Below are positions 1 to 41,781 of a stretch of 41,781 bases of DNA, in pieces (position 1 is the stretch's first letter; every line of letters starts with the position of its first letter). The position numbers and the translations under genes were made by a program. Source of the stretch: a virus. The stretch lies in IMG/VR virus record IMGVR_UViG_3300020421_000051, positions 1-41,781 of that record; one strand, written 5' to 3'. Under the pieces are notes generated by a model. The model did no database searches. It was not told the origin of the DNA and saw only the letters and a program-made list of their open reading frames with translations.

Positions 1-416
1 ATCATCGGATTAGTACCTAAAGTAAAACTCGAACTCAATGGAAACATATCATAGGAGCTACTTACTGAACCATCTACGAAACCTTGAATTTTTGGTGCTC
101 CTTCAGCACTACCATTAAACCCATCAGGTGGGCCGTTGTTATATGATGCGGTAAATTGAAGTTCTCCAATTGCCTTCCACGATCCTGTTCCAATTAATTG
201 TGGCGAAGTTGAGTCATTCATATCAAAATCAGCTATTGTAAATACAAATGTCGTTCCTTCGTCAGCAGCTACAAATTTATTTCCATTAAATTTCAGTACT
301 TGGTCACGACTTACAGTTAGTAAATCAAGTTCTCTTTTATTTACAGAAAGTGAACCGCTTACTGCAAATGAACCAGTTAATTTTGGATTTAATTGTCTAC
401 TGTGTATTAGTGCCAT
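1..416 (-). CDS. Fibre-like structural protein, N-terminal part (runs off left edge)
   Basis: The reading frame opens with ATG at 416 (MALIHSRQLNPKLTGSF) and stays open to base 1, giving about 138 residues of an incomplete protein. The N-terminus has the Ser/Gly motif SGSLSVNK that also appears in the gp15 extension and the giant fibre protein of this window. The rest is beta-rich and hydrophilic, with no cysteine and no membrane segment in the visible part. It is the last gene in the neck/tail series, after gp15 and a small zinc-finger gene whose 3' end overlaps it by 20 bases. The function is inferred as a fibre or other virion surface protein; I do not recognise a named family. The C-terminus, which could hold a chaperone domain, is not visible. 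Confidence 0.75.
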   Translation of the reverse strand, partial: MALIHSRQLNPKLTGSFAVSGSLSVNKRELDLLTVSRDQVLKFNGNKFVAADEGTTFVFTIADFDMNDSTSPQLIGTGSWKAIGELQFTASYNNGPPDGFNGSAEGAPKIQGFVDGSVSSSYDMFPLSSSFTLGTNPM

Positions 417-675
417 ATGTTATCTCTTTTTCTTTCCTATCTACCCACCAACTTGAAATAGATTTAGATATCTTTTTCTTATGTTGTGTAGTTTTAGGTT
501 GTTTCATTTTGTCAATCGTATCCATAGTAAGCTTTCTATCTGATTGGGCACAAGATTTACAAACTGAATTATTACCAACTGCTCTATCAAAAGAATCTTT
601 TCTAGAATATGTTAGTACTTTTCCACAATCTGGACAAGGTCTATTTTTTCGATTCTTCCAATGTCTTTTCCTCAT
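397..675 (-). CDS. Small zinc-finger protein with NUMOD3-like tail
   Basis: 92 residues. The N-terminus is very basic (MRKRHWKNRKNRP). A four-cysteine zinc ribbon follows (CPDCGK, then CKSC 25 residues later), and then a stretch ending KKKISKSISSWW that resembles NUMOD3, a DNA-binding repeat found in phage homing endonucleases. No GIY-YIG or HNH catalytic motif is present. It could be the DNA-recognition remnant of a homing endonuclease or a small stand-alone DNA-binding protein. The start at 675 has no clear Shine-Dalgarno sequence, and the AT motif TATATTTAT lies almost directly before the ATG. The gene sits between gp15 and the partial fibre gene and overlaps the latter by 20 bases, which fits insertion at a gene boundary. 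Family assignment is from motif pattern only. Confidence 0.6.
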   Translation of the reverse strand: MRKRHWKNRKNRPCPDCGKVLTYSRKDSFDRAVGNNSVCKSCAQSDRKLTMDTIDKMKQPKTTQHKKKISKSISSWWVDRKEKEITYGTNTQ

Positions 676-679
676 AGTA

Positions 680-687
680 ATAAATAT
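680..687 (-). promoter_or_regulatory. AT motif ATATTTAT, candidate late promoter element
   Basis: Reads TTTATATTTATTACT on the minus strand in the 39-base gap between gp15 and the zinc-finger gene. It is one of seven gap-located copies of the same core in the virion gene region. The promoter role is inferred. Confidence 0.35.
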
Positions 688-714
688 AAAGAAATGGTAA
701 AAGAAAAGTGGAAT

Positions 715-2256
715 TTACGAATTAAATTTACCTTGAGCTATTATTTCATCATCAGATTCTAAAGAATAACCTATACTGTTTGTATCAATTAATAAAAGAA
801 AGGTTGAACCGGTTTGTTTTATTGTCAATGCATCGTGTTCCATATACTGACCATTGATAAAAAATAAAAAGTCCTGTTCATTTGTTGTGGTAATACCCGT
901 TGGTGCTGAAGCTGTTACGGCAGTAAAGCTTGCTGTAGATGGAATTGTAATTGAAGTTGCTTTTTTTACAAAGTTTTTTCTAAGATAATTATTAGTATCT
1001 GTGGTTGATACCCCACCTATGGCTAATGAACCCGTTACATCTAATGAACCGGTAAACCTATGTTTATCATCTAAAGTATCTCCAAATATATTAGAACCAC
1101 TGGCAAAAGAAGTTGTCATGTGAGTTACGGAAGAGGAAACGATATAATTTTCTGCTATTATATCTCCTTGTACAACCCAATCTGTATTTACTTGTGCTTT
1201 TCCATCCTCTCTCTGTGAAATTTCAAATGATGTCGGACCTATATGAAGAGTATTTGAAGCACTTACGTTATTAAACTGAACTGTACTTGTGGTTCCAACA
1301 TCTTGTCCTATTGCAAAAGAAAAATTACCTTCGGATGTTCCATCAAATGTACTACCACCACCTATTGTTACTCCAGTTCCAGCGGTAAAATTAATTGGAT
1401 TTTCTAAACCACCACCACCGGCTGCTCCAGCTTGCTGCACACTTATGTTAACATCTTGTCCGGTTTTCGTTATTGCTCCTAAATCAATAGATACATCATC
1501 ACCGATAAGAATTCTCTTCGGAGTCATTTTTTTCTGAGTGGTAACTACTTTACTAAATTCTTCAGGTAATAAATAACCATTCATAGTTACAGAGAAAGTT
1601 GTTTTAATAATTCTTTCCTGATTTACATTAACTTCACTAGCATCTGTATAATTATCTATCTGTGTTCTAAATTTAAATTTACCATCTTCACCCCAATAAG
1701 CTCCTTCTGAATAAATTAATTTTTCAACAATAGAATTCATTTGCTCTGTATACGAAGTCCATATTACAAAATCATAACTTAACTTTACATAATCAGGTAC
1801 CGGTACTGCGTATAATTCTCTAGTAGGATTTAGTCCTTGTTGAACCGAAAATTTATCATATCTGTTCTTATCAGAATATTGTTTTTGAAAAGTATATTGT
1901 AACTGTGGATCTTGTGGATTTAATTTATCAACAGCTAAATCATTATCTTTTTCTATAGATGTTCTTTTAAATGCAATCAAAGGTATTATCAATTGCTTCT
2001 TATTATCGTAAAGAAATCCTCTTTTCTGTACCATAGACCATCTTTCAGGATTAGCATACATAATAGGTACTTTAATCATTTCTCCATTTTCAACTACCTG
2101 AGGTTTTATTACATTATTGAAATAAAACATGATGGTTGCATCTATATCCATTAACCCTATGGAAAAGTTTTTTACTTCATCATCTTTTCTTGATTTTTTG
2201 AAACCACGATTGAAATCTTTCCTTTTCGAACGAGGTATTGGTTTTTCACGAGCCAT
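715..2256 (-). CDS. gp15: Tail completion/sheath stabiliser (T4 gp15-like) with fibre-like C-terminal extension
   Basis: 513 residues from ATG at 2256, preceded by AGGAG with 7-base spacing and overlapping the stop of the upstream gene as TGATG. The first ~260 residues match the pattern of T4 gp15, the protein that caps the tail and stabilises the sheath: KVPIMYANPERWSMV, LSYDFVIWTSYTEQM and VTMNGYLLPEEF correspond in order to conserved gp15 stretches. T4 gp15 is about 270 residues, so roughly 250 extra residues follow. This extension is Gly/Ser-rich and fibre-like (GGGGLENP, FTGSLDVTGSLAIGG) and ends in a compact segment containing FFINGQYMEHDAL and a final GKFNS. The neighbours gp14 and gp13 upstream support the neck assignment. 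What the extension does is unknown; a neck whisker or collar appendage is one guess. Confidence 0.8.
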   Translation of the reverse strand: MAREKPIPRSKRKDFNRGFKKSRKDDEVKNFSIGLMDIDATIMFYFNNVIKPQVVENGEMIKVPIMYANPERWSMVQKRGFLYDNKKQLIIPLIAFKRTSIEKDNDLAVDKLNPQDPQLQYTFQKQYSDKNRYDKFSVQQGLNPTRELYAVPVPDYVKLSYDFVIWTSYTEQMNSIVEKLIYSEGAYWGEDGKFKFRTQIDNYTDASEVNVNQERIIKTTFSVTMNGYLLPEEFSKVVTTQKKMTPKRILIGDDVSIDLGAITKTGQDVNISVQQAGAAGGGGLENPINFTAGTGVTIGGGSTFDGTSEGNFSFAIGQDVGTTSTVQFNNVSASNTLHIGPTSFEISQREDGKAQVNTDWVVQGDIIAENYIVSSSVTHMTTSFASGSNIFGDTLDDKHRFTGSLDVTGSLAIGGVSTTDTNNYLRKNFVKKATSITIPSTASFTAVTASAPTGITTTNEQDFLFFINGQYMEHDALTIKQTGSTFLLLIDTNSIGYSLESDDEIIAQGKFNS

Positions 2257-2744
2257 CAAATACTCCTAACTCTTTCTATTTGTATAGAGCTTTTTCTAAC
2301 TAAAAATGTTGTTGCAATTACTGAATAGTTTTGATCGAACATTCCACCTATCAATTGGTTTTCATTTATAGAACCTACTTCAAAATATCCATAGTTCCAT
2401 TCGATTAAATCACCTATTTCTAATACCACACTGCTATCTATAAAGGATTGTCTTAAAAATGCAAATGACGCGTTTTGTCTATTGTCAACACTAAAATCAT
2501 CCTGATTGTAATCAAAATCTTCAGCGTTTACTAAACAATTCATTTGAACACCATCTTTATAAATTTTATTTCCAGCATCACTTTCACCATACATATTTGT
2601 AGCTGATAAAGAAAGTGAAGGTTTATAAATCACTACTTCTTGATTTATAATACCATCTTTATTATTTTTTTTATCACCCACAAGTTCTTTTGTAATCCTA
2701 GTTATTAAGTCTACATCTTTTTGTGGTAAGAATCTTCCAGCCAT
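2256..2744 (-). CDS. gp14: Neck protein, T4 gp14-like
   Basis: 162 residues, no cysteine-rich or membrane features except one cysteine in the middle. The C-terminal third, GDLIEWNYGYFEVGSINENQ, has the form seen in gp14-type neck proteins of T4-like phages (a statement that a value is held, then a YFEV beta strand and an NQ-GG turn). T4 gp14 is longer (256 residues), so this would be a short version. In T4 gp13 and gp14 form the neck complex that seals the filled head and binds the tail; the order 13-14-15 is kept here, with 4 bases to gp13 and a TGATG overlap with gp15. The assignment rests mostly on position and a weak pattern. Confidence 0.65.
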   Translation of the reverse strand: MAGRFLPQKDVDLITRITKELVGDKKNNKDGIINQEVVIYKPSLSLSATNMYGESDAGNKIYKDGVQMNCLVNAEDFDYNQDDFSVDNRQNASFAFLRQSFIDSSVVLEIGDLIEWNYGYFEVGSINENQLIGGMFDQNYSVIATTFLVRKSSIQIERVRSI

Positions 2745-2748
2745 CTTT

Positions 2749-3909
2749 CTATCCTATGTATATTGGATAAGGAACTTTTTGTAATTTTTCTTGTAAAAAT
2801 TCTGCCTCATCCTTATCAGCTTCTAATAATGATTTTCTACTTGTTTGTTCTAAGATTTCTCTAAGCTGAGTCATTAAAAATTCTTTTTCAGTTGAAGCCT
2901 CAGTTCTAAGTGTATCCCCATCCAAAGTAGTTTCTGCATTTGGAATTGGTAATGAATTATACTTACTTCTTATCTGCCCTAGTAATTCTTTACACAAAGC
3001 AAGTGCATATTTTTTAATCCATTGTTTTCCTACATCATTGATAAATTTAAACTGCATGTTATCATATGGTGCGTTCGATATATCAGATACAACACCTGTT
3101 ACCTTTCCTTGTGCAGTATTATTCCTATCATCTTTCAATAGATAATTAAAATGTAATTTATAATTTTCTGTCGGTGGGGGAAATATCCTTAGCTTATTAT
3201 TTACTAACTCAAAAGAGTATGCAGATTTTCTTATTTGGTCGTTAAATTCTATTGCCTGTACTTTGAGTATATCCGCATACATCGGCATCATCATAAATTG
3301 TACAGCAGGTGAAAATTTTCCAAAACCAAAAGAATCTAACATATTATAAGAACCATCGCCTGTTCCAGCATATGGATCGAAATATCTTGTAATAGCAGGA
3401 GAACCTTCGTAAAATACTTTTCTGATTTCAATACCCGAACCAGATTGTGCTACACTTTCACTTACTTGTGCCCAAGCATTTAAATCATACACCTGTGAAC
3501 CACTTACTACATTTATAGAACCACTCTTAAAATCAATAGTACCACCGACTCCAGCCTCAGTACCATACTGTTCAGATAACTGTATTGCCCTACCGAAAGT
3601 TGGTGTTACTTTTGTATGAGTTATATTAGAACCTGTAGACTGTCCTTGTAAAGATAAAATATTATCTTTAATATTGAATTGATTTACTTGTGCACTATAT
3701 TCTGTAATGGATTCTTCGTAGCAAGCATAAAATTGTGATTCTTGCAATTCTATAGCAACTATTGGATATCCTAGTCTTTTTGCAGCCCAATTAGAGAATT
3801 TATCAACCGAATGATTACCTGAACCAGAAAACTCTGTATCTGTATCGTAAAATCCGTATGGTGTTTCTCCTGGTGAAAAAGAACTACTTCCTGGCCAAAT
3901 TACTTCCAT
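2749..3909 (-). CDS. gp13: Neck/head completion protein, T4 gp13-like
   Basis: 386 residues from ATG at 3909, with TAGGAG upstream. It is the first gene after the strong terminator that follows gp23, so it heads its own transcription unit. The protein begins with a Ser/Gly-rich segment, then has a mixed alpha/beta body containing FGFGKFSPAVQFMMMPMYAD and a C-terminal half with KLRIFPPPTENYKLHFNY and a helical tail rich in Glu/Lys. The FPPP and helical 'KYALALCKELLGQIRSKY' segments are typical of gp13-type neck proteins in T4-like phages as I remember them. T4 gp13 is 309 residues. It would act with gp14 to close the packaged head. Assignment is by position plus remembered pattern. Confidence 0.7.
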   Translation of the reverse strand: MEVIWPGSSSFSPGETPYGFYDTDTEFSGSGNHSVDKFSNWAAKRLGYPIVAIELQESQFYACYEESITEYSAQVNQFNIKDNILSLQGQSTGSNITHTKVTPTFGRAIQLSEQYGTEAGVGGTIDFKSGSINVVSGSQVYDLNAWAQVSESVAQSGSGIEIRKVFYEGSPAITRYFDPYAGTGDGSYNMLDSFGFGKFSPAVQFMMMPMYADILKVQAIEFNDQIRKSAYSFELVNNKLRIFPPPTENYKLHFNYLLKDDRNNTAQGKVTGVVSDISNAPYDNMQFKFINDVGKQWIKKYALALCKELLGQIRSKYNSLPIPNAETTLDGDTLRTEASTEKEFLMTQLREILEQTSRKSLLEADKDEAEFLQEKLQKVPYPIYIG

Positions 3910-3942
3910 TATTTTTCTCCTAAAGTATATAGATATTCAATA

Positions 3943-3950
3943 ATAAATAT
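3943..3950 (-). promoter_or_regulatory. AT motif ATATTTAT before gp13
   Basis: Reads CTTATATTTATTATTG on the minus strand, just downstream of the gp23 terminator and about 33 bases before the gp13 start. A new promoter is expected at this point because the terminator closes the previous unit. Confidence 0.45.
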
Positions 3951-3960
3951 AAGATAAACA

Positions 3961-3991
3961 AAAAAAGGGGAAGTAAACACTTCCCCTTTTT
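3961..3991 (-). terminator. Strong intrinsic terminator after gp23
   Basis: The stem GGGGAAG / CTTCCCC is flanked by A and T runs, so the paired arms reach about 12 bases with a 6-base loop (TAAACA on the plus strand). On the minus strand the hairpin ends in a run of seven T, so it terminates transcription from the head operon. It is symmetrical enough to work on the other strand too. A terminator directly after the major capsid gene is also found in T4. Confidence 0.85.
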
Positions 3992-4017
3992 AAGTAATAA
4001 GATTAATTGATATTCAA

Positions 4018-5682
4018 TTAAACTTGATCGATGTCTGCGACAATGACTTTTCCATAGAATTCTGGACGAACCATCTTCTTTGCATATCGAGTCATTACTC
4101 CACGACGAGGTGTGAAGTTCTGAGGATCGTATACTAATGGAGTCATAATCATTGGTACATATGGAGCATATACAGCACCGGTTTCTAAGAAATTACTTCC
4201 TCTGAAACCTACCAATATATCATTAGCAGTCATGTATGGGTTCTTATAAACAGTATATCTGTTATTAATAGAACCAACAGCTTCAACACCCATAGCATAT
4301 GTCTTAGCAGATGCATCACCTGTGTTAGCCATATATCCACTTACAGATTCTAAGATTGTAGCAGTTTCAGGAGAAACAACAACAAAATTAGCACCACCAC
4401 GTAGTGTTTTCTGATGGATAGCATTAGACACAGATTGTATCTTAATACCTAATGTTTGATACCAAGAAGACTTAGTATAAGCATTAGATGCACCACTTAT
4501 TTCAGACCATGCAGGAGCACCTGTTCCTGATCCGTTATACTCAAATCCAACTTTAGCTGACCAGTATGCAGTCTTAGCTGAAGCATTTAGTGCTAACATA
4601 TCTAGGATTTCTAAATCGATTTCCATAGCGATGTATTCACTTAACATTGCTGTTAATTCTGCTTCTGCATCAACTGAATGATAAGCATTTAAGTCTTGAG
4701 CTAACTCAGGAGTCCAAACAGCTTTCAACTTACGAGTCTTAGCAACGATTGGAATTGATCTTAACTGAATGTCTACTTCAGGAATCTGAAGATCATCAGC
4801 AGCAGCTGGACCAGGTACGGTGAATGAATCTTGTTCAAAATCACCACGTGCTGTTGCAGTTGGCTGTTGATGGTACATTACAGATGCTGTAGCAGTTGTG
4901 TCTACCATTGCAATATTATCATCAGCTGTGTAAGCTTCACCATGCTGTACTATAAAAGATACATCACCGTTATTAGCTACAGTTGTATACTGAGGGAAAA
5001 TTGCATCGATGAAAGAACCACTTACTTCCCAAGCTTTTGCACCGTCATTGTCAGCATTTGTAAATGCAGCTGAATCAACTGTTAACTTAGATAGGTTACC
5101 AGCAGATAAAGAAGCACTTAGGCTTGGTTCGAATTCTAACTCTTTCCATGTTGGATGTGTTAAACTGAACGTACCATTTGCAACAACAGAACCTGAGATT
5201 TGAATTGCAGTTACTTTATCGTTAATTGAATATCCAGATTTACCAGATCCGTAAAGACCTTGTGCAGGATCGCCTGAACCTGAAGTCACACCAAACACAT
5301 CTGTGTTCTGTGTGTGATTTGCTTGGTTGGCAGAACCATATTTAAAATCAAGATAAAAGATTAGACCAGAAGGTAAATTCATAGGCTGAACACTAACAAA
5401 CTCTTGTGCTGAAATTTCACCAAAGATTCTACGAACCAATGGTAAAGCAACACCAGACCATTCTTCTCTAGATCCACCAGTACCTGTACCCGAAGCTTCC
5501 TTAATAAGCTGAGTTGCCTGGTTTTCTAAAAGAACAGCCATTCCTGTTTTCTTAGTGGGTTCACTTATGTCATCTAACAATCCGGTTGGCTCCCATTTAT
5601 CGACTAACTTACGAGTCTGAGCTAGGAGCTCTTGATGAGGGTTGTGTCCACCCATCAAATCGTTAATATTTAAGTCTGACAT
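4018..5682 (-). CDS. gp23: Major capsid protein, T4 gp23-like
   Basis: 554 residues (T4 gp23 is 521). It forms the hexamers of the head shell. The N-terminus looks like a removable propeptide: residues 1-62 are helical and end in QLIKE, followed by ASGTGTGG, which fits the prohead protease rule (I/L)-x-E before a small residue; T4 gp23 loses 65 residues in the same way. After this come WSGVALPLVRRIFGEI and SVQPMNLPSGLIFYLD, a characteristic gp23 stretch, then an insertion-rich Ser/Gly region, and a C-terminal half with VKTRKLKAVWTPELAQDL-like order (here AKTRKLKAVWTPELAQDL). Shine-Dalgarno GGGAG precedes the start; the gene follows the scaffold gene by 14 bases and is closed by a strong terminator. 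Confidence 0.95.
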   Translation of the reverse strand: MSDLNINDLMGGHNPHQELLAQTRKLVDKWEPTGLLDDISEPTKKTGMAVLLENQATQLIKEASGTGTGGSREEWSGVALPLVRRIFGEISAQEFVSVQPMNLPSGLIFYLDFKYGSANQANHTQNTDVFGVTSGSGDPAQGLYGSGKSGYSINDKVTAIQISGSVVANGTFSLTHPTWKELEFEPSLSASLSAGNLSKLTVDSAAFTNADNDGAKAWEVSGSFIDAIFPQYTTVANNGDVSFIVQHGEAYTADDNIAMVDTTATASVMYHQQPTATARGDFEQDSFTVPGPAAADDLQIPEVDIQLRSIPIVAKTRKLKAVWTPELAQDLNAYHSVDAEAELTAMLSEYIAMEIDLEILDMLALNASAKTAYWSAKVGFEYNGSGTGAPAWSEISGASNAYTKSSWYQTLGIKIQSVSNAIHQKTLRGGANFVVVSPETATILESVSGYMANTGDASAKTYAMGVEAVGSINNRYTVYKNPYMTANDILVGFRGSNFLETGAVYAPYVPMIMTPLVYDPQNFTPRRGVMTRYAKKMVRPEFYGKVIVADIDQV

Positions 5683-5696
5683 TTTATGTCTCCCAA

Positions 5697-6764
5697 TTAA
5701 ATAAGGTTAGCTAACTTCTTAAACCTATCTCTCAAATCGTTACTTTCAGTAATTACTTCTTTTTCAGATTTGGTAGACGCGACTGGCTTTGAAGCAGCTC
5801 CCTTAGATTCATTAATTTCATTTTTTCTAGAACCAAAAGACTCACCAAGTGTAGAATAAACTAACTTGACTTCTCTAAGGTTACTAGCTCTATCGAATTG
5901 CTCAACGACTTTCATCTTCTGTTCGTTATTCAAACCATACTTTCTGAATAGTTTGTTTGTAAACAAAAGTTTAGCATTTAGCAAGTTAACTTCATTTAGC
6001 TTTACACGAAGGTCCTCAATGACAGAACGATGTTCTTTAAGATCTGATTGTAGTTTTGAAACTTCATCCATTTCTTTTTCTTCATCTTCTTCTTCAGAAA
6101 GTGCTTTCAATACTTCTTCAAGATCTACATCTTCATCCATATCTTCTTTATCTTCACCTTCTTTTAGTTTTGCTTTTCCATCATTTCCGATTCCTGAAGA
6201 ATCACCGGCTTTCTTATCAAGCTTATTATCAGATTTTCCAATACCTGAAGATACATCATTTTCATCAACGGTTTCATCCATCTCTTCTTCTTCTTCTTCA
6301 TTTATTTCTGATTCTAGCTCTTTAATAACAGCTTCCAAATCAAGATCTTGATTTTCATCCATCTCTTCATCTTCTTCTTCTGTTACCTCTTCCATTTCTT
6401 CTTCTTCTTCGGATACTACAGGTGCATACTTAACACCATCGATTTCAATCACGTTTGACTCATCCATCTCATCTTCTTTTTCTTCATCCATCTCATCTTC
6501 GTCACCACGTTCTTCGAGTTCATCACCGTCACGATACATTTTAGAACGTTCTTCCATTTCATCGTCACCACGTTCCTCGAGTTCATCTTCCATCTCTTCG
6601 TTTTCCATCTCATCTTCATCTTCCATTTCTGTCTGAATCTTTTTTGATAGCATGTTCTGTAGTTTAGGTGTGAAAGCCTCTTCTAAAGCTAACTTTGCAT
6701 TTTCTAAAGCTGTTTCACGAACTGCTTTAGCGTCAGCAATTGCTTCTTTTAAGAGATCATCCAT
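5697..6764 (-). CDS. gp22: Prohead core scaffold protein, T4 gp22-like
   Basis: 355 residues, strongly acidic. It would form the internal core on which gp23 assembles and then be degraded by gp21. Residues 1-45 are helical (MDDLLKEAIADAKAV), with an LKE-A site. Residues about 45-235 are almost entirely Glu/Asp/Met (EEEEEMDE-type runs) broken by two copies of a SSGIG(K/N)(S/D) segment. Residues about 240-300 form a coiled coil (KLQSDLKEHRSVIEDLRVKL), and the C-terminus ends RDRFKKLANLI after an ITE-S site, as gp22-type scaffolds do. T4 gp22 is 269 residues, so the acidic middle is expanded. A good Shine-Dalgarno (AGGAG) precedes the ATG, and a 121-base leader with a hairpin separates it from bS21. 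Confidence 0.88.
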   Translation of the reverse strand: MDDLLKEAIADAKAVRETALENAKLALEEAFTPKLQNMLSKKIQTEMEDEDEMENEEMEDELEERGDDEMEERSKMYRDGDELEERGDEDEMDEEKEDEMDESNVIEIDGVKYAPVVSEEEEEMEEVTEEEDEEMDENQDLDLEAVIKELESEINEEEEEEMDETVDENDVSSGIGKSDNKLDKKAGDSSGIGNDGKAKLKEGEDKEDMDEDVDLEEVLKALSEEEDEEKEMDEVSKLQSDLKEHRSVIEDLRVKLNEVNLLNAKLLFTNKLFRKYGLNNEQKMKVVEQFDRASNLREVKLVYSTLGESFGSRKNEINESKGAASKPVASTKSEKEVITESNDLRDRFKKLANLI

Positions 6765-6829
6765 TATTATTCTCCTATTTAGGATTTAGTATAGTTATTG
6801 GGAACTATAATAGAATTATTACATTCGAT

Positions 6830-6855
6830 TACACCGTATAGGTAGGAACGGTGTA
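6830..6855 (-). promoter_or_regulatory. Stem-loop in the bS21-gp22 gap
   Basis: Perfect 8-base stem TACACCGT / ACGGTGTA with a 10-base loop, reading TCCTACCTAT on the minus strand. No T run follows, so it is not a standard terminator. It lies in the gp22 leader, downstream of bS21. It may regulate, stabilise or process the message; the loop resembles the 16S anti-Shine-Dalgarno tail with one extra base. Confidence 0.5.
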
Positions 6856-6871
6856 TTTAGTTTTGATATAT

Positions 6872-6879
6872 ATAAATAT
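6872..6879 (-). promoter_or_regulatory. AT motif ATATTTAT between bS21 and gp22
   Basis: Reads TTTATATTTATATATATC on the minus strand, about 108 bases before the gp22 start and just after the bS21 stop codon. It would give an extra transcript for scaffold and capsid, which are needed in large amounts. Confidence 0.4.
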
Positions 6880-6885
6880 AAAGAA

Positions 6886-7113
6886 TTAAAATTTTCTATT
6901 CTTATTAGTGTAATCTTCTTCTAAAAGTTTGATTTTTTTCCAATGATTTCGTGCTTTTGCCTTATTTTTCATCTCTTTTTTAACGCTGGATGGCTTTTTG
7001 TAGTATTCTCTTTCCCTCAACTCATACAGAACACCGGCTTCTTTCACTTTTCTTTTGAATATACTAATTGCTTTTTCGTAATTGTTATTCCTAACATTCA
7101 CTTTTATTGACAT
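6886..7113 (-). CDS. rpsU: Ribosomal protein bS21, phage-encoded
   Basis: 75 residues, the normal length for bS21 (about 70). The sequence MSIKVNVRNNNYEKAISIFK, then RKVKEAGVLYELREREYYKK and a basic C-terminus, follows the bacterial family: an N-terminal strand, the FKR-K--K-AGVL helix and the R-REYY-KP turn. bS21 binds the 30S subunit beside the mRNA exit and the 16S 3' end and affects start-site selection. A phage copy could replace the host protein and favour phage mRNAs; that is inference. Phage bS21 genes are known from aquatic phages. Here it sits inside the head-assembly operon, immediately before the scaffold gene, which suggests late expression. Shine-Dalgarno AGAGG precedes the ATG. 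Confidence 0.93.
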   Translation of the reverse strand: MSIKVNVRNNNYEKAISIFKRKVKEAGVLYELREREYYKKPSSVKKEMKNKAKARNHWKKIKLLEEDYTNKNRKF

Positions 7114-7122
7114 ATGAACCTC

Positions 7123-7743
7123 TTAGTCTTTTTCGTTTTTTGCCTTATAATTTCTGTCAACATAATTGAAGAAATCTTTCTTATCGTCAGCTGACATATC
7201 TCCTATGTCTTTGACATTAAATTTTTTCATTGCTTTTTTGAAGAATACTTTGTAATCATCCTCTTCTCTAAACATCATTTTACTGGCCTCATCCATATCT
7301 TCCGAATCTTCATTATCGTGACCTGGTATGTGAGTTTCACCTATTTCATAATATCTATTTAAAATATTACCCATATCTTCATATAAACCACCCATTCTTT
7401 GTTGTAGTGAATTTGCCTCATTAGCAACTTTACCAAATTGTTTAGATAGGTTTGTAAGTTCTTTCATATTACGACTAACCGTTACCTTATCAAAGACATC
7501 ATCTGTTTCGGATAAAGTATGTTGAGCAGCACCTTCAGCAATTGAAGATAAGGTTTCTGCTATACCTTTTAGACTATCCTTACCTGAGATAGCTTCTCCA
7601 AGTTTATTAAAACTATTTATCTGTGATACTAACTCTTTCACATTAATCTGTGGAGTGTCATTTTGTTCTTTTACCCAAGGACTACGTGAAACAATACCAC
7701 CTTGTGTTGTAGTTTCTTTTAATAAATCTTTTAACTTAATCAT
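7123..7743 (-). CDS. Putative prohead core/internal head protein
   Basis: 206 residues, helical and acidic. It starts MIKLKDLLKETTTQGG, a short amphipathic helix followed by an LKE-T site of the type cut by gp21-like proteases. The middle (about 35-125) is predicted coiled coil with SSIAEGAAQHTLSE and ANSLQQRMGGLYEDMGNILN. The C-terminus, FNVKDIGDMSADDKKDFFNY plus VDRNYKAKNEKD, is a compact helical tail I associate with prohead proteins of marine T4-like phages. TAAGGAG lies before the ATG, and a copy of the AT motif is in the 26-base gap upstream. Position between gp21 and gp22 supports a role inside the prohead, similar to the small core proteins of T4, but no direct T4 homologue is recognised. 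Confidence 0.65.
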   Translation of the reverse strand: MIKLKDLLKETTTQGGIVSRSPWVKEQNDTPQINVKELVSQINSFNKLGEAISGKDSLKGIAETLSSIAEGAAQHTLSETDDVFDKVTVSRNMKELTNLSKQFGKVANEANSLQQRMGGLYEDMGNILNRYYEIGETHIPGHDNEDSEDMDEASKMMFREEDDYKVFFKKAMKKFNVKDIGDMSADDKKDFFNYVDRNYKAKNEKD

Positions 7744-7759
7744 AATATTCTCCTTAGAT

Positions 7760-7767
7760 ATAAATAT
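7760..7767 (-). promoter_or_regulatory. AT motif ATATTTAT in the gap before 7743
   Basis: Reads AGATATATTTATATC on the minus strand, 16 bases before the start codon at 7743. A transcript starting here would have a very short leader, or the motif could be involved in something other than initiation. Confidence 0.3.
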
Positions 7768-7769
7768 AT

Positions 7770-8675
7770 CTATTTCACAAATTTAAATGCAATTGACTGC
7801 ATTTTTAATATTGGTAATTTTGCAAATTTCTTTTTATTAGTATTGTTAATAGCGTCATATACTTGAATTATAGCAGATGCAGAAAATCCATCCATTCTCA
7901 TTTTTCTCTTTGTCACAGGATCTTTAATCACTTGATTCTGTTTATTCTTAACTACATCTCTAATTTTTGCTATGACATCCGGATCTTTTACCTCATTTAC
8001 ATTATCTTTGATTGGATTGGAGGCTTTTACTCTTGCTGAAAACTCAACAAAATATCTCTTATATAATTTCATTATCTCTAAAGCCTTCTTTCTATCCCTT
8101 TTTGCGACCTCAGTTTTTATAACATCCTTAATAATTTTATCAGCTCTATTTAACGCAATTTCAAGTTGTAATGCAATAACTTGATCTGATGTTAATTCAT
8201 CTAATCTATTTTCGTGTAAATAGTATTTTTTTCTTCTTAATAAATCGTCTGTTGATAAATCTTTATCTATGAAATCGTCTGGTGCTTCATTTACACCCTC
8301 TCTCTTCTTAAATCTATCTTTAATTCTTTGAAATAAACTTTTTGCTTTCTTATGTGTTGAGGGATCTTTTTTGGCATAAGAAGATTGTCGTGCGGTATTT
8401 ACAGAAACTTTGTTACCACTTTTTGCTTGAACCACCATTCTTTGTGCAGCAGCAATAGCAGCAGGATTTTCATTCAATATTGAATCATATAATTCTTTAA
8501 TCTTATTAGGTAACTCATCATGTTTAGTAGCTGCGTATTTCTTTACTGACTTTTTAGTCATTGATTTTGCAGCTTTCTGAGCAGCTTTTGAAAACTTACT
8601 AGCGGGTACATCACCCTTCTGTATCGACCTAACGATACCCATAAACTTTTGTTGTTGTTTGGAAGCTGCTGGCAC
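7770..8675 (-). CDS. Basic head-associated protein (DUF3008-like N-terminus)
   Basis: 301 residues starting with GTG at 8675, chosen because AGGGGA lies 7-8 bases upstream and the protein then begins MPAASKQQQKFMGIV, a start seen in DUF3008-like small phage/bacterial proteins. The protein is strongly basic. Residues 1-55 are a lysine-rich helical domain, and residues 60-130 contain two candidate gp21 sites, ILNE-NPAA and GVNE-APDD, flanking a basic segment (NTARQSSYAKKDPSTHKKAK). The C-terminal half is helical and ends in a KFAKLPILKMQSIAFKFVK tail. The gene lies directly downstream of the prohead protease gene. I infer an internal head protein that is processed, perhaps packaged with DNA because of its charge. 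No enzymatic motif is visible. Confidence 0.6.
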   Translation of the reverse strand: MPAASKQQQKFMGIVRSIQKGDVPASKFSKAAQKAAKSMTKKSVKKYAATKHDELPNKIKELYDSILNENPAAIAAAQRMVVQAKSGNKVSVNTARQSSYAKKDPSTHKKAKSLFQRIKDRFKKREGVNEAPDDFIDKDLSTDDLLRRKKYYLHENRLDELTSDQVIALQLEIALNRADKIIKDVIKTEVAKRDRKKALEIMKLYKRYFVEFSARVKASNPIKDNVNEVKDPDVIAKIRDVVKNKQNQVIKDPVTKRKMRMDGFSASAIIQVYDAINNTNKKKFAKLPILKMQSIAFKFVK

Positions 8676-8678
8676 TTT

Positions 8679-9281
8679 CTATCCCCTCATTATATCGTTG
8701 ATTACTGACTCTACCTTCCCATACTTACTATCACGAACAGGTGTGTTTTTATCAATACTTTCATTCATTGGATGAAGAAAAGCACCGTGTGTGGATGGGT
8801 TAGATACAAAATCAAAAGCAATTAATTCAAAGTCATCACCAACCTCTTGTGCACCATTCTCATTCATCGGTTCTACAGAACCCATACCACGAGAAGAAAT
8901 ACCCAATTTTATTCCGTTTTTGAATAACTCTCTCAAAATGTTACCGCTTGGCGTTGTAAGTATTTCTACTGTGCCTACTAAATCATCTCCATTAAATGCC
9001 ATCTCTGTAATATTATGAGATACATTCTGTAGGTTAACAACAGATGATTCAGGATGGTCTAACTCACCCATAGCTCTTTTCTGTTTTACGAAACCTTCGG
9101 AATACTTATTAGCCTCCCTCATTAGAATTTCTTTTGGATATACCCTACCATTTTGGTTTTTGGTATCTGCTCTTTGTAGGATACCTCTGACAACGAGTTT
9201 ACCATTGTTCTCTTTCATAGCCTCATTTATTTGGTCAGGCCCTACTTCAAATGGTAGGTAATCTACTATTAATTGTTTCAT
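8679..9281 (-). CDS. gp21: Prohead maturation protease, T4 gp21-like
   Basis: 200 residues (T4 gp21 is 212). This serine protease of the herpesvirus-assemblin-like fold digests the scaffold and trims head proteins during maturation. The family pattern is clear: GRVYPKEIL near residue 46-54, the catalytic histidine in GELDHPE (His76), and the catalytic serine in LGISSRG (Ser129 or Ser130). A DFVSNPSTHGAF stretch follows. A possible self-cleavage site QINE-A is at residue 20. The start codon overlaps the previous stop as ATGA, so it is likely translationally coupled to the acidic protein before it. Expected cleavage rule from T4 is (L/I)-x-E before a small residue; several neighbours carry such sites. 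Confidence 0.93.
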   Translation of the reverse strand: MKQLIVDYLPFEVGPDQINEAMKENNGKLVVRGILQRADTKNQNGRVYPKEILMREANKYSEGFVKQKRAMGELDHPESSVVNLQNVSHNITEMAFNGDDLVGTVEILTTPSGNILRELFKNGIKLGISSRGMGSVEPMNENGAQEVGDDFELIAFDFVSNPSTHGAFLHPMNESIDKNTPVRDSKYGKVESVINDIMRG

Positions 9282-10066
9282 TTTAGACTCCTAAATATTC
9301 TATCATAATTTTCTTTTAATATACGAGAATTAGGTTTTTTCTTTCCTTCTTTGATTGGTTTATATGTTTTTCCATTGATTGTGATGGTTTCATCTTTACC
9401 TTTTACAATAGAATTTGCATAATCTCCCAAATCTGCCAAGGTTTCATCACCTTCACCATCCATAGCTTTTCTTATCTTATCATCTTTAGCTAGTTTTTGT
9501 GTAGCTTCAAGTGCTTCTTCTTTACTATCAAAGTAAATCACTTCATGCCCAATACCGACATTTATTCCATACTCAATTTTACCACCATCTTCAAAAGCAG
9601 TTACAGTCATCGCATTATCAGGTTCATCCACATCTTTACCCATAAGTTCGGCGTACATCCCATCATCTATTTCGGATGAAACTGAATTAACGTCTAAACC
9701 ATTTAAATCCATACCTTCTAAAGAGCGAATGACATCATCATTTGCATCTGCTACATTGCTTTCATCTTCGTCATCATCGTCATCTTGTTTAAATAAGTAG
9801 TTAGGATCTTCTTCACGATCATCTCCACCATCCCTATCAAAATCACTACCGCCTAACTTATCACCATCATCCTTTTCACTATCATCACCACCTTTTTCTT
9901 GTCCACTCATCTTATCCCATGCTTGCTTTGCTGGGTGTTCTTTATCCATCTTTTTGGCAGCACCTGCAGTCATTTCCTGAGACTCGCCATCTTTATCTTT
10001 GTATTTGATGATTTTATCGTCATCAACTTCATTGATGTTTTTTGCAATTTCAAGTAGTGATATCAT
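9278..10066 (-). CDS. Acidic putative prohead protein
   Basis: 262 residues. The N-terminus LLEIAKNINE-V has a possible gp21 site. A KYKDKDGESQEMTAGAAKK / HPAKQAWDKM stretch (about 20-55) recurs, as I remember, in head-region proteins of marine phages. Residues 55-110 are dominated by Asp, Glu and Gly, with a run of five Asp. Residues 150-200 form a small alpha/beta unit (ITVTAF-like strands and EALEATQKLAKDDKI), and the C-terminus has TINGKTYKPIKEG and ILKENYDRIFRSLK. The gene is coupled on both sides (TAATG upstream, ATGA into gp21). It is placed where T4 has the small core proteins gp67 and gp68, and the acidity fits a scaffold or core component. No sequence link to those proteins can be claimed. 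Confidence 0.6.
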   Translation of the reverse strand: MISLLEIAKNINEVDDDKIIKYKDKDGESQEMTAGAAKKMDKEHPAKQAWDKMSGQEKGGDDSEKDDGDKLGGSDFDRDGGDDREEDPNYLFKQDDDDDEDESNVADANDDVIRSLEGMDLNGLDVNSVSSEIDDGMYAELMGKDVDEPDNAMTVTAFEDGGKIEYGINVGIGHEVIYFDSKEEALEATQKLAKDDKIRKAMDGEGDETLADLGDYANSIVKGKDETITINGKTYKPIKEGKKKPNSRILKENYDRIFRSLK

Positions 10067-10251
10067 TAGTCTTTCTCCATCATAATTTCAGTTCTAAGAC
10101 TTTCCAATTGTTCTATCCATTGGCCAAGCCTTCTAATCATGTAATTCTTATCTACATCTTTTTTCTGTATTTCTACCTGCCATCTTTTTAGCAAAGTCGA
10201 AATACTAAAAAGCGTGTCCATATAGGACTTCTTCTTATCTTCAAACGGCAT
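10066..10251 (-). CDS. Small helical protein of unknown function
   Basis: 61 residues, almost entirely helical (LFSISTLLKRWQVEIQKKD, then RRLGQWIEQLESLRTEIMME). No cysteine, signal peptide or membrane segment. The ATG at 10251 follows the gene at 10263 by 11 bases and its stop forms TAATG with the next start, so it is translated as part of the head operon. By position (between portal and protease genes) it corresponds to the place of T4 gp67/gp68, the small prohead core proteins, but the sequence is too short and general to decide. A chaperone or assembly cofactor is equally possible. Confidence 0.55.
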   Translation of the reverse strand: MPFEDKKKSYMDTLFSISTLLKRWQVEIQKKDVDKNYMIRRLGQWIEQLESLRTEIMMEKD

Positions 10252-10262
10252 AGTGACTCCAG

Positions 10263-10892
10263 TTATTGTAACTGCCCTACTTTATTCGCTAGTTTTACTA
10301 ACCTCTCACTTATTTTGTTTAAAGCCTTATGTGTATTTTTCCAATATGACCTAGAATCTACATTTAGTTCATTTTTTAAACGTACATTCATCTTTACTAA
10401 TCTATTAAGTTCATTGAGAGAATCTCTTATCTCTCTCATCGAACGTCCAATTTTTTGTTTCGGAGTCATTGACTCGTCATTTCTATAATCGTGATACTTT
10501 CCTTCATTTACAGATTCACTAACATTATCAAAAGCTCTATTTATGTATTCCATAGTGCTATAAACTTTCAAATTAAAATCTTGTCTAGCTTTTTCGTTAT
10601 TACCTCGTTTATGAAGTGAAAATACATTTTGTAATTGTTTGTTAGCTAACTTTAACAAAAGACCTACTTGTCCTTGTTTAGCCATCTGTGGAGTTTCATT
10701 TAGAGCTTCCTTAACTACATCATATCCAGTTGAATTGGTAGAAATTTTCTTTTTCTTTTTCTTACCTTTAGCAGATTTGCCAGTAAAAGCATATGGTGTC
10801 TGATATCCAGGTGTAGCAGCAGAAGTAGAAGCTTCATCAAGCTCATCCTTAATTATTTCTCTTATGAACTCTTTGAGTTTATCTAACGACAT
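10263..10892 (-). CDS. Putative processed prohead protein with GYQTPYAF segment
   Basis: 209 residues. Residues 1-20 are an amphipathic helix (LDKLKEFIREIIKDELDE) ending in a good gp21 site, LDE-ASTS. Then comes a short module ATPGYQTPYAFTGKSAKG, followed by a poly-lysine run; this (Y-x-TP-x-AF plus basic run) is familiar to me from prohead-region proteins of marine phages. Further sites VKE-ALNE-TPQ lie around residue 61-66. The C-terminal half is helical: ANKQLQNVFSLHKRGNNEKA, then SVNEGKYHDYRNDESMTPKQ and a coiled coil. The layout of helical propeptide, basic linker and mature domain suggests a protein carried into the prohead and cut there. The start overlaps the upstream gene by 14 bases. 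Confidence 0.6.
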   Translation of the reverse strand: MSLDKLKEFIREIIKDELDEASTSAATPGYQTPYAFTGKSAKGKKKKKKISTNSTGYDVVKEALNETPQMAKQGQVGLLLKLANKQLQNVFSLHKRGNNEKARQDFNLKVYSTMEYINRAFDNVSESVNEGKYHDYRNDESMTPKQKIGRSMREIRDSLNELNRLVKMNVRLKNELNVDSRSYWKNTHKALNKISERLVKLANKVGQLQ

Positions 10893-11736
10893 CCTTTAGC
10901 TCCTTCACTAATTGATAATATCTCATAAGGGAAACAACCTGATTATCCTCAACAATCTTTCCTTTCAAAAGATTTTTGATTTGATTAATCGCTTCTTTTA
11001 ATTTTATTTTTGTAACCTTATCATCTATCTCCGGTAAAAACGATTGGAGTTCTTTTTTTATCTCAATAGATTCCTTTTCGATAAATTCCTTTAAAGAATT
11101 TGTATTAGAAATGTTGTAGATGTACTTTTTGAGTAAACTTCTTTGATTTTCACTAAGTGTCTTATACTTTTTATTGAACTTTTCAACTAAAACCGTATAG
11201 GTAAGTAGTCTCAAATCCTTTTCTTGCTTTTTATAAGATTCTATAACATTAGTTCCCTTTCTCTTTTTATTACTAGATTTGGATATAATGTTTTCTATTA
11301 TAGTAAATCTACTTTCAGTTTCTATTTTCGGATCTGAAATATGAATGGACTCAAAAAGCTTATAAATTGAAGCATGTACTTTATAGTTTGGAATTCGTGC
11401 TCTAAAAAAATCATTTACATCGTAATTATTTTTGATTTCTTTAACTAAATTATATTTTTCGTTTTTCAACTGTTTTTTATTAATTTTTTTATAAGTTTTA
11501 ACAACAGCTTCTATTAAGTGATTAGCTTTACTATCGTTGCTATACTTTTCTGTGTTAAGGATTTTATATAATTCATACTCTTTACCTAATTGAGTGCTAG
11601 GTGAGAAGAATTTTTTTAACATAATAACTGCGTCTCCATCGTTATCATTGAGGACATCAACGGTTATCTGTCTCGTTAGTAGCTCAAAAAGAATACCTGT
11701 ATTCTTAATCTTTGAGTGTTTTATTTTTGTATTCAT
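10879..11736 (-). CDS. Helical head-operon protein of unknown function
   Basis: 285 residues, basic and almost completely alpha-helical. It begins MNTKIKHSKIKNTGILFELL, then has VDVLNDNDGDAVIMLKKFFS and long Lys/Glu/Asn-rich helices. No cysteine, no catalytic motif, no signal peptide. It is encoded directly after the portal gene with a 53-base gap that contains a copy of the AT motif, so it heads a possible sub-operon with the small prohead genes downstream. The pattern 'KNTGILFELLTRQIT' seems familiar from conserved hypothetical proteins between portal and protease genes of aquatic T4-like phages, but I cannot name a family. An assembly or core role is inferred from position only. Confidence 0.6.
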   Translation of the reverse strand: MNTKIKHSKIKNTGILFELLTRQITVDVLNDNDGDAVIMLKKFFSPSTQLGKEYELYKILNTEKYSNDSKANHLIEAVVKTYKKINKKQLKNEKYNLVKEIKNNYDVNDFFRARIPNYKVHASIYKLFESIHISDPKIETESRFTIIENIISKSSNKKRKGTNVIESYKKQEKDLRLLTYTVLVEKFNKKYKTLSENQRSLLKKYIYNISNTNSLKEFIEKESIEIKKELQSFLPEIDDKVTKIKLKEAINQIKNLLKGKIVEDNQVVSLMRYYQLVKELKDVVR

Positions 11737-11773
11737 TTACAAACTCCAATCGTTTCTATATAATACTTCATAT

Positions 11774-11781
11774 ATAAATAT
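11774..11781 (-). promoter_or_regulatory. AT motif ATATTTAT between portal and 11736 gene
   Basis: Reads CACTTATATTTATATATG on the minus strand, 37 bases before the start at 11736. The flanks (TTAT before, AT-rich after) match the copies before gp13 and gp22 closely. Confidence 0.42.
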
Positions 11782-11789
11782 AAGTGTTA

Positions 11790-13604
11790 TCAATTTTTAT
11801 TAGTATTAAGAGAGTTAACTTCTGATTTATACTCTTTTTCAAGCTCACTACTCTCACTCAGAAGTGATTTTCCTGTATTTCCTAAGTGTTTCAATACATT
11901 TTCATATTTTGATAAAGATTGTGTACTATATGCTTTGTTCATATCATGTGCACCCAAAGGATCTCTACCTCTAGCACCACTATCTTTGGAGTATTTATTT
12001 GCTTCTTTCGGACGTCCAGCACCATCAAAACCACCTTCAGGTGAACCACCCTCATCATTTAATTCATGACCTGTTCTACCCATAGCTAAATCAGATGGTG
12101 TACCTTGGGATTGTCCACTTTTTGCTGGATCGTTACCTTCGGATTCAATCTGTTGTCTTCTGAACTTAGTCTTATAATCAAACACAATTTGTTTATCCAT
12201 TTCTTTAATTTCTTCATCAGAAAATTTAAATACATTTTTGTATACCCATTCTGATGAAACTAATCCATCTCTGAGCATCGAATCAGCTAATGATGTTTTG
12301 TTATTCCATAATTCAATTTTTTCTTGTTCATAAATTGTAGATGGATTTGTCAAACTTAACTCAAAGTTTACTAAATCTTGGTCTCTAAATCCCTGTGCAT
12401 ATAAGTGAACTACTGCAATTTTTGATAATTCACTTGTAACTATTCTTTGTATTCTTTCTATAGTCCTTGCAAATCTAACATCTTCAGCAGCTAATGTAGC
12501 TTTAGAACCTAACCCCTCTTCGTATCCTAAGAAAGCTTTTGGAACATGTAATGATGCAAGTAATTTATTCTTTAAATATTCGATATCATCTACTGCATCG
12601 TATGATAAACCACTTAAAGTATCTATATTTGTTCCACTATCTCCGCCTCTTACAGGTAAGAAAAAATCTTCTGTAAGGTTCTGTATATTGTATCTTAAAT
12701 TATAATCACCTGTTTTAGAATCCATAACTGGTGCTTTTTTCATTTTATTCATAGCTTGTTGCATGTAATTATCAACTTCAGCCGGTGGAATATTTCCTAT
12801 ATCTAATTTAAACACCCTCTTCTCTGGTGCTCTCATTATCCTATGTATTAACATAGCATCTTCCATAAGAGTCATTTGTTTCCACACCTTTCTACCACCT
12901 TCTAGTATAGACCTTCCATAAGGAACATAGTTGGAATCTGATAGTAATCTGAAATGTGCAACTTCATAGTTTTCAAACATGGTTGATTCCTTACCTTTAG
13001 CAGAGTGTCTTCCACTTTTACCGCCTGTTGATTGTGGAATGAATTCAAACTGAACTAGGTTGGGGTTTTCCATATCATGACCTTCATATCTAGCTGTATC
13101 ATATGGTGATAAAGGCATTACATTGGTAACGCCGTATTTCTCATTTATATCTAATTTAAGAAAGAAGTCTCCGTACTTATTCATATTACGAATCCATGGC
13201 CAAAGATTAAATTCAATGTTAATTATATCGTAAAATAAGTTATGAAGTATGTCGTGAATATTATCATTTGAAGTTTCTATTGATAAAACTTTACCATATT
13301 CATTTTTCATTGTTGATTCATCTGAATAGATATCTAACGCTGAAGCAATAATAGCATCAGAATCCATAGATTCATAATCTCTGAACAGTCCCAATCGCAT
13401 CTGCTGTACCTGTAATAATTCGTTATACCCATACTGTTGCATGTTAGAGTATAACTTCTGAAATCTATCAACAAGATTATTTTGAGTTACAGCTTGTAAT
13501 TTTCCAGTATCAACAACTTTTAATTTTTTACCACCGACATTTCTAACAATCGCGTTAGTAGAAAATAATCTTTTCAATCTTCCTAAAAATGTTGTGTCTG
13601 CCAT
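11790..13604 (-). CDS. gp20: Portal protein, T4 gp20-like
   Basis: 604 residues (T4 gp20 is 524). Twelve copies would form the DNA channel at one head vertex, where the terminase docks. Recognisable family stretches are LQVQQMRLGLFRDYESMDSD near residue 60, ALDIYSDEST, the FNLWPWIRNMNKYGDFFLKL strand-helix region, MPLSPYDTARYEG, SLMEDAMLIHR-like order (TLMEDAMLIHRIMRAPEKRV) and the DAVDDIEYLKNKLLASLHVP helix region. The last ~110 residues are a hydrophilic Gly/Ser/Asp-rich tail (GTPSDLAMGRTGHELNDEGG) ending in a short coiled coil; this accounts for the extra length. The start is ATG with AAGGA upstream, 10 bases after the terminase stop. Confidence 0.93.
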   Translation of the reverse strand: MADTTFLGRLKRLFSTNAIVRNVGGKKLKVVDTGKLQAVTQNNLVDRFQKLYSNMQQYGYNELLQVQQMRLGLFRDYESMDSDAIIASALDIYSDESTMKNEYGKVLSIETSNDNIHDILHNLFYDIINIEFNLWPWIRNMNKYGDFFLKLDINEKYGVTNVMPLSPYDTARYEGHDMENPNLVQFEFIPQSTGGKSGRHSAKGKESTMFENYEVAHFRLLSDSNYVPYGRSILEGGRKVWKQMTLMEDAMLIHRIMRAPEKRVFKLDIGNIPPAEVDNYMQQAMNKMKKAPVMDSKTGDYNLRYNIQNLTEDFFLPVRGGDSGTNIDTLSGLSYDAVDDIEYLKNKLLASLHVPKAFLGYEEGLGSKATLAAEDVRFARTIERIQRIVTSELSKIAVVHLYAQGFRDQDLVNFELSLTNPSTIYEQEKIELWNNKTSLADSMLRDGLVSSEWVYKNVFKFSDEEIKEMDKQIVFDYKTKFRRQQIESEGNDPAKSGQSQGTPSDLAMGRTGHELNDEGGSPEGGFDGAGRPKEANKYSKDSGARGRDPLGAHDMNKAYSTQSLSKYENVLKHLGNTGKSLLSESSELEKEYKSEVNSLNTNKN

Positions 13605-13614
13605 AGTTTATTCC

Positions 13615-15192
13615 TTATCCTAAGAGCCAATCTATTCTTTCTTTTTCACCATTAGGTCCCACTTCAATTTCCCAAGTGTCTTTATTTTCCTGTGGTGTTT
13701 GGGGTAATAATTGTGTAGAAACTCCGCTTAATGTCTTCTTCTGTAAGTCAATACCCTCTTGTCTCAATCTAAGAGCGGTATCTCTTACCCACAAACATAT
13801 AGCAAAACTCATCACTAAATCATCATTATACCCTTGCATAGCTTCGGCTTTATTGTTGTTATATATAAATACAAAAAGTTCATCAATTAATCGATTTGAA
13901 CGAACAATTACTGACTTTTCTCTAAAATATTCTTCAAGTTTAGCAATTACTAATGGTCTTGTCTTCATTGTCATTGAAAAACCAGGTACCATATTTCTAT
14001 CTTGAGTTCTATATCTATTATTAACTTGTTTTTCTGTATCAACATATTGTAAATCTTTACTTGTGTAAAAAAGGTTTTCATATCCTCTGTCTATCACCTG
14101 TTGTATTGTAGCCCAACCAATGTTATTATTTTCTATAACCAACAATGCATTGTTATACTCTGTGGCGACGTTGACTAACATATTACCAAAATCTTTTGTG
14201 GATAATCTACCTTTATATTCACCAACTTGCTCCATAGTCTCCACATCCATAACGTGAAATGCAGAGTAATCTGAGCCATCACCTCTACTTACATCCGCAG
14301 AAACTATATAATCTTTTGTATAGTTTGGTGATTGCCAAACCCAAAAATTACTATCCACTCCTCTTTTTTCCAAAGGGTTGTTTATATGAATTTCTTTATA
14401 CTCTTCTAATATAATACCATCTATCACAGTTTGACCTGAAGTAATAAAGTCACAGTCACATTCTTGAGCTGCTAATGACGGACCTAATAGTTTATCTTGT
14501 TCCTTTCTCCACTCATCATTTCTTTCTGGATGTAAGTTCCAATGTAGCTTAATCCAATTCCAATCATTTGTTCCATCTTCCGCATCAACCCAAGTTCTAT
14601 GAAACCAATTTCCAACACCATTAGGTGTAGATAGTGCAATACATTGTCCACCAGTAGATAATGTCTGTGAAGCAGCTGCCCATATCGGTTCAATCTTATC
14701 AATGAAAGCGGCCTCATCCAATATTAATAATGAAAGTGCCTCAGAACGACCAGAATCTTCTCCGCTTGAGACTGCTTTAATTTGTGAACCATTTTTGTAT
14801 CTCAGAGATAATTTATTATCTTCAACACAATTTTGTTTCAACCAAGAGGGTAGGTTAGCATGCATCACTCTTACCTTTGTCACTAAATTTTTTGCGGTAT
14901 CTTGTTTGGTAGCAATTACCAATATATTTTTATCCTGTCCAAATGTCATCATCCATAAAGAGTATCCAGCAGTTAAAGTTGATAATCCTAACTGTCTTGC
15001 TTTTAATATCACATTAAATCTATGCTCCTCAAATGTATTCAAAGTATTTTCTTGAAAATCCCACAAGTGAAATGGTACTTTACCTTTCATTGGGTGCTGT
15101 ACTACACAATACTTTTTTAAAAAGTATGATGGGTCTTGTGCACACTTTAAATATTCTTTTTTTATTACTTCTTTTAACGGAGCAGGTTTCAT
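13615..15192 (-). CDS. gp17: Terminase large subunit, T4 gp17-like
   Basis: 525 residues from ATG at 15192. I chose this start because AGGA lies 8-9 bases upstream and the ATG overlaps the previous stop as TAATG; a longer frame would need a TTG at 15228 without a better ribosome site. The ATPase domain has KARQLGLST (residues 64-72, the variant Walker A of terminases) and LLILDEAAFI (Walker B, about 155-164), followed by ALSTPNG as the coupling motif. The nuclease domain has VSADVSRGDGSDYSAF, VIENNN and GYNDDLVMSFAI carrying the acidic metal ligands. T4 gp17 is 610 residues, so this is a compact form. It powers DNA packaging and cuts the concatemer. No small terminase (gp16) gene is next to it. 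Confidence 0.95.
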   Translation of the reverse strand: MKPAPLKEVIKKEYLKCAQDPSYFLKKYCVVQHPMKGKVPFHLWDFQENTLNTFEEHRFNVILKARQLGLSTLTAGYSLWMMTFGQDKNILVIATKQDTAKNLVTKVRVMHANLPSWLKQNCVEDNKLSLRYKNGSQIKAVSSGEDSGRSEALSLLILDEAAFIDKIEPIWAAASQTLSTGGQCIALSTPNGVGNWFHRTWVDAEDGTNDWNWIKLHWNLHPERNDEWRKEQDKLLGPSLAAQECDCDFITSGQTVIDGIILEEYKEIHINNPLEKRGVDSNFWVWQSPNYTKDYIVSADVSRGDGSDYSAFHVMDVETMEQVGEYKGRLSTKDFGNMLVNVATEYNNALLVIENNNIGWATIQQVIDRGYENLFYTSKDLQYVDTEKQVNNRYRTQDRNMVPGFSMTMKTRPLVIAKLEEYFREKSVIVRSNRLIDELFVFIYNNNKAEAMQGYNDDLVMSFAICLWVRDTALRLRQEGIDLQKKTLSGVSTQLLPQTPQENKDTWEIEVGPNGEKERIDWLLG

Positions 15193-15587
15193 TATATCTT
15201 TCCTAAAATAAACCCAATACCTAACCAAAGATATGTATTTTCATACCATTTTGGTTCAAGTGTTTTAATAAGCTCTTCATTTGTCTTTTCACGTTCCTTC
15301 AATAAAGTGATTTGTTTACTCTTTGCTTCTGATAGGACTTTTTCTACTTCAGCATACTCTTCTAATTCTTCAATGAATTCATCAGTTTCAGAAAGCATAA
15401 CTTTGTAATCCTCTATCAATGAATCTGCTTTAGCTAACTTACCTTCCCATTGTGCATCACGTGCTTTTAACATTTCTAATGCTTCATCGTATGTAAATGA
15501 TGTTGGTTTCTTACCACCCTTTTTTATTTCTTGTCCATCTAATATAGATAATGCAAGAAATGCTATTAAAAAATACCTCAACATCAT
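15192..15587 (-). CDS. Small membrane protein with signal-like N-terminus, coiled coil and C-terminal TM
   Basis: 131 residues. The N-terminus MMLRYFLIAFLALSILDGQE is a hydrophobic signal-like segment. Residues about 30-110 are a charged coiled coil (LAKADSLIEDYKVMLSETDE, EYAEVEKVLSEAKSKQITLL). The last 18 residues, TYLWLGIGFILGKI with preceding WYEN, form a transmembrane segment. No cysteine and therefore no lipobox. A protein held at both ends with a coiled coil in the periplasm resembles unimolecular spanins, which fuse the inner and outer membranes at lysis; the missing lipoprotein cysteine weakens this. It is coupled to the next upstream gene by an ATGA overlap and to the terminase by TAATG. 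Other options are a holin-like or virion-internal membrane-interacting protein. Confidence 0.6.
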   Translation of the reverse strand: MMLRYFLIAFLALSILDGQEIKKGGKKPTSFTYDEALEMLKARDAQWEGKLAKADSLIEDYKVMLSETDEFIEELEEYAEVEKVLSEAKSKQITLLKEREKTNEELIKTLEPKWYENTYLWLGIGFILGKI

Positions 15588-15895
15588 TTACTCTTTGCGA
15601 ATTTTCTTAAAAATTCTTCTGCTGATTCAACTTCATCATTTTCATAAACCTCTTCCATCTTTTTAGTTTTCTTTTTAGATATAGTTAATTTTCTTTTAAT
15701 ATTTCCTATCTCTCTTTTCGATGCTTTCTTTGCGGTTTCTAATTCTTTGATTTGTTTTTCAACTTTCTTTTCTTCTTTTTTGTTTTCATCAATAACTTTT
15801 TTAAGTTTTTGAACTTCTTTACTCTTTACTTGCTTTGCAGCAAAAAGTCCACCGACTACTCCAAAAAATGCTAATATAACTTTCCAAAGCTTCAT
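15584..15895 (-). CDS. Small membrane-anchored coiled-coil protein
   Basis: 103 residues. One N-terminal transmembrane segment (LWKVILAFFGVVGGLFAA, residues 3-20) is followed by a very basic, Lys/Glu-rich coiled coil reaching to about residue 95 (KKVEKQIKELETAKKASK). This is the layout of an inner-membrane spanin (Rz-like): N-terminal anchor and periplasmic coiled coil. Both its start and its stop overlap neighbours as ATGA, so it is tightly co-translated with the second membrane protein downstream. The pair may work together at lysis, but no endolysin or holin is visible in this window, so the lysis idea stays a hypothesis. Confidence 0.6.
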   Translation of the reverse strand: MKLWKVILAFFGVVGGLFAAKQVKSKEVQKLKKVIDENKKEEKKVEKQIKELETAKKASKREIGNIKRKLTISKKKTKKMEEVYENDEVESAEEFLRKFAKSK

Positions 15896-16422
15896 CTTTC
15901 ATTCTCCAATTCATTTAGGGTTTCTGTAAATTTATCTATCGCTTCATCCGCCATAGATTTAATTTTTTCTTCATCTGTATTCCATTTTTCCTTTTCGAGC
16001 TCAGGAAAATTAACACCTACGTTATTATACCATTCTGGTGCTTTCATATTTTTCCATTCTTTAATTATTTCTATTTGCTCTTTTAAAAATGAAATTTTAT
16101 TTAATCTTACTTTATTCTTTTCCCAATCATCATACTCACCATTCAATCTAAGTTTATGCTCAAATTTTATTTGACAATCAAAGCAATGATTATAAATATT
16201 CCACATTTTACTATCCAGCCTTTTCTTCATTACCTTATCACACTTAGGACAGAAAAGTGGCATTCTAGCATCAGCCATAATTTCTGACATTTTGCTTATT
16301 CTATCACCGGTTGGTTCTTCTTTTCCTTTGTAACCAACCATTACTCTTTTTTCAGGTTCTTTCCCTGACAGTAAATCTGATAAAACTTGGTTTTGTCTTT
16401 CGGATTCTCTACTGTATCCCAT
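15892..16422 (-). CDS. Zinc-ribbon protein of unknown function
   Basis: 176 residues. Residues 58-83 contain a four-cysteine zinc ribbon, CPKC (58-61) and CFDC (80-83), inside a conserved-looking stretch ADARMPLFCPKCDKVMKKR and MWNIYNHCFDCQIKFE. The rest is helical: the N-terminus is Glu/Arg-rich (YSRESERQNQVLSDLLSG), and the C-terminus is a long charged helix pair ending in ETLNELENER. I associate the CPKC...HCFDC block with a conserved protein near the terminase gene of cyanophage-type T4-like phages, but it has no function I can name. It is co-translated with the membrane protein downstream (ATGA overlap) and lies 9 bases after the 1240-residue enzyme gene. DNA or RNA binding is possible. 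Confidence 0.65.
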   Translation of the reverse strand: MGYSRESERQNQVLSDLLSGKEPEKRVMVGYKGKEEPTGDRISKMSEIMADARMPLFCPKCDKVMKKRLDSKMWNIYNHCFDCQIKFEHKLRLNGEYDDWEKNKVRLNKISFLKEQIEIIKEWKNMKAPEWYNNVGVNFPELEKEKWNTDEEKIKSMADEAIDKFTETLNELENER

Positions 16423-16431
16423 AACCTACTC

Positions 16432-19400
16432 CTATACGAATTTTAACATTCCCAAAATTTGATTAGCTGGTGCAAATGCTCCTGTGTATTTATAAAGCTT
16501 TCCTTTATAAACAAATGTAATTCCTTCGGATGGTACTACAGCATTCAAGCCACCTAAAGCTTTTAATCTATCTAATTGAACTTTTAATGTATTCAATACT
16601 TTTGGGTCTTTGGATTTTTTAACTTTATTAATTGTAGATATTAAATCTTTTCTAATTTTCTGTGCAGCCTCTGATGGATTAGCTGCTATAAAGTCACTCA
16701 TATTTTTAAGTATCTCAGCACCTAACTCAAAGAATAAAACTTCCCAATCTCTGATATGTTCTTTTTGTAACTTTGCATGATTCATTTTATCCGTACTCAA
16801 TACCCAATCTAAAAATTTAGGATAATCTTTTAAGTCTTTTCTAATTTGTGGTATCTTATATGATTTATCAAAGAATGCCCATCTCTTAGTTAGTTTCATT
16901 AATACTCTATTATCAGGATGTTTATAATCGGTTTGTTTACCACCATTATATATGTATTCCATCCAATACGCTTGATGATAGTCAGCTAAAGTATCGGTAT
17001 CTTTTAACTTATATTCACTTTGTAGTTTTTTCAACTTACCTAAAAAGTAACTCTGTCTTTTACTGAAATCTTTTACCTGTGGTAAATTTGCTACAAAAGG
17101 TTTTGTAATTGTATAAGTCTTCTGTATATCTTGATTAATTTGTTTTATCATACCGGCTAAGACGCGTGCACTTTCTCTATTCTCACCTACAGGTGAACCA
17201 AATTCATCATACTCAATTGTTCCATGAAATTGAAGTAATGATTTATCATAAGGTATGACATTAGATGTAGCAGGATACATGACCTCTAAAGACATAAATC
17301 TCTTACCTTCTCCAAATATCTTATCCTTTTGTTTTTTACTTAGACTTTTTAATGCTTTTGATAAATCATTCATCGCAGTAACAAAAGCTTTTTCAATGTC
17401 ACCTCTACCAGAAAACATATTTTTTATTCCATCAGTATCTAATGCGTTAGCACCAAAATTTTTGATATGTCCTTTGTTTCTGGCAGCGATAAGTTTATCG
17501 TTTTTCCAACTTATCATTATATTTTGTCCATCAGTTTTTTCTGTAACCGGTCCTTCTTTATCAAGTTTACCTTGTAACGTATTAATAATTAGTTTCTTAA
17601 AATCTGAAAACGTAAGTTTTTTATCATCAAATGGATGATTGAGATGTCCGTACGCACCTCCCTCTAAAAGTAATTCTTTTTTCCACCATTCTTTTGAAAA
17701 AGTTTTTTCTTCTAAAAATTCCATATTATCTAAATCTATAGTATCTAAAAAGCTACTGTCGATATCCGCACTCGCACCAGCTGCAAATACACTACCGATA
17801 ATATTATCCATAGCAGCAGATGTACCCATCCAATCTACAATTTGCCATCCTAAAGGTCCTACGACATCATTTAAATGTTTTTTATATTTATTAACGGCTT
17901 TAGTTGAGCCACTTTGCTCACCATGATCCATATAAGTAAGAGGAACTGAATTGTAATGTTTTTGTCCTGGTCTACGTCTTTTATGAATATCATTAGCTTT
18001 AGCTACATTTTCTTCCGGCTTAATAATATTATTCCTTACAACATAATCTACAATTTTCCAACCTTCCTTTTTATAAATACTTTCCAACCATTCCTTTGAT
18101 GTTTTTTCGTATGCATTCAGAGTTTGATAATATGTGGAAGGACCGTCATCAAGATTACCCTTTAAAGAATCACTATACTCAAATAAAAATTCCTTAATTA
18201 AATCATCGGATATATTAATATTTTCAAATAGTTTTTTAAATTTATTTGTCATCATATTATACACACCTTTATCAAAGTATTTGAATGTGCTTTTAAATGT
18301 TCTCTGTCTTTGTTTATCATTATATTTCGGATTACCAAGTAAATCTCTCATCTTTGTACCACTAAGATTACCTTGCTGTGGTGCTGTAAGAATGTATCCA
18401 TGATTATCAAATCCTTCTAACTTATTTTTACTTTTCAAAAAGTCTTGATAGTATGTTTTACTACCATCTTTTTTCTTACCGCCTTTTAATCTACCAGCAT
18501 CCTTCTGACCGAAAGCATATACAACAGCTGTTGTTTCAGGATTAAACTTTTTCAAAAGATTAATCGCTACATATGGTGTTTTTTCCTGTATGATTCTATT
18601 CTTAGGTATACCCATCTTTACCATATGCCTAACCTTCTCTTTAAAATCCATTGGATGTCTTGGTGGCTGTTTAATGTTAGATGTAGTTATATAAGCTTCA
18701 TCCACCTTAGATGCTAACCATTTATATGTTGCTAAATGACCAGGATGAAAAGGTTGAAATCTACCACCGAATACACCGATGGTTTTTTTAATTTCTTTCT
18801 GTTCGTTTACTTTTTTGTAACCACTACCATAAGGTACAGAGGTGTTACCTTTTTTCTTCATCTTCCTTACCATCTTACGACTTGGTGATGGTAATATACC
18901 AGCAGGTGCTCCGAACTCTTCGTTCTTAGCTTTTGTCTTCTTCTTCATCTTATTGATGTATGCTCTATAGACAGCAGCTTGAGAAGCCTTACCCATTTCT
19001 TTAGCTCTTTGTTCCATAGCAACAGCAGCTTGTATCTTATGTGCGTGAGATTTACCACTTCCGTTTATTTTACTGACAGATGCTTTAGCATCTTTTACTG
19101 TAGCAAACTTCAACCCTTTTATTGTTCCCTTTGGATTTTCATCTGTATATAAGTCTGAATGATTTGGTGAATTTCTATGCTGTCCTTTCTTACGAGGTTT
19201 TCGTGCAGCTTCCTTTACCATTCTAAACTTTAGTGCTGGTCTACCATTTATTAGTAAGTCTCCCTTATCATTATAATCAACAGACTTTACTACTACTTTT
19301 TTATTTTTGAACTTACCCATCAAAATAGTATCGCCGATTTCTACAGGTAATTTAATACTTTCAGCCATTTTTACTTTTTTCATCACAGATGGTAAATCCA

Positions 19401-20154
19401 TCTTTTTAATAGATTGTTGTTTTTTAATCCAATCTTTTGCAATTTTATTTTTAGGTGGTTTCTTCAAAAATTTATTTAATCCTTGATTAACTAACATTTT
19501 AAATTTCTTTTCTGCTTCTTTAGCTGAAAGGAATTTATTATTATCGACTATAAGAAAGTTAGAACTTCCAAATAAACCTTGAAAAAATGCAAGATTATTT
19601 TGTACATCCTGCCAACTCTTTCTCACAATAGTTTCCGGTAACGCACGATCTCTTTGTTCATTTCTTTGCATTGCAATATCTAAACTCGTATTTACAAACA
19701 CCATATATGAATCATAACCCAAATCCATTAATTTTTTTCTTTTTTCTTTAACGGATTTAAATTTATGTCCGGTCCCATCTATGATTACACCTAATCTACC
19801 CTCTGTGTATAATCTCAATCTTTCCTGACTTAAACTCTTTGCATAAGTTCTCAAACCACTATAATTATCATATCCAGGATCTGTTAACTGTTTGAATAAA
19901 TCTGCGGGCATATTATCTAAATCAACAGTACCGAAATACTTTTTTAGTAGCATCTCAAGTTCTGTATCTTGGTTTACCATTTTTAAACCTGTTTTCGATA
20001 CATTTATCTTTTCTGGTATACCAAATAGTTGTTGTGCAACATACGATTTACCACTACCAGGTCCTCCTGCCAAAAATACAGCTTTAAAGATACCTGGATC
20101 TCTAACACCTTCGGTTAAAAATGGTTTGACGAGAAATTCTGTTAGTTTATCCAT
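16432..20154 (-). CDS. Multi-enzyme protein: P-loop kinase, HxGH nucleotidyltransferase, KTDG ligase-like domain
   Basis: 1240 residues with at least three catalytic modules. (1) Residues 16-230: P-loop kinase with AGGPGSGKS (29-37), IIDGTG (124-129) and an Arg-rich lid (MQRNEQRDRALPETIVRKSW), like the polynucleotide kinase/zeta-toxin group. (2) Residues 316-450: very basic linker with HAHKIQAAVAMEQRAKEMGK. (3) Residues 456-640: nucleotidyltransferase with GVFGGRFQPFHPGH (HxGH at 470-473) and LSGTKMR (597-603), as in NMN adenylyltransferase or cytidylyltransferase. (4) Residues 655-820: unknown. (5) Residues 832-1240: TEKTDGQNIMISW (KTDG at 873-876), ARNKGH and SLEVMYP (Glu957), the pattern of covalent nucleotidyltransferases (RNA/DNA ligases). 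Sites FLTE-G (15), MVKE-A (315), KVNE-Q (451) and LLLE-G (831) fit prohead protease rules and fall at module borders. Substrates are unknown. Confidence 0.8.
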   Translation of the reverse strand: MDKLTEFLVKPFLTEGVRDPGIFKAVFLAGGPGSGKSYVAQQLFGIPEKINVSKTGLKMVNQDTELEMLLKKYFGTVDLDNMPADLFKQLTDPGYDNYSGLRTYAKSLSQERLRLYTEGRLGVIIDGTGHKFKSVKEKRKKLMDLGYDSYMVFVNTSLDIAMQRNEQRDRALPETIVRKSWQDVQNNLAFFQGLFGSSNFLIVDNNKFLSAKEAEKKFKMLVNQGLNKFLKKPPKNKIAKDWIKKQQSIKKMDLPSVMKKVKMAESIKLPVEIGDTILMGKFKNKKVVVKSVDYNDKGDLLINGRPALKFRMVKEAARKPRKKGQHRNSPNHSDLYTDENPKGTIKGLKFATVKDAKASVSKINGSGKSHAHKIQAAVAMEQRAKEMGKASQAAVYRAYINKMKKKTKAKNEEFGAPAGILPSPSRKMVRKMKKKGNTSVPYGSGYKKVNEQKEIKKTIGVFGGRFQPFHPGHLATYKWLASKVDEAYITTSNIKQPPRHPMDFKEKVRHMVKMGIPKNRIIQEKTPYVAINLLKKFNPETTAVVYAFGQKDAGRLKGGKKKDGSKTYYQDFLKSKNKLEGFDNHGYILTAPQQGNLSGTKMRDLLGNPKYNDKQRQRTFKSTFKYFDKGVYNMMTNKFKKLFENINISDDLIKEFLFEYSDSLKGNLDDGPSTYYQTLNAYEKTSKEWLESIYKKEGWKIVDYVVRNNIIKPEENVAKANDIHKRRRPGQKHYNSVPLTYMDHGEQSGSTKAVNKYKKHLNDVVGPLGWQIVDWMGTSAAMDNIIGSVFAAGASADIDSSFLDTIDLDNMEFLEEKTFSKEWWKKELLLEGGAYGHLNHPFDDKKLTFSDFKKLIINTLQGKLDKEGPVTEKTDGQNIMISWKNDKLIAARNKGHIKNFGANALDTDGIKNMFSGRGDIEKAFVTAMNDLSKALKSLSKKQKDKIFGEGKRFMSLEVMYPATSNVIPYDKSLLQFHGTIEYDEFGSPVGENRESARVLAGMIKQINQDIQKTYTITKPFVANLPQVKDFSKRQSYFLGKLKKLQSEYKLKDTDTLADYHQAYWMEYIYNGGKQTDYKHPDNRVLMKLTKRWAFFDKSYKIPQIRKDLKDYPKFLDWVLSTDKMNHAKLQKEHIRDWEVLFFELGAEILKNMSDFIAANPSEAAQKIRKDLISTINKVKKSKDPKVLNTLKVQLDRLKALGGLNAVVPSEGITFVYKGKLYKYTGAFAPANQILGMLKFV

Positions 20155-20158
20155 AATA

Positions 20159-20166
20159 ATAAATAT
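20159..20166 (-). promoter_or_regulatory. AT motif ATATTTAT before the multi-enzyme gene
   Basis: Reads GGATATTTATTATTATG on the minus strand, ending only a few bases before the ATG at 20154. The closeness to the start argues for caution; AAGGGA lies just upstream of it as a possible distant Shine-Dalgarno. Confidence 0.25.
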
Positions 20167-20183
20167 CCCTTAATTTTATTTTA

Positions 20184-21788
20184 TCAAATTATTTCCATAT
20201 CCACATCTATAGAATCATAATCAACACTATAGTATCCATCGGATTCTAATATTACACTATCGTTAAATCCTAACTCTAATAAATCTTGTGCCATCACACC
20301 TTTATAAGTAGTGTTTAAATCTTCTTTATAGTTAAATAAATATATTGGTATATTCATATCACTATATCCAATTCTATCAATATTGGTTTTAAGTCTACTA
20401 TCAGAACGACCTTTTGGCGGTCCACCAGGTCCAGGAGGTGGAGGAGGTGGAGGAGGTGGAGCAGATGCTACACAGTTAACAGTCATAGTACGGAAAGCAG
20501 AACCCAATTGGAGTATAACGTTTCTGTTAAAACTTCCAGCTGACATACTACTATCTGCTTCAAACTGAAATATCATAAAAATTGTATCTCCAAAAGCTCC
20601 AGCTAGGGTTACACTATTAGTTGTTCCTTGTACATTGTCTGGTGATGGGTTACTTGTCAAACTAGCATTCCATCTAAAAACACCATTACCGCTATTACCG
20701 GTAACTGTAATTACCGGATCATACTGACCGGTAGTGTTTATTGTATTAAAATTATACTCTGCCTCTAGTACACTAGTACTTGTTCCCGTTGAGGACAATG
20801 GTGGTACAGGAATTAGTTCTGTTATTGTTGGATTGGAAGGAAAGGTAGTAATTGCAGGTAAGTGACTTATCTGTCCACCATTAAAATTTTGTGTATCACT
20901 ATATGAACCGGTATCACCACCAGTACCAACTGCTTGTATCCACCAATACTTTGTATCAAAGTTACTTAAATCATCAAATGTTTGTGATGTACCAGTTACA
21001 CCAGTAAGAGTAGTGGCCGCATTATTTATATCAGTGCTAGTTCCATACTTTATATTATAGGATGAAGCACCACCACCTGGTGCTGCCCAATGAAATCTAC
21101 CCGTAAGTTCTTCTTCTCCAGCGATACCATTAACACCATTATTATCTTGAAGTACAGACGAGGATAGTGATGTTGGAATGCTAGGAGCAGTGTATCCTCT
21201 TAGAGTATTTGAACTAACACCTGAGTTATTACTATTATCCTTACCAAACATCTCTATTAGTATATTTTGATTAGCACTAACAGAAAGAGTAGTTGTAGTA
21301 ATGGGTGGGGTAATAAAAGTATCGCTACCACCACCAACTGTAAAGTCACTATCTCCTGAACCATCTACAGTTTGAAATTTGTTAGGAGCAGTACCAGAAA
21401 AACCATTCACATTTAACGTAGTACCACTTGAACCCGCGTGTTGAGAACCATTTACATCTATAATTGTTACAAAAGTTTTAGTAGAGTTTGAAGCCTCAGT
21501 ATAGTAAAATTTTATCGTAGTGGTTGAAGGTGCAACATATCTCAAATTACTTGGAGAACCAACACCTACTTTATCATGATCGTAACTATACCATTCCGAC
21601 ATAGCGTGTGGAGTACTTTCATCTGGTCTGTTTGCTTCAGCATTAATTACATTTATTGTAGCTACAGTACCATCAGAAAGATTTGATAATGATATGTTTG
21701 TAGCAGAACCACCATCAGCATAATCATTTTCCGTTACTTCATTTGAGATTGCAAGTAAAGATAATGGACCAGTACTAGGAACTGCCAT
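20184..21788 (-). CDS. Fibre-like protein with C-terminal S74 chaperone domain
   Basis: 534 residues. The N-terminus MAVPSTGPLSLLAISNEV and a following DHDKVGVGSPSNL form a short attachment region. Residues about 100-300 contain two fibronectin-III-like beta units (APSIPTSLSS, WAAPGGGASSYNIKYGTST). A further beta domain leads to a proline run of nine followed by GPGGPP near residue 450. The C-terminus begins RSDSRLKTNIDRIGY: Ser462 and Lys467 fit the SD-x-x-x-K self-cleavage dyad of Peptidase_S74 intramolecular chaperones, which trimerise fibres and then cut themselves off. At 73 residues this chaperone is short. Start overlaps the giant fibre gene by 14 bases, so the two are probably made together and may share a tail structure. 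Confidence 0.8.
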   Translation of the reverse strand: MAVPSTGPLSLLAISNEVTENDYADGGSATNISLSNLSDGTVATINVINAEANRPDESTPHAMSEWYSYDHDKVGVGSPSNLRYVAPSTTTIKFYYTEASNSTKTFVTIIDVNGSQHAGSSGTTLNVNGFSGTAPNKFQTVDGSGDSDFTVGGGSDTFITPPITTTTLSVSANQNILIEMFGKDNSNNSGVSSNTLRGYTAPSIPTSLSSSVLQDNNGVNGIAGEEELTGRFHWAAPGGGASSYNIKYGTSTDINNAATTLTGVTGTSQTFDDLSNFDTKYWWIQAVGTGGDTGSYSDTQNFNGGQISHLPAITTFPSNPTITELIPVPPLSSTGTSTSVLEAEYNFNTINTTGQYDPVITVTGNSGNGVFRWNASLTSNPSPDNVQGTTNSVTLAGAFGDTIFMIFQFEADSSMSAGSFNRNVILQLGSAFRTMTVNCVASAPPPPPPPPPGPGGPPKGRSDSRLKTNIDRIGYSDMNIPIYLFNYKEDLNTTYKGVMAQDLLELGFNDSVILESDGYYSVDYDSIDVDMEII

Positions 21789-24700
21789 TTTTCAACTCCT
21801 TTACTTCAGACTTTAAATCTTCTATTTGCTTTTGTTGTTCTTTCATACCCTCAATTAGTAAACCAACCATCTTTTCATACCTTACTCCTTTGTAACCATC
21901 TTCTCTATCTTTTACAACTTCAGGCATTACCTTTTCTATATCTTGTGCAATTACACCAACATCATGTCCTTCATACTCATGTATATCTTCATTTCCTTCT
22001 TTCCAATCAAACTCCACACCTCTGATTTGCTTAACCTTTTCAATTGGATTTTTAATTAATTCTATATTTTCTTTCAACCTTTTATCGGAAGAGTGAAATG
22101 CTGTAACATCACCGGTAGCAGTTAGAGCACCAAAAACATCTACACCAGCAGTATCTACTTGAAATCTTTTTGTACCACTTACAGCTATTTGAATTTTGTA
22201 GGCTGCATCTGAAAATATTCCAGTATCATCTCTTCCATTGCCATGAATTACAGATCCTTGACTACTTATCCCACCATTAAAAATAATAGCAGGAGTTGAT
22301 TCATTATTGTACTGACTACCACCTACACTAATTCTAGATGGAGTAATCATACCATAATCTGCCTGTGAACTATGTCCTCTTGATGATGATAAGAAAGCAC
22401 CTGCAATTGTCATTGCATTAGTACTATTATCACCCAAACCTTCACCTATTATACCATATATCTGGTCACCTTCATCTAAAGCACTAGTGCTACCTTGTGT
22501 TACTGCTGAAAATTTTGCTGTTGAAGTTTTACCAAAGTTTCTTTTGTTATGAACCAATATATTATTTGCAAAGTAGTTTTCGTTTTTAACTACATGAAAG
22601 TTGTAAGTGTGTATTTCATCTGTTACTTTAGTTACGGACTTAATTTTAGTCTCAATACCTTCGGATGTTAAACCTATATCTCCAACTGAAAGCTGTTCTA
22701 CTTCTAGTTTATACTTCTTATATGTTTCTATAGGATCGTAAGAAGCATAACCTTTTCCAACTACCCAATAAGGATTTGTGAATGTGTTATGATTTATTAT
22801 TCCATTTTCAAATTCAATTATAATGGTATAATCATCATCTTCTCCAGTGTGAATAGTATCGTAAGCATATGCCACTTCTTCAGATATAATTTGATTTGAA
22901 ACAACGTCATAAGTTTTTACTAAATCACCCACAACTATATCTTCAATGTTTTTAGTTGAGCCATTAGCCATTAGTATTTGTGTTCCAGCGATAAAACAAT
23001 CAGATTCGACAGGTCGATCAAATGCACTTGATAAAGTTACACCTGCTATAGAACTTAAAGTTGAATTAGAACTATCGGCACCAGTTCCAAGATTAAAGTC
23101 TGTTGTAATCTCAACAAAAGCGTTACTAGCAGTTATAGAGGCAAAACTAGACCCTCCTAGCATATCAAAAGCAGCTTCATTTGCAGCTGCTGGAACTGAG
23201 TTTCTTGCGATAACCATACCAGGTGTAGTACCACCGGTTTGATGTAGTACAAATCTGGAATTAGTACCAGCAATCATTTCTATACCACTACCAGTTATAG
23301 AAGTTGCAGTAAGACCAAATCCACCAATAGCACCAGCACCTGCAGTCACAGTACCTGTCATACTGACATCACCATTTGCAGCAATTGTTACGTTTTGAGT
23401 ATTTGATGTACCAAGTGTTATTGCACCTGATGATATTCTAAGAGCACTTTTATCTGTTGCACTATTTCCAATTATTATACTTGAACCAAAATCTGATACA
23501 ACAACTCCACCTTGCACAACACTAAAACTATCGGCATCCATTTGTACATAATCATCGGAAGCACCACCGTAAACTTTTACACCATTTGAATCTATGTTTA
23601 CATATTCATTGTTACTTGTATTACCAATGGTGGTTGTAGCACCAAAAGCAGCTTGTGTCACACCAGCTGCAACAACATCGACACCATCTGATTTTACATC
23701 CACATAATCATCTACAGCAGCACCATATATTCTAGCACCAGCTCCATGTAAACTTATGTTACCTATCACAGCACTTGGAGTATTTGCTGACGAAGGACCT
23801 GTAGCACCCTTTCCAATATTTATACCATCGCTTGTTATGTGTAATGTTCTTACACTAAAGTCTGAACCACCATAGAGAGAAATTTCATCTGTAAATTTAG
23901 CCGACCTATTACTAGCATGACCTGAATGGATATAGAAACCATCAGATGCTATCTTAACAAAATCTGTATTATTATCAAATACAAAAATACCAGTACTTGG
24001 ATCTATTCGAATAACATCATCGGTAGTACTTACCGATACATCAGCACCTGTAGTACCACCAAGTGCAATTTTACCCGTATTATCTATAGCCACTCTTTTG
24101 TAAGCTGTACCAGATATCTTACCTGAGTACATCGATATCGCAGTAGAGGAAATTTCAGTTCTAGCATCTGCTGCTAAACCAATTCTTGTTGTAGTGCCAT
24201 ATGATGCGAGACTTGTACCAGCACCTGTGTTCAATGACATTCCATCTGATGTCAGCGATACCTGAGTAGACATATTTCCTGATGCTTCTGTTAAACCTGC
24301 GACATCTGATGCAACAGAACCACTCAATGTACTTACATCTGAAGGTGTAGCAAATCCCGTACCGCTTGTTATGGTTATCTGACCTGAAACTGATAGGGAA
24401 TTACCATCCCATACTAATTTATCACCAAGTGAAAATCTTCCACCACTATCCATAAAGAATGGTGTATTACCATCACCATGTGTGCCTGTACCACTAAACA
24501 TTGAACCGGTAGCTAATGTAGTACCACCTATCTTACCACCTTTAAGTAATACAGTAGAACCTGTAATCTGTCCATTGCTTCTTAGTATAAGATTACTATT
24601 TGAACTACTGACGGTAGTAGCACTTATTCCAAATCCACCTATTGCACCAGCAGTAGCTGTAACAGTACCAGTTAGTGTTGCACTGGTTGCAGTCATATTA

Positions 24701-27700
24701 CCGCTTGCATCTAATGAGAAATTACCGGCATTAACTGTAAAATGATTTCCATCAAATTTTATAAATTTAGAAGCATTTCCTACATTAAATTTTGCAACAC
24801 CACCATCCAATCCTAAGAAACCACCTGCAGTATTATCTCCAAAACTTGTCTTTTTAACATATAGTCCTTCTGCATTTCCTGTAGATATTAATGCGACATC
24901 ATTTTTAGAAAACGAAGTTGTTGAAATTGTCCACCCAGCAATTTGATTTGATGCACCTAATGAAACTAACAATTGAGGGGTAGAGTTGTATATTTCTAAA
25001 TTTGTACCGTCAAATTGTAGCCTTTGTGCACCAGCTTTACCAACTCTAAAGTTATTTGTTGCTGCAGATGATAAGAAAAATCCATCACCTGTTGTAAAGT
25101 TTGTTGCACTTCTTATTTGTGGAGTGCCACTATTATTTTCTATAGCAATAGCACCATCACCTAATGTTATAGATTTAGCATTAGAATCAATTACTACATC
25201 TGTAGATTTTTTTATACTATTGGTGGATATTTCCCAACCAGCTGCTGTTAGAGTATTATTGATAAATGAAAAATTTGCACCAACAAAGAATGTTGGAGTA
25301 GCAGAAGCACTTACATAGAATAAATTACTTTGTGCTGTCGCGTGTGTTTGATGAGCATTAGCTCCAAGAGCAATTGTGGCTTGGTTTCCATCTATTCTAG
25401 CAACTGTTCCACTCTTTAACTGACCAGGCACTAACTCCCAACCCGCAAGTTTCGCTTTATTTGCAGTTATCAGTATAGAAGCACTATCTTGACTACCCGA
25501 AACAGTTCCACTTCCACTAAATACAGCAAATCCATATGGAGTTTGGTCAGTTCCATCGTGTAATGGTAATTTACCTAATACTAATTTAGGTTGAGCTTCA
25601 TTTACACTACCAGTCCAAATCGTTAACGATTGTGATATAGAACTTAATCTAACACTACCAAAAGTATTATCACTTTGAATATTACCAGGTACTAAATCCC
25701 ATCCAGCAAGTTTTGCCTTATCTCTTGTTATCAAAACATTATATGTTAAATCATTTGTTATGTCAGCATCAACTGTACCTGTAAACACACCGAAACCATA
25801 TCTGTCATCAGAAGAACTACCATTCACTCTTGGTAACTTTCCAACAACAACCTTTGGTCTTGCATTGTCAATGGAGCCTGTAAAAATCATTAAGGATTGA
25901 CTGTTTGAAGATAATGCTACACTACCATCTTGATTATCTGATTTGATTGCACCTGGCATAATATCCCAACCAGCAATCATATTAGCACCTTCACCTAGTT
26001 CAACTAAACGATTCTCATCGTTAGTCGCAGCACCATCAAATATCTTCAATCCATAAACAGTACCACCATCAACCTCACCTAAGTAAATTCTATCAGCAGT
26101 ACCATCAGTAATCGTAATTCTTTTTGCAGATGCATCTAACGTAATGATTCCCTCTGAACTACTGATTGCAGTATTACCTATACCCCAAGTACCTATGTTA
26201 CCAGTTTTTGCATTTATTGCACCCTCGAGATAAGCAGAACCTGATGCCCATAATCCAAACTGATTCGATAAAGTTCCAAATCTTGGAGATGTGATACCTG
26301 CAAGATTACCCATACGAACAACTGCAGAACCACTTGCGGCATTTACATCAACAAAAGGACTGTTAGGTGATGATGCATCAATTGCAACCGTACCACCACT
26401 AATTCTTGCAGCAGTACCACCAACGTTTAAATTACTTAGATTACCAGCAACATTATCGACATTATATTGTGTAAAACCACTCTGAACTGAACCACCTGTT
26501 ATTGGACTTCCGTTGATTTGAAATCTTACCGCATTTATTGTTCCATTATCTTGTGCGTCTTTGAATAGTAGAATTTGGTCATCACTAAATGTAGCAGACT
26601 TATCATCCTCAAATGTTACTGTACCCGTACCTGTTGTACCGGTTGAGCCTGATATAACACCGCTATCTGAAATAAATAAAATACCATTAGTCGCTTTAAC
26701 AACATCCTTTTGAAAGATATGTGTTCTTAATGTATTTCTAACAACAATATTATCAATTTCTAACAAAGTTCCATCACTACCATTATCATCTATTCTAAAT
26801 CCATCACCGGTTATACCTGATATAAAAGTTGAAGTACCTAAAGTCTTTGTATCTGAAAGAGCAAAGTCTTGATGGGAAGTTGTTATGGTATTACCTAAAG
26901 TTAGTTTATTTGTACCAGCTCTTTGTAATACTAAGTCTTCATCGTATGATGATACTAGTCCGGAATCTACAATTACTTTTTTATTAAAATAGAATTGTGT
27001 CCTATCAGTTTCAATATGTGCATAACTGGTATTTTGTGGTCCTATTTGTATATAGCCGGAATTTGTTTGAATCTTGACGGAATTTCCCCCACCTTCAAGT
27101 ATTCTTGTATTAGAATCAACTAGCCTTACTTCTCCAAATGTTACTGTATCTGTGGTTTCAACATCTTGATTCATTGCGAATAATTCATTTGCACCTTGTC
27201 CAGTATCTACTGTTGCAAATGTTACAGCATCACTAGTCCTAACGTTTTGGTTCATCAGATGAACTTCAGTTGCACCTTGACCAGTATCTACAGTTGTCGA
27301 AGTTAAAGCTGCTGTTTCAAGAGGTGCTGCCGTAATTGTTAAGTTTCCTGTACTAGCACCAGTTGCAGTTGTTGTACCAACTAAAAATCTATCTGCTGAT
27401 TCATCCCATACGAATATAGCATTATCACCAGTTGAACCTCTTTCAATTACTATTCCTGAATCATTTGCGTTTGAACTGGCACCGTTATTTAATTCTATTA
27501 AATTATCAGAAACTACCATATTTGTAGTAGCAACAGTTGTAGTAGTTCCATTTACTGTTAGATCACCTGTTACTGTTAGATCACCTTGAACTGCTGCATC
27601 GTCGTGAACTGTTAAATATGGATTAGTTCCGATAGTAATACTATCTGTACCACCAACACCAATGACTACTGCTGTAGCAGAATCAGTTGCTCTAATTTTA

Positions 27701-30700
27701 GGATTTCCTCCAGTATGAGAATATATCTCTAAATTTTTGTTATCACTTCTATTTTCAACTCTTATTCTAGCATGTTGGTGGGAATCAAGCATGATATTTG
27801 CATCCCAATTTGAATCATTATTTGGTGTACTATCCCCAACATACAAGAAAGGTGCACCTGCAGTTGTACTAAAAACACTTAATAAAGCTACACCGGGATT
27901 TGTGGTCCCGATGCCGACAGTGCCACCAGTAAAATAAGATGTTCCATTACTATGTATTTGTACTTTTCCAACATCTGCCTTTAATAATTGTATATAACCA
28001 TCATCAGCACTACCATTTGCTATTCTAGCAACAGCATTTACATCTCTAACTTCAATACCATCATAATCCGTTGTTGTTTCTACTACGAATTTTTTACCTG
28101 GATTTGTGGTCCCGATACCGACATTAGCAGCATTAGATATAAACATAACATTACTATTCATACCACCTGCATTATTTCCAGTATCAAATGCTAATCCACC
28201 ATTATCAATACCTTGTATTCTTCCTAAAGTTCCACCTGGATTTTGAAACGATATTAAAGCATCTTGTCCATCAGTAGTATTATATAATTTTAATACATCT
28301 TCACTATCATGGTTGAGATATAATCTATAATCACCAGGATTATCTGTTCCGATACCAACCTTGCCGTCTGCCTTAACAATCAATGCACTACTATCTACAG
28401 AAAATGCATCACCAGAACCTGCTTGATTAATTGCAAAAGCGGTATTTCCAGTTGTTGAGGTATGTGTTATTTGAGCTGTTGCAGATATATAAAATGAAGA
28501 AGCACCAGCACCAGTAAATCTAGCTAAATTTCCTGATGTTTTTGTTACAAGTAGGTCTCCATTTACATCTAATTTGTATGTAGGAGTTGATCTTCCGATG
28601 CCAAGATTACCGCTTTCAATCAATCTCATTTTTTCTGCACCACCCAAATCTACTCTGAAATAACCAGCTGCTACATTATTGGCATCAATACTAACTTCTA
28701 AACCAGCATTACCACCACCAAATATTCTATGTTGTAAATTAGAAACATTCGAATCATTTAAAACTATTGCTGGTGACTCATCTGTTATTGTTAGGGCATG
28801 TGGGAACAAATCTGATGTTACACCACCAAGATTAAGTCCAGCAGCAGATACCAACTTTCCAAACGAACCAGTTGATTGAGCTGAACCTGAAAGTATTGTG
28901 CCATCAAATGTAAGGTTAGCTTCAGCATTCATCGCATCTGCACCAGTTGCTGTTAGAACTCTGTTATCTGAACCATTTGTCATAAAGTCTGATACATCTA
29001 CTGATATTGTATTGGTTGACACATCAATACCGCTTCCGGCACCAATGTTAATAGTTCTACTTGATTCTATTGTACCTCCACCAGATAATCCTGATCCTGC
29101 GATAATCTCTACACCGCTATGATCTATGTGTTCATTGGCTACAAACCCACTTAAATTATCATGAACTATTTCAGAGTCAGTCGTTGTTATATTATCAGCA
29201 TTTGCTGTTATTCCTGTACCACCTATAACATTTAGTGTTACATCACCAGAACCACCTCCGGTTAATCCACTTCCAGCTGTAATAGTTTGGTCAGCTGTTG
29301 CGCTCGATTCTATTGCATTAAGCTTTGAATGGTCTGCATCTGTAAAAACATTTGAGTCAGAAGCAGCCTCAACAGCAGCTCTAATTTCTGCATTGCTTTG
29401 GTCAGCAGTAGCACCAGATTCTATTCCATCTAGTTTTGAACCATCGGTAGCTACATCTCTTCCATCCACATTACCTGTAACAGTTATGTTTCCTGCAACA
29501 TCTAAACCAGAACCGACATCTAAGTTAGCAGCAACATTAACACCACCGCCAGTAGCATCGATTGTTATTGGAGAACCACCATATGCTGTAGATTTGATTT
29601 CAAAGACATTACTATTACTGTTGAATATCTGCCACTTTTCTGCTGTACCTGCACCACCACCTAAGAATTCTAAATATTTACCCTTCGGAACTTGTATCCT
29701 ACCAAATGATGCAGTAGTAGTTGAAGAACCACTTACCTTTCCATTAGCGTAGGGAAATTCTACAGGTCCAAAATGAAATATTGCTTTACCACCATTGAAT
29801 TGAGTAAAAAGATGATTTCCACTAGAATCAGTTAATGTAGTATTTTCTGTACTATTAGACCCATCAGAACCTTTAACTTCTAATTTTGCATTTGGAGTTG
29901 TAAGTCCGATGCCAATTTTATCATTTGCACCATCAAGAAAAAATAAGTTTGCGTCATTATTACTTTCCATCCTAACATTTATAACTACACCTTCTTCATT
30001 GAAAGTTATTTCATTTGTGGTGTCTTCAGTAATATCTATAAAATTAACACCACCTGCTTGAATGTTTATATCGTCATTTGTAAAATTAATAAATGTATCG
30101 GTATCACCTATATGAAATATTTTTCTAGTAACACCTAAATCATTTCCATCAAATGTAAGACCACTCTCAGCATTCATCGCATCGGCACCAGTTGCAGTCA
30201 ATACTCTATTATCAACGCCGTTTGATAAAAAGTCTGAGACATCTACGGTATATGTGACTGTATCTGTTGCACTTACTGCAACATCAAGTCCAGTACCAGC
30301 TGCAAAAGTTATAGTATTGGAATCTGCTACCAGTTCTGTAGTTGCACCATCTGAAATATTAAAACTATTCATTGAACCAGCAGAACCCGATAGTATACCA
30401 GCACCTAAATCTCTAATCGCATTTGCAGAAAGTGAACCTGAAATACCTACTCTTGTTAGACTTCTTATCAATGCAGCATTACTACCAAGTGAACCACTTA
30501 TGCCTGTTCTGGTAAGTGTTCTTATAACAGATGCATTTGCCCCTAATGAACCACTTATTCCTGCTCTAGCCAATGTTCTTATAACAGCTGCATTTGAACC
30601 AAGTGAACCACTAATAGTATCTCTGTTTAAACTTCTAATTACATCTGCGTTTGTACCTAATGAACCACTTATAGCTATTCTAGCATTAGAACCAAATAAA

Positions 30701-33700
30701 CCATTGAATGTTGTACCTGTCAATGTCTGCCCTGCTAGTACAGAGTTTACTGTTGAAAATGTTAATCTATGAACGTGATTACCTTTTGCAAACTCACCAA
30801 CATTACCATCAGAAGCAGTTGTACCAATATCTTCAGGATCAGATTGATAAGCTTGTAATGCTGGAGCTCCTAAAGTACCTGCAACTTGACTATCGTTAGT
30901 TGCAGCCTCTCTGTTGATAGCTGTACCAAAGTTTGCTACACCACTACCACCTCTAATTTCTATTCCAGCACCAGTCATCTTTATAAAACTATCTTCAGAG
31001 TTGTAAATTAATAATCCTTCTTGAGTCATCTCAACTCTTCGTGAATTACTTCTCAAAGAGAAATTATCAAAAGTTATTTCAGTTTCAGGATGTTCTGCTG
31101 TTGTACTACCTACAACTTGTTTAGTAAACTTCCTTCCGCTTATATCAGAATTAACAGTTCCTTTGTCTCCAATGAACAATGGCTTTTCTACTGTAAAACC
31201 GGTATCATCATTTATAGATCCCGTAAGAACTACTTTAATAAATTCAGCAGATGATGGTAAATCAGCTGACGCACCAAAACTATTATATTGTCCACTACCT
31301 AAAAAGTATTCACCATAACCATTTGATGCTGTAAAATTAGGATGTGGTAGAAAGGGAACAAAACCATTTGTACCAGAACCACTATATTCTAAACGAAAGT
31401 ATTGTGGTTGTAAAGCTCTATCTTTTCCTCTACCACCAAACGATGAACTAAAACGAGCAACAGAACTAAACGATAAAGTATCTCCTGATGCAATTGACGC
31501 AGTTACAATTTGTGATATCTGATAATTATTGGTTGATGCATAATTAGAAGAACCAGCAGGAACAACAACATCTAATGTTACCCTACCACTTACTGCTTTA
31601 TCATCATCAACAAAAGCATTTCTATCTGTTAAACTAATATTAACCGCACCACCTTCTGAAAACGACCAACTATTTATAGAGCCAACAAAGTTACGACCGG
31701 CTGATAGAGAACCTAGTTGCTCTTCAAAACTTTTATTACCTATATATTGTGTACCACCACCAACTGTTGATAAAGAACCAGATTTGACAAGAACCCTATC
31801 AGTACCACCATTATCTTTGATTTTCAAACCAGGTAAAGCACTACTCAATTCTACTGTGTTGTTCACATCTCTTATTGATGTATTGTTAATATTAAACCCA
31901 CCTAACTTTCCACCTGTGAATAATACTTTAGAACCTGTTATATCACCACTTTGTTTGACATTAAAGTTTGAGGTGCTGATAAACATATGTTTAGAATCAT
32001 CAACACTTCCTTGTAATGGTGAACCACTTATGAAAATGTTATTACTACTGAATGAATGGGAGTCTGTTGTGAATCCACCAATCAAACCCGCAGACGCTGT
32101 TATTGTACCTACGAACTCTGCTCCACTAGCTATAAGGATACCATCTTTATCAACCATAAAGCTTGGGCCCATTTTAATATAATAGTTTGTACCATCAGCA
32201 TCACCACTTCCGCTAGGTGTAAAATCTATATAATATTCATCTCTTTTCTCATCAAACTGTGCGACTGTATCACTACCTGGCCCTTGGTCGGTTTTGAATA
32301 ATTGTGAACGAGGTGCATTGAATGTCATATTAGAACCACTTATCTGTCCGCCAAGTATTTTGAAGTCTCCTATATTACCACCTTCAGCAGTAATGATACC
32401 GCTCATTGTAACATTTCCTTGAGGAGTAAGATGAAAATTAGAAGAACTAATTTCTATCGCACCAGTAGAACCACTTATGAATTGTGTTGATGTTGAACCT
32501 ACAAAAAATGCATCCGCGACAACTTCGAATATAGATGGGTTAGTTCTGAATTTTAAAGAACCACTCGCACCTACCAATTCCAATCCTACACCAGCATAAT
32601 TATCACCACTACTTGGTAAGACAGAACCACTATAAATCATAAATCCAAATTTTCCACCAAGAGATGAATTTGATGCTGATACAAATCCTTGATATCCTAT
32701 GGAACGAATAAAACCAGAACCTTCTGCCCCATCCTGACCAGTTTCAGGTAATACAGAATCGATACCACCAAAATGAATACCACTACCGGTACTGTCTCCA
32801 CCTAAAAACATATCTCCACTTTGTATATTATCGTTACCGCTTATAACAACATTTCCTCCAGTAAATAAAGAGCCTGTATTAAATGCAAGACTGTCTGCAA
32901 TATTATCGTTTGCATCATAAAACTCCACTAAAAATTCAAAGGTATCCGGCCTCTTATGTTGAAACTCCAAAGGCATTTCCTTTTGAAATGTAAATGTTGA
33001 TGGTGAAAATCCCGTATCTTCAGATGGTTTTACCGATATATCAGAAAAATACCAACTACCTTCTATAACTCTAAATTGAACAACTGCGTCTCCTGTATTT
33101 TGAGGTGTAAAATTTTGTACTACTAAACCTAGATCTTTTTCACTTTGGTCATCAACCTCTATTATACCCAATCTATAACCGTAGCTATTATCATCAACCA
33201 AAACTTTATTTGTCGCACTGTCTACAAAAATATCACTATTATGAGAAAAGGATGAGCCAGAAATATAAACTGCTAATAACGAACGTGTATCATTTCCCCT
33301 TTCTGTATATGCATTAAAGGATAATGTAAAATCTATATTTTTTGTTAGTGAAAATTTATAAGCATTCTTTAGACTATACTTGATTTGATTTTCAAAAGTC
33401 GCTACACTACCCGAAACATATACACCATCTAATAATGGAGCATTCGAAAATGTTGATGTTCCACCGGTTGTAGTCCAATAAGTGTTGATGTTTGCTTGAT
33501 TCTCATAATAACCAGTATGTTCTGATAATCCTACTGATAATGGATCAATCATAAGTTCGGATGATTCTACAGGTATTTCTGCTAAAGTTTTAAAATCGTC
33601 AAATGAACCCTCACTTCTAACCATAATTTTAGCTTTAAATATATCACCTGAAAATGTTCTCATATCACTTAATGCAACATCTGCATATGAAATTATATTA

Positions 33701-34785
33701 GCTGTACTGTATGAGGAAGTGGGTTCTGCTTGTTTTATTATTTCAGCTGTACCAAAGAATGGTATTATAACATCTTCATTATTTGTATTCTTATTAGTAA
33801 AAGGTTTTTCTAATAATGCAATTTTGTTATTACGAAGTTCTGCTATAGAACCTGTATAATTACTTAAAGTTGGTGGAAACGGAATATTTGAAGTATCAAA
33901 CTGTTCCCTATCATATGCAGAAGAGTTTATTGTTTTTAATACTACTCTAGCACCAATATCTTTTGTAGTAAATTCATCAGAATTAGTAATTCTAAATGAA
34001 TAGGGATATTCAATAGGTGAACGAGATCTCGCTATATGCCCAATTCTTTTGAATATACTACTTTTTCTTTTACCCTTTTTATTTTTAAATTGATTACCTA
34101 ATTTAAAAATAGAATCCGTTTTATTTTTAGGTTTAGTTTTTTTATCACTTGCTTCGGATAAAGAACCCTGCTTTGGATCTTCTGTTTCAAATACGGTAAA
34201 TTCAAAATTTTGATCTGGTAACCCTTCTATTGAATTAAAAGATGAACTTATCGACGCACTCGTTTCAGTACGAACTAAAGACCCAAATCTCTTTTCAGAT
34301 ACGGATATTTTGGGTTGAGTATAAAATCTTATCGGCTCGGTGTTGATTTCTGTTGGATTAATTATTATTTCTTTAGTTAACCTAACGTTATAAATATTTT
34401 TCCAATCCTCTGGTACTGCTTCTACATCAGAAAATGCACCTTCTGATAAAGGAATCGAATCTAACTCACCAACGATAATCAAATTAGCAACACCAGGTCC
34501 TGTATCGCTATATATTTCTACAGATATTCTTCGTGACGTTCCTTCCAAATAATCTTCAATAGGTTCATAGTAAATAGAATTACCTTCCGAATCTACAAAA
34601 TCTATTTGTAATTCTACACCATCTTTTAAAAATGGTCCTGTTTCTATTAAGAATGAACTTCTACCTTGCGGCAAACTTTCGGGTAAATCAGTTATGACAA
34701 AATGCCTGGACTGATTAAAATCGTCAACCAATATATCGATTTGGTCTAGATTTTTTAGTGGATTAAATTTTTTGACTATGCTCAT
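21775..34785 (-). CDS. Giant fibre-like virion protein with Hint domain and S74 chaperone
   Basis: 4336 residues, about 31% of the window. Residues 1-200 are a non-repetitive N-terminal domain (MSIVKKFNPLKNLDQIDILV), probably the attachment end. The long middle is Gly/Ser/Thr-rich beta fibre with recurring motifs: about eleven degenerate copies of IGGF or LAGW units, four 19-residue repeats (1372-1452), GIGTTNPG turns, SGATADQSNAEIRAAVEAAS coiled segments, and two copies of DNRVLTATGADAMNAE. Residues 3930-4080 are an intein-like Hint domain (CFIAGTQILM to NILVHN). The C-terminus (4232-4336) is a Peptidase_S74 chaperone: SSDKRLKENI with Ser4233 and Lys4238, then HDVGVIAQDIEKVMPEVV and a final coiled coil. 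It likely makes a long tail fibre or tail-associated filament. A copy of the AT motif lies just upstream; no strong Shine-Dalgarno is evident. Confidence 0.85.
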   Translation of the reverse strand: MSIVKKFNPLKNLDQIDILVDDFNQSRHFVITDLPESLPQGRSSFLIETGPFLKDGVELQIDFVDSEGNSIYYEPIEDYLEGTSRRISVEIYSDTGPGVANLIIVGELDSIPLSEGAFSDVEAVPEDWKNIYNVRLTKEIIINPTEINTEPIRFYTQPKISVSEKRFGSLVRTETSASISSSFNSIEGLPDQNFEFTVFETEDPKQGSLSEASDKKTKPKNKTDSIFKLGNQFKNKKGKRKSSIFKRIGHIARSRSPIEYPYSFRITNSDEFTTKDIGARVVLKTINSSAYDREQFDTSNIPFPPTLSNYTGSIAELRNNKIALLEKPFTNKNTNNEDVIIPFFGTAEIIKQAEPTSSYSTANIISYADVALSDMRTFSGDIFKAKIMVRSEGSFDDFKTLAEIPVESSELMIDPLSVGLSEHTGYYENQANINTYWTTTGGTSTFSNAPLLDGVYVSGSVATFENQIKYSLKNAYKFSLTKNIDFTLSFNAYTERGNDTRSLLAVYISGSSFSHNSDIFVDSATNKVLVDDNSYGYRLGIIEVDDQSEKDLGLVVQNFTPQNTGDAVVQFRVIEGSWYFSDISVKPSEDTGFSPSTFTFQKEMPLEFQHKRPDTFEFLVEFYDANDNIADSLAFNTGSLFTGGNVVISGNDNIQSGDMFLGGDSTGSGIHFGGIDSVLPETGQDGAEGSGFIRSIGYQGFVSASNSSLGGKFGFMIYSGSVLPSSGDNYAGVGLELVGASGSLKFRTNPSIFEVVADAFFVGSTSTQFISGSTGAIEISSSNFHLTPQGNVTMSGIITAEGGNIGDFKILGGQISGSNMTFNAPRSQLFKTDQGPGSDTVAQFDEKRDEYYIDFTPSGSGDADGTNYYIKMGPSFMVDKDGILIASGAEFVGTITASAGLIGGFTTDSHSFSSNNIFISGSPLQGSVDDSKHMFISTSNFNVKQSGDITGSKVLFTGGKLGGFNINNTSIRDVNNTVELSSALPGLKIKDNGGTDRVLVKSGSLSTVGGGTQYIGNKSFEEQLGSLSAGRNFVGSINSWSFSEGGAVNISLTDRNAFVDDDKAVSGRVTLDVVVPAGSSNYASTNNYQISQIVTASIASGDTLSFSSVARFSSSFGGRGKDRALQPQYFRLEYSGSGTNGFVPFLPHPNFTASNGYGEYFLGSGQYNSFGASADLPSSAEFIKVVLTGSINDDTGFTVEKPLFIGDKGTVNSDISGRKFTKQVVGSTTAEHPETEITFDNFSLRSNSRRVEMTQEGLLIYNSEDSFIKMTGAGIEIRGGSGVANFGTAINREAATNDSQVAGTLGAPALQAYQSDPEDIGTTASDGNVGEFAKGNHVHRLTFSTVNSVLAGQTLTGTTFNGLFGSNARIAISGSLGTNADVIRSLNRDTISGSLGSNAAVIRTLARAGISGSLGANASVIRTLTRTGISGSLGSNAALIRSLTRVGISGSLSANAIRDLGAGILSGSAGSMNSFNISDGATTELVADSNTITFAAGTGLDVAVSATDTVTYTVDVSDFLSNGVDNRVLTATGADAMNAESGLTFDGNDLGVTRKIFHIGDTDTFINFTNDDINIQAGGVNFIDITEDTTNEITFNEEGVVINVRMESNNDANLFFLDGANDKIGIGLTTPNAKLEVKGSDGSNSTENTTLTDSSGNHLFTQFNGGKAIFHFGPVEFPYANGKVSGSSTTTASFGRIQVPKGKYLEFLGGGAGTAEKWQIFNSNSNVFEIKSTAYGGSPITIDATGGGVNVAANLDVGSGLDVAGNITVTGNVDGRDVATDGSKLDGIESGATADQSNAEIRAAVEAASDSNVFTDADHSKLNAIESSATADQTITAGSGLTGGGSGDVTLNVIGGTGITANADNITTTDSEIVHDNLSGFVANEHIDHSGVEIIAGSGLSGGGTIESSRTINIGAGSGIDVSTNTISVDVSDFMTNGSDNRVLTATGADAMNAEANLTFDGTILSGSAQSTGSFGKLVSAAGLNLGGVTSDLFPHALTITDESPAIVLNDSNVSNLQHRIFGGGNAGLEVSIDANNVAAGYFRVDLGGAEKMRLIESGNLGIGRSTPTYKLDVNGDLLVTKTSGNLARFTGAGASSFYISATAQITHTSTTGNTAFAINQAGSGDAFSVDSSALIVKADGKVGIGTDNPGDYRLYLNHDSEDVLKLYNTTDGQDALISFQNPGGTLGRIQGIDNGGLAFDTGNNAGGMNSNVMFISNAANVGIGTTNPGKKFVVETTTDYDGIEVRDVNAVARIANGSADDGYIQLLKADVGKVQIHSNGTSYFTGGTVGIGTTNPGVALLSVFSTTAGAPFLYVGDSTPNNDSNWDANIMLDSHQHARIRVENRSDNKNLEIYSHTGGNPKIRATDSATAVVIGVGGTDSITIGTNPYLTVHDDAAVQGDLTVTGDLTVNGTTTTVATTNMVVSDNLIELNNGASSNANDSGIVIERGSTGDNAIFVWDESADRFLVGTTTATGASTGNLTITAAPLETAALTSTTVDTGQGATEVHLMNQNVRTSDAVTFATVDTGQGANELFAMNQDVETTDTVTFGEVRLVDSNTRILEGGGNSVKIQTNSGYIQIGPQNTSYAHIETDRTQFYFNKKVIVDSGLVSSYDEDLVLQRAGTNKLTLGNTITTSHQDFALSDTKTLGTSTFISGITGDGFRIDDNGSDGTLLEIDNIVVRNTLRTHIFQKDVVKATNGILFISDSGVISGSTGTTGTGTVTFEDDKSATFSDDQILLFKDAQDNGTINAVRFQINGSPITGGSVQSGFTQYNVDNVAGNLSNLNVGGTAARISGGTVAIDASSPNSPFVDVNAASGSAVVRMGNLAGITSPRFGTLSNQFGLWASGSAYLEGAINAKTGNIGTWGIGNTAISSSEGIITLDASAKRITITDGTADRIYLGEVDGGTVYGLKIFDGAATNDENRLVELGEGANMIAGWDIMPGAIKSDNQDGSVALSSNSQSLMIFTGSIDNARPKVVVGKLPRVNGSSSDDRYGFGVFTGTVDADITNDLTYNVLITRDKAKLAGWDLVPGNIQSDNTFGSVRLSSISQSLTIWTGSVNEAQPKLVLGKLPLHDGTDQTPYGFAVFSGSGTVSGSQDSASILITANKAKLAGWELVPGQLKSGTVARIDGNQATIALGANAHQTHATAQSNLFYVSASATPTFFVGANFSFINNTLTAAGWEISTNSIKKSTDVVIDSNAKSITLGDGAIAIENNSGTPQIRSATNFTTGDGFFLSSAATNNFRVGKAGAQRLQFDGTNLEIYNSTPQLLVSLGASNQIAGWTISTTSFSKNDVALISTGNAEGLYVKKTSFGDNTAGGFLGLDGGVAKFNVGNASKFIKFDGNHFTVNAGNFSLDASGNMTATSATLTGTVTATAGAIGGFGISATTVSSSNSNLILRSNGQITGSTVLLKGGKIGGTTLATGSMFSGTGTHGDGNTPFFMDSGGRFSLGDKLVWDGNSLSVSGQITITSGTGFATPSDVSTLSGSVASDVAGLTEASGNMSTQVSLTSDGMSLNTGAGTSLASYGTTTRIGLAADARTEISSTAISMYSGKISGTAYKRVAIDNTGKIALGGTTGADVSVSTTDDVIRIDPSTGIFVFDNNTDFVKIASDGFYIHSGHASNRSAKFTDEISLYGGSDFSVRTLHITSDGINIGKGATGPSSANTPSAVIGNISLHGAGARIYGAAVDDYVDVKSDGVDVVAAGVTQAAFGATTTIGNTSNNEYVNIDSNGVKVYGGASDDYVQMDADSFSVVQGGVVVSDFGSSIIIGNSATDKSALRISSGAITLGTSNTQNVTIAANGDVSMTGTVTAGAGAIGGFGLTATSITGSGIEMIAGTNSRFVLHQTGGTTPGMVIARNSVPAAANEAAFDMLGGSSFASITASNAFVEITTDFNLGTGADSSNSTLSSIAGVTLSSAFDRPVESDCFIAGTQILMANGSTKNIEDIVVGDLVKTYDVVSNQIISEEVAYAYDTIHTGEDDDYTIIIEFENGIINHNTFTNPYWVVGKGYASYDPIETYKKYKLEVEQLSVGDIGLTSEGIETKIKSVTKVTDEIHTYNFHVVKNENYFANNILVHNKRNFGKTSTAKFSAVTQGSTSALDEGDQIYGIIGEGLGDNSTNAMTIAGAFLSSSRGHSSQADYGMITPSRISVGGSQYNNESTPAIIFNGGISSQGSVIHGNGRDDTGIFSDAAYKIQIAVSGTKRFQVDTAGVDVFGALTATGDVTAFHSSDKRLKENIELIKNPIEKVKQIRGVEFDWKEGNEDIHEYEGHDVGVIAQDIEKVMPEVVKDREDGYKGVRYEKMVGLLIEGMKEQQKQIEDLKSEVKELKNGSS
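21778..22092 (-). other. Peptidase_S74 intramolecular chaperone domain of the giant protein
   Basis: About 105 C-terminal residues. Ser4233 and Lys4238 in SSDKRLKENI match the self-cleaving serine-lysine pair, and GVIAQDIEKVMPEVV matches the conserved helix of the family. Cleavage would release this part after the trimer has folded. Confidence 0.8.
22546..22998 (-). other. Hint (intein-like, probably BIL-type) domain inside the giant protein
   Basis: 151 residues, 3930-4080. It starts with Cys in SDCFIAGTQILMANGSTKNI, the block A form of Hint domains; has NHNTFTNPYWVVGKG in the block B position (here with NTF-N-P in place of a TxxH); and ends ENYFANNILVHN, the block F/G form with the terminal His-Asn. 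The residue after Asn is Lys, not Cys, Ser or Thr, so normal intein splicing lacks its acceptor. Bacterial intein-like (BIL) domains have this feature and can cleave, or splice by other routes. No homing endonuclease is inserted. It sits about 150 residues before the S74 chaperone. Confidence 0.82.
25247..25977 (-). repeat. Three tandem AGW-type units in the giant protein
   Basis: Units begin at 25977 (IAGWDIMPGAIKSDN), 25710 (LAGWDLVPGNIQSDN) and 25449 (LAGWELVPGQLKSGT), spaced 267 and 261 bases (89 and 87 residues). The first two are closely similar along their length, including GSVxLSSxSQSL and the PK-V-GKLP segment; the third diverges in its second half. They are recent-looking duplications within a longer degenerate series. 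Confidence 0.8.
30430..30672 (-). repeat. 57-base tandem repeat (19 residues, 4 units plus a partial)
   Basis: Conserved ISGSL starts recur exactly every 57 bases (plus-strand positions 30659, 30602, 30545, 30488, 30431). The unit reads like ISGSLGSNAAVIRTLARAG and keeps the reading frame. The fifth copy breaks off as ISGSLSANAIRDLG. Confidence 0.9.
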
Positions 34786-34805
34786 ATGAATATATTTTGT
34801 TTAAT

Positions 34806-34813
34806 TATAAATA
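34806..34813 (+). promoter_or_regulatory. TATAAATA, T4-late-promoter-like box before the plus-strand gene
   Basis: Exact match to the T4 late promoter core, 56 bases before the ATG at 34870 and in the right orientation for the plus-strand gene. The opposite strand reads ATATTTAT over 34807-34814, the candidate element for the giant fibre gene, so one AT-rich site could serve both directions. Confidence 0.35.
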
Positions 34814-34814
34814 T
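34807..34814 (-). promoter_or_regulatory. AT motif ATATTTAT before the giant fibre gene
   Basis: Reads TTAATATTTATAATT on the minus strand, 21 bases before the start at 34785. Seventh gap-located copy of the core. Confidence 0.35.
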
Positions 34815-34869
34815 TAAATTAATAAATTTTGATATTTATTTGTACATACAATATATGGAGATTATCGGT

Positions 34870-35043
34870 ATGAAGAAGAAATATTCTTTTACTATAGAAG
34901 AAAGCCTAGTAGACTGGTTTAGAGTCTATGTTAGAGAAGAAAGCACTACCATGTCTGGTGTACTTAACCAGTATATATTGAGTCTAAAAAGAGGAGAAAC
35001 TAAGCCTAGAAAAGTATTATACTCTAACCGTACACAACGTTAG
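34870..35043 (+). CDS. Small ribbon-helix-helix-like protein, only plus-strand gene
   Basis: 57 residues from ATG at 34870, chosen over an upstream in-frame ATG at 34786 because GGAG lies 9 bases before it and the extra 28 residues would be an unlikely Ile/Phe-rich leader. The sequence KKKYSFTIEESLVDWFRVYV and STTMSGVLNQYILSLKRGE fits a ribbon-helix-helix (Arc/MetJ-type) DNA-binding fold: a short strand with alternating residues, helix A, a turn and helix B. Such proteins dimerise and bind operators. It is transcribed against all other genes here, starts in the gap before the giant fibre gene, and its end overlaps the 3' end of the SbcDC-fusion gene by 20 bases. It could regulate the replication-to-late switch; that is inference. 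Confidence 0.65.
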   Translation: MKKKYSFTIEESLVDWFRVYVREESTTMSGVLNQYILSLKRGETKPRKVLYSNRTQR

Positions 35044-38000
35044 AAAAATTATTTTCTTTCTTTATTTCTAACAAAGTATCAACAGCATCTCTCATAGAAT
35101 CTATATGAGAAACAATCATCGTAAATTGAAATTGTGATTTTAGATATTGAAATAAATTATATACAGAATTTAAATTATCAGAATCCATAGTTCCCCATCC
35201 CTCATCAATTGCTAAGAAGTTTGGTGCTGGTAAATTACTTACATTTATTAATCCCACACGCATGGCTAGAGATGAGATAAATCGTTCCATACCACTAGAT
35301 AATTCAAGTGGCCATACATTGTCATCATCGTACACTATGTAACAATTAATATTCTTACCATCCATTTCCAATATCATAGAAAAGTCTACTATTTGTGCTA
35401 GTATATCATTCACAGCACCTTCAATTGTAGGTAATGCTTTAGATATCAATTCATAAGGAATACCATCTCTTTTTATAGCATCCATATAATATTGATAAGC
35501 AGCATATTTATCTTCCAACTCTTCTACTTTCTTTATATTCTGCATAATGGTTTTTTGTTGTGTCTCTAAAACTTTTATCTCACCATTTACAGATTGAAGT
35601 TTTTTATCAGTTTCTTCAATAGATTCTTCTAAATCATCAGATTTAATTTGAGAATTCTCAATGTCTTTATGTAGTCCTTTATTAAAGATAATATCTTTTT
35701 CTTGTTCGTGGTATAGATTAATCTTATCTTCTATAATTGCTAATTGACTAATTAGATTTTTTCTTTTTTCAGTAGTAAGTTTCTTCTCACTATCTAACTT
35801 ACTGATATTAGAAGCAAGTAAACTAAGACTATTTATAGATCCATCCATCTGTTCTTTATGGGCGGTAATATGAGATAAACCATTTATGATATCATCTAAG
35901 TTATCAGATTGTTTTACGAAACTATCAGCTAACATCTTATCATCATTTAACTTCTTTTTTGTTTCCATAGCATCTAATGTAAATGGATTTGCCATACAAT
36001 AAGAACAGTTGGAATCATATTCTAAATTACCAAGCTTTTCAATCTTTTCTAATTTGTTCTGAACTTCTATTTTAAGTTTATCAATCTCAATCTGATTATT
36101 GCTTTTATCTAATTTGTATTGTTCTAACTGTGCAAATTTTTTATCTATTTCATTTTCTCTATAGATTTTTATCTTTTCATTTAGTTCAGTTTCTTCTACA
36201 GAATATTGTTCAGATAACGTGGCAATCTCACCAACTCTCTCATCTACTTTGTTTAAAGAGTTACTCAAATTTATTTTACGTTCTTGTAACTCATCTAAAC
36301 TATCTGCGGTATCATCAACTTTTTTAAGTTGTTTTGTCAAACTAATAATATTTTTATCTTCTGTTTTCTTATCAGAAACTAAATCTTTTTTATTATTAGC
36401 TAACTTTTTAGAATTATCTTTTAATTCAACTAAGTCGGTTTTTATATCTGCTAACTCTCTAGCATAATCATTATTCGTAAATGATTTTAAGAGTGATTGT
36501 ACATCGTGAATTTCATCGGAAGCTAATGTATACAGTTGGTCGAAAACACCAATACCCATAAATTGTGCTAATAAGTCTTTTCTTTCTTTTTGTGTTTTAT
36601 CAATAAAAACGGTAGAGTTAGTTTGAAGTGATAAAGCAGTCATAATAAAATCTTCATAAGTTCCAATAACCTTACGAATATTTACATCGGTAGTTCTTCT
36701 TTGGTCTCCATTTAAAGATAACTTTTCACCAGCATCATCAAATGTCCAAAAGTCAACATCTACTTTTACATGACCACTTCTTTGTTTCTTACCCTTTCTC
36801 TCTATGAAATATTCAACACCTTCTACTTCTAGAGTTGCTTTACAATAAAATTTATCTTTTTTATTATTTAAAACATTTAATGCTTTATAAGCTCTTGAGG
36901 ATGTATCAAATAAACAGAAAGAAAGAGCATCTAATAAAGAAGATTTACCACTCGCATTAGGAGCGAATATTCCCACTATACCATTTAGCTTTGTGAAATC
37001 AACTACATTGTTTTCTCCATAACTAAACATATTGTCAAACTCAAACTTCTTTACATCCCAAGTTATTCCTCTATTTACATCATCTGCTGGTAAAAGGGTG
37101 TTTAGTTCTTTATTTATCTTTTTTATATCTAATAGAGTTTCAGTATCTACAAAGTGATTTTGTTTTAGATATTCTTCTATCAAGCCATATTGATAATCAG
37201 CATCTCTTACATCACCTACTGTAATTCTTTGTCCTCTTACCTTTTCCGAAGATGTGAGTGAATCTGTTCTTGTGACAGAAACTTCTTTTATACCATATGT
37301 ACTATGAATCATAGTCATAGCTTTTTTTAATTGAGATGGCGTTGTATTAGATACCCTAACTCTTAATCTAGCTTTTTTGGGTATATCAGTACAATCTGAA
37401 ACCTTTCCGTCATCAATATCAATAGTATAATAGCCGTAGTCATTTGGTATTTCAATATACTCTGACTTTCTCTTAGGAACATCCCATAGTAAATAACCAT
37501 GAGATAATCCCTCACCGTGATTTTGCTGTACTAATGAACCACAGTAAGATATAGTTTCTTCTTTATTAAGGTGCTGTCTTTTATGAATATCACCTAATAG
37601 TCCCAAATCGTAACCTTTGAATTTAGCAATCTTCACATCCGATGGAAGAAAAAATCCTAAATCTGTTTCTGACTTATCAACTGTTCCGTGAAAGAGAACT
37701 ACCTTGGTATCACCATCAAAGTCTTTAGCTTCTATATAATCATCTTCCTTTTCCCATACATCCCATACAACAAACTTTACATCAGCACATTTGTATACAC
37801 CACTACGCTTTAAGTAGTGTAAATCAGAATGTTGTAGGTTGTTTACGATAGGAGAAAGAACATCCATTCGAGAGAGATTATTTAAATTACAATCGTGATT
37901 ACCTGCAATAATAATTGTAGGACATATATCTGCCAGATTCTTAAATAATCGTGAGAGCTGATCTACTAATTCAGGCGACATTTCAGTTTTTGAATGAGCT

Positions 38001-38179
38001 ATATCACCACCGATATAAACTACAGCATTATCTTTATGTTTTTTTACTTCCTCGTAAGTGCGTTCAAATACTTCCTCATACTCCTTATGTCGCTTGAGGT
38101 TTCGGATTTGTATATCCGAAATATGATGAATGTATTTTAACTTACGAAAAGGTACTTTAACAACATTTTCTTTAATCAA
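35024..38179 (-). CDS. SbcD-SbcC (Mre11-Rad50; T4 gp47-gp46) fusion
   Basis: 1051 residues. It starts at TTG (38179) with AAGGA 8 bases upstream, overlapping the previous stop as TTGA; no ATG is available before the first motif. Residues 1-370 are a calcineurin-like nuclease: HHISDIQIRN (D22, with Gln24 where His is usual), GGDIAHS (57-63), GNHD (93-96), LFHG (His164) and GDIH (196-199). Residues 375-1051 are a Rad50-type ATPase: APNASGKSS (406-414), two coiled coils around a zinc hook CSYC (725-728), the signature LSSGMER (960-966), Walker B NFLAIDEGWG (987-996) and the SH of the H-loop (1024-1025). In T4 these are two proteins that resect DNA ends for recombination-dependent replication. 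Here one chain provides both. Confidence 0.92.
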   Translation of the reverse strand: MIKENVVKVPFRKLKYIHHISDIQIRNLKRHKEYEEVFERTYEEVKKHKDNAVVYIGGDIAHSKTEMSPELVDQLSRLFKNLADICPTIIIAGNHDCNLNNLSRMDVLSPIVNNLQHSDLHYLKRSGVYKCADVKFVVWDVWEKEDDYIEAKDFDGDTKVVLFHGTVDKSETDLGFFLPSDVKIAKFKGYDLGLLGDIHKRQHLNKEETISYCGSLVQQNHGEGLSHGYLLWDVPKRKSEYIEIPNDYGYYTIDIDDGKVSDCTDIPKKARLRVRVSNTTPSQLKKAMTMIHSTYGIKEVSVTRTDSLTSSEKVRGQRITVGDVRDADYQYGLIEEYLKQNHFVDTETLLDIKKINKELNTLLPADDVNRGITWDVKKFEFDNMFSYGENNVVDFTKLNGIVGIFAPNASGKSSLLDALSFCLFDTSSRAYKALNVLNNKKDKFYCKATLEVEGVEYFIERKGKKQRSGHVKVDVDFWTFDDAGEKLSLNGDQRRTTDVNIRKVIGTYEDFIMTALSLQTNSTVFIDKTQKERKDLLAQFMGIGVFDQLYTLASDEIHDVQSLLKSFTNNDYARELADIKTDLVELKDNSKKLANNKKDLVSDKKTEDKNIISLTKQLKKVDDTADSLDELQERKINLSNSLNKVDERVGEIATLSEQYSVEETELNEKIKIYRENEIDKKFAQLEQYKLDKSNNQIEIDKLKIEVQNKLEKIEKLGNLEYDSNCSYCMANPFTLDAMETKKKLNDDKMLADSFVKQSDNLDDIINGLSHITAHKEQMDGSINSLSLLASNISKLDSEKKLTTEKRKNLISQLAIIEDKINLYHEQEKDIIFNKGLHKDIENSQIKSDDLEESIEETDKKLQSVNGEIKVLETQQKTIMQNIKKVEELEDKYAAYQYYMDAIKRDGIPYELISKALPTIEGAVNDILAQIVDFSMILEMDGKNINCYIVYDDDNVWPLELSSGMERFISSLAMRVGLINVSNLPAPNFLAIDEGWGTMDSDNLNSVYNLFQYLKSQFQFTMIVSHIDSMRDAVDTLLEIKKENNFSNVVYG

Positions 38180-38394
38180 GTATTATCCTTTAAGAATTTT
38201 CTAACTTCTTTAATTTTTTTATTTGGTACAACTATATCCCAAGCAGTTTCTTCAACGAGTCCACCATTTTCATAGTATATCGTGCTGCGTTCCAAACCAA
38301 AATTAGTAACAAGTTTTTCACAAATTCCGTCATCACTAACGTGTACTTTCCACTCTTCATCATTATATTTCCATATATTTCTTTGACTTGCCAT
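38176..38394 (-). CDS. Small protein of unknown function
   Basis: 72 residues (MASQRNIWKYNDEEWKVHVS), mixed charge, predicted alpha/beta, with a single cysteine (GICEKL) and a C-terminal helix KKIKEVRKFLKDNT. No motif or family recognised. It overlaps the primase gene by 32 bases at its start and the SbcDC-fusion start by 3-4 bases at its end, so it is co-translated with the replication/recombination genes. An accessory role for one of these is likely from context only. Confidence 0.6.
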   Translation of the reverse strand: MASQRNIWKYNDEEWKVHVSDDGICEKLVTNFGLERSTIYYENGGLVEETAWDIVVPNKKIKEVRKFLKDNT

Positions 38395-39295
38395 TTAATT
38401 TCATCCTAATTAAATCTGAAAAAGATGTAGTTTGAGAATCTTTAATCAAATGGGTGACTTTTTCAAATCCCATATCAGATGGGTCTTTGTCTTTAAGCCT
38501 TACCATTTTGACATCAATACCATTTCTCATAAGTACATCTGTCATTTTGATAGAATCCCAATAAGCATCACTATCTAGTAATATATATATCTTACGAACT
38601 CTTTTTTCAAATATTTCTTTCATAAGGATTTTTGGTATCGTTTTACCAAATAAAGGTATTACGTTTCTTTTTACTGCGATGGCGTCAAATACACCCTCGC
38701 ATAAAATTATCGGTTCATTCCAATTTATAAATAATTCGAACCCGATTACATTTTTTGATACAGGTGGATTTTTATATTTCATACCACCATCAAAAATACT
38801 TCTCGCGATAAAGTAATTCAATTCACCATTTTTATCGTATGAGGGTACAATGATTCTATCAGCATATAAACCATCTTCACAAAATCCAATATTATATCTT
38901 AGAATATCTATTGGGTGAATATTTCTTTTTTTAAGATGTGAAATAGCATGTCTTCTGGTAATTGAATTATTTGCTGCTGATAGTGAAATAAATTCCTTTG
39001 GTAAATTCAGTTTCTCTTTAATATTCTTTTTACTGACATACCTTTTTTTATCACCAACTATACCTGATAACTCATTATATTGTTCTCTTGTAGCATTAAG
39101 TTTTTTAAATAACTGAAATAGATTATGTCCACCTTGATTACTAACCCAACAATGCCATTTCTGAGTTTGTATATTGATTTGTAATTTAGGTTTATGATGT
39201 GATGTAAAAGGAGACCAATACATATACTCATCGGCTTTCTTTAATCTTCTACCGTGATTTCCTATTACTCTATTTAGAAGGTTTACTATTTTCAT
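38363..39295 (-). CDS. DnaG-type DNA primase with degraded zinc motif
   Basis: 310 residues (T4 gp61 is 342). It makes RNA primers for lagging-strand synthesis. The N-terminal zinc-binding domain is recognisable by YWSPFTSHHKPKLQINIQTQ and WHCWVSNQGGHNLF, but the expected cysteines are replaced: Ser28 and Thr31 or Ser32 where CPFC-type primases have Cys, and Ser52 after the remaining Cys49. Only His33/His34 and Cys49 are left as possible ligands. The catalytic TOPRIM core is intact: ILCEGVFDAIAV (Glu200), ILLDSDAYWDS (Asp241, Asp243) and KDKDPSDMG (271-274). The gene overlaps the nuclease gene before it by 26 bases and lies in the replication block with the SbcDC fusion. The polymerase part should work; whether the template-recognition part binds zinc is doubtful. 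Confidence 0.87.
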   Translation of the reverse strand: MKIVNLLNRVIGNHGRRLKKADEYMYWSPFTSHHKPKLQINIQTQKWHCWVSNQGGHNLFQLFKKLNATREQYNELSGIVGDKKRYVSKKNIKEKLNLPKEFISLSAANNSITRRHAISHLKKRNIHPIDILRYNIGFCEDGLYADRIIVPSYDKNGELNYFIARSIFDGGMKYKNPPVSKNVIGFELFINWNEPIILCEGVFDAIAVKRNVIPLFGKTIPKILMKEIFEKRVRKIYILLDSDAYWDSIKMTDVLMRNGIDVKMVRLKDKDPSDMGFEKVTHLIKDSQTTSFSDLIRMKLNGKSKKYMEI

Positions 39296-39623
39296 TTATT
39301 AATTCTATAAATTTTTCTATGTTAATTACAGCGTATGTTTTACTTCTGTTTCTTTTAAATATCAATACAGGATCGTAATCACCACTATTTTCTTCAGCTT
39401 GTTTCAATGAATCCCATATGTTTATCTTTTCTTGATTCTTACATTCAAATGAATACGGTATAAGTTTTCTTGCAGCTGGTGATAATTTTATATCTTCACC
39501 AGTTTCTCCCATAATAGCTGAACGGATATCATCCTCTTCAAGTTCAACAAAGGATTCTAGTAATAAATCTTTAATATTATTTTGAAGCCTTTTGCCTTTG
39601 TTTTTAGCGCTTCTTGTTTTCAT
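39270..39623 (-). CDS. PD-(D/E)XK nuclease-like protein
   Basis: 117 residues. The core GETGEDIKLSPAARKL (Asp44) followed by PYSFECKNQEK (Glu60-x-Lys62) is the PD-(D/E)XK metal and catalytic pattern, and a basic N-terminus KNKGKRLQNNIKDLLL precedes it. The later KRNRSKTYAVI strand fits the usual fold. I remember similar small proteins in many tailed phages annotated as putative endonucleases or resolvases. As the first gene of the replication/recombination block, next to primase and SbcDC, a Holliday-junction or DNA-branch nuclease is plausible; a restriction-like role is less so. Start at 39623 is an ATG; upstream lies the 180-base gap with repeats and a promoter candidate. Confidence 0.8.
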   Translation of the reverse strand: MKTRSAKNKGKRLQNNIKDLLLESFVELEEDDIRSAIMGETGEDIKLSPAARKLIPYSFECKNQEKINIWDSLKQAEENSGDYDPVLIFKRNRSKTYAVINIEKFIELINENSKPSK

Positions 39624-39670
39624 ATTGCTTTATTGCTATTGCTTATTAGTATTATTATTATTGCTTATTA
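39623..39670. repeat. Short direct repeats TATTGCTTATTA
   Basis: Two exact 12-base copies (39637-39648 and 39659-39670) and two weaker ones (39623-39634 and 39631-39640, TATTGCTATT), directly upstream of the nuclease gene. They could be iteron-like binding sites or simple AT-rich slippage. The rest of the 39624-39803 gap is AT-rich and shows no gene; a weak hairpin (AAAAATCT / AGATTTTT, 39705-39736) is present but unconvincing. Confidence 0.5.
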
Positions 39671-39767
39671 TTAAATGCTTAAATTTTAATTGGCTTACAG
39701 GCGTAAAAATCTTAATAAAAAACCTATCAGATTTTTTCATAACCAAATAAAATGTTAACATTATTAA

Positions 39768-39796
39768 TATATATAAAGTAATTATCTCAAATACAA
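39768..39796 (-). promoter_or_regulatory. Sigma70-like promoter candidate for the replication block
   Basis: On the minus strand TTGTAT (39796-39791) and TATATA (39773-39768) are separated by 17 bases. This would start transcription upstream of the nuclease-primase-SbcDC genes. The match is modest and the region is AT-rich, so chance cannot be excluded. The ATATTTAT motif of the virion genes is not present here. Confidence 0.35.
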
Positions 39797-39803
39797 ATTT
39801 ATT

Positions 39804-40193
39804 TTACAACCACTTTGATAATTCTTTTCTTGCAAACCTTTCTGCTTTTTCTTCCCACTTATTATCATCGTGTGGATCTAATCCATCGTAAGCAGCCATT
39901 GTACCTGCTTGTGTATATTTCTTCATAAACTTTTTTACACCTAATCTTTTTGCATCTAATGCATGTCCTATCTCATGAAGTATAGTTAATAAAAAATCCT
40001 TTACAGTTTTGTAATTAGGTCTAAGAGTAACTGTATCAGTTTCAGGCTTATACTCTCCAAAGTTTTTACCCCTACCCATCTTTACTTTAGATTTTAAGCC
40101 ATATGACCTTACTAATTGCTTAGCAATCTCCATATAATCAACCCTCTCAGAAACTAGAAAGGAATGCTCCATCATTTTTTTAAATTTACCCAT
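39804..40193 (-). CDS. Small HExxH metallopeptidase-like protein
   Basis: 129 residues. LLTILHEIGHALDAKRLG carries the zinc-peptidase motif HEIGH (His73, Glu74, His77), and a later KWEEKAERFARKEL supplies a likely third ligand (Glu114 or Glu115), as in ImmA/IrrE-like and SprT-like families. A basic N-terminal helix region (VDYMEIAKQLVRSYGL) precedes a beta hairpin EYKPETDTVTLRP, which also fits that fold. No signal peptide, so it acts in the cytoplasm or virion. It is co-translated with the tail-like protein before it (TAATG). ImmA-like proteases cleave repressors or anti-sigma proteins; a processing role for a virion or host protein is also possible. Substrate unknown. Confidence 0.75.
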   Translation of the reverse strand: MGKFKKMMEHSFLVSERVDYMEIAKQLVRSYGLKSKVKMGRGKNFGEYKPETDTVTLRPNYKTVKDFLLTILHEIGHALDAKRLGVKKFMKKYTQAGTMAAYDGLDPHDDNKWEEKAERFARKELSKWL

Positions 40194-41218
40194 TATGCAT
40201 CAAACCTTATCACTATACTTAAATCTAAATCTTTTTCATTTTTTATAGGTGCGGATAAGGAACCAATTGCGACTAATTGATTAAAATCATTATACAAACC
40301 AACTTTTGTTATATAAGGTCTAAAATCGGAATGAGTGACAAAGTTTTCATATCTAGTAGCTGCATCATAAGAATGTTTATATGAACCACTTTTAAATTTT
40401 GCATCACCAGGTGGAAATAAAGTCCAACTATCTGAACCTGATACTGAAATACTACCACTTCTACCTAAAGTAGCTGATATGTTTGAAGTACCGTTAAATT
40501 CATTTTGTCCAATGATACATGTATATTCATGTTCATAAATGGTTTGTGTTGCTTTGTATTTTAGTGAGTAACCATCATTACCTCTTTTTTGTGCTACATC
40601 AACATAACGACTTCCAGTATCAGTTATTACAATGACTCCATGATCGTAAAATATATTACCTACTACCGAGCCTGTAGTTTGAGTAAGTTTAGAAAAATCA
40701 AATCTACCATTTTCTAAAGAACCACTTTTGAATGATGCGTAAGATTGTGAAAATTGATTATCATAAATATTACCATCACCATCGTCTTTAAGAAGTACAG
40801 TAGATGCAGTTGAATCATCAGTTAATTCAATAGAACCTGGTCTTATTCTTTCTCCAAATAGTGTTTGGGGAATTGATATTACTGAAGCTGATGTATGTAA
40901 AAACCTAAACTGATTTTGGGAATTAGAACCAAAGTTATCAAAAGGATTTATTTGTGATAAAGTTCTTTTTGTGTTACCACTTTTTTGTTTATAATACAAA
41001 TTATTTATTAGAAACCAAGATGGTAAGTGAAAAAATGATGCTGACGGAAATACAGTAACTCCTCCAGCACTTGATGCTGTGTTGTAATTACTTGTACTAC
41101 CACTTATTGCTCTAAAATTATAAACTTGACTACCACTATCCGTATTTGTGACAGTAAACTCTTTATAAGCTTTAAATGGTGTTATACTTATATCGCCTGG
41201 GTCTAGTCGTTTGAACAT
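40193..41218 (-). CDS. Tail/baseplate-like structural protein
   Basis: 341 residues, Ser/Gly/Asn-rich and beta-predicted. It begins MFKRLDPGDISITPFKAYKE, and the body contains SGS turns and a FGERIRPGSIELTDD stretch. The C-terminal ~100 residues (EYTCIIGQNEFNGTSNISAT to PYITKVGLYNDFNQLVAIGS and LDLSIVIRFDA) match in order the C-terminus of the next upstream gene (41236-41781), so the two are paralogues. Proteins with an 'ITxVGLYNxxNxLxAIAxLS' ending occur in virion gene clusters of aquatic T4-like phages as I remember them; a baseplate or tail-fibre-connector role is likely but not proven. Start ATG at 41218, 17 bases after the upstream stop, with GGGAG before it. Confidence 0.7.
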   Translation of the reverse strand: MFKRLDPGDISITPFKAYKEFTVTNTDSGSQVYNFRAISGSTSNYNTASSAGGVTVFPSASFFHLPSWFLINNLYYKQKSGNTKRTLSQINPFDNFGSNSQNQFRFLHTSASVISIPQTLFGERIRPGSIELTDDSTASTVLLKDDGDGNIYDNQFSQSYASFKSGSLENGRFDFSKLTQTTGSVVGNIFYDHGVIVITDTGSRYVDVAQKRGNDGYSLKYKATQTIYEHEYTCIIGQNEFNGTSNISATLGRSGSISVSGSDSWTLFPPGDAKFKSGSYKHSYDAATRYENFVTHSDFRPYITKVGLYNDFNQLVAIGSLSAPIKNEKDLDLSIVIRFDA

Positions 41219-41235
41219 GACCTATATCTCCCAGC

Positions 41236-41781
41236 TTAGAAGTCTAATTTGACTTTAATAAGAGCTTCTCTAGAAAAAGATTTCAATAGTGGTTTACTTA
41301 ACTTAGCGATAGCCAGTAACTCATTCGACTCATTATACAATCCTACCTGAGTTATAAAAGATCTAGGATTTTTAAAGTAGGATGGAACTGTAAATGAACC
41401 ATCTGATGCTGTAGAAAAAGTTGGGTTAGAACTAAAGTTAAACTCTTGATTTCCTGCTCGTACAAAATAATGTTGAGATGTAATTACTTCCTCTCTTCTT
41501 GCTTGAAACTTTCCTGCAACTCTGATTCTCTCATAGAATTTATTATTATTATCACCGTTAGTATTACTTGCTGACACGTGACCAAGAGATGCAGATGTGT
41601 TCAATACAGGTCCGTTGAATACAAGTATACCTAAATCAGGATAAAATAATCCATAAGCACCACCTTCTTGTGATGTAGCAGCTGTTTTAATTACCGCAGT
41701 TCCAGTTGCAATTGAACCACTAACAATATTAAATACTCTACCACCCTGATTTACAACGGGATTTGTTGTCGCACCACTATC
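41236..41781 (-). CDS. Tail/baseplate-like structural protein, C-terminal part (runs off right edge)
   Basis: The frame is open from the stop at 41236 to the window edge, giving 182 residues without the N-terminus; a TTG at 41604 within it is not a start, since coding sequence such as GGRVFNIVSGSIATG and FYPDLGILVFNGPVLNTSAS continues upstream. The C-terminus (RAGNQEFNFSSNPT, then SFITQVGLYNESNELLAIAK and LIKVKLDF) is paralogous to the end of the next gene. GDxGxxVFxGP-type stretches such as LGILVFNGP also match GVIVITDTG in the neighbour. Probably a tail or baseplate component that arose by duplication. Confidence 0.75.
   Translation of the reverse strand, partial: DSGATTNPVVNQGGRVFNIVSGSIATGTAVIKTAATSQEGGAYGLFYPDLGILVFNGPVLNTSASLGHVSASNTNGDNNNKFYERIRVAGKFQARREEVITSQHYFVRAGNQEFNFSSNPTFSTASDGSFTVPSYFKNPRSFITQVGLYNESNELLAIAKLSKPLLKSFSREALIKVKLDF

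Follow-up and report, generated by a model that had tools for sequence, protein, structure and literature searches.

The 1240-residue chain and its neighbours

The window, the whole 41,781-nucleotide stretch of DNA, from a marine virus of bacteria, analysed here, carries on its minus strand a single intact ORF of 1240 codons (16432..20154), with its ATG at 20154 and its stop at 16432-16434; the plus-strand reading of the same interval contains many stops. Full-length homologs of the encoded protein are found in many loci. The ORF lies beyond chance because its C-terminal module, used as the sole query, retrieves 80 relatives, many of them full-length proteins. A sequence-only reading of the window had described three enzymes with intact active-site motifs on this one chain, and that description holds. 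The motifs GGPGSGKS (residues 30-37), HPGH (470-473) with LSGTKMR (597-603), and KTDG (873-876) with ARNKG (891-895) and SLEV (956-959) fall in three modules, K, N and L, that are all ordered domains in the predicted structures, and diverse homologs keep their catalytic residues with little or no variation. Structure prediction of the segments places HPGH and KTDG within nucleotidyltransferase-type folds, with conserved catalytic residues, rather than outside such folds or in pockets that have been lost.

The gene sits among head genes, just upstream of the large terminase (13615..15228, minus strand; PF03237), and, of 114 testable loci, 113 have a terminase homolog downstream of L, at a median gap of 1.2 kb. 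Three further genes on the minus strand bear on its function. A major capsid protein of the gp23 type (4018..5682; PF07068, E 6e-74) contains LIKE62|A close to the position of the T4 cut. An acidic scaffold-like protein (5697..6764) contains seven [LIVMF]xE|[AGS] sites, comparable in the same site scan to the eight [LI]xE|[AGS] sites of T4 gp22. Finally, a prohead core protease of the T4 gp21 type (Peptidase_S77; 8679..9281; PF03420, E 4e-27) is the predicted processing enzyme.

Enzymatic and accessory modules

Which enzymes does the chain contain? Profile and fold searches lead from the kinase to CthPnkp, from the HPGH module to NMN adenylyltransferases, and from the KTDG module almost entirely to RNA ligases. 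The K module (residues 16-265; 19360..20109, minus strand; predicted cut after KMAE265) is a P-loop, 5'-OH polynucleotide-kinase-like domain. It matches Pfam AAA_33/zeta-like (9e-9), its PDB profile matches are CthPnkp and PSTK (tRNA(Sec) kinase), and T4 PseT can be aligned with it. The top Foldseek match is 4gp6, the RNA-repair kinase CthPnkp (E 2.6e-7, TM(target) 0.71); 4gp6, 4gp7 and 4mde head the 880 fold matches, with zeta toxin close behind. The P-loop GxxGxGKS/T, the acceptor Asp (D63) and the RN..R lid are invariant in 16 homologs. Identification of K as a zeta toxin was considered and set aside: the Pfam match is genuine, but Pnkp leads the fold ranking and the partners on the protein are repair enzymes. 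As a caution, we note that zeta toxins are also P-loop kinases of this kind. Likewise, we rejected a NadR-like combination of kinase and NMNAT as the main reading, since the kinase fits Pnkp best and K and N have predicted sites between them and are exchanged one without the other. In its classical form, repair of ribotoxin breaks requires a 3'-phosphatase or a 2',3'-cyclic phosphodiesterase. Neither was recognised in the polyprotein, and the whole chain gave no HAD or metallophosphoesterase Pfam match that could represent a 3'-phosphatase linked to K.

The N module (residues 452-655; 18190..18801, minus strand) is an HxGH nucleotidyltransferase. It matches Pfam CTP_transf_like (2e-9), its best PDB profile matches are archaeal NMNAT (E 3.5e-6), the fold search also reaches an NMN adenylyltransferase, and its PHROG is phrog_395, with phage relatives annotated as NMN adenylyltransferase. 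Both GRFQPxHxGH and SGTxxR are present in the window protein. Across homologs the second His and SGTxxR are invariant; the first His is variable in distant members, some of which have GPHH instead of HxGH. NMN and ATP are candidate substrates, and we refer to the module as NMN-adenylyltransferase-like.

The L module (residues 832-1240; 16435..17661, minus strand) is a KxDG covalent nucleotidyltransferase that we call RNA-ligase-like on the basis of its predicted fold and motifs. The KxDG, ARNKG, EG(I/V)xF and KxTG motifs are invariant in its homologs. Residues K873, D875, G876, R892, E957, E1210, G1211 and K1222 are invariant or nearly so, and K873xDG, E957, E1210G and K1222 (motif I and III/IV/V-type) are invariant across 24 diverse L sequences. 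The predicted fold is confident, and nearly all of its top PDB matches are to RNA ligases, including an archaeal RNA ligase, a fungal tRNA ligase, T4 Rnl1 and T4 Rnl2, with a Foldseek E of 3e-3 at best and low global TM. Identification of the ligase by sequence comparison failed or was weak, leaving the assignment to the structure model: the Pfam scan and PDB profile search return no match for L, hhalign finds none against T4 Rnl1, and hhalign against T4 Rnl2 aligns motif I and ARNKG/AKRTG at a probability of only 2.5%.

No known enzyme fold was recognised in the remaining three modules, S, D and U, all on the minus strand. S (residues 266-315; 19210..19359; predicted cut after MVKE315) is a small beta-rich domain, bounded by homolog alignments, that precedes or follows K depending on the phage. 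D (18802..19209) comprises a core (residues 316-412) and a disordered tail to KVNE451. The core is 73-76% identical to cyanophage proteins encoded directly upstream of terminase, and the position of D is permuted among homologs. U and its linker (residues 656-831; 17662..18189; ending LLLE831|GG) are conserved by position, with 25-65% identity among homologs for the module, and residues 768-834 are predicted to be disordered.

Predicted protease sites and module shuffling

The first 15 residues (MDKLTEFLVKPFLTE; 20110..20154, minus strand) are a predicted head-targeting propeptide with a predicted cut at FLTE15|G. The identical N-terminal sequence type precedes K, S or N modules depending on the phage, and [LIVMF]xE stands ahead of the first module in 64 of 64 complete N-termini. 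T4 gp21 cleaves L/I-x-E (PMC9026906), and the same motif scan recovers the T4 gp23 site SFLTE65|A. The linkers between modules are short, predicted to be disordered, and carry [LIVMF]-x-E|[AGS], the T4 prohead-protease signature. The density of this motif is 2.65 per 100 aa in linkers versus 0.17 in module interiors (16-fold), whereas control versions with D, Q, K or N are depleted 3-10-fold in linkers. Its frequency per junction is 0.75-1.00 for most junction types, compared to 0.04-0.29 in shuffles. Similarly, 18 non-redundant proteins contain 54 between-module sites, versus 23 ± 5 when shuffled; the enrichment is smaller here because this test counts uncharacterised extra modules as linker. 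The sites in the window protein at 15, 265, 315, 451, 655 and 831 lie in or beside stretches with pLDDT<50, and in-silico digestion at the motif recovers the modules. The strict motif is missing at some junctions (the D-N linker reads KVNE|Q/N and some U-L linkers LLLMGG), and two strict motifs lie inside folded modules of the window protein (486, 949).

Comparison of about 160 homologous loci shows that modules have dropped out, been exchanged and changed order. Sister polyproteins contain a CCA-adding enzyme (loci L075, L077, L162 and L168), an HD domain, a Nudix domain or a Pol-beta-like nucleotidyltransferase. One locus (L113) encodes the kinase apart from the rest, each of the two genes carrying an N-terminal tag of its own; in another (L086) a tagged L module stands alone. 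The split ORFs of L010 and L034 were rejected as natural gene splits: they carry no N-terminal tag of their own and may reflect frameshift or assembly errors, and L113 serves as the example in their place. Two further sister modules are left unassigned, one resembling ART at the motif level only (no Pfam or PHROG match) and one with sub-threshold ParB-like matches. In the Flavobacterium immuto phages, which are close by terminase, no K, N or L module is detectable near terminase.

The sequence-only reading had described three enzymes joined in one protein. The predicted prohead-protease sites, the module shuffling and the head-targeting peptide argue that the polyprotein is probably a precursor rather than one multifunctional enzyme. 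That reading had also offered RNA repair, capping or an NAD-linked system. We favour RNA repair in view of the CCA-adding, HD and Pol-beta-like modules of sister polyproteins; nothing specific speaks for capping, and the N module may have a role in NAD metabolism.

A proposed injected repair cargo, its rivals and its relatives

Domains with conserved active sites, shuffled between phages, are observed directly, as are the site enrichment, the common N-terminal peptide and the protease in the same gene cluster. From these we infer packaging, cleavage, ejection, the substrates and an anti-defence role, and we consider it rather likely that the chain is a head-targeted cargo polyprotein, split by the gp21-type protease into enzymes that leave the head with the DNA and mend RNA cut by the host, probably tRNA. 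The first ~15 residues would serve as a capsid-targeting propeptide through which the chain enters the prohead core, where the gp21-type protease of the phage would cut after (L/I/V/M/F)-x-E inside the disordered linkers. The predicted products are three enzymes, namely a 5'-OH polynucleotide kinase (28 kDa), one that is NMN-adenylyltransferase-like (24 kDa) and one that is RNA-ligase-like (47 kDa), with two small domains released alongside. Cutting at all the predicted sites would give pieces of 28.4, 5.6, 14.9, 23.6, 20.2 and 46.8 kDa, and GVRDPG, SIKLPV and GGAYGH are among the N-termini that cleavage would expose. In isolates, the corresponding predicted N-termini are GGLGGHMNHP for the N-L protein of Microcystis phage Mel-JY01, GVYDPN for the kinase of Methylophilales phage Melnitz and GLYDPG for Pelagibacter phage HTVC008M. 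These proteins would remain in the head and leave with the DNA at ejection, so that repair would begin ahead of any phage gene expression. The kinase would restore 5'-phosphates and the ligase would seal RNA, most likely tRNA, that defence nucleases of the host have cut; the role of the adenylyltransferase would be to replenish NAD or a related dinucleotide.

To our knowledge, phage RNA repair is known only as enzymes made once infection has begun. Such enzymes would come late if the host cuts tRNAs at once, and a kit packed into the head would act from the outset. We are evenly divided on a broader proposal: that a capsid protease turns one precursor, in the maturing head, into a shuffled and exchangeable enzyme set (among them kinase, RNA ligase and CCA-adding enzyme) that travels into the cell along with the DNA and undoes tRNA-cleaving defence before expression, and that motif-bounded cassettes give T4-like aquatic phages a general and evolvable means of loading cargo. 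The segments between sites would constitute a catalogue of candidate injected anti-defence proteins of these phages, including the RNA-ligase-like family of the C-terminal L module, which has no Pfam model match here and is encoded in at least 591 viral loci. The polyprotein also makes it possible to ask directly, by virion mass spectrometry, which proteins T4-like phages inject.

Could a packaged and cleaved cargo serve a conflict over NAD and DNA instead, with N rebuilding host-depleted NAD, L sealing nicks in the incoming DNA, and the kinase phosphorylating DNA ends or a metabolite? Reconstitution of NAD by phages is known (PMC12774641), N resembles NMNAT most and has phage relatives annotated accordingly, N and L form the minimal module set in Microcystis phage Mel-JY01 and its relatives, and sister proteins contain Nudix and motif-level ART-like modules. 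We nevertheless regard this explanation as unlikely: L finds RNA rather than DNA ligases as its best fold matches, the kinase is nearest to Pnkp and a tRNA kinase, and the CCA-adding modules indicate tRNA.

Still less probable is a multifunctional enzyme that stays uncut, is produced late in infection and works in the cytoplasm, its Glu motifs being incidental or for assembly. Multidomain RNA ligases do occur naturally, for example fungal Trl1, and the long ORF is kept intact as one gene in many phages; however, it is one exact motif that is enriched in linkers from which the control motifs are depleted, modules are permuted behind a common N-terminal peptide, tagged modules occur as separate genes, and the gene lies in the head cluster. 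As for a structural or scaffold role, in which the modules would occupy the core of the prohead and the enzyme folds would be relics, the many copies of the same motif in the T4 core protein gp22 and the absence of a known enzyme fold in S, D and U give it some appeal, but relics would lose the catalytic residues that are invariant here in homologs down to 36% identity, and we consider this role very improbable.

The working principle of our preferred reading, an injected cargo released by the head protease, resembles that of T4 internal head proteins and polyvalent proteins. T4 IPI-III and Alt, like the polyprotein, have a short N-terminal peptide ending in (L/I)-x-E, a gp21-type protease and a head-region gene (PMC9026906), and Alt is an enzyme delivered with the DNA (PMC9026906; T4 record). 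T4 internal head proteins are encoded one protein per gene with terminal propeptides, whereas the window chain strings several enzymes in series and is predicted to be cut between them. Polyvalent proteins (Iyer et al. 2017, PMC5512222) are likewise large and modular, combine unrelated enzymes and are predicted to be injected with DNA; their hallmark, several unrelated enzymatic domains per phage polypeptide, is found in the polyprotein and its sister proteins. Their processing is predicted to be by zincin-like metallopeptidases (PMC5512222), in contrast to the T4-type prohead serine protease signature of the window polyprotein, and no Pfam domain indicating a zincin peptidase or a MuF or portal-type fusion occurs in the proteins scanned. 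A term search of PMC5512222 finds no polynucleotide kinase, and RNA ligases are mentioned only as separate phage enzymes.

T4 Pnkp (PseT) with Rnl1/Rnl2, and bacterial Pnkp, share with the polyprotein the kinase fold and motifs and an RNA-ligase-like fold with the motif I lysine. However, T4 encodes its repair enzymes in separate genes, for intracellular action and with a 3'-phosphatase, whereas no phosphatase was recognised in the window polyprotein, and the L module differs from the T4 ligases in being unrecognisable by sequence and in having a large helical insertion. Jumbo-phage RNA-repair sets, as described in the passages of PMC7824862 consulted, draw on the same kinds of activity (polynucleotide kinase, RNA ligase, CCA addition and Pol-beta nucleotidyltransferase) as separate enzymes, in contrast to the predicted head-protease-cut cargo chain here. 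Serial release of an RNA-repair set by a capsid protease appears undescribed: literature searches of open-licence papers returned no report of such an arrangement. The protein itself is already deposited, labelled only 'Cytidyltransferase-like domain-containing protein'.

Finally, two cyanophage families resemble parts of the polyprotein, both without a kinase or ligase module. T4-GC119 shares the D module, the position upstream of terminase and multiple LxE sites, and has DUF192 and DUF6321 instead. T4-GC190, a distantly related cytidylyltransferase, is an HxGH-type nucleotidyltransferase with a head-tag-like N-terminus, its S-SM2 member beginning MKSFFQFLSE|A. An HMM of the N module fails to reach it, and the phrog_395 common to the S-SM2 protein and N is the sole link. 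As an indirect precedent for packaging, the S-SM1 ortholog of T4-GC190 has been detected in virions by mass spectrometry (PMC3037559).

Predicted processing of the polyprotein

How might one chain serve as several enzymes? The best-supported account is that P0001, the 1240-residue polyprotein, is a predicted cargo polyprotein: it would be directed to the prohead and cleaved, and its products would remain in the head until ejection. Its gene (16432-20154, minus strand) is a single intact ORF of 1240 codons, and the motifs from which the sequence-only reading had proposed three enzymes are all in place: GGPGSGKS (residues 30-37), HPGH (470-473), LSGTKMR (597-603), KTDG (873-876), ARNKG (891-895) and SLEV (956-959). 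The T4 prohead protease gp21 cleaves after L/I-x-E (PMC9026906). The module junctions of P0001 read FLTE15|G, KMAE265|S, MVKE315|A, KVNE451|Q, LIKE655|F and LLLE831|G (bar, predicted cut), and all six lie in or beside a stretch with pLDDT <50 in the structure models. Across all loci, the motif [LIVMF]xE|[AGS] occurs at 2.65 sites per 100 residues in linkers versus 0.17 in module interiors, and control motifs with Asp, Gln, Lys or Asn in place of Glu are depleted 3-10-fold in linkers relative to modules. The motif is observed in 75-100% of cases at the N-terminus-K, K-S, S-D, S-K, N-U and U-L junctions, against 4-29% in shuffled linkers. A stricter count over 18 dissimilar proteins, with extra modules of no assigned kind treated as linker, gave 54 sites where 23 ± 5 were expected. 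In silico digestion at the motif releases the modules as separate fragments. Scanned in the same way, T4 shows the motif at SFLTE65|A in gp23 and many times in its scaffold gp22; in the window, the capsid protein contains LIKE62|A and a scaffold-like protein seven [LIVMF]xE|[AGS] sites.

Proteins that start with the kinase-like (K), small beta-rich (S) or nucleotidyltransferase (N) module share the N-terminus M[DN]KLT[EK][WFY]L.[KE]PFL.E, and [LIVMF]xE precedes the first module in 64 of 64 complete N-termini; this peptide has its counterpart in the capsid-targeting sequence of T4 (PMC9026906). The tag is kept where the genes are separate (HTVC008M, MIPFILKE|GLYDPG; Melnitz, MKTFAELQE|GVYDPN). 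In locus L113 the kinase (MDILLE|GVNDPG) and N-U-L are encoded by two genes, each with its own tag, and the stand-alone ligase-like module (L) of LR756500 is tagged MKFLKSYEEFLNENLILE|GG.

In the window, a linear virus record of 41.8 kb, the head genes are of T4 type (gp23 capsid protein, gp20 portal, S77 prohead protease, terminase and the gp15 tail-sheath stabiliser). By terminase, Microcystis phage Mel-JY01 (57%) and the Flavobacterium immuto phages (54%) are its closest isolates. Of 114 loci with sufficient sequence, 113 have the terminase after module L. Several other ORFs of the window, all on the minus strand, may be mentioned here. A 534-residue tail-fibre-like protein (20184-21788), whose end, SDSRLKTNIDRIGYS..., resembles an intramolecular chaperone (endosialidase-type) domain, is seldom kept beside the polyprotein in other loci. 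A single 4336-residue ORF adjoining the polyprotein gene (21775-34785) is presumably a giant tail fibre or adhesin. Two small overlapping ORFs between terminase and polyprotein (15192-15895) have membrane and coiled-coil character, like a spanin pair, and a head-region protein (7770-8675) starts with the small domain DUF3008.

The enzyme modules

Module K (residues 16-265) matches Pfam AAA_33 and zeta. Clostridium thermocellum Pnkp and archaeal L-seryl-tRNA(Sec) kinase rank first in a profile search of solved structures, and the top match of the structure model is the CthPnkp kinase 4gp6 (E 2.6e-7, TM by target 0.71); zeta toxin ranks not far below it. All 16 homologs compared keep the P-loop, the VN.D Asp and the RN..R lid, and these align with T4 PseT. 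Module N (residues 452-655; Pfam CTP_transf_like) matches archaeal NMN adenylyltransferases (E 3.5e-6), and this NMNAT-like enzyme may have a role in NAD restoration or other adenylyl transfer. Neither SGTxxR nor the second His varies among its homologs; the first His is substituted in some distant members. The N modules of L082, L113, L147 and L155 have GxHH (GPHH or GIHH) instead of HxGH and retain the second His and SGTxxR, possibly reflecting an altered mechanism or substrate.

For module L (residues 832-1240), Pfam and PDB sequence searches gave no match. K873-x-D-G, R892, E957, E1210-G and K1222 are shared by all 24 sequences compared, whose identity goes down to 36%. At a pLDDT of about 90 the structure model is confident, and its best PDB matches are nearly all RNA ligases (archaeal 2vug, fungal tRNA ligase 8rbj, T4 Rnl1 and Rnl2), at an E of 3e-3 that is weak in absolute terms, partly because of a large helical insertion between motifs III and IV. 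In hhalign, motif I (EKxxGxN) and ARNKG/AKRTG align with T4 Rnl2 at a probability of only 2.5%. Given these scores and the lack of a sequence match, it is from fold plus motifs that we infer L to be RNA-ligase-like.

Module shuffling among homologous loci

We mapped the six modules (K, S, D, N, U and L) on the 160 loci returned by two viral scans. N precedes a C-terminal L in nearly all of them, and the remainder is shuffled: K, S and D occur as K-S-D, S-K-D, D-S-K, S-K or K alone, are absent from some loci, and extra modules are inserted. The second viral scan found at least 591 L-encoding loci; in 84,980 prokaryote genomes L turned up on just three MAG contigs, so it is essentially viral. 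These contigs, from archaeal, Flavobacteriales and Bacillus MAGs (L167, L168 and L169), are most likely misbinned phage sequence.

Among the extra modules are CCA-adding tRNA nucleotidyltransferases (L075, L077, L162 and L168; a PolyA_pol head at E about 1e-30 together with an RNA-binding domain and, in most of them, HD), HD domains without a nucleotidyltransferase (L061 and the truncated start of L070), Pol-beta-like nucleotidyltransferases sub-threshold in Pfam (L020 and L081), and a Nudix hydrolase inside the polyprotein between the same predicted cut sites (L155:2167-2460). Another extra module, flanked by the same E|[AS] sites, has motifs reminiscent of ADP-ribosyltransferases (STS-like, EGE; L017:2021-2476, L059:1-441 and L020:3-365) and no Pfam or PHROG match; T4 Alt, a head-packaged ADP-ribosyltransferase, would be its precedent. 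A sub-threshold ParB_N domain (L085:7590-8015) and a ParB-like motif, GNTRLTGA (L120:3228-3965), also lie at or between predicted cut sites.

Proposed role and precedents

We propose that the polyprotein would be targeted to the prohead, that the S77 protease would cut it into about six products, and that these would stay in the head and then be ejected. The kinase and RNA-ligase-like enzyme would repair RNA, especially tRNA, damaged by host nucleases. Such a role is favoured by their occurrence here and by the CCA-adding and HD modules of sister proteins; no 3'-end healing enzyme was recognised within the P0001 chain, and the window is part of a genome. Jumbo phages encode the same RNA-repair toolbox (PMC7824862). 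The polyprotein would work like T4 internal head proteins, which however are single proteins, and like polyvalent proteins (Iyer et al., PMC5512222), whose predicted processing is by zincin peptidases, unlike here. Database entries call its relatives only 'Cytidyltransferase-like domain-containing protein', and in the open-licence literature we found no account of phage enzymes being released in series by a capsid protease; there is a fair chance that the full cargo-polyprotein reading is new in principle.

Finally, T4-GC190, the core 'citidylyltransferase', was detected by mass spectrometry in virions of cyanophage S-SM1 (PMC3037559). The S-SM2 member of its cluster begins MKSFFQFLSE|A and belongs to phrog_395, which also matches module N; the link between N and T4-GC190 is distant, because the N profile does not reach T4-GC190 directly. 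Cyanophage T4-GC119 lies directly upstream of the terminase gene (gp17), as does the window polyprotein, shares the D module, and has many LxE sites around DUF192 and DUF6321. With D, DUF192 and DUF6321 separated by such sites, the T4-GC119 proteins (L170:5989-7842 and L171:2989-5112) look like polyproteins of the same design, so T4-like aquatic phages may share this design generally.

Follow-up and report, generated by a model that had tools for sequence, protein, structure and literature searches.

Hint domains, bacterial intein-like (BIL) domains, phage inteins and fibres with an S74 domain have each been described before. A-type BILs without a nucleophile at +1, the residue following the domain, are thought to splice by a route in which the amine freed by Asn cyclisation attacks the Cys1 thioester (PMC4031507), and BIL2 of the BUBL1 protein was described to form an isopeptide bond between its N-terminal partner and a lysine (PMC8616854). 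For class 1 inteins, an Asp in block F is described as an assisting residue, and departures from the usual motifs are on record: the block B His and other helper residues are replaced in several working inteins and some true inteins lack the block B T-x-x-H motif (PMC7664689), and in one intein a bulky residue at −1 can substitute for the block B His (PMC6333167). In the T5 fibre, an S74-type chaperone was shown to release itself by a cut at a Ser that is followed by a Lys five positions later (PMC4690869).

A Hint domain within a phage fibre

The virus record IMGVR_UViG_3300020421_000051 (IMG/VR) is a single linear molecule of 41,781 bases, which was analysed at its full length and is termed the window. 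Matches of its genes to terminase, portal, major head protein and sheath stabiliser indicate that the virus is a tailed phage, probably a contractile one. Its fibre ORF carries a Hint domain followed by a Peptidase_S74 chaperone (Table 1), with Pfam reporting AXH, Hom_end_hint and Intein_splicing over the Hint. A second contig (L001) repeats the window sequence at 99.985% over 6453 bases, so that the Hint region is no assembly accident of one record. Further minus-strand ORFs of the window comprise one of 1240 residues with AAA_33 kinase-like and cytidylyltransferase-like domains adjoining the fibre genes (16432–20154), a second ORF with an S74-like carboxy-terminus behind a poly-proline linker and without a Hint (20184–21788), and one of 1051 residues in which an SMC/Rad50-type ATPase comes after a calcineurin-like phosphoesterase, resembling a fused SbcD–SbcC (35024–38179).

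Table 1 Features of the fibre ORF in the window (all residues numbered in the ORF).
Feature	Position	Strand	Basis or remark
Fibre ORF with Hint and S74 domains	21775..34785	(-)	4336 aa; Pfam
Hint domain, residues 3930–4080 (Cys1 to Asn151), 151 aa	22546..22998	(-)	HMM, AlphaFold2, structure match
Asp3929 at −1	22999..23001	(-)	Asp also in L002, L003, L050
Cys3930, predicted N-S acyl shift nucleophile	22996..22998	(-)	Cys1 invariant in alignment A3, the rows of which had been selected for Cys1
Block B T4001-x-x-N4004 (reads T-F-T-N; usual T-x-x-H)	22774..22785	(-)	Alignment
Block F position 4, Asn4062 (inteins: Asp most common)	22600..22602	(-)	Alignment
His4079-Asn4080, predicted C-terminal cleavage by Asn cyclisation	22546..22551	(-)	Kept residues
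Lys4081 at +1, conserved family signature	22543..22545	(-)	Cluster counts, tree
Variable segment 4081–4228 between Hint and S74 (probable tip)	22102..22545	(-)	Omega 1.06 vs L002
Peptidase_S74 chaperone, residues 4233–4292, Ser4233 and Lys4238	21910..22089	(-)	Pfam E 1.1e-16, 61.3 bits vs cut-off 22

An initial annotation of this DNA had delineated a complete 151-residue Hint domain from Cys3930 to a VHN end at Asn4080 with Lys at +1, all of which proved exact. Scored with an HMM built from 36 other Hints, leaving out the window domain and its near copy L002, the ORF reached 153.9 bits (E 2.4e-46), whereas 1000 shuffles of the Hint domain yielded at most 9.9 bits with the same HMM, indicating that the match is not due to chance. 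No other window ORF was present among the best five matches listed when 126 six-frame ORFs were searched. AlphaFold2 prediction of residues 3921–4090 with 34 relatives resulted in a mean pLDDT of 90.3 and a pTM of 0.85, and the best-matching solved fold was BIL2 of Tetrahymena BUBL1 (Z 23.9, rmsd 1.7 over 150 residues, 25% identity), followed by the C. thermocellum BIL (Z 20.8) and then the DnaB and gp41-1 inteins (Z about 20). Foldseek returned the same leading structures, BIL2 and the C. thermocellum BIL, and a profile search of solved sequences again placed these two on top (BIL2 E 1.4e-25). Judged by model and structure match, the domain belongs to the HINT superfamily, and the Hint-like fold on which the initial annotation had made its claim depend was borne out by the prediction. 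Modelling of the larger region 3881–4336 from two sequences (pLDDT 30) gave no usable model of the Hint in context.

The Pfam family AXH, the Ataxin-1 module, matches the window Hint as well as the Hints of alignments A1 and A5 well above its cut-off, and the Hint profile retrieved Ataxin-1 AXH chains at E 2e-13. From these profile matches, AXH would seem to be distantly related to HINT; a full-text literature search found no text on an AXH–HINT kinship.

Cys1, the penultimate His and the terminal Asn are all retained in the window Hint, which ends in VHN. The Asn in block B is present in five of 45 cluster representatives of the family described below (L002, which represents the window's cluster, L067, L078, L050 and L091), and position 13 of block F is Glu4069, replacing His.

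The S74 match lies above its Pfam cut-off and contains the Ser/Lys pair, from which self-cleavage is predicted, and it starts 153 residues beyond Asn4080, in agreement with the earlier placement of the Hint in a virion fibre with an S74 chaperone about 150 residues later. As Ser4233 and Lys4238 match the T5 pattern, the mature tip is predicted to comprise residues 4081–4232, and the segment between Hint and S74 is probably the receptor-binding tip. We compared the window with its relative L002 (87% DNA identity) and obtained Nei–Gojobori omega values, which rest on this one virus pair, of 0.48 upstream of the Hint, 0.14 for the Hint, 1.06 for residues 4081–4228 and 0.05 for the S74, with a dS of 0.15 to 0.27 throughout the compared regions. 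Amino-acid differences amounted to 7/151 in the Hint and 34/148 in the next segment (p 3e-6). Together, the omega values and residue counts indicate selective constraint on the Hint and rapid change in the stretch that separates it from the S74. The two domains are not a standing pair, since the best 80 of 217 nearest-S74 loci have a Hint within the same ORF only in the window virus's copy and L002, and a scan for HN-K directly before an S74 yielded one contig, already in the set.

Lysine at +1 and the carriers of related Hints

Scans of viral contigs together with the HMM, in which the A1 scan took the best 80 of 440 relatives, resulted in 102 distinct near-full Hints forming 45 clusters at 60% identity, and 37 of these were counted after leaving out eight without Cys1 or HN. 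In the 37 clusters, all from uncultivated viruses, the +1 residue is Lys in 24, Arg in five, Ser in four, and Ala, Leu, Phe and Tyr in one each, at a background of 5.7% Lys among the residues of the carriers; as the clusters are related to one another, the binomial significance of this excess is overstated. No residue exceeds 7/30 at the +2 position. The initial annotation had regarded the domain as one without a splicing acceptor, which is probably the wrong picture, as the lysine conserved as a family signature may itself be the acceptor. In a tree of 60 Hints, which included intein and cellular controls (the cellular rows being a hand-picked subset), Lys or Arg at +1 needs nine changes versus 19.6 in shuffles. 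Read from this tree, Lys or Arg at +1 is neither confined to a single recent clade nor randomly scattered, and holds in deep branches. In a sample independent of Hint likeness, the best 80 of 217 nearest-S74 loci, 12 of the 13 Hints in neighbouring ORFs read HN/K, with 11 of these 12 belonging to one protein family; three of them were also inspected as complete proteins. The Asp at position 4 of block F was found in 3/4 clusters with Cys, Ser or Thr at +1 versus 0/33 others (p 5e-4), an association depending on four clusters, and its absence outside the former fits a different chemistry.

The controls comprised phage and cellular sequences. Hints examined from sequenced phages have Cys or Thr at +1 in 4/5 and Ala in 1/5, and tblastn against cultured phages with four Hint-bearing queries and one virion protein retrieved mainly inteins, with Lys+1 in 0/10 records examined. 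For cellular genome contigs, a first scan for Hint relatives yielded nothing and a second 55 loci, with Lys+1 in 4/40 HN-ended Hints, a count that excludes two viral Hints of L133. A full-text search of the open-licence literature turned up no paper describing phage tail proteins that contain a Hint with Lys at +1.

Seven of the 37 clusters terminate exactly at HNK, and many relatives end there or a few residues on. At least two Hints are present in 13 of the 65 ORFs with family Hints and at least three in five, with junctions such as HN/RACF and HN/KFCF. Tandem arrays of two to four Hints, separated by linkers of one to three residues (HN/KCF, HN/RACF), were observed in L080, L098, L100, L087 and L092, and several arrays of this group stop exactly at HNK. 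Separately, L067, L078 and their relatives carry Hints in large viral-contig ORFs with Ser or Thr at +1 and the Asp in block F, and share with the window the Asn in block B; by these residues they are possibly true splicing inteins of virion-like proteins. Very large bacterial ORFs from candidate phyla and others (L146, L153, L155, L158, L162, L173) contain a Hint ending in VHN/QKG, NKG or DKG.

Ten Hint carriers were scanned for family matches, identifying a gpJ-like carrier (L126; phrog_31, E 1e-81), an L-type tail protein (L088; phrog_2048, E 1.7e-46) and a carrier with two Hints and an S74 beginning one residue after HN (L093; VVHN/KSDARLK), the S74 match of 20.7 bits being just under the Pfam cut-off of 22. 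Most of the remaining scanned carriers matched only Hint-containing or unknown families. From their nearest cultured relatives, which are SAR11, Roseobacter, Vibrio and Synechococcus phages, the carriers appear to be aquatic.

Among the best 80 of 598 gpJ-like loci, five contain a full Hint, with Lys at +1 in 5/5, and 67 lack the Hint and are complete at the 5′ end, 22 of them with a long amino-terminus; four weak partial matches were not scored as Hints, and the count leaves out four Hint-free ORFs that run open at the 5′ end. With the Hint removed, the flanks of the gpJ-like carriers align end to end with Hint-free homologues (16 of 22 collected rows aligned), the junction reading ...GIKSFIF/KGWNPISAVISFF compared to ...GIKSFFSIG-SFFSAAVSFF in the Hint-free protein. 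On the basis of this alignment, gpJ-like carriers show an intein-like empty site for a Lys+1 Hint, and because Hint-free homologues span both flanks, removal with ligation would restore a normal protein. An interpretation of the gpJ Hint as an amino-terminal add-on, derived from comparison with cultured SAR11 phages, was dropped since the Hint-free homologues with a long amino-terminus are colinear with both flanks. For the L-type protein, in which the Hint lies behind a tract of 6 to 9 Gly and beyond the end point of the cultured SAR11 phage protein, a terminal add-on still holds. The fibre itself yielded no empty site: besides the window virus's copy and L002, its flanks gave a match to a single 29-residue motif, and the 200 residues upstream of the fibre Hint had no match in 50,697 phage records.

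Two observations concern genes in cultured phages. In the SAR11 phages HTVC111P, HTVC026P and HTVC112P (L277 1052–1459, L278 1016–1429, L279 1085–1471), the gpJ-like gene is immediately preceded by one with the annotation lysine- or RTX-acyltransferase. Tail proteins of the jumbo phages Erwinia phage pEa_SNUABM_33 and Dickeya phage AD1 (L271 2017–3456, L272 1915–3354) contain a Hint 10 residues from the carboxy-terminus with Thr at +1, and the Dickeya protein additionally has Gly-X-Y-like repeats.

Proposed working and alternative explanations

The recurrence of Lys at +1 throughout the family suggests that the Hint cuts, and possibly re-joins, its host proteins by an unusual chemistry. Our tentative preference, held at somewhat less than even confidence, is that the Hint is active, belongs to a Lys+1 subfamily of A-type BIL modules and brings about its own excision, the Lys4081 amine serving as acceptor, a route that fits the conserved lysine, the gpJ empty site and the loss of the block F Asp. 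Building on the modelled fold, the retained nucleophiles, the low omega of the Hint, the conserved lysine at +1 and the empty site of one related carrier, we infer a reactive domain, the order of its steps and re-joining, instead of plain cleavage, as the main outcome. Upon folding, the acyl group of Asp3929 would be transferred to Cys3930 to give a thioester, and cyclisation of Asn4080 would free Lys4081, an amine of which (either the alpha amine, in the manner of A-type BILs, or that of the side chain) would then attack the thioester. The Hint would depart leaving the shaft re-joined to the tip segment, and the S74 chaperone of the tip would cut itself off at about S4232/S4233.

The initial annotation had assigned the domain to Hints with a non-canonical +1 residue, of the BIL kind that cleave themselves or make new bonds, with which our analysis agrees. 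Its statement that standard splicing cannot finish stands for the class 1 route and falls short for A-type BILs, which can splice via the free amine (PMC4031507). It overlooked Asn4004 in block B, Asn4062 and Glu4069 in block F, and Asp3929 at −1.

Self-excision with re-joining is opposed by the block B Asn, the Glu at position 13 of block F and the lack of a matched empty site in the fibre itself, as well as by the clusters ending at HNK, which have almost nothing left to join. Its main rival, which is near the view of the initial annotation and which we consider rather doubtful, is maturation by cleavage only, where the Hint would cut at D3929/C3930 and/or N4080/K4081 without re-joining, the pieces being held by the trimer or the tip being released. 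BILs are described to yield mostly cleavage products, the canonical +1 nucleophile and the block F Asp are missing here, and Asp at −1, which promotes premature N-terminal cleavage in many inteins (PMC11842431), is shared by the window and L002 although the preceding residues differ. Cleavage only would, however, leave the conservation of Lys at +1 in 24/37 clusters unexplained, and in gpJ-like carriers it would sever a conserved amino-terminal segment and leave the empty site without explanation.

Replacement of both the block B His and the block F His, together with the confinement of the Hint to two contigs among the best 80 nearest-S74 loci, could also reflect an inert domain, a former self-processing element whose fold now serves the fibre in a structural or adhesive role, which appears unlikely. 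A Hint-related module without known self-processing may exist in the profile-related AXH of Ataxin-1, which is not known to be catalytic. In contrast, the residues carrying the bonds are all retained, the domain evolves slowly beside a fast segment, and several lineages whose Hint ends are intact have the block B Asn as well, which argues against simple decay.

We regard as quite improbable that Lys+1 Hints are a further class of splicing element, in which the acyl group passes from the Cys1 thioester directly to the side-chain amine of the lysine and Asn cyclisation then frees the Hint, leaving the parts linked through an isopeptide bond and the alpha amine free. Isopeptide bonds would then branch or cap fibres and tail-tip proteins, and HN/K arrays ending in HNK would leave proteins with lysines added via their side chains. 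Least probable is intermolecular conjugation, in which the Cys1 thioester would pass the shaft carboxy-terminus to a lysine of another protein (a neighbouring chain, the virion or the host): the nearest fold and profile belong to a domain conjugating with ubiquitin-like domains and the Gly(6–9) tail that replaces the normal carboxy-terminus before the L-type Hint would be a good acyl donor, but the fibre has Asp instead of Gly at −1, a candidate target is lacking and retention of Asn4080 would be needless.

Returning to self-excision with the Lys4081 amine as acceptor, an active domain would mean that mature phage tail fibres and tail-tip proteins contain self-splicing or self-conjugating domains beside the host-recognition tip, and it would represent a natural Lys-accepting ligation domain. 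The positive function of Hints without a +1 nucleophile becomes directly testable, as the conserved lysine predicts one product and the gpJ-like empty site predicts the sequence of the spliced protein.

Comparison with described systems

Phage class 1 inteins (UvsX, helicase, TerL), the nearest Hints in sequenced phages, have the fold, Cys1, the penultimate His and the Asn in common with the window Hint. They keep Cys or Thr at +1 in four of the five examined, whereas the window Hint has neither a +1 Cys, Ser or Thr nor the T-x-x-H of block B, and no homing endonuclease. The PT-HINT of polymorphic toxins is a related profile, matching 9/11 members of alignment A1, and there are cellular relatives with Ser, Ala or Cys at +1, but in the window it stays below the Pfam cut-off (15.4 versus 27.7 bits), and the Hint is followed by the S74 chaperone and not by a toxin. 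Among the S74 intramolecular chaperones described for T5 pb1 and endosialidase, the pb1 pair Ser1264/Lys1269 corresponds in place and spacing to Ser4233/Lys4238 of the window, and the description of pb1 as available makes no mention of a Hint.

BIL2 of Tetrahymena thermophila BUBL1 (PDB ID: 6Y75, 6TMM) is the best match to the window Hint in both fold and profile. It lies between ubiquitin-like domains of a ciliate protein and keeps the catalytic His69, whereas the window Hint is located in a phage fibre with Asn in block B, and a Pfam search of the fibre ORF (E 0.01) found no ubiquitin-like domain beside it. Hint ends without HN were seen in Bacteroidales, and B-type BILs are defined by the lack of an intein-like block G, while the window Hint ends in VHN. 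With this intein-like HN end and no nucleophile at +1, the window Hint would by its sequence be placed among the A-type BILs, sharing the HINT fold, the HN end and the absence of Cys, Ser or Thr at +1 with the C. thermocellum domain (PDB ID: 2LWY), and differing from it in that the viral clusters mostly have Lys at +1 and the known carriers here are tail or virion proteins.
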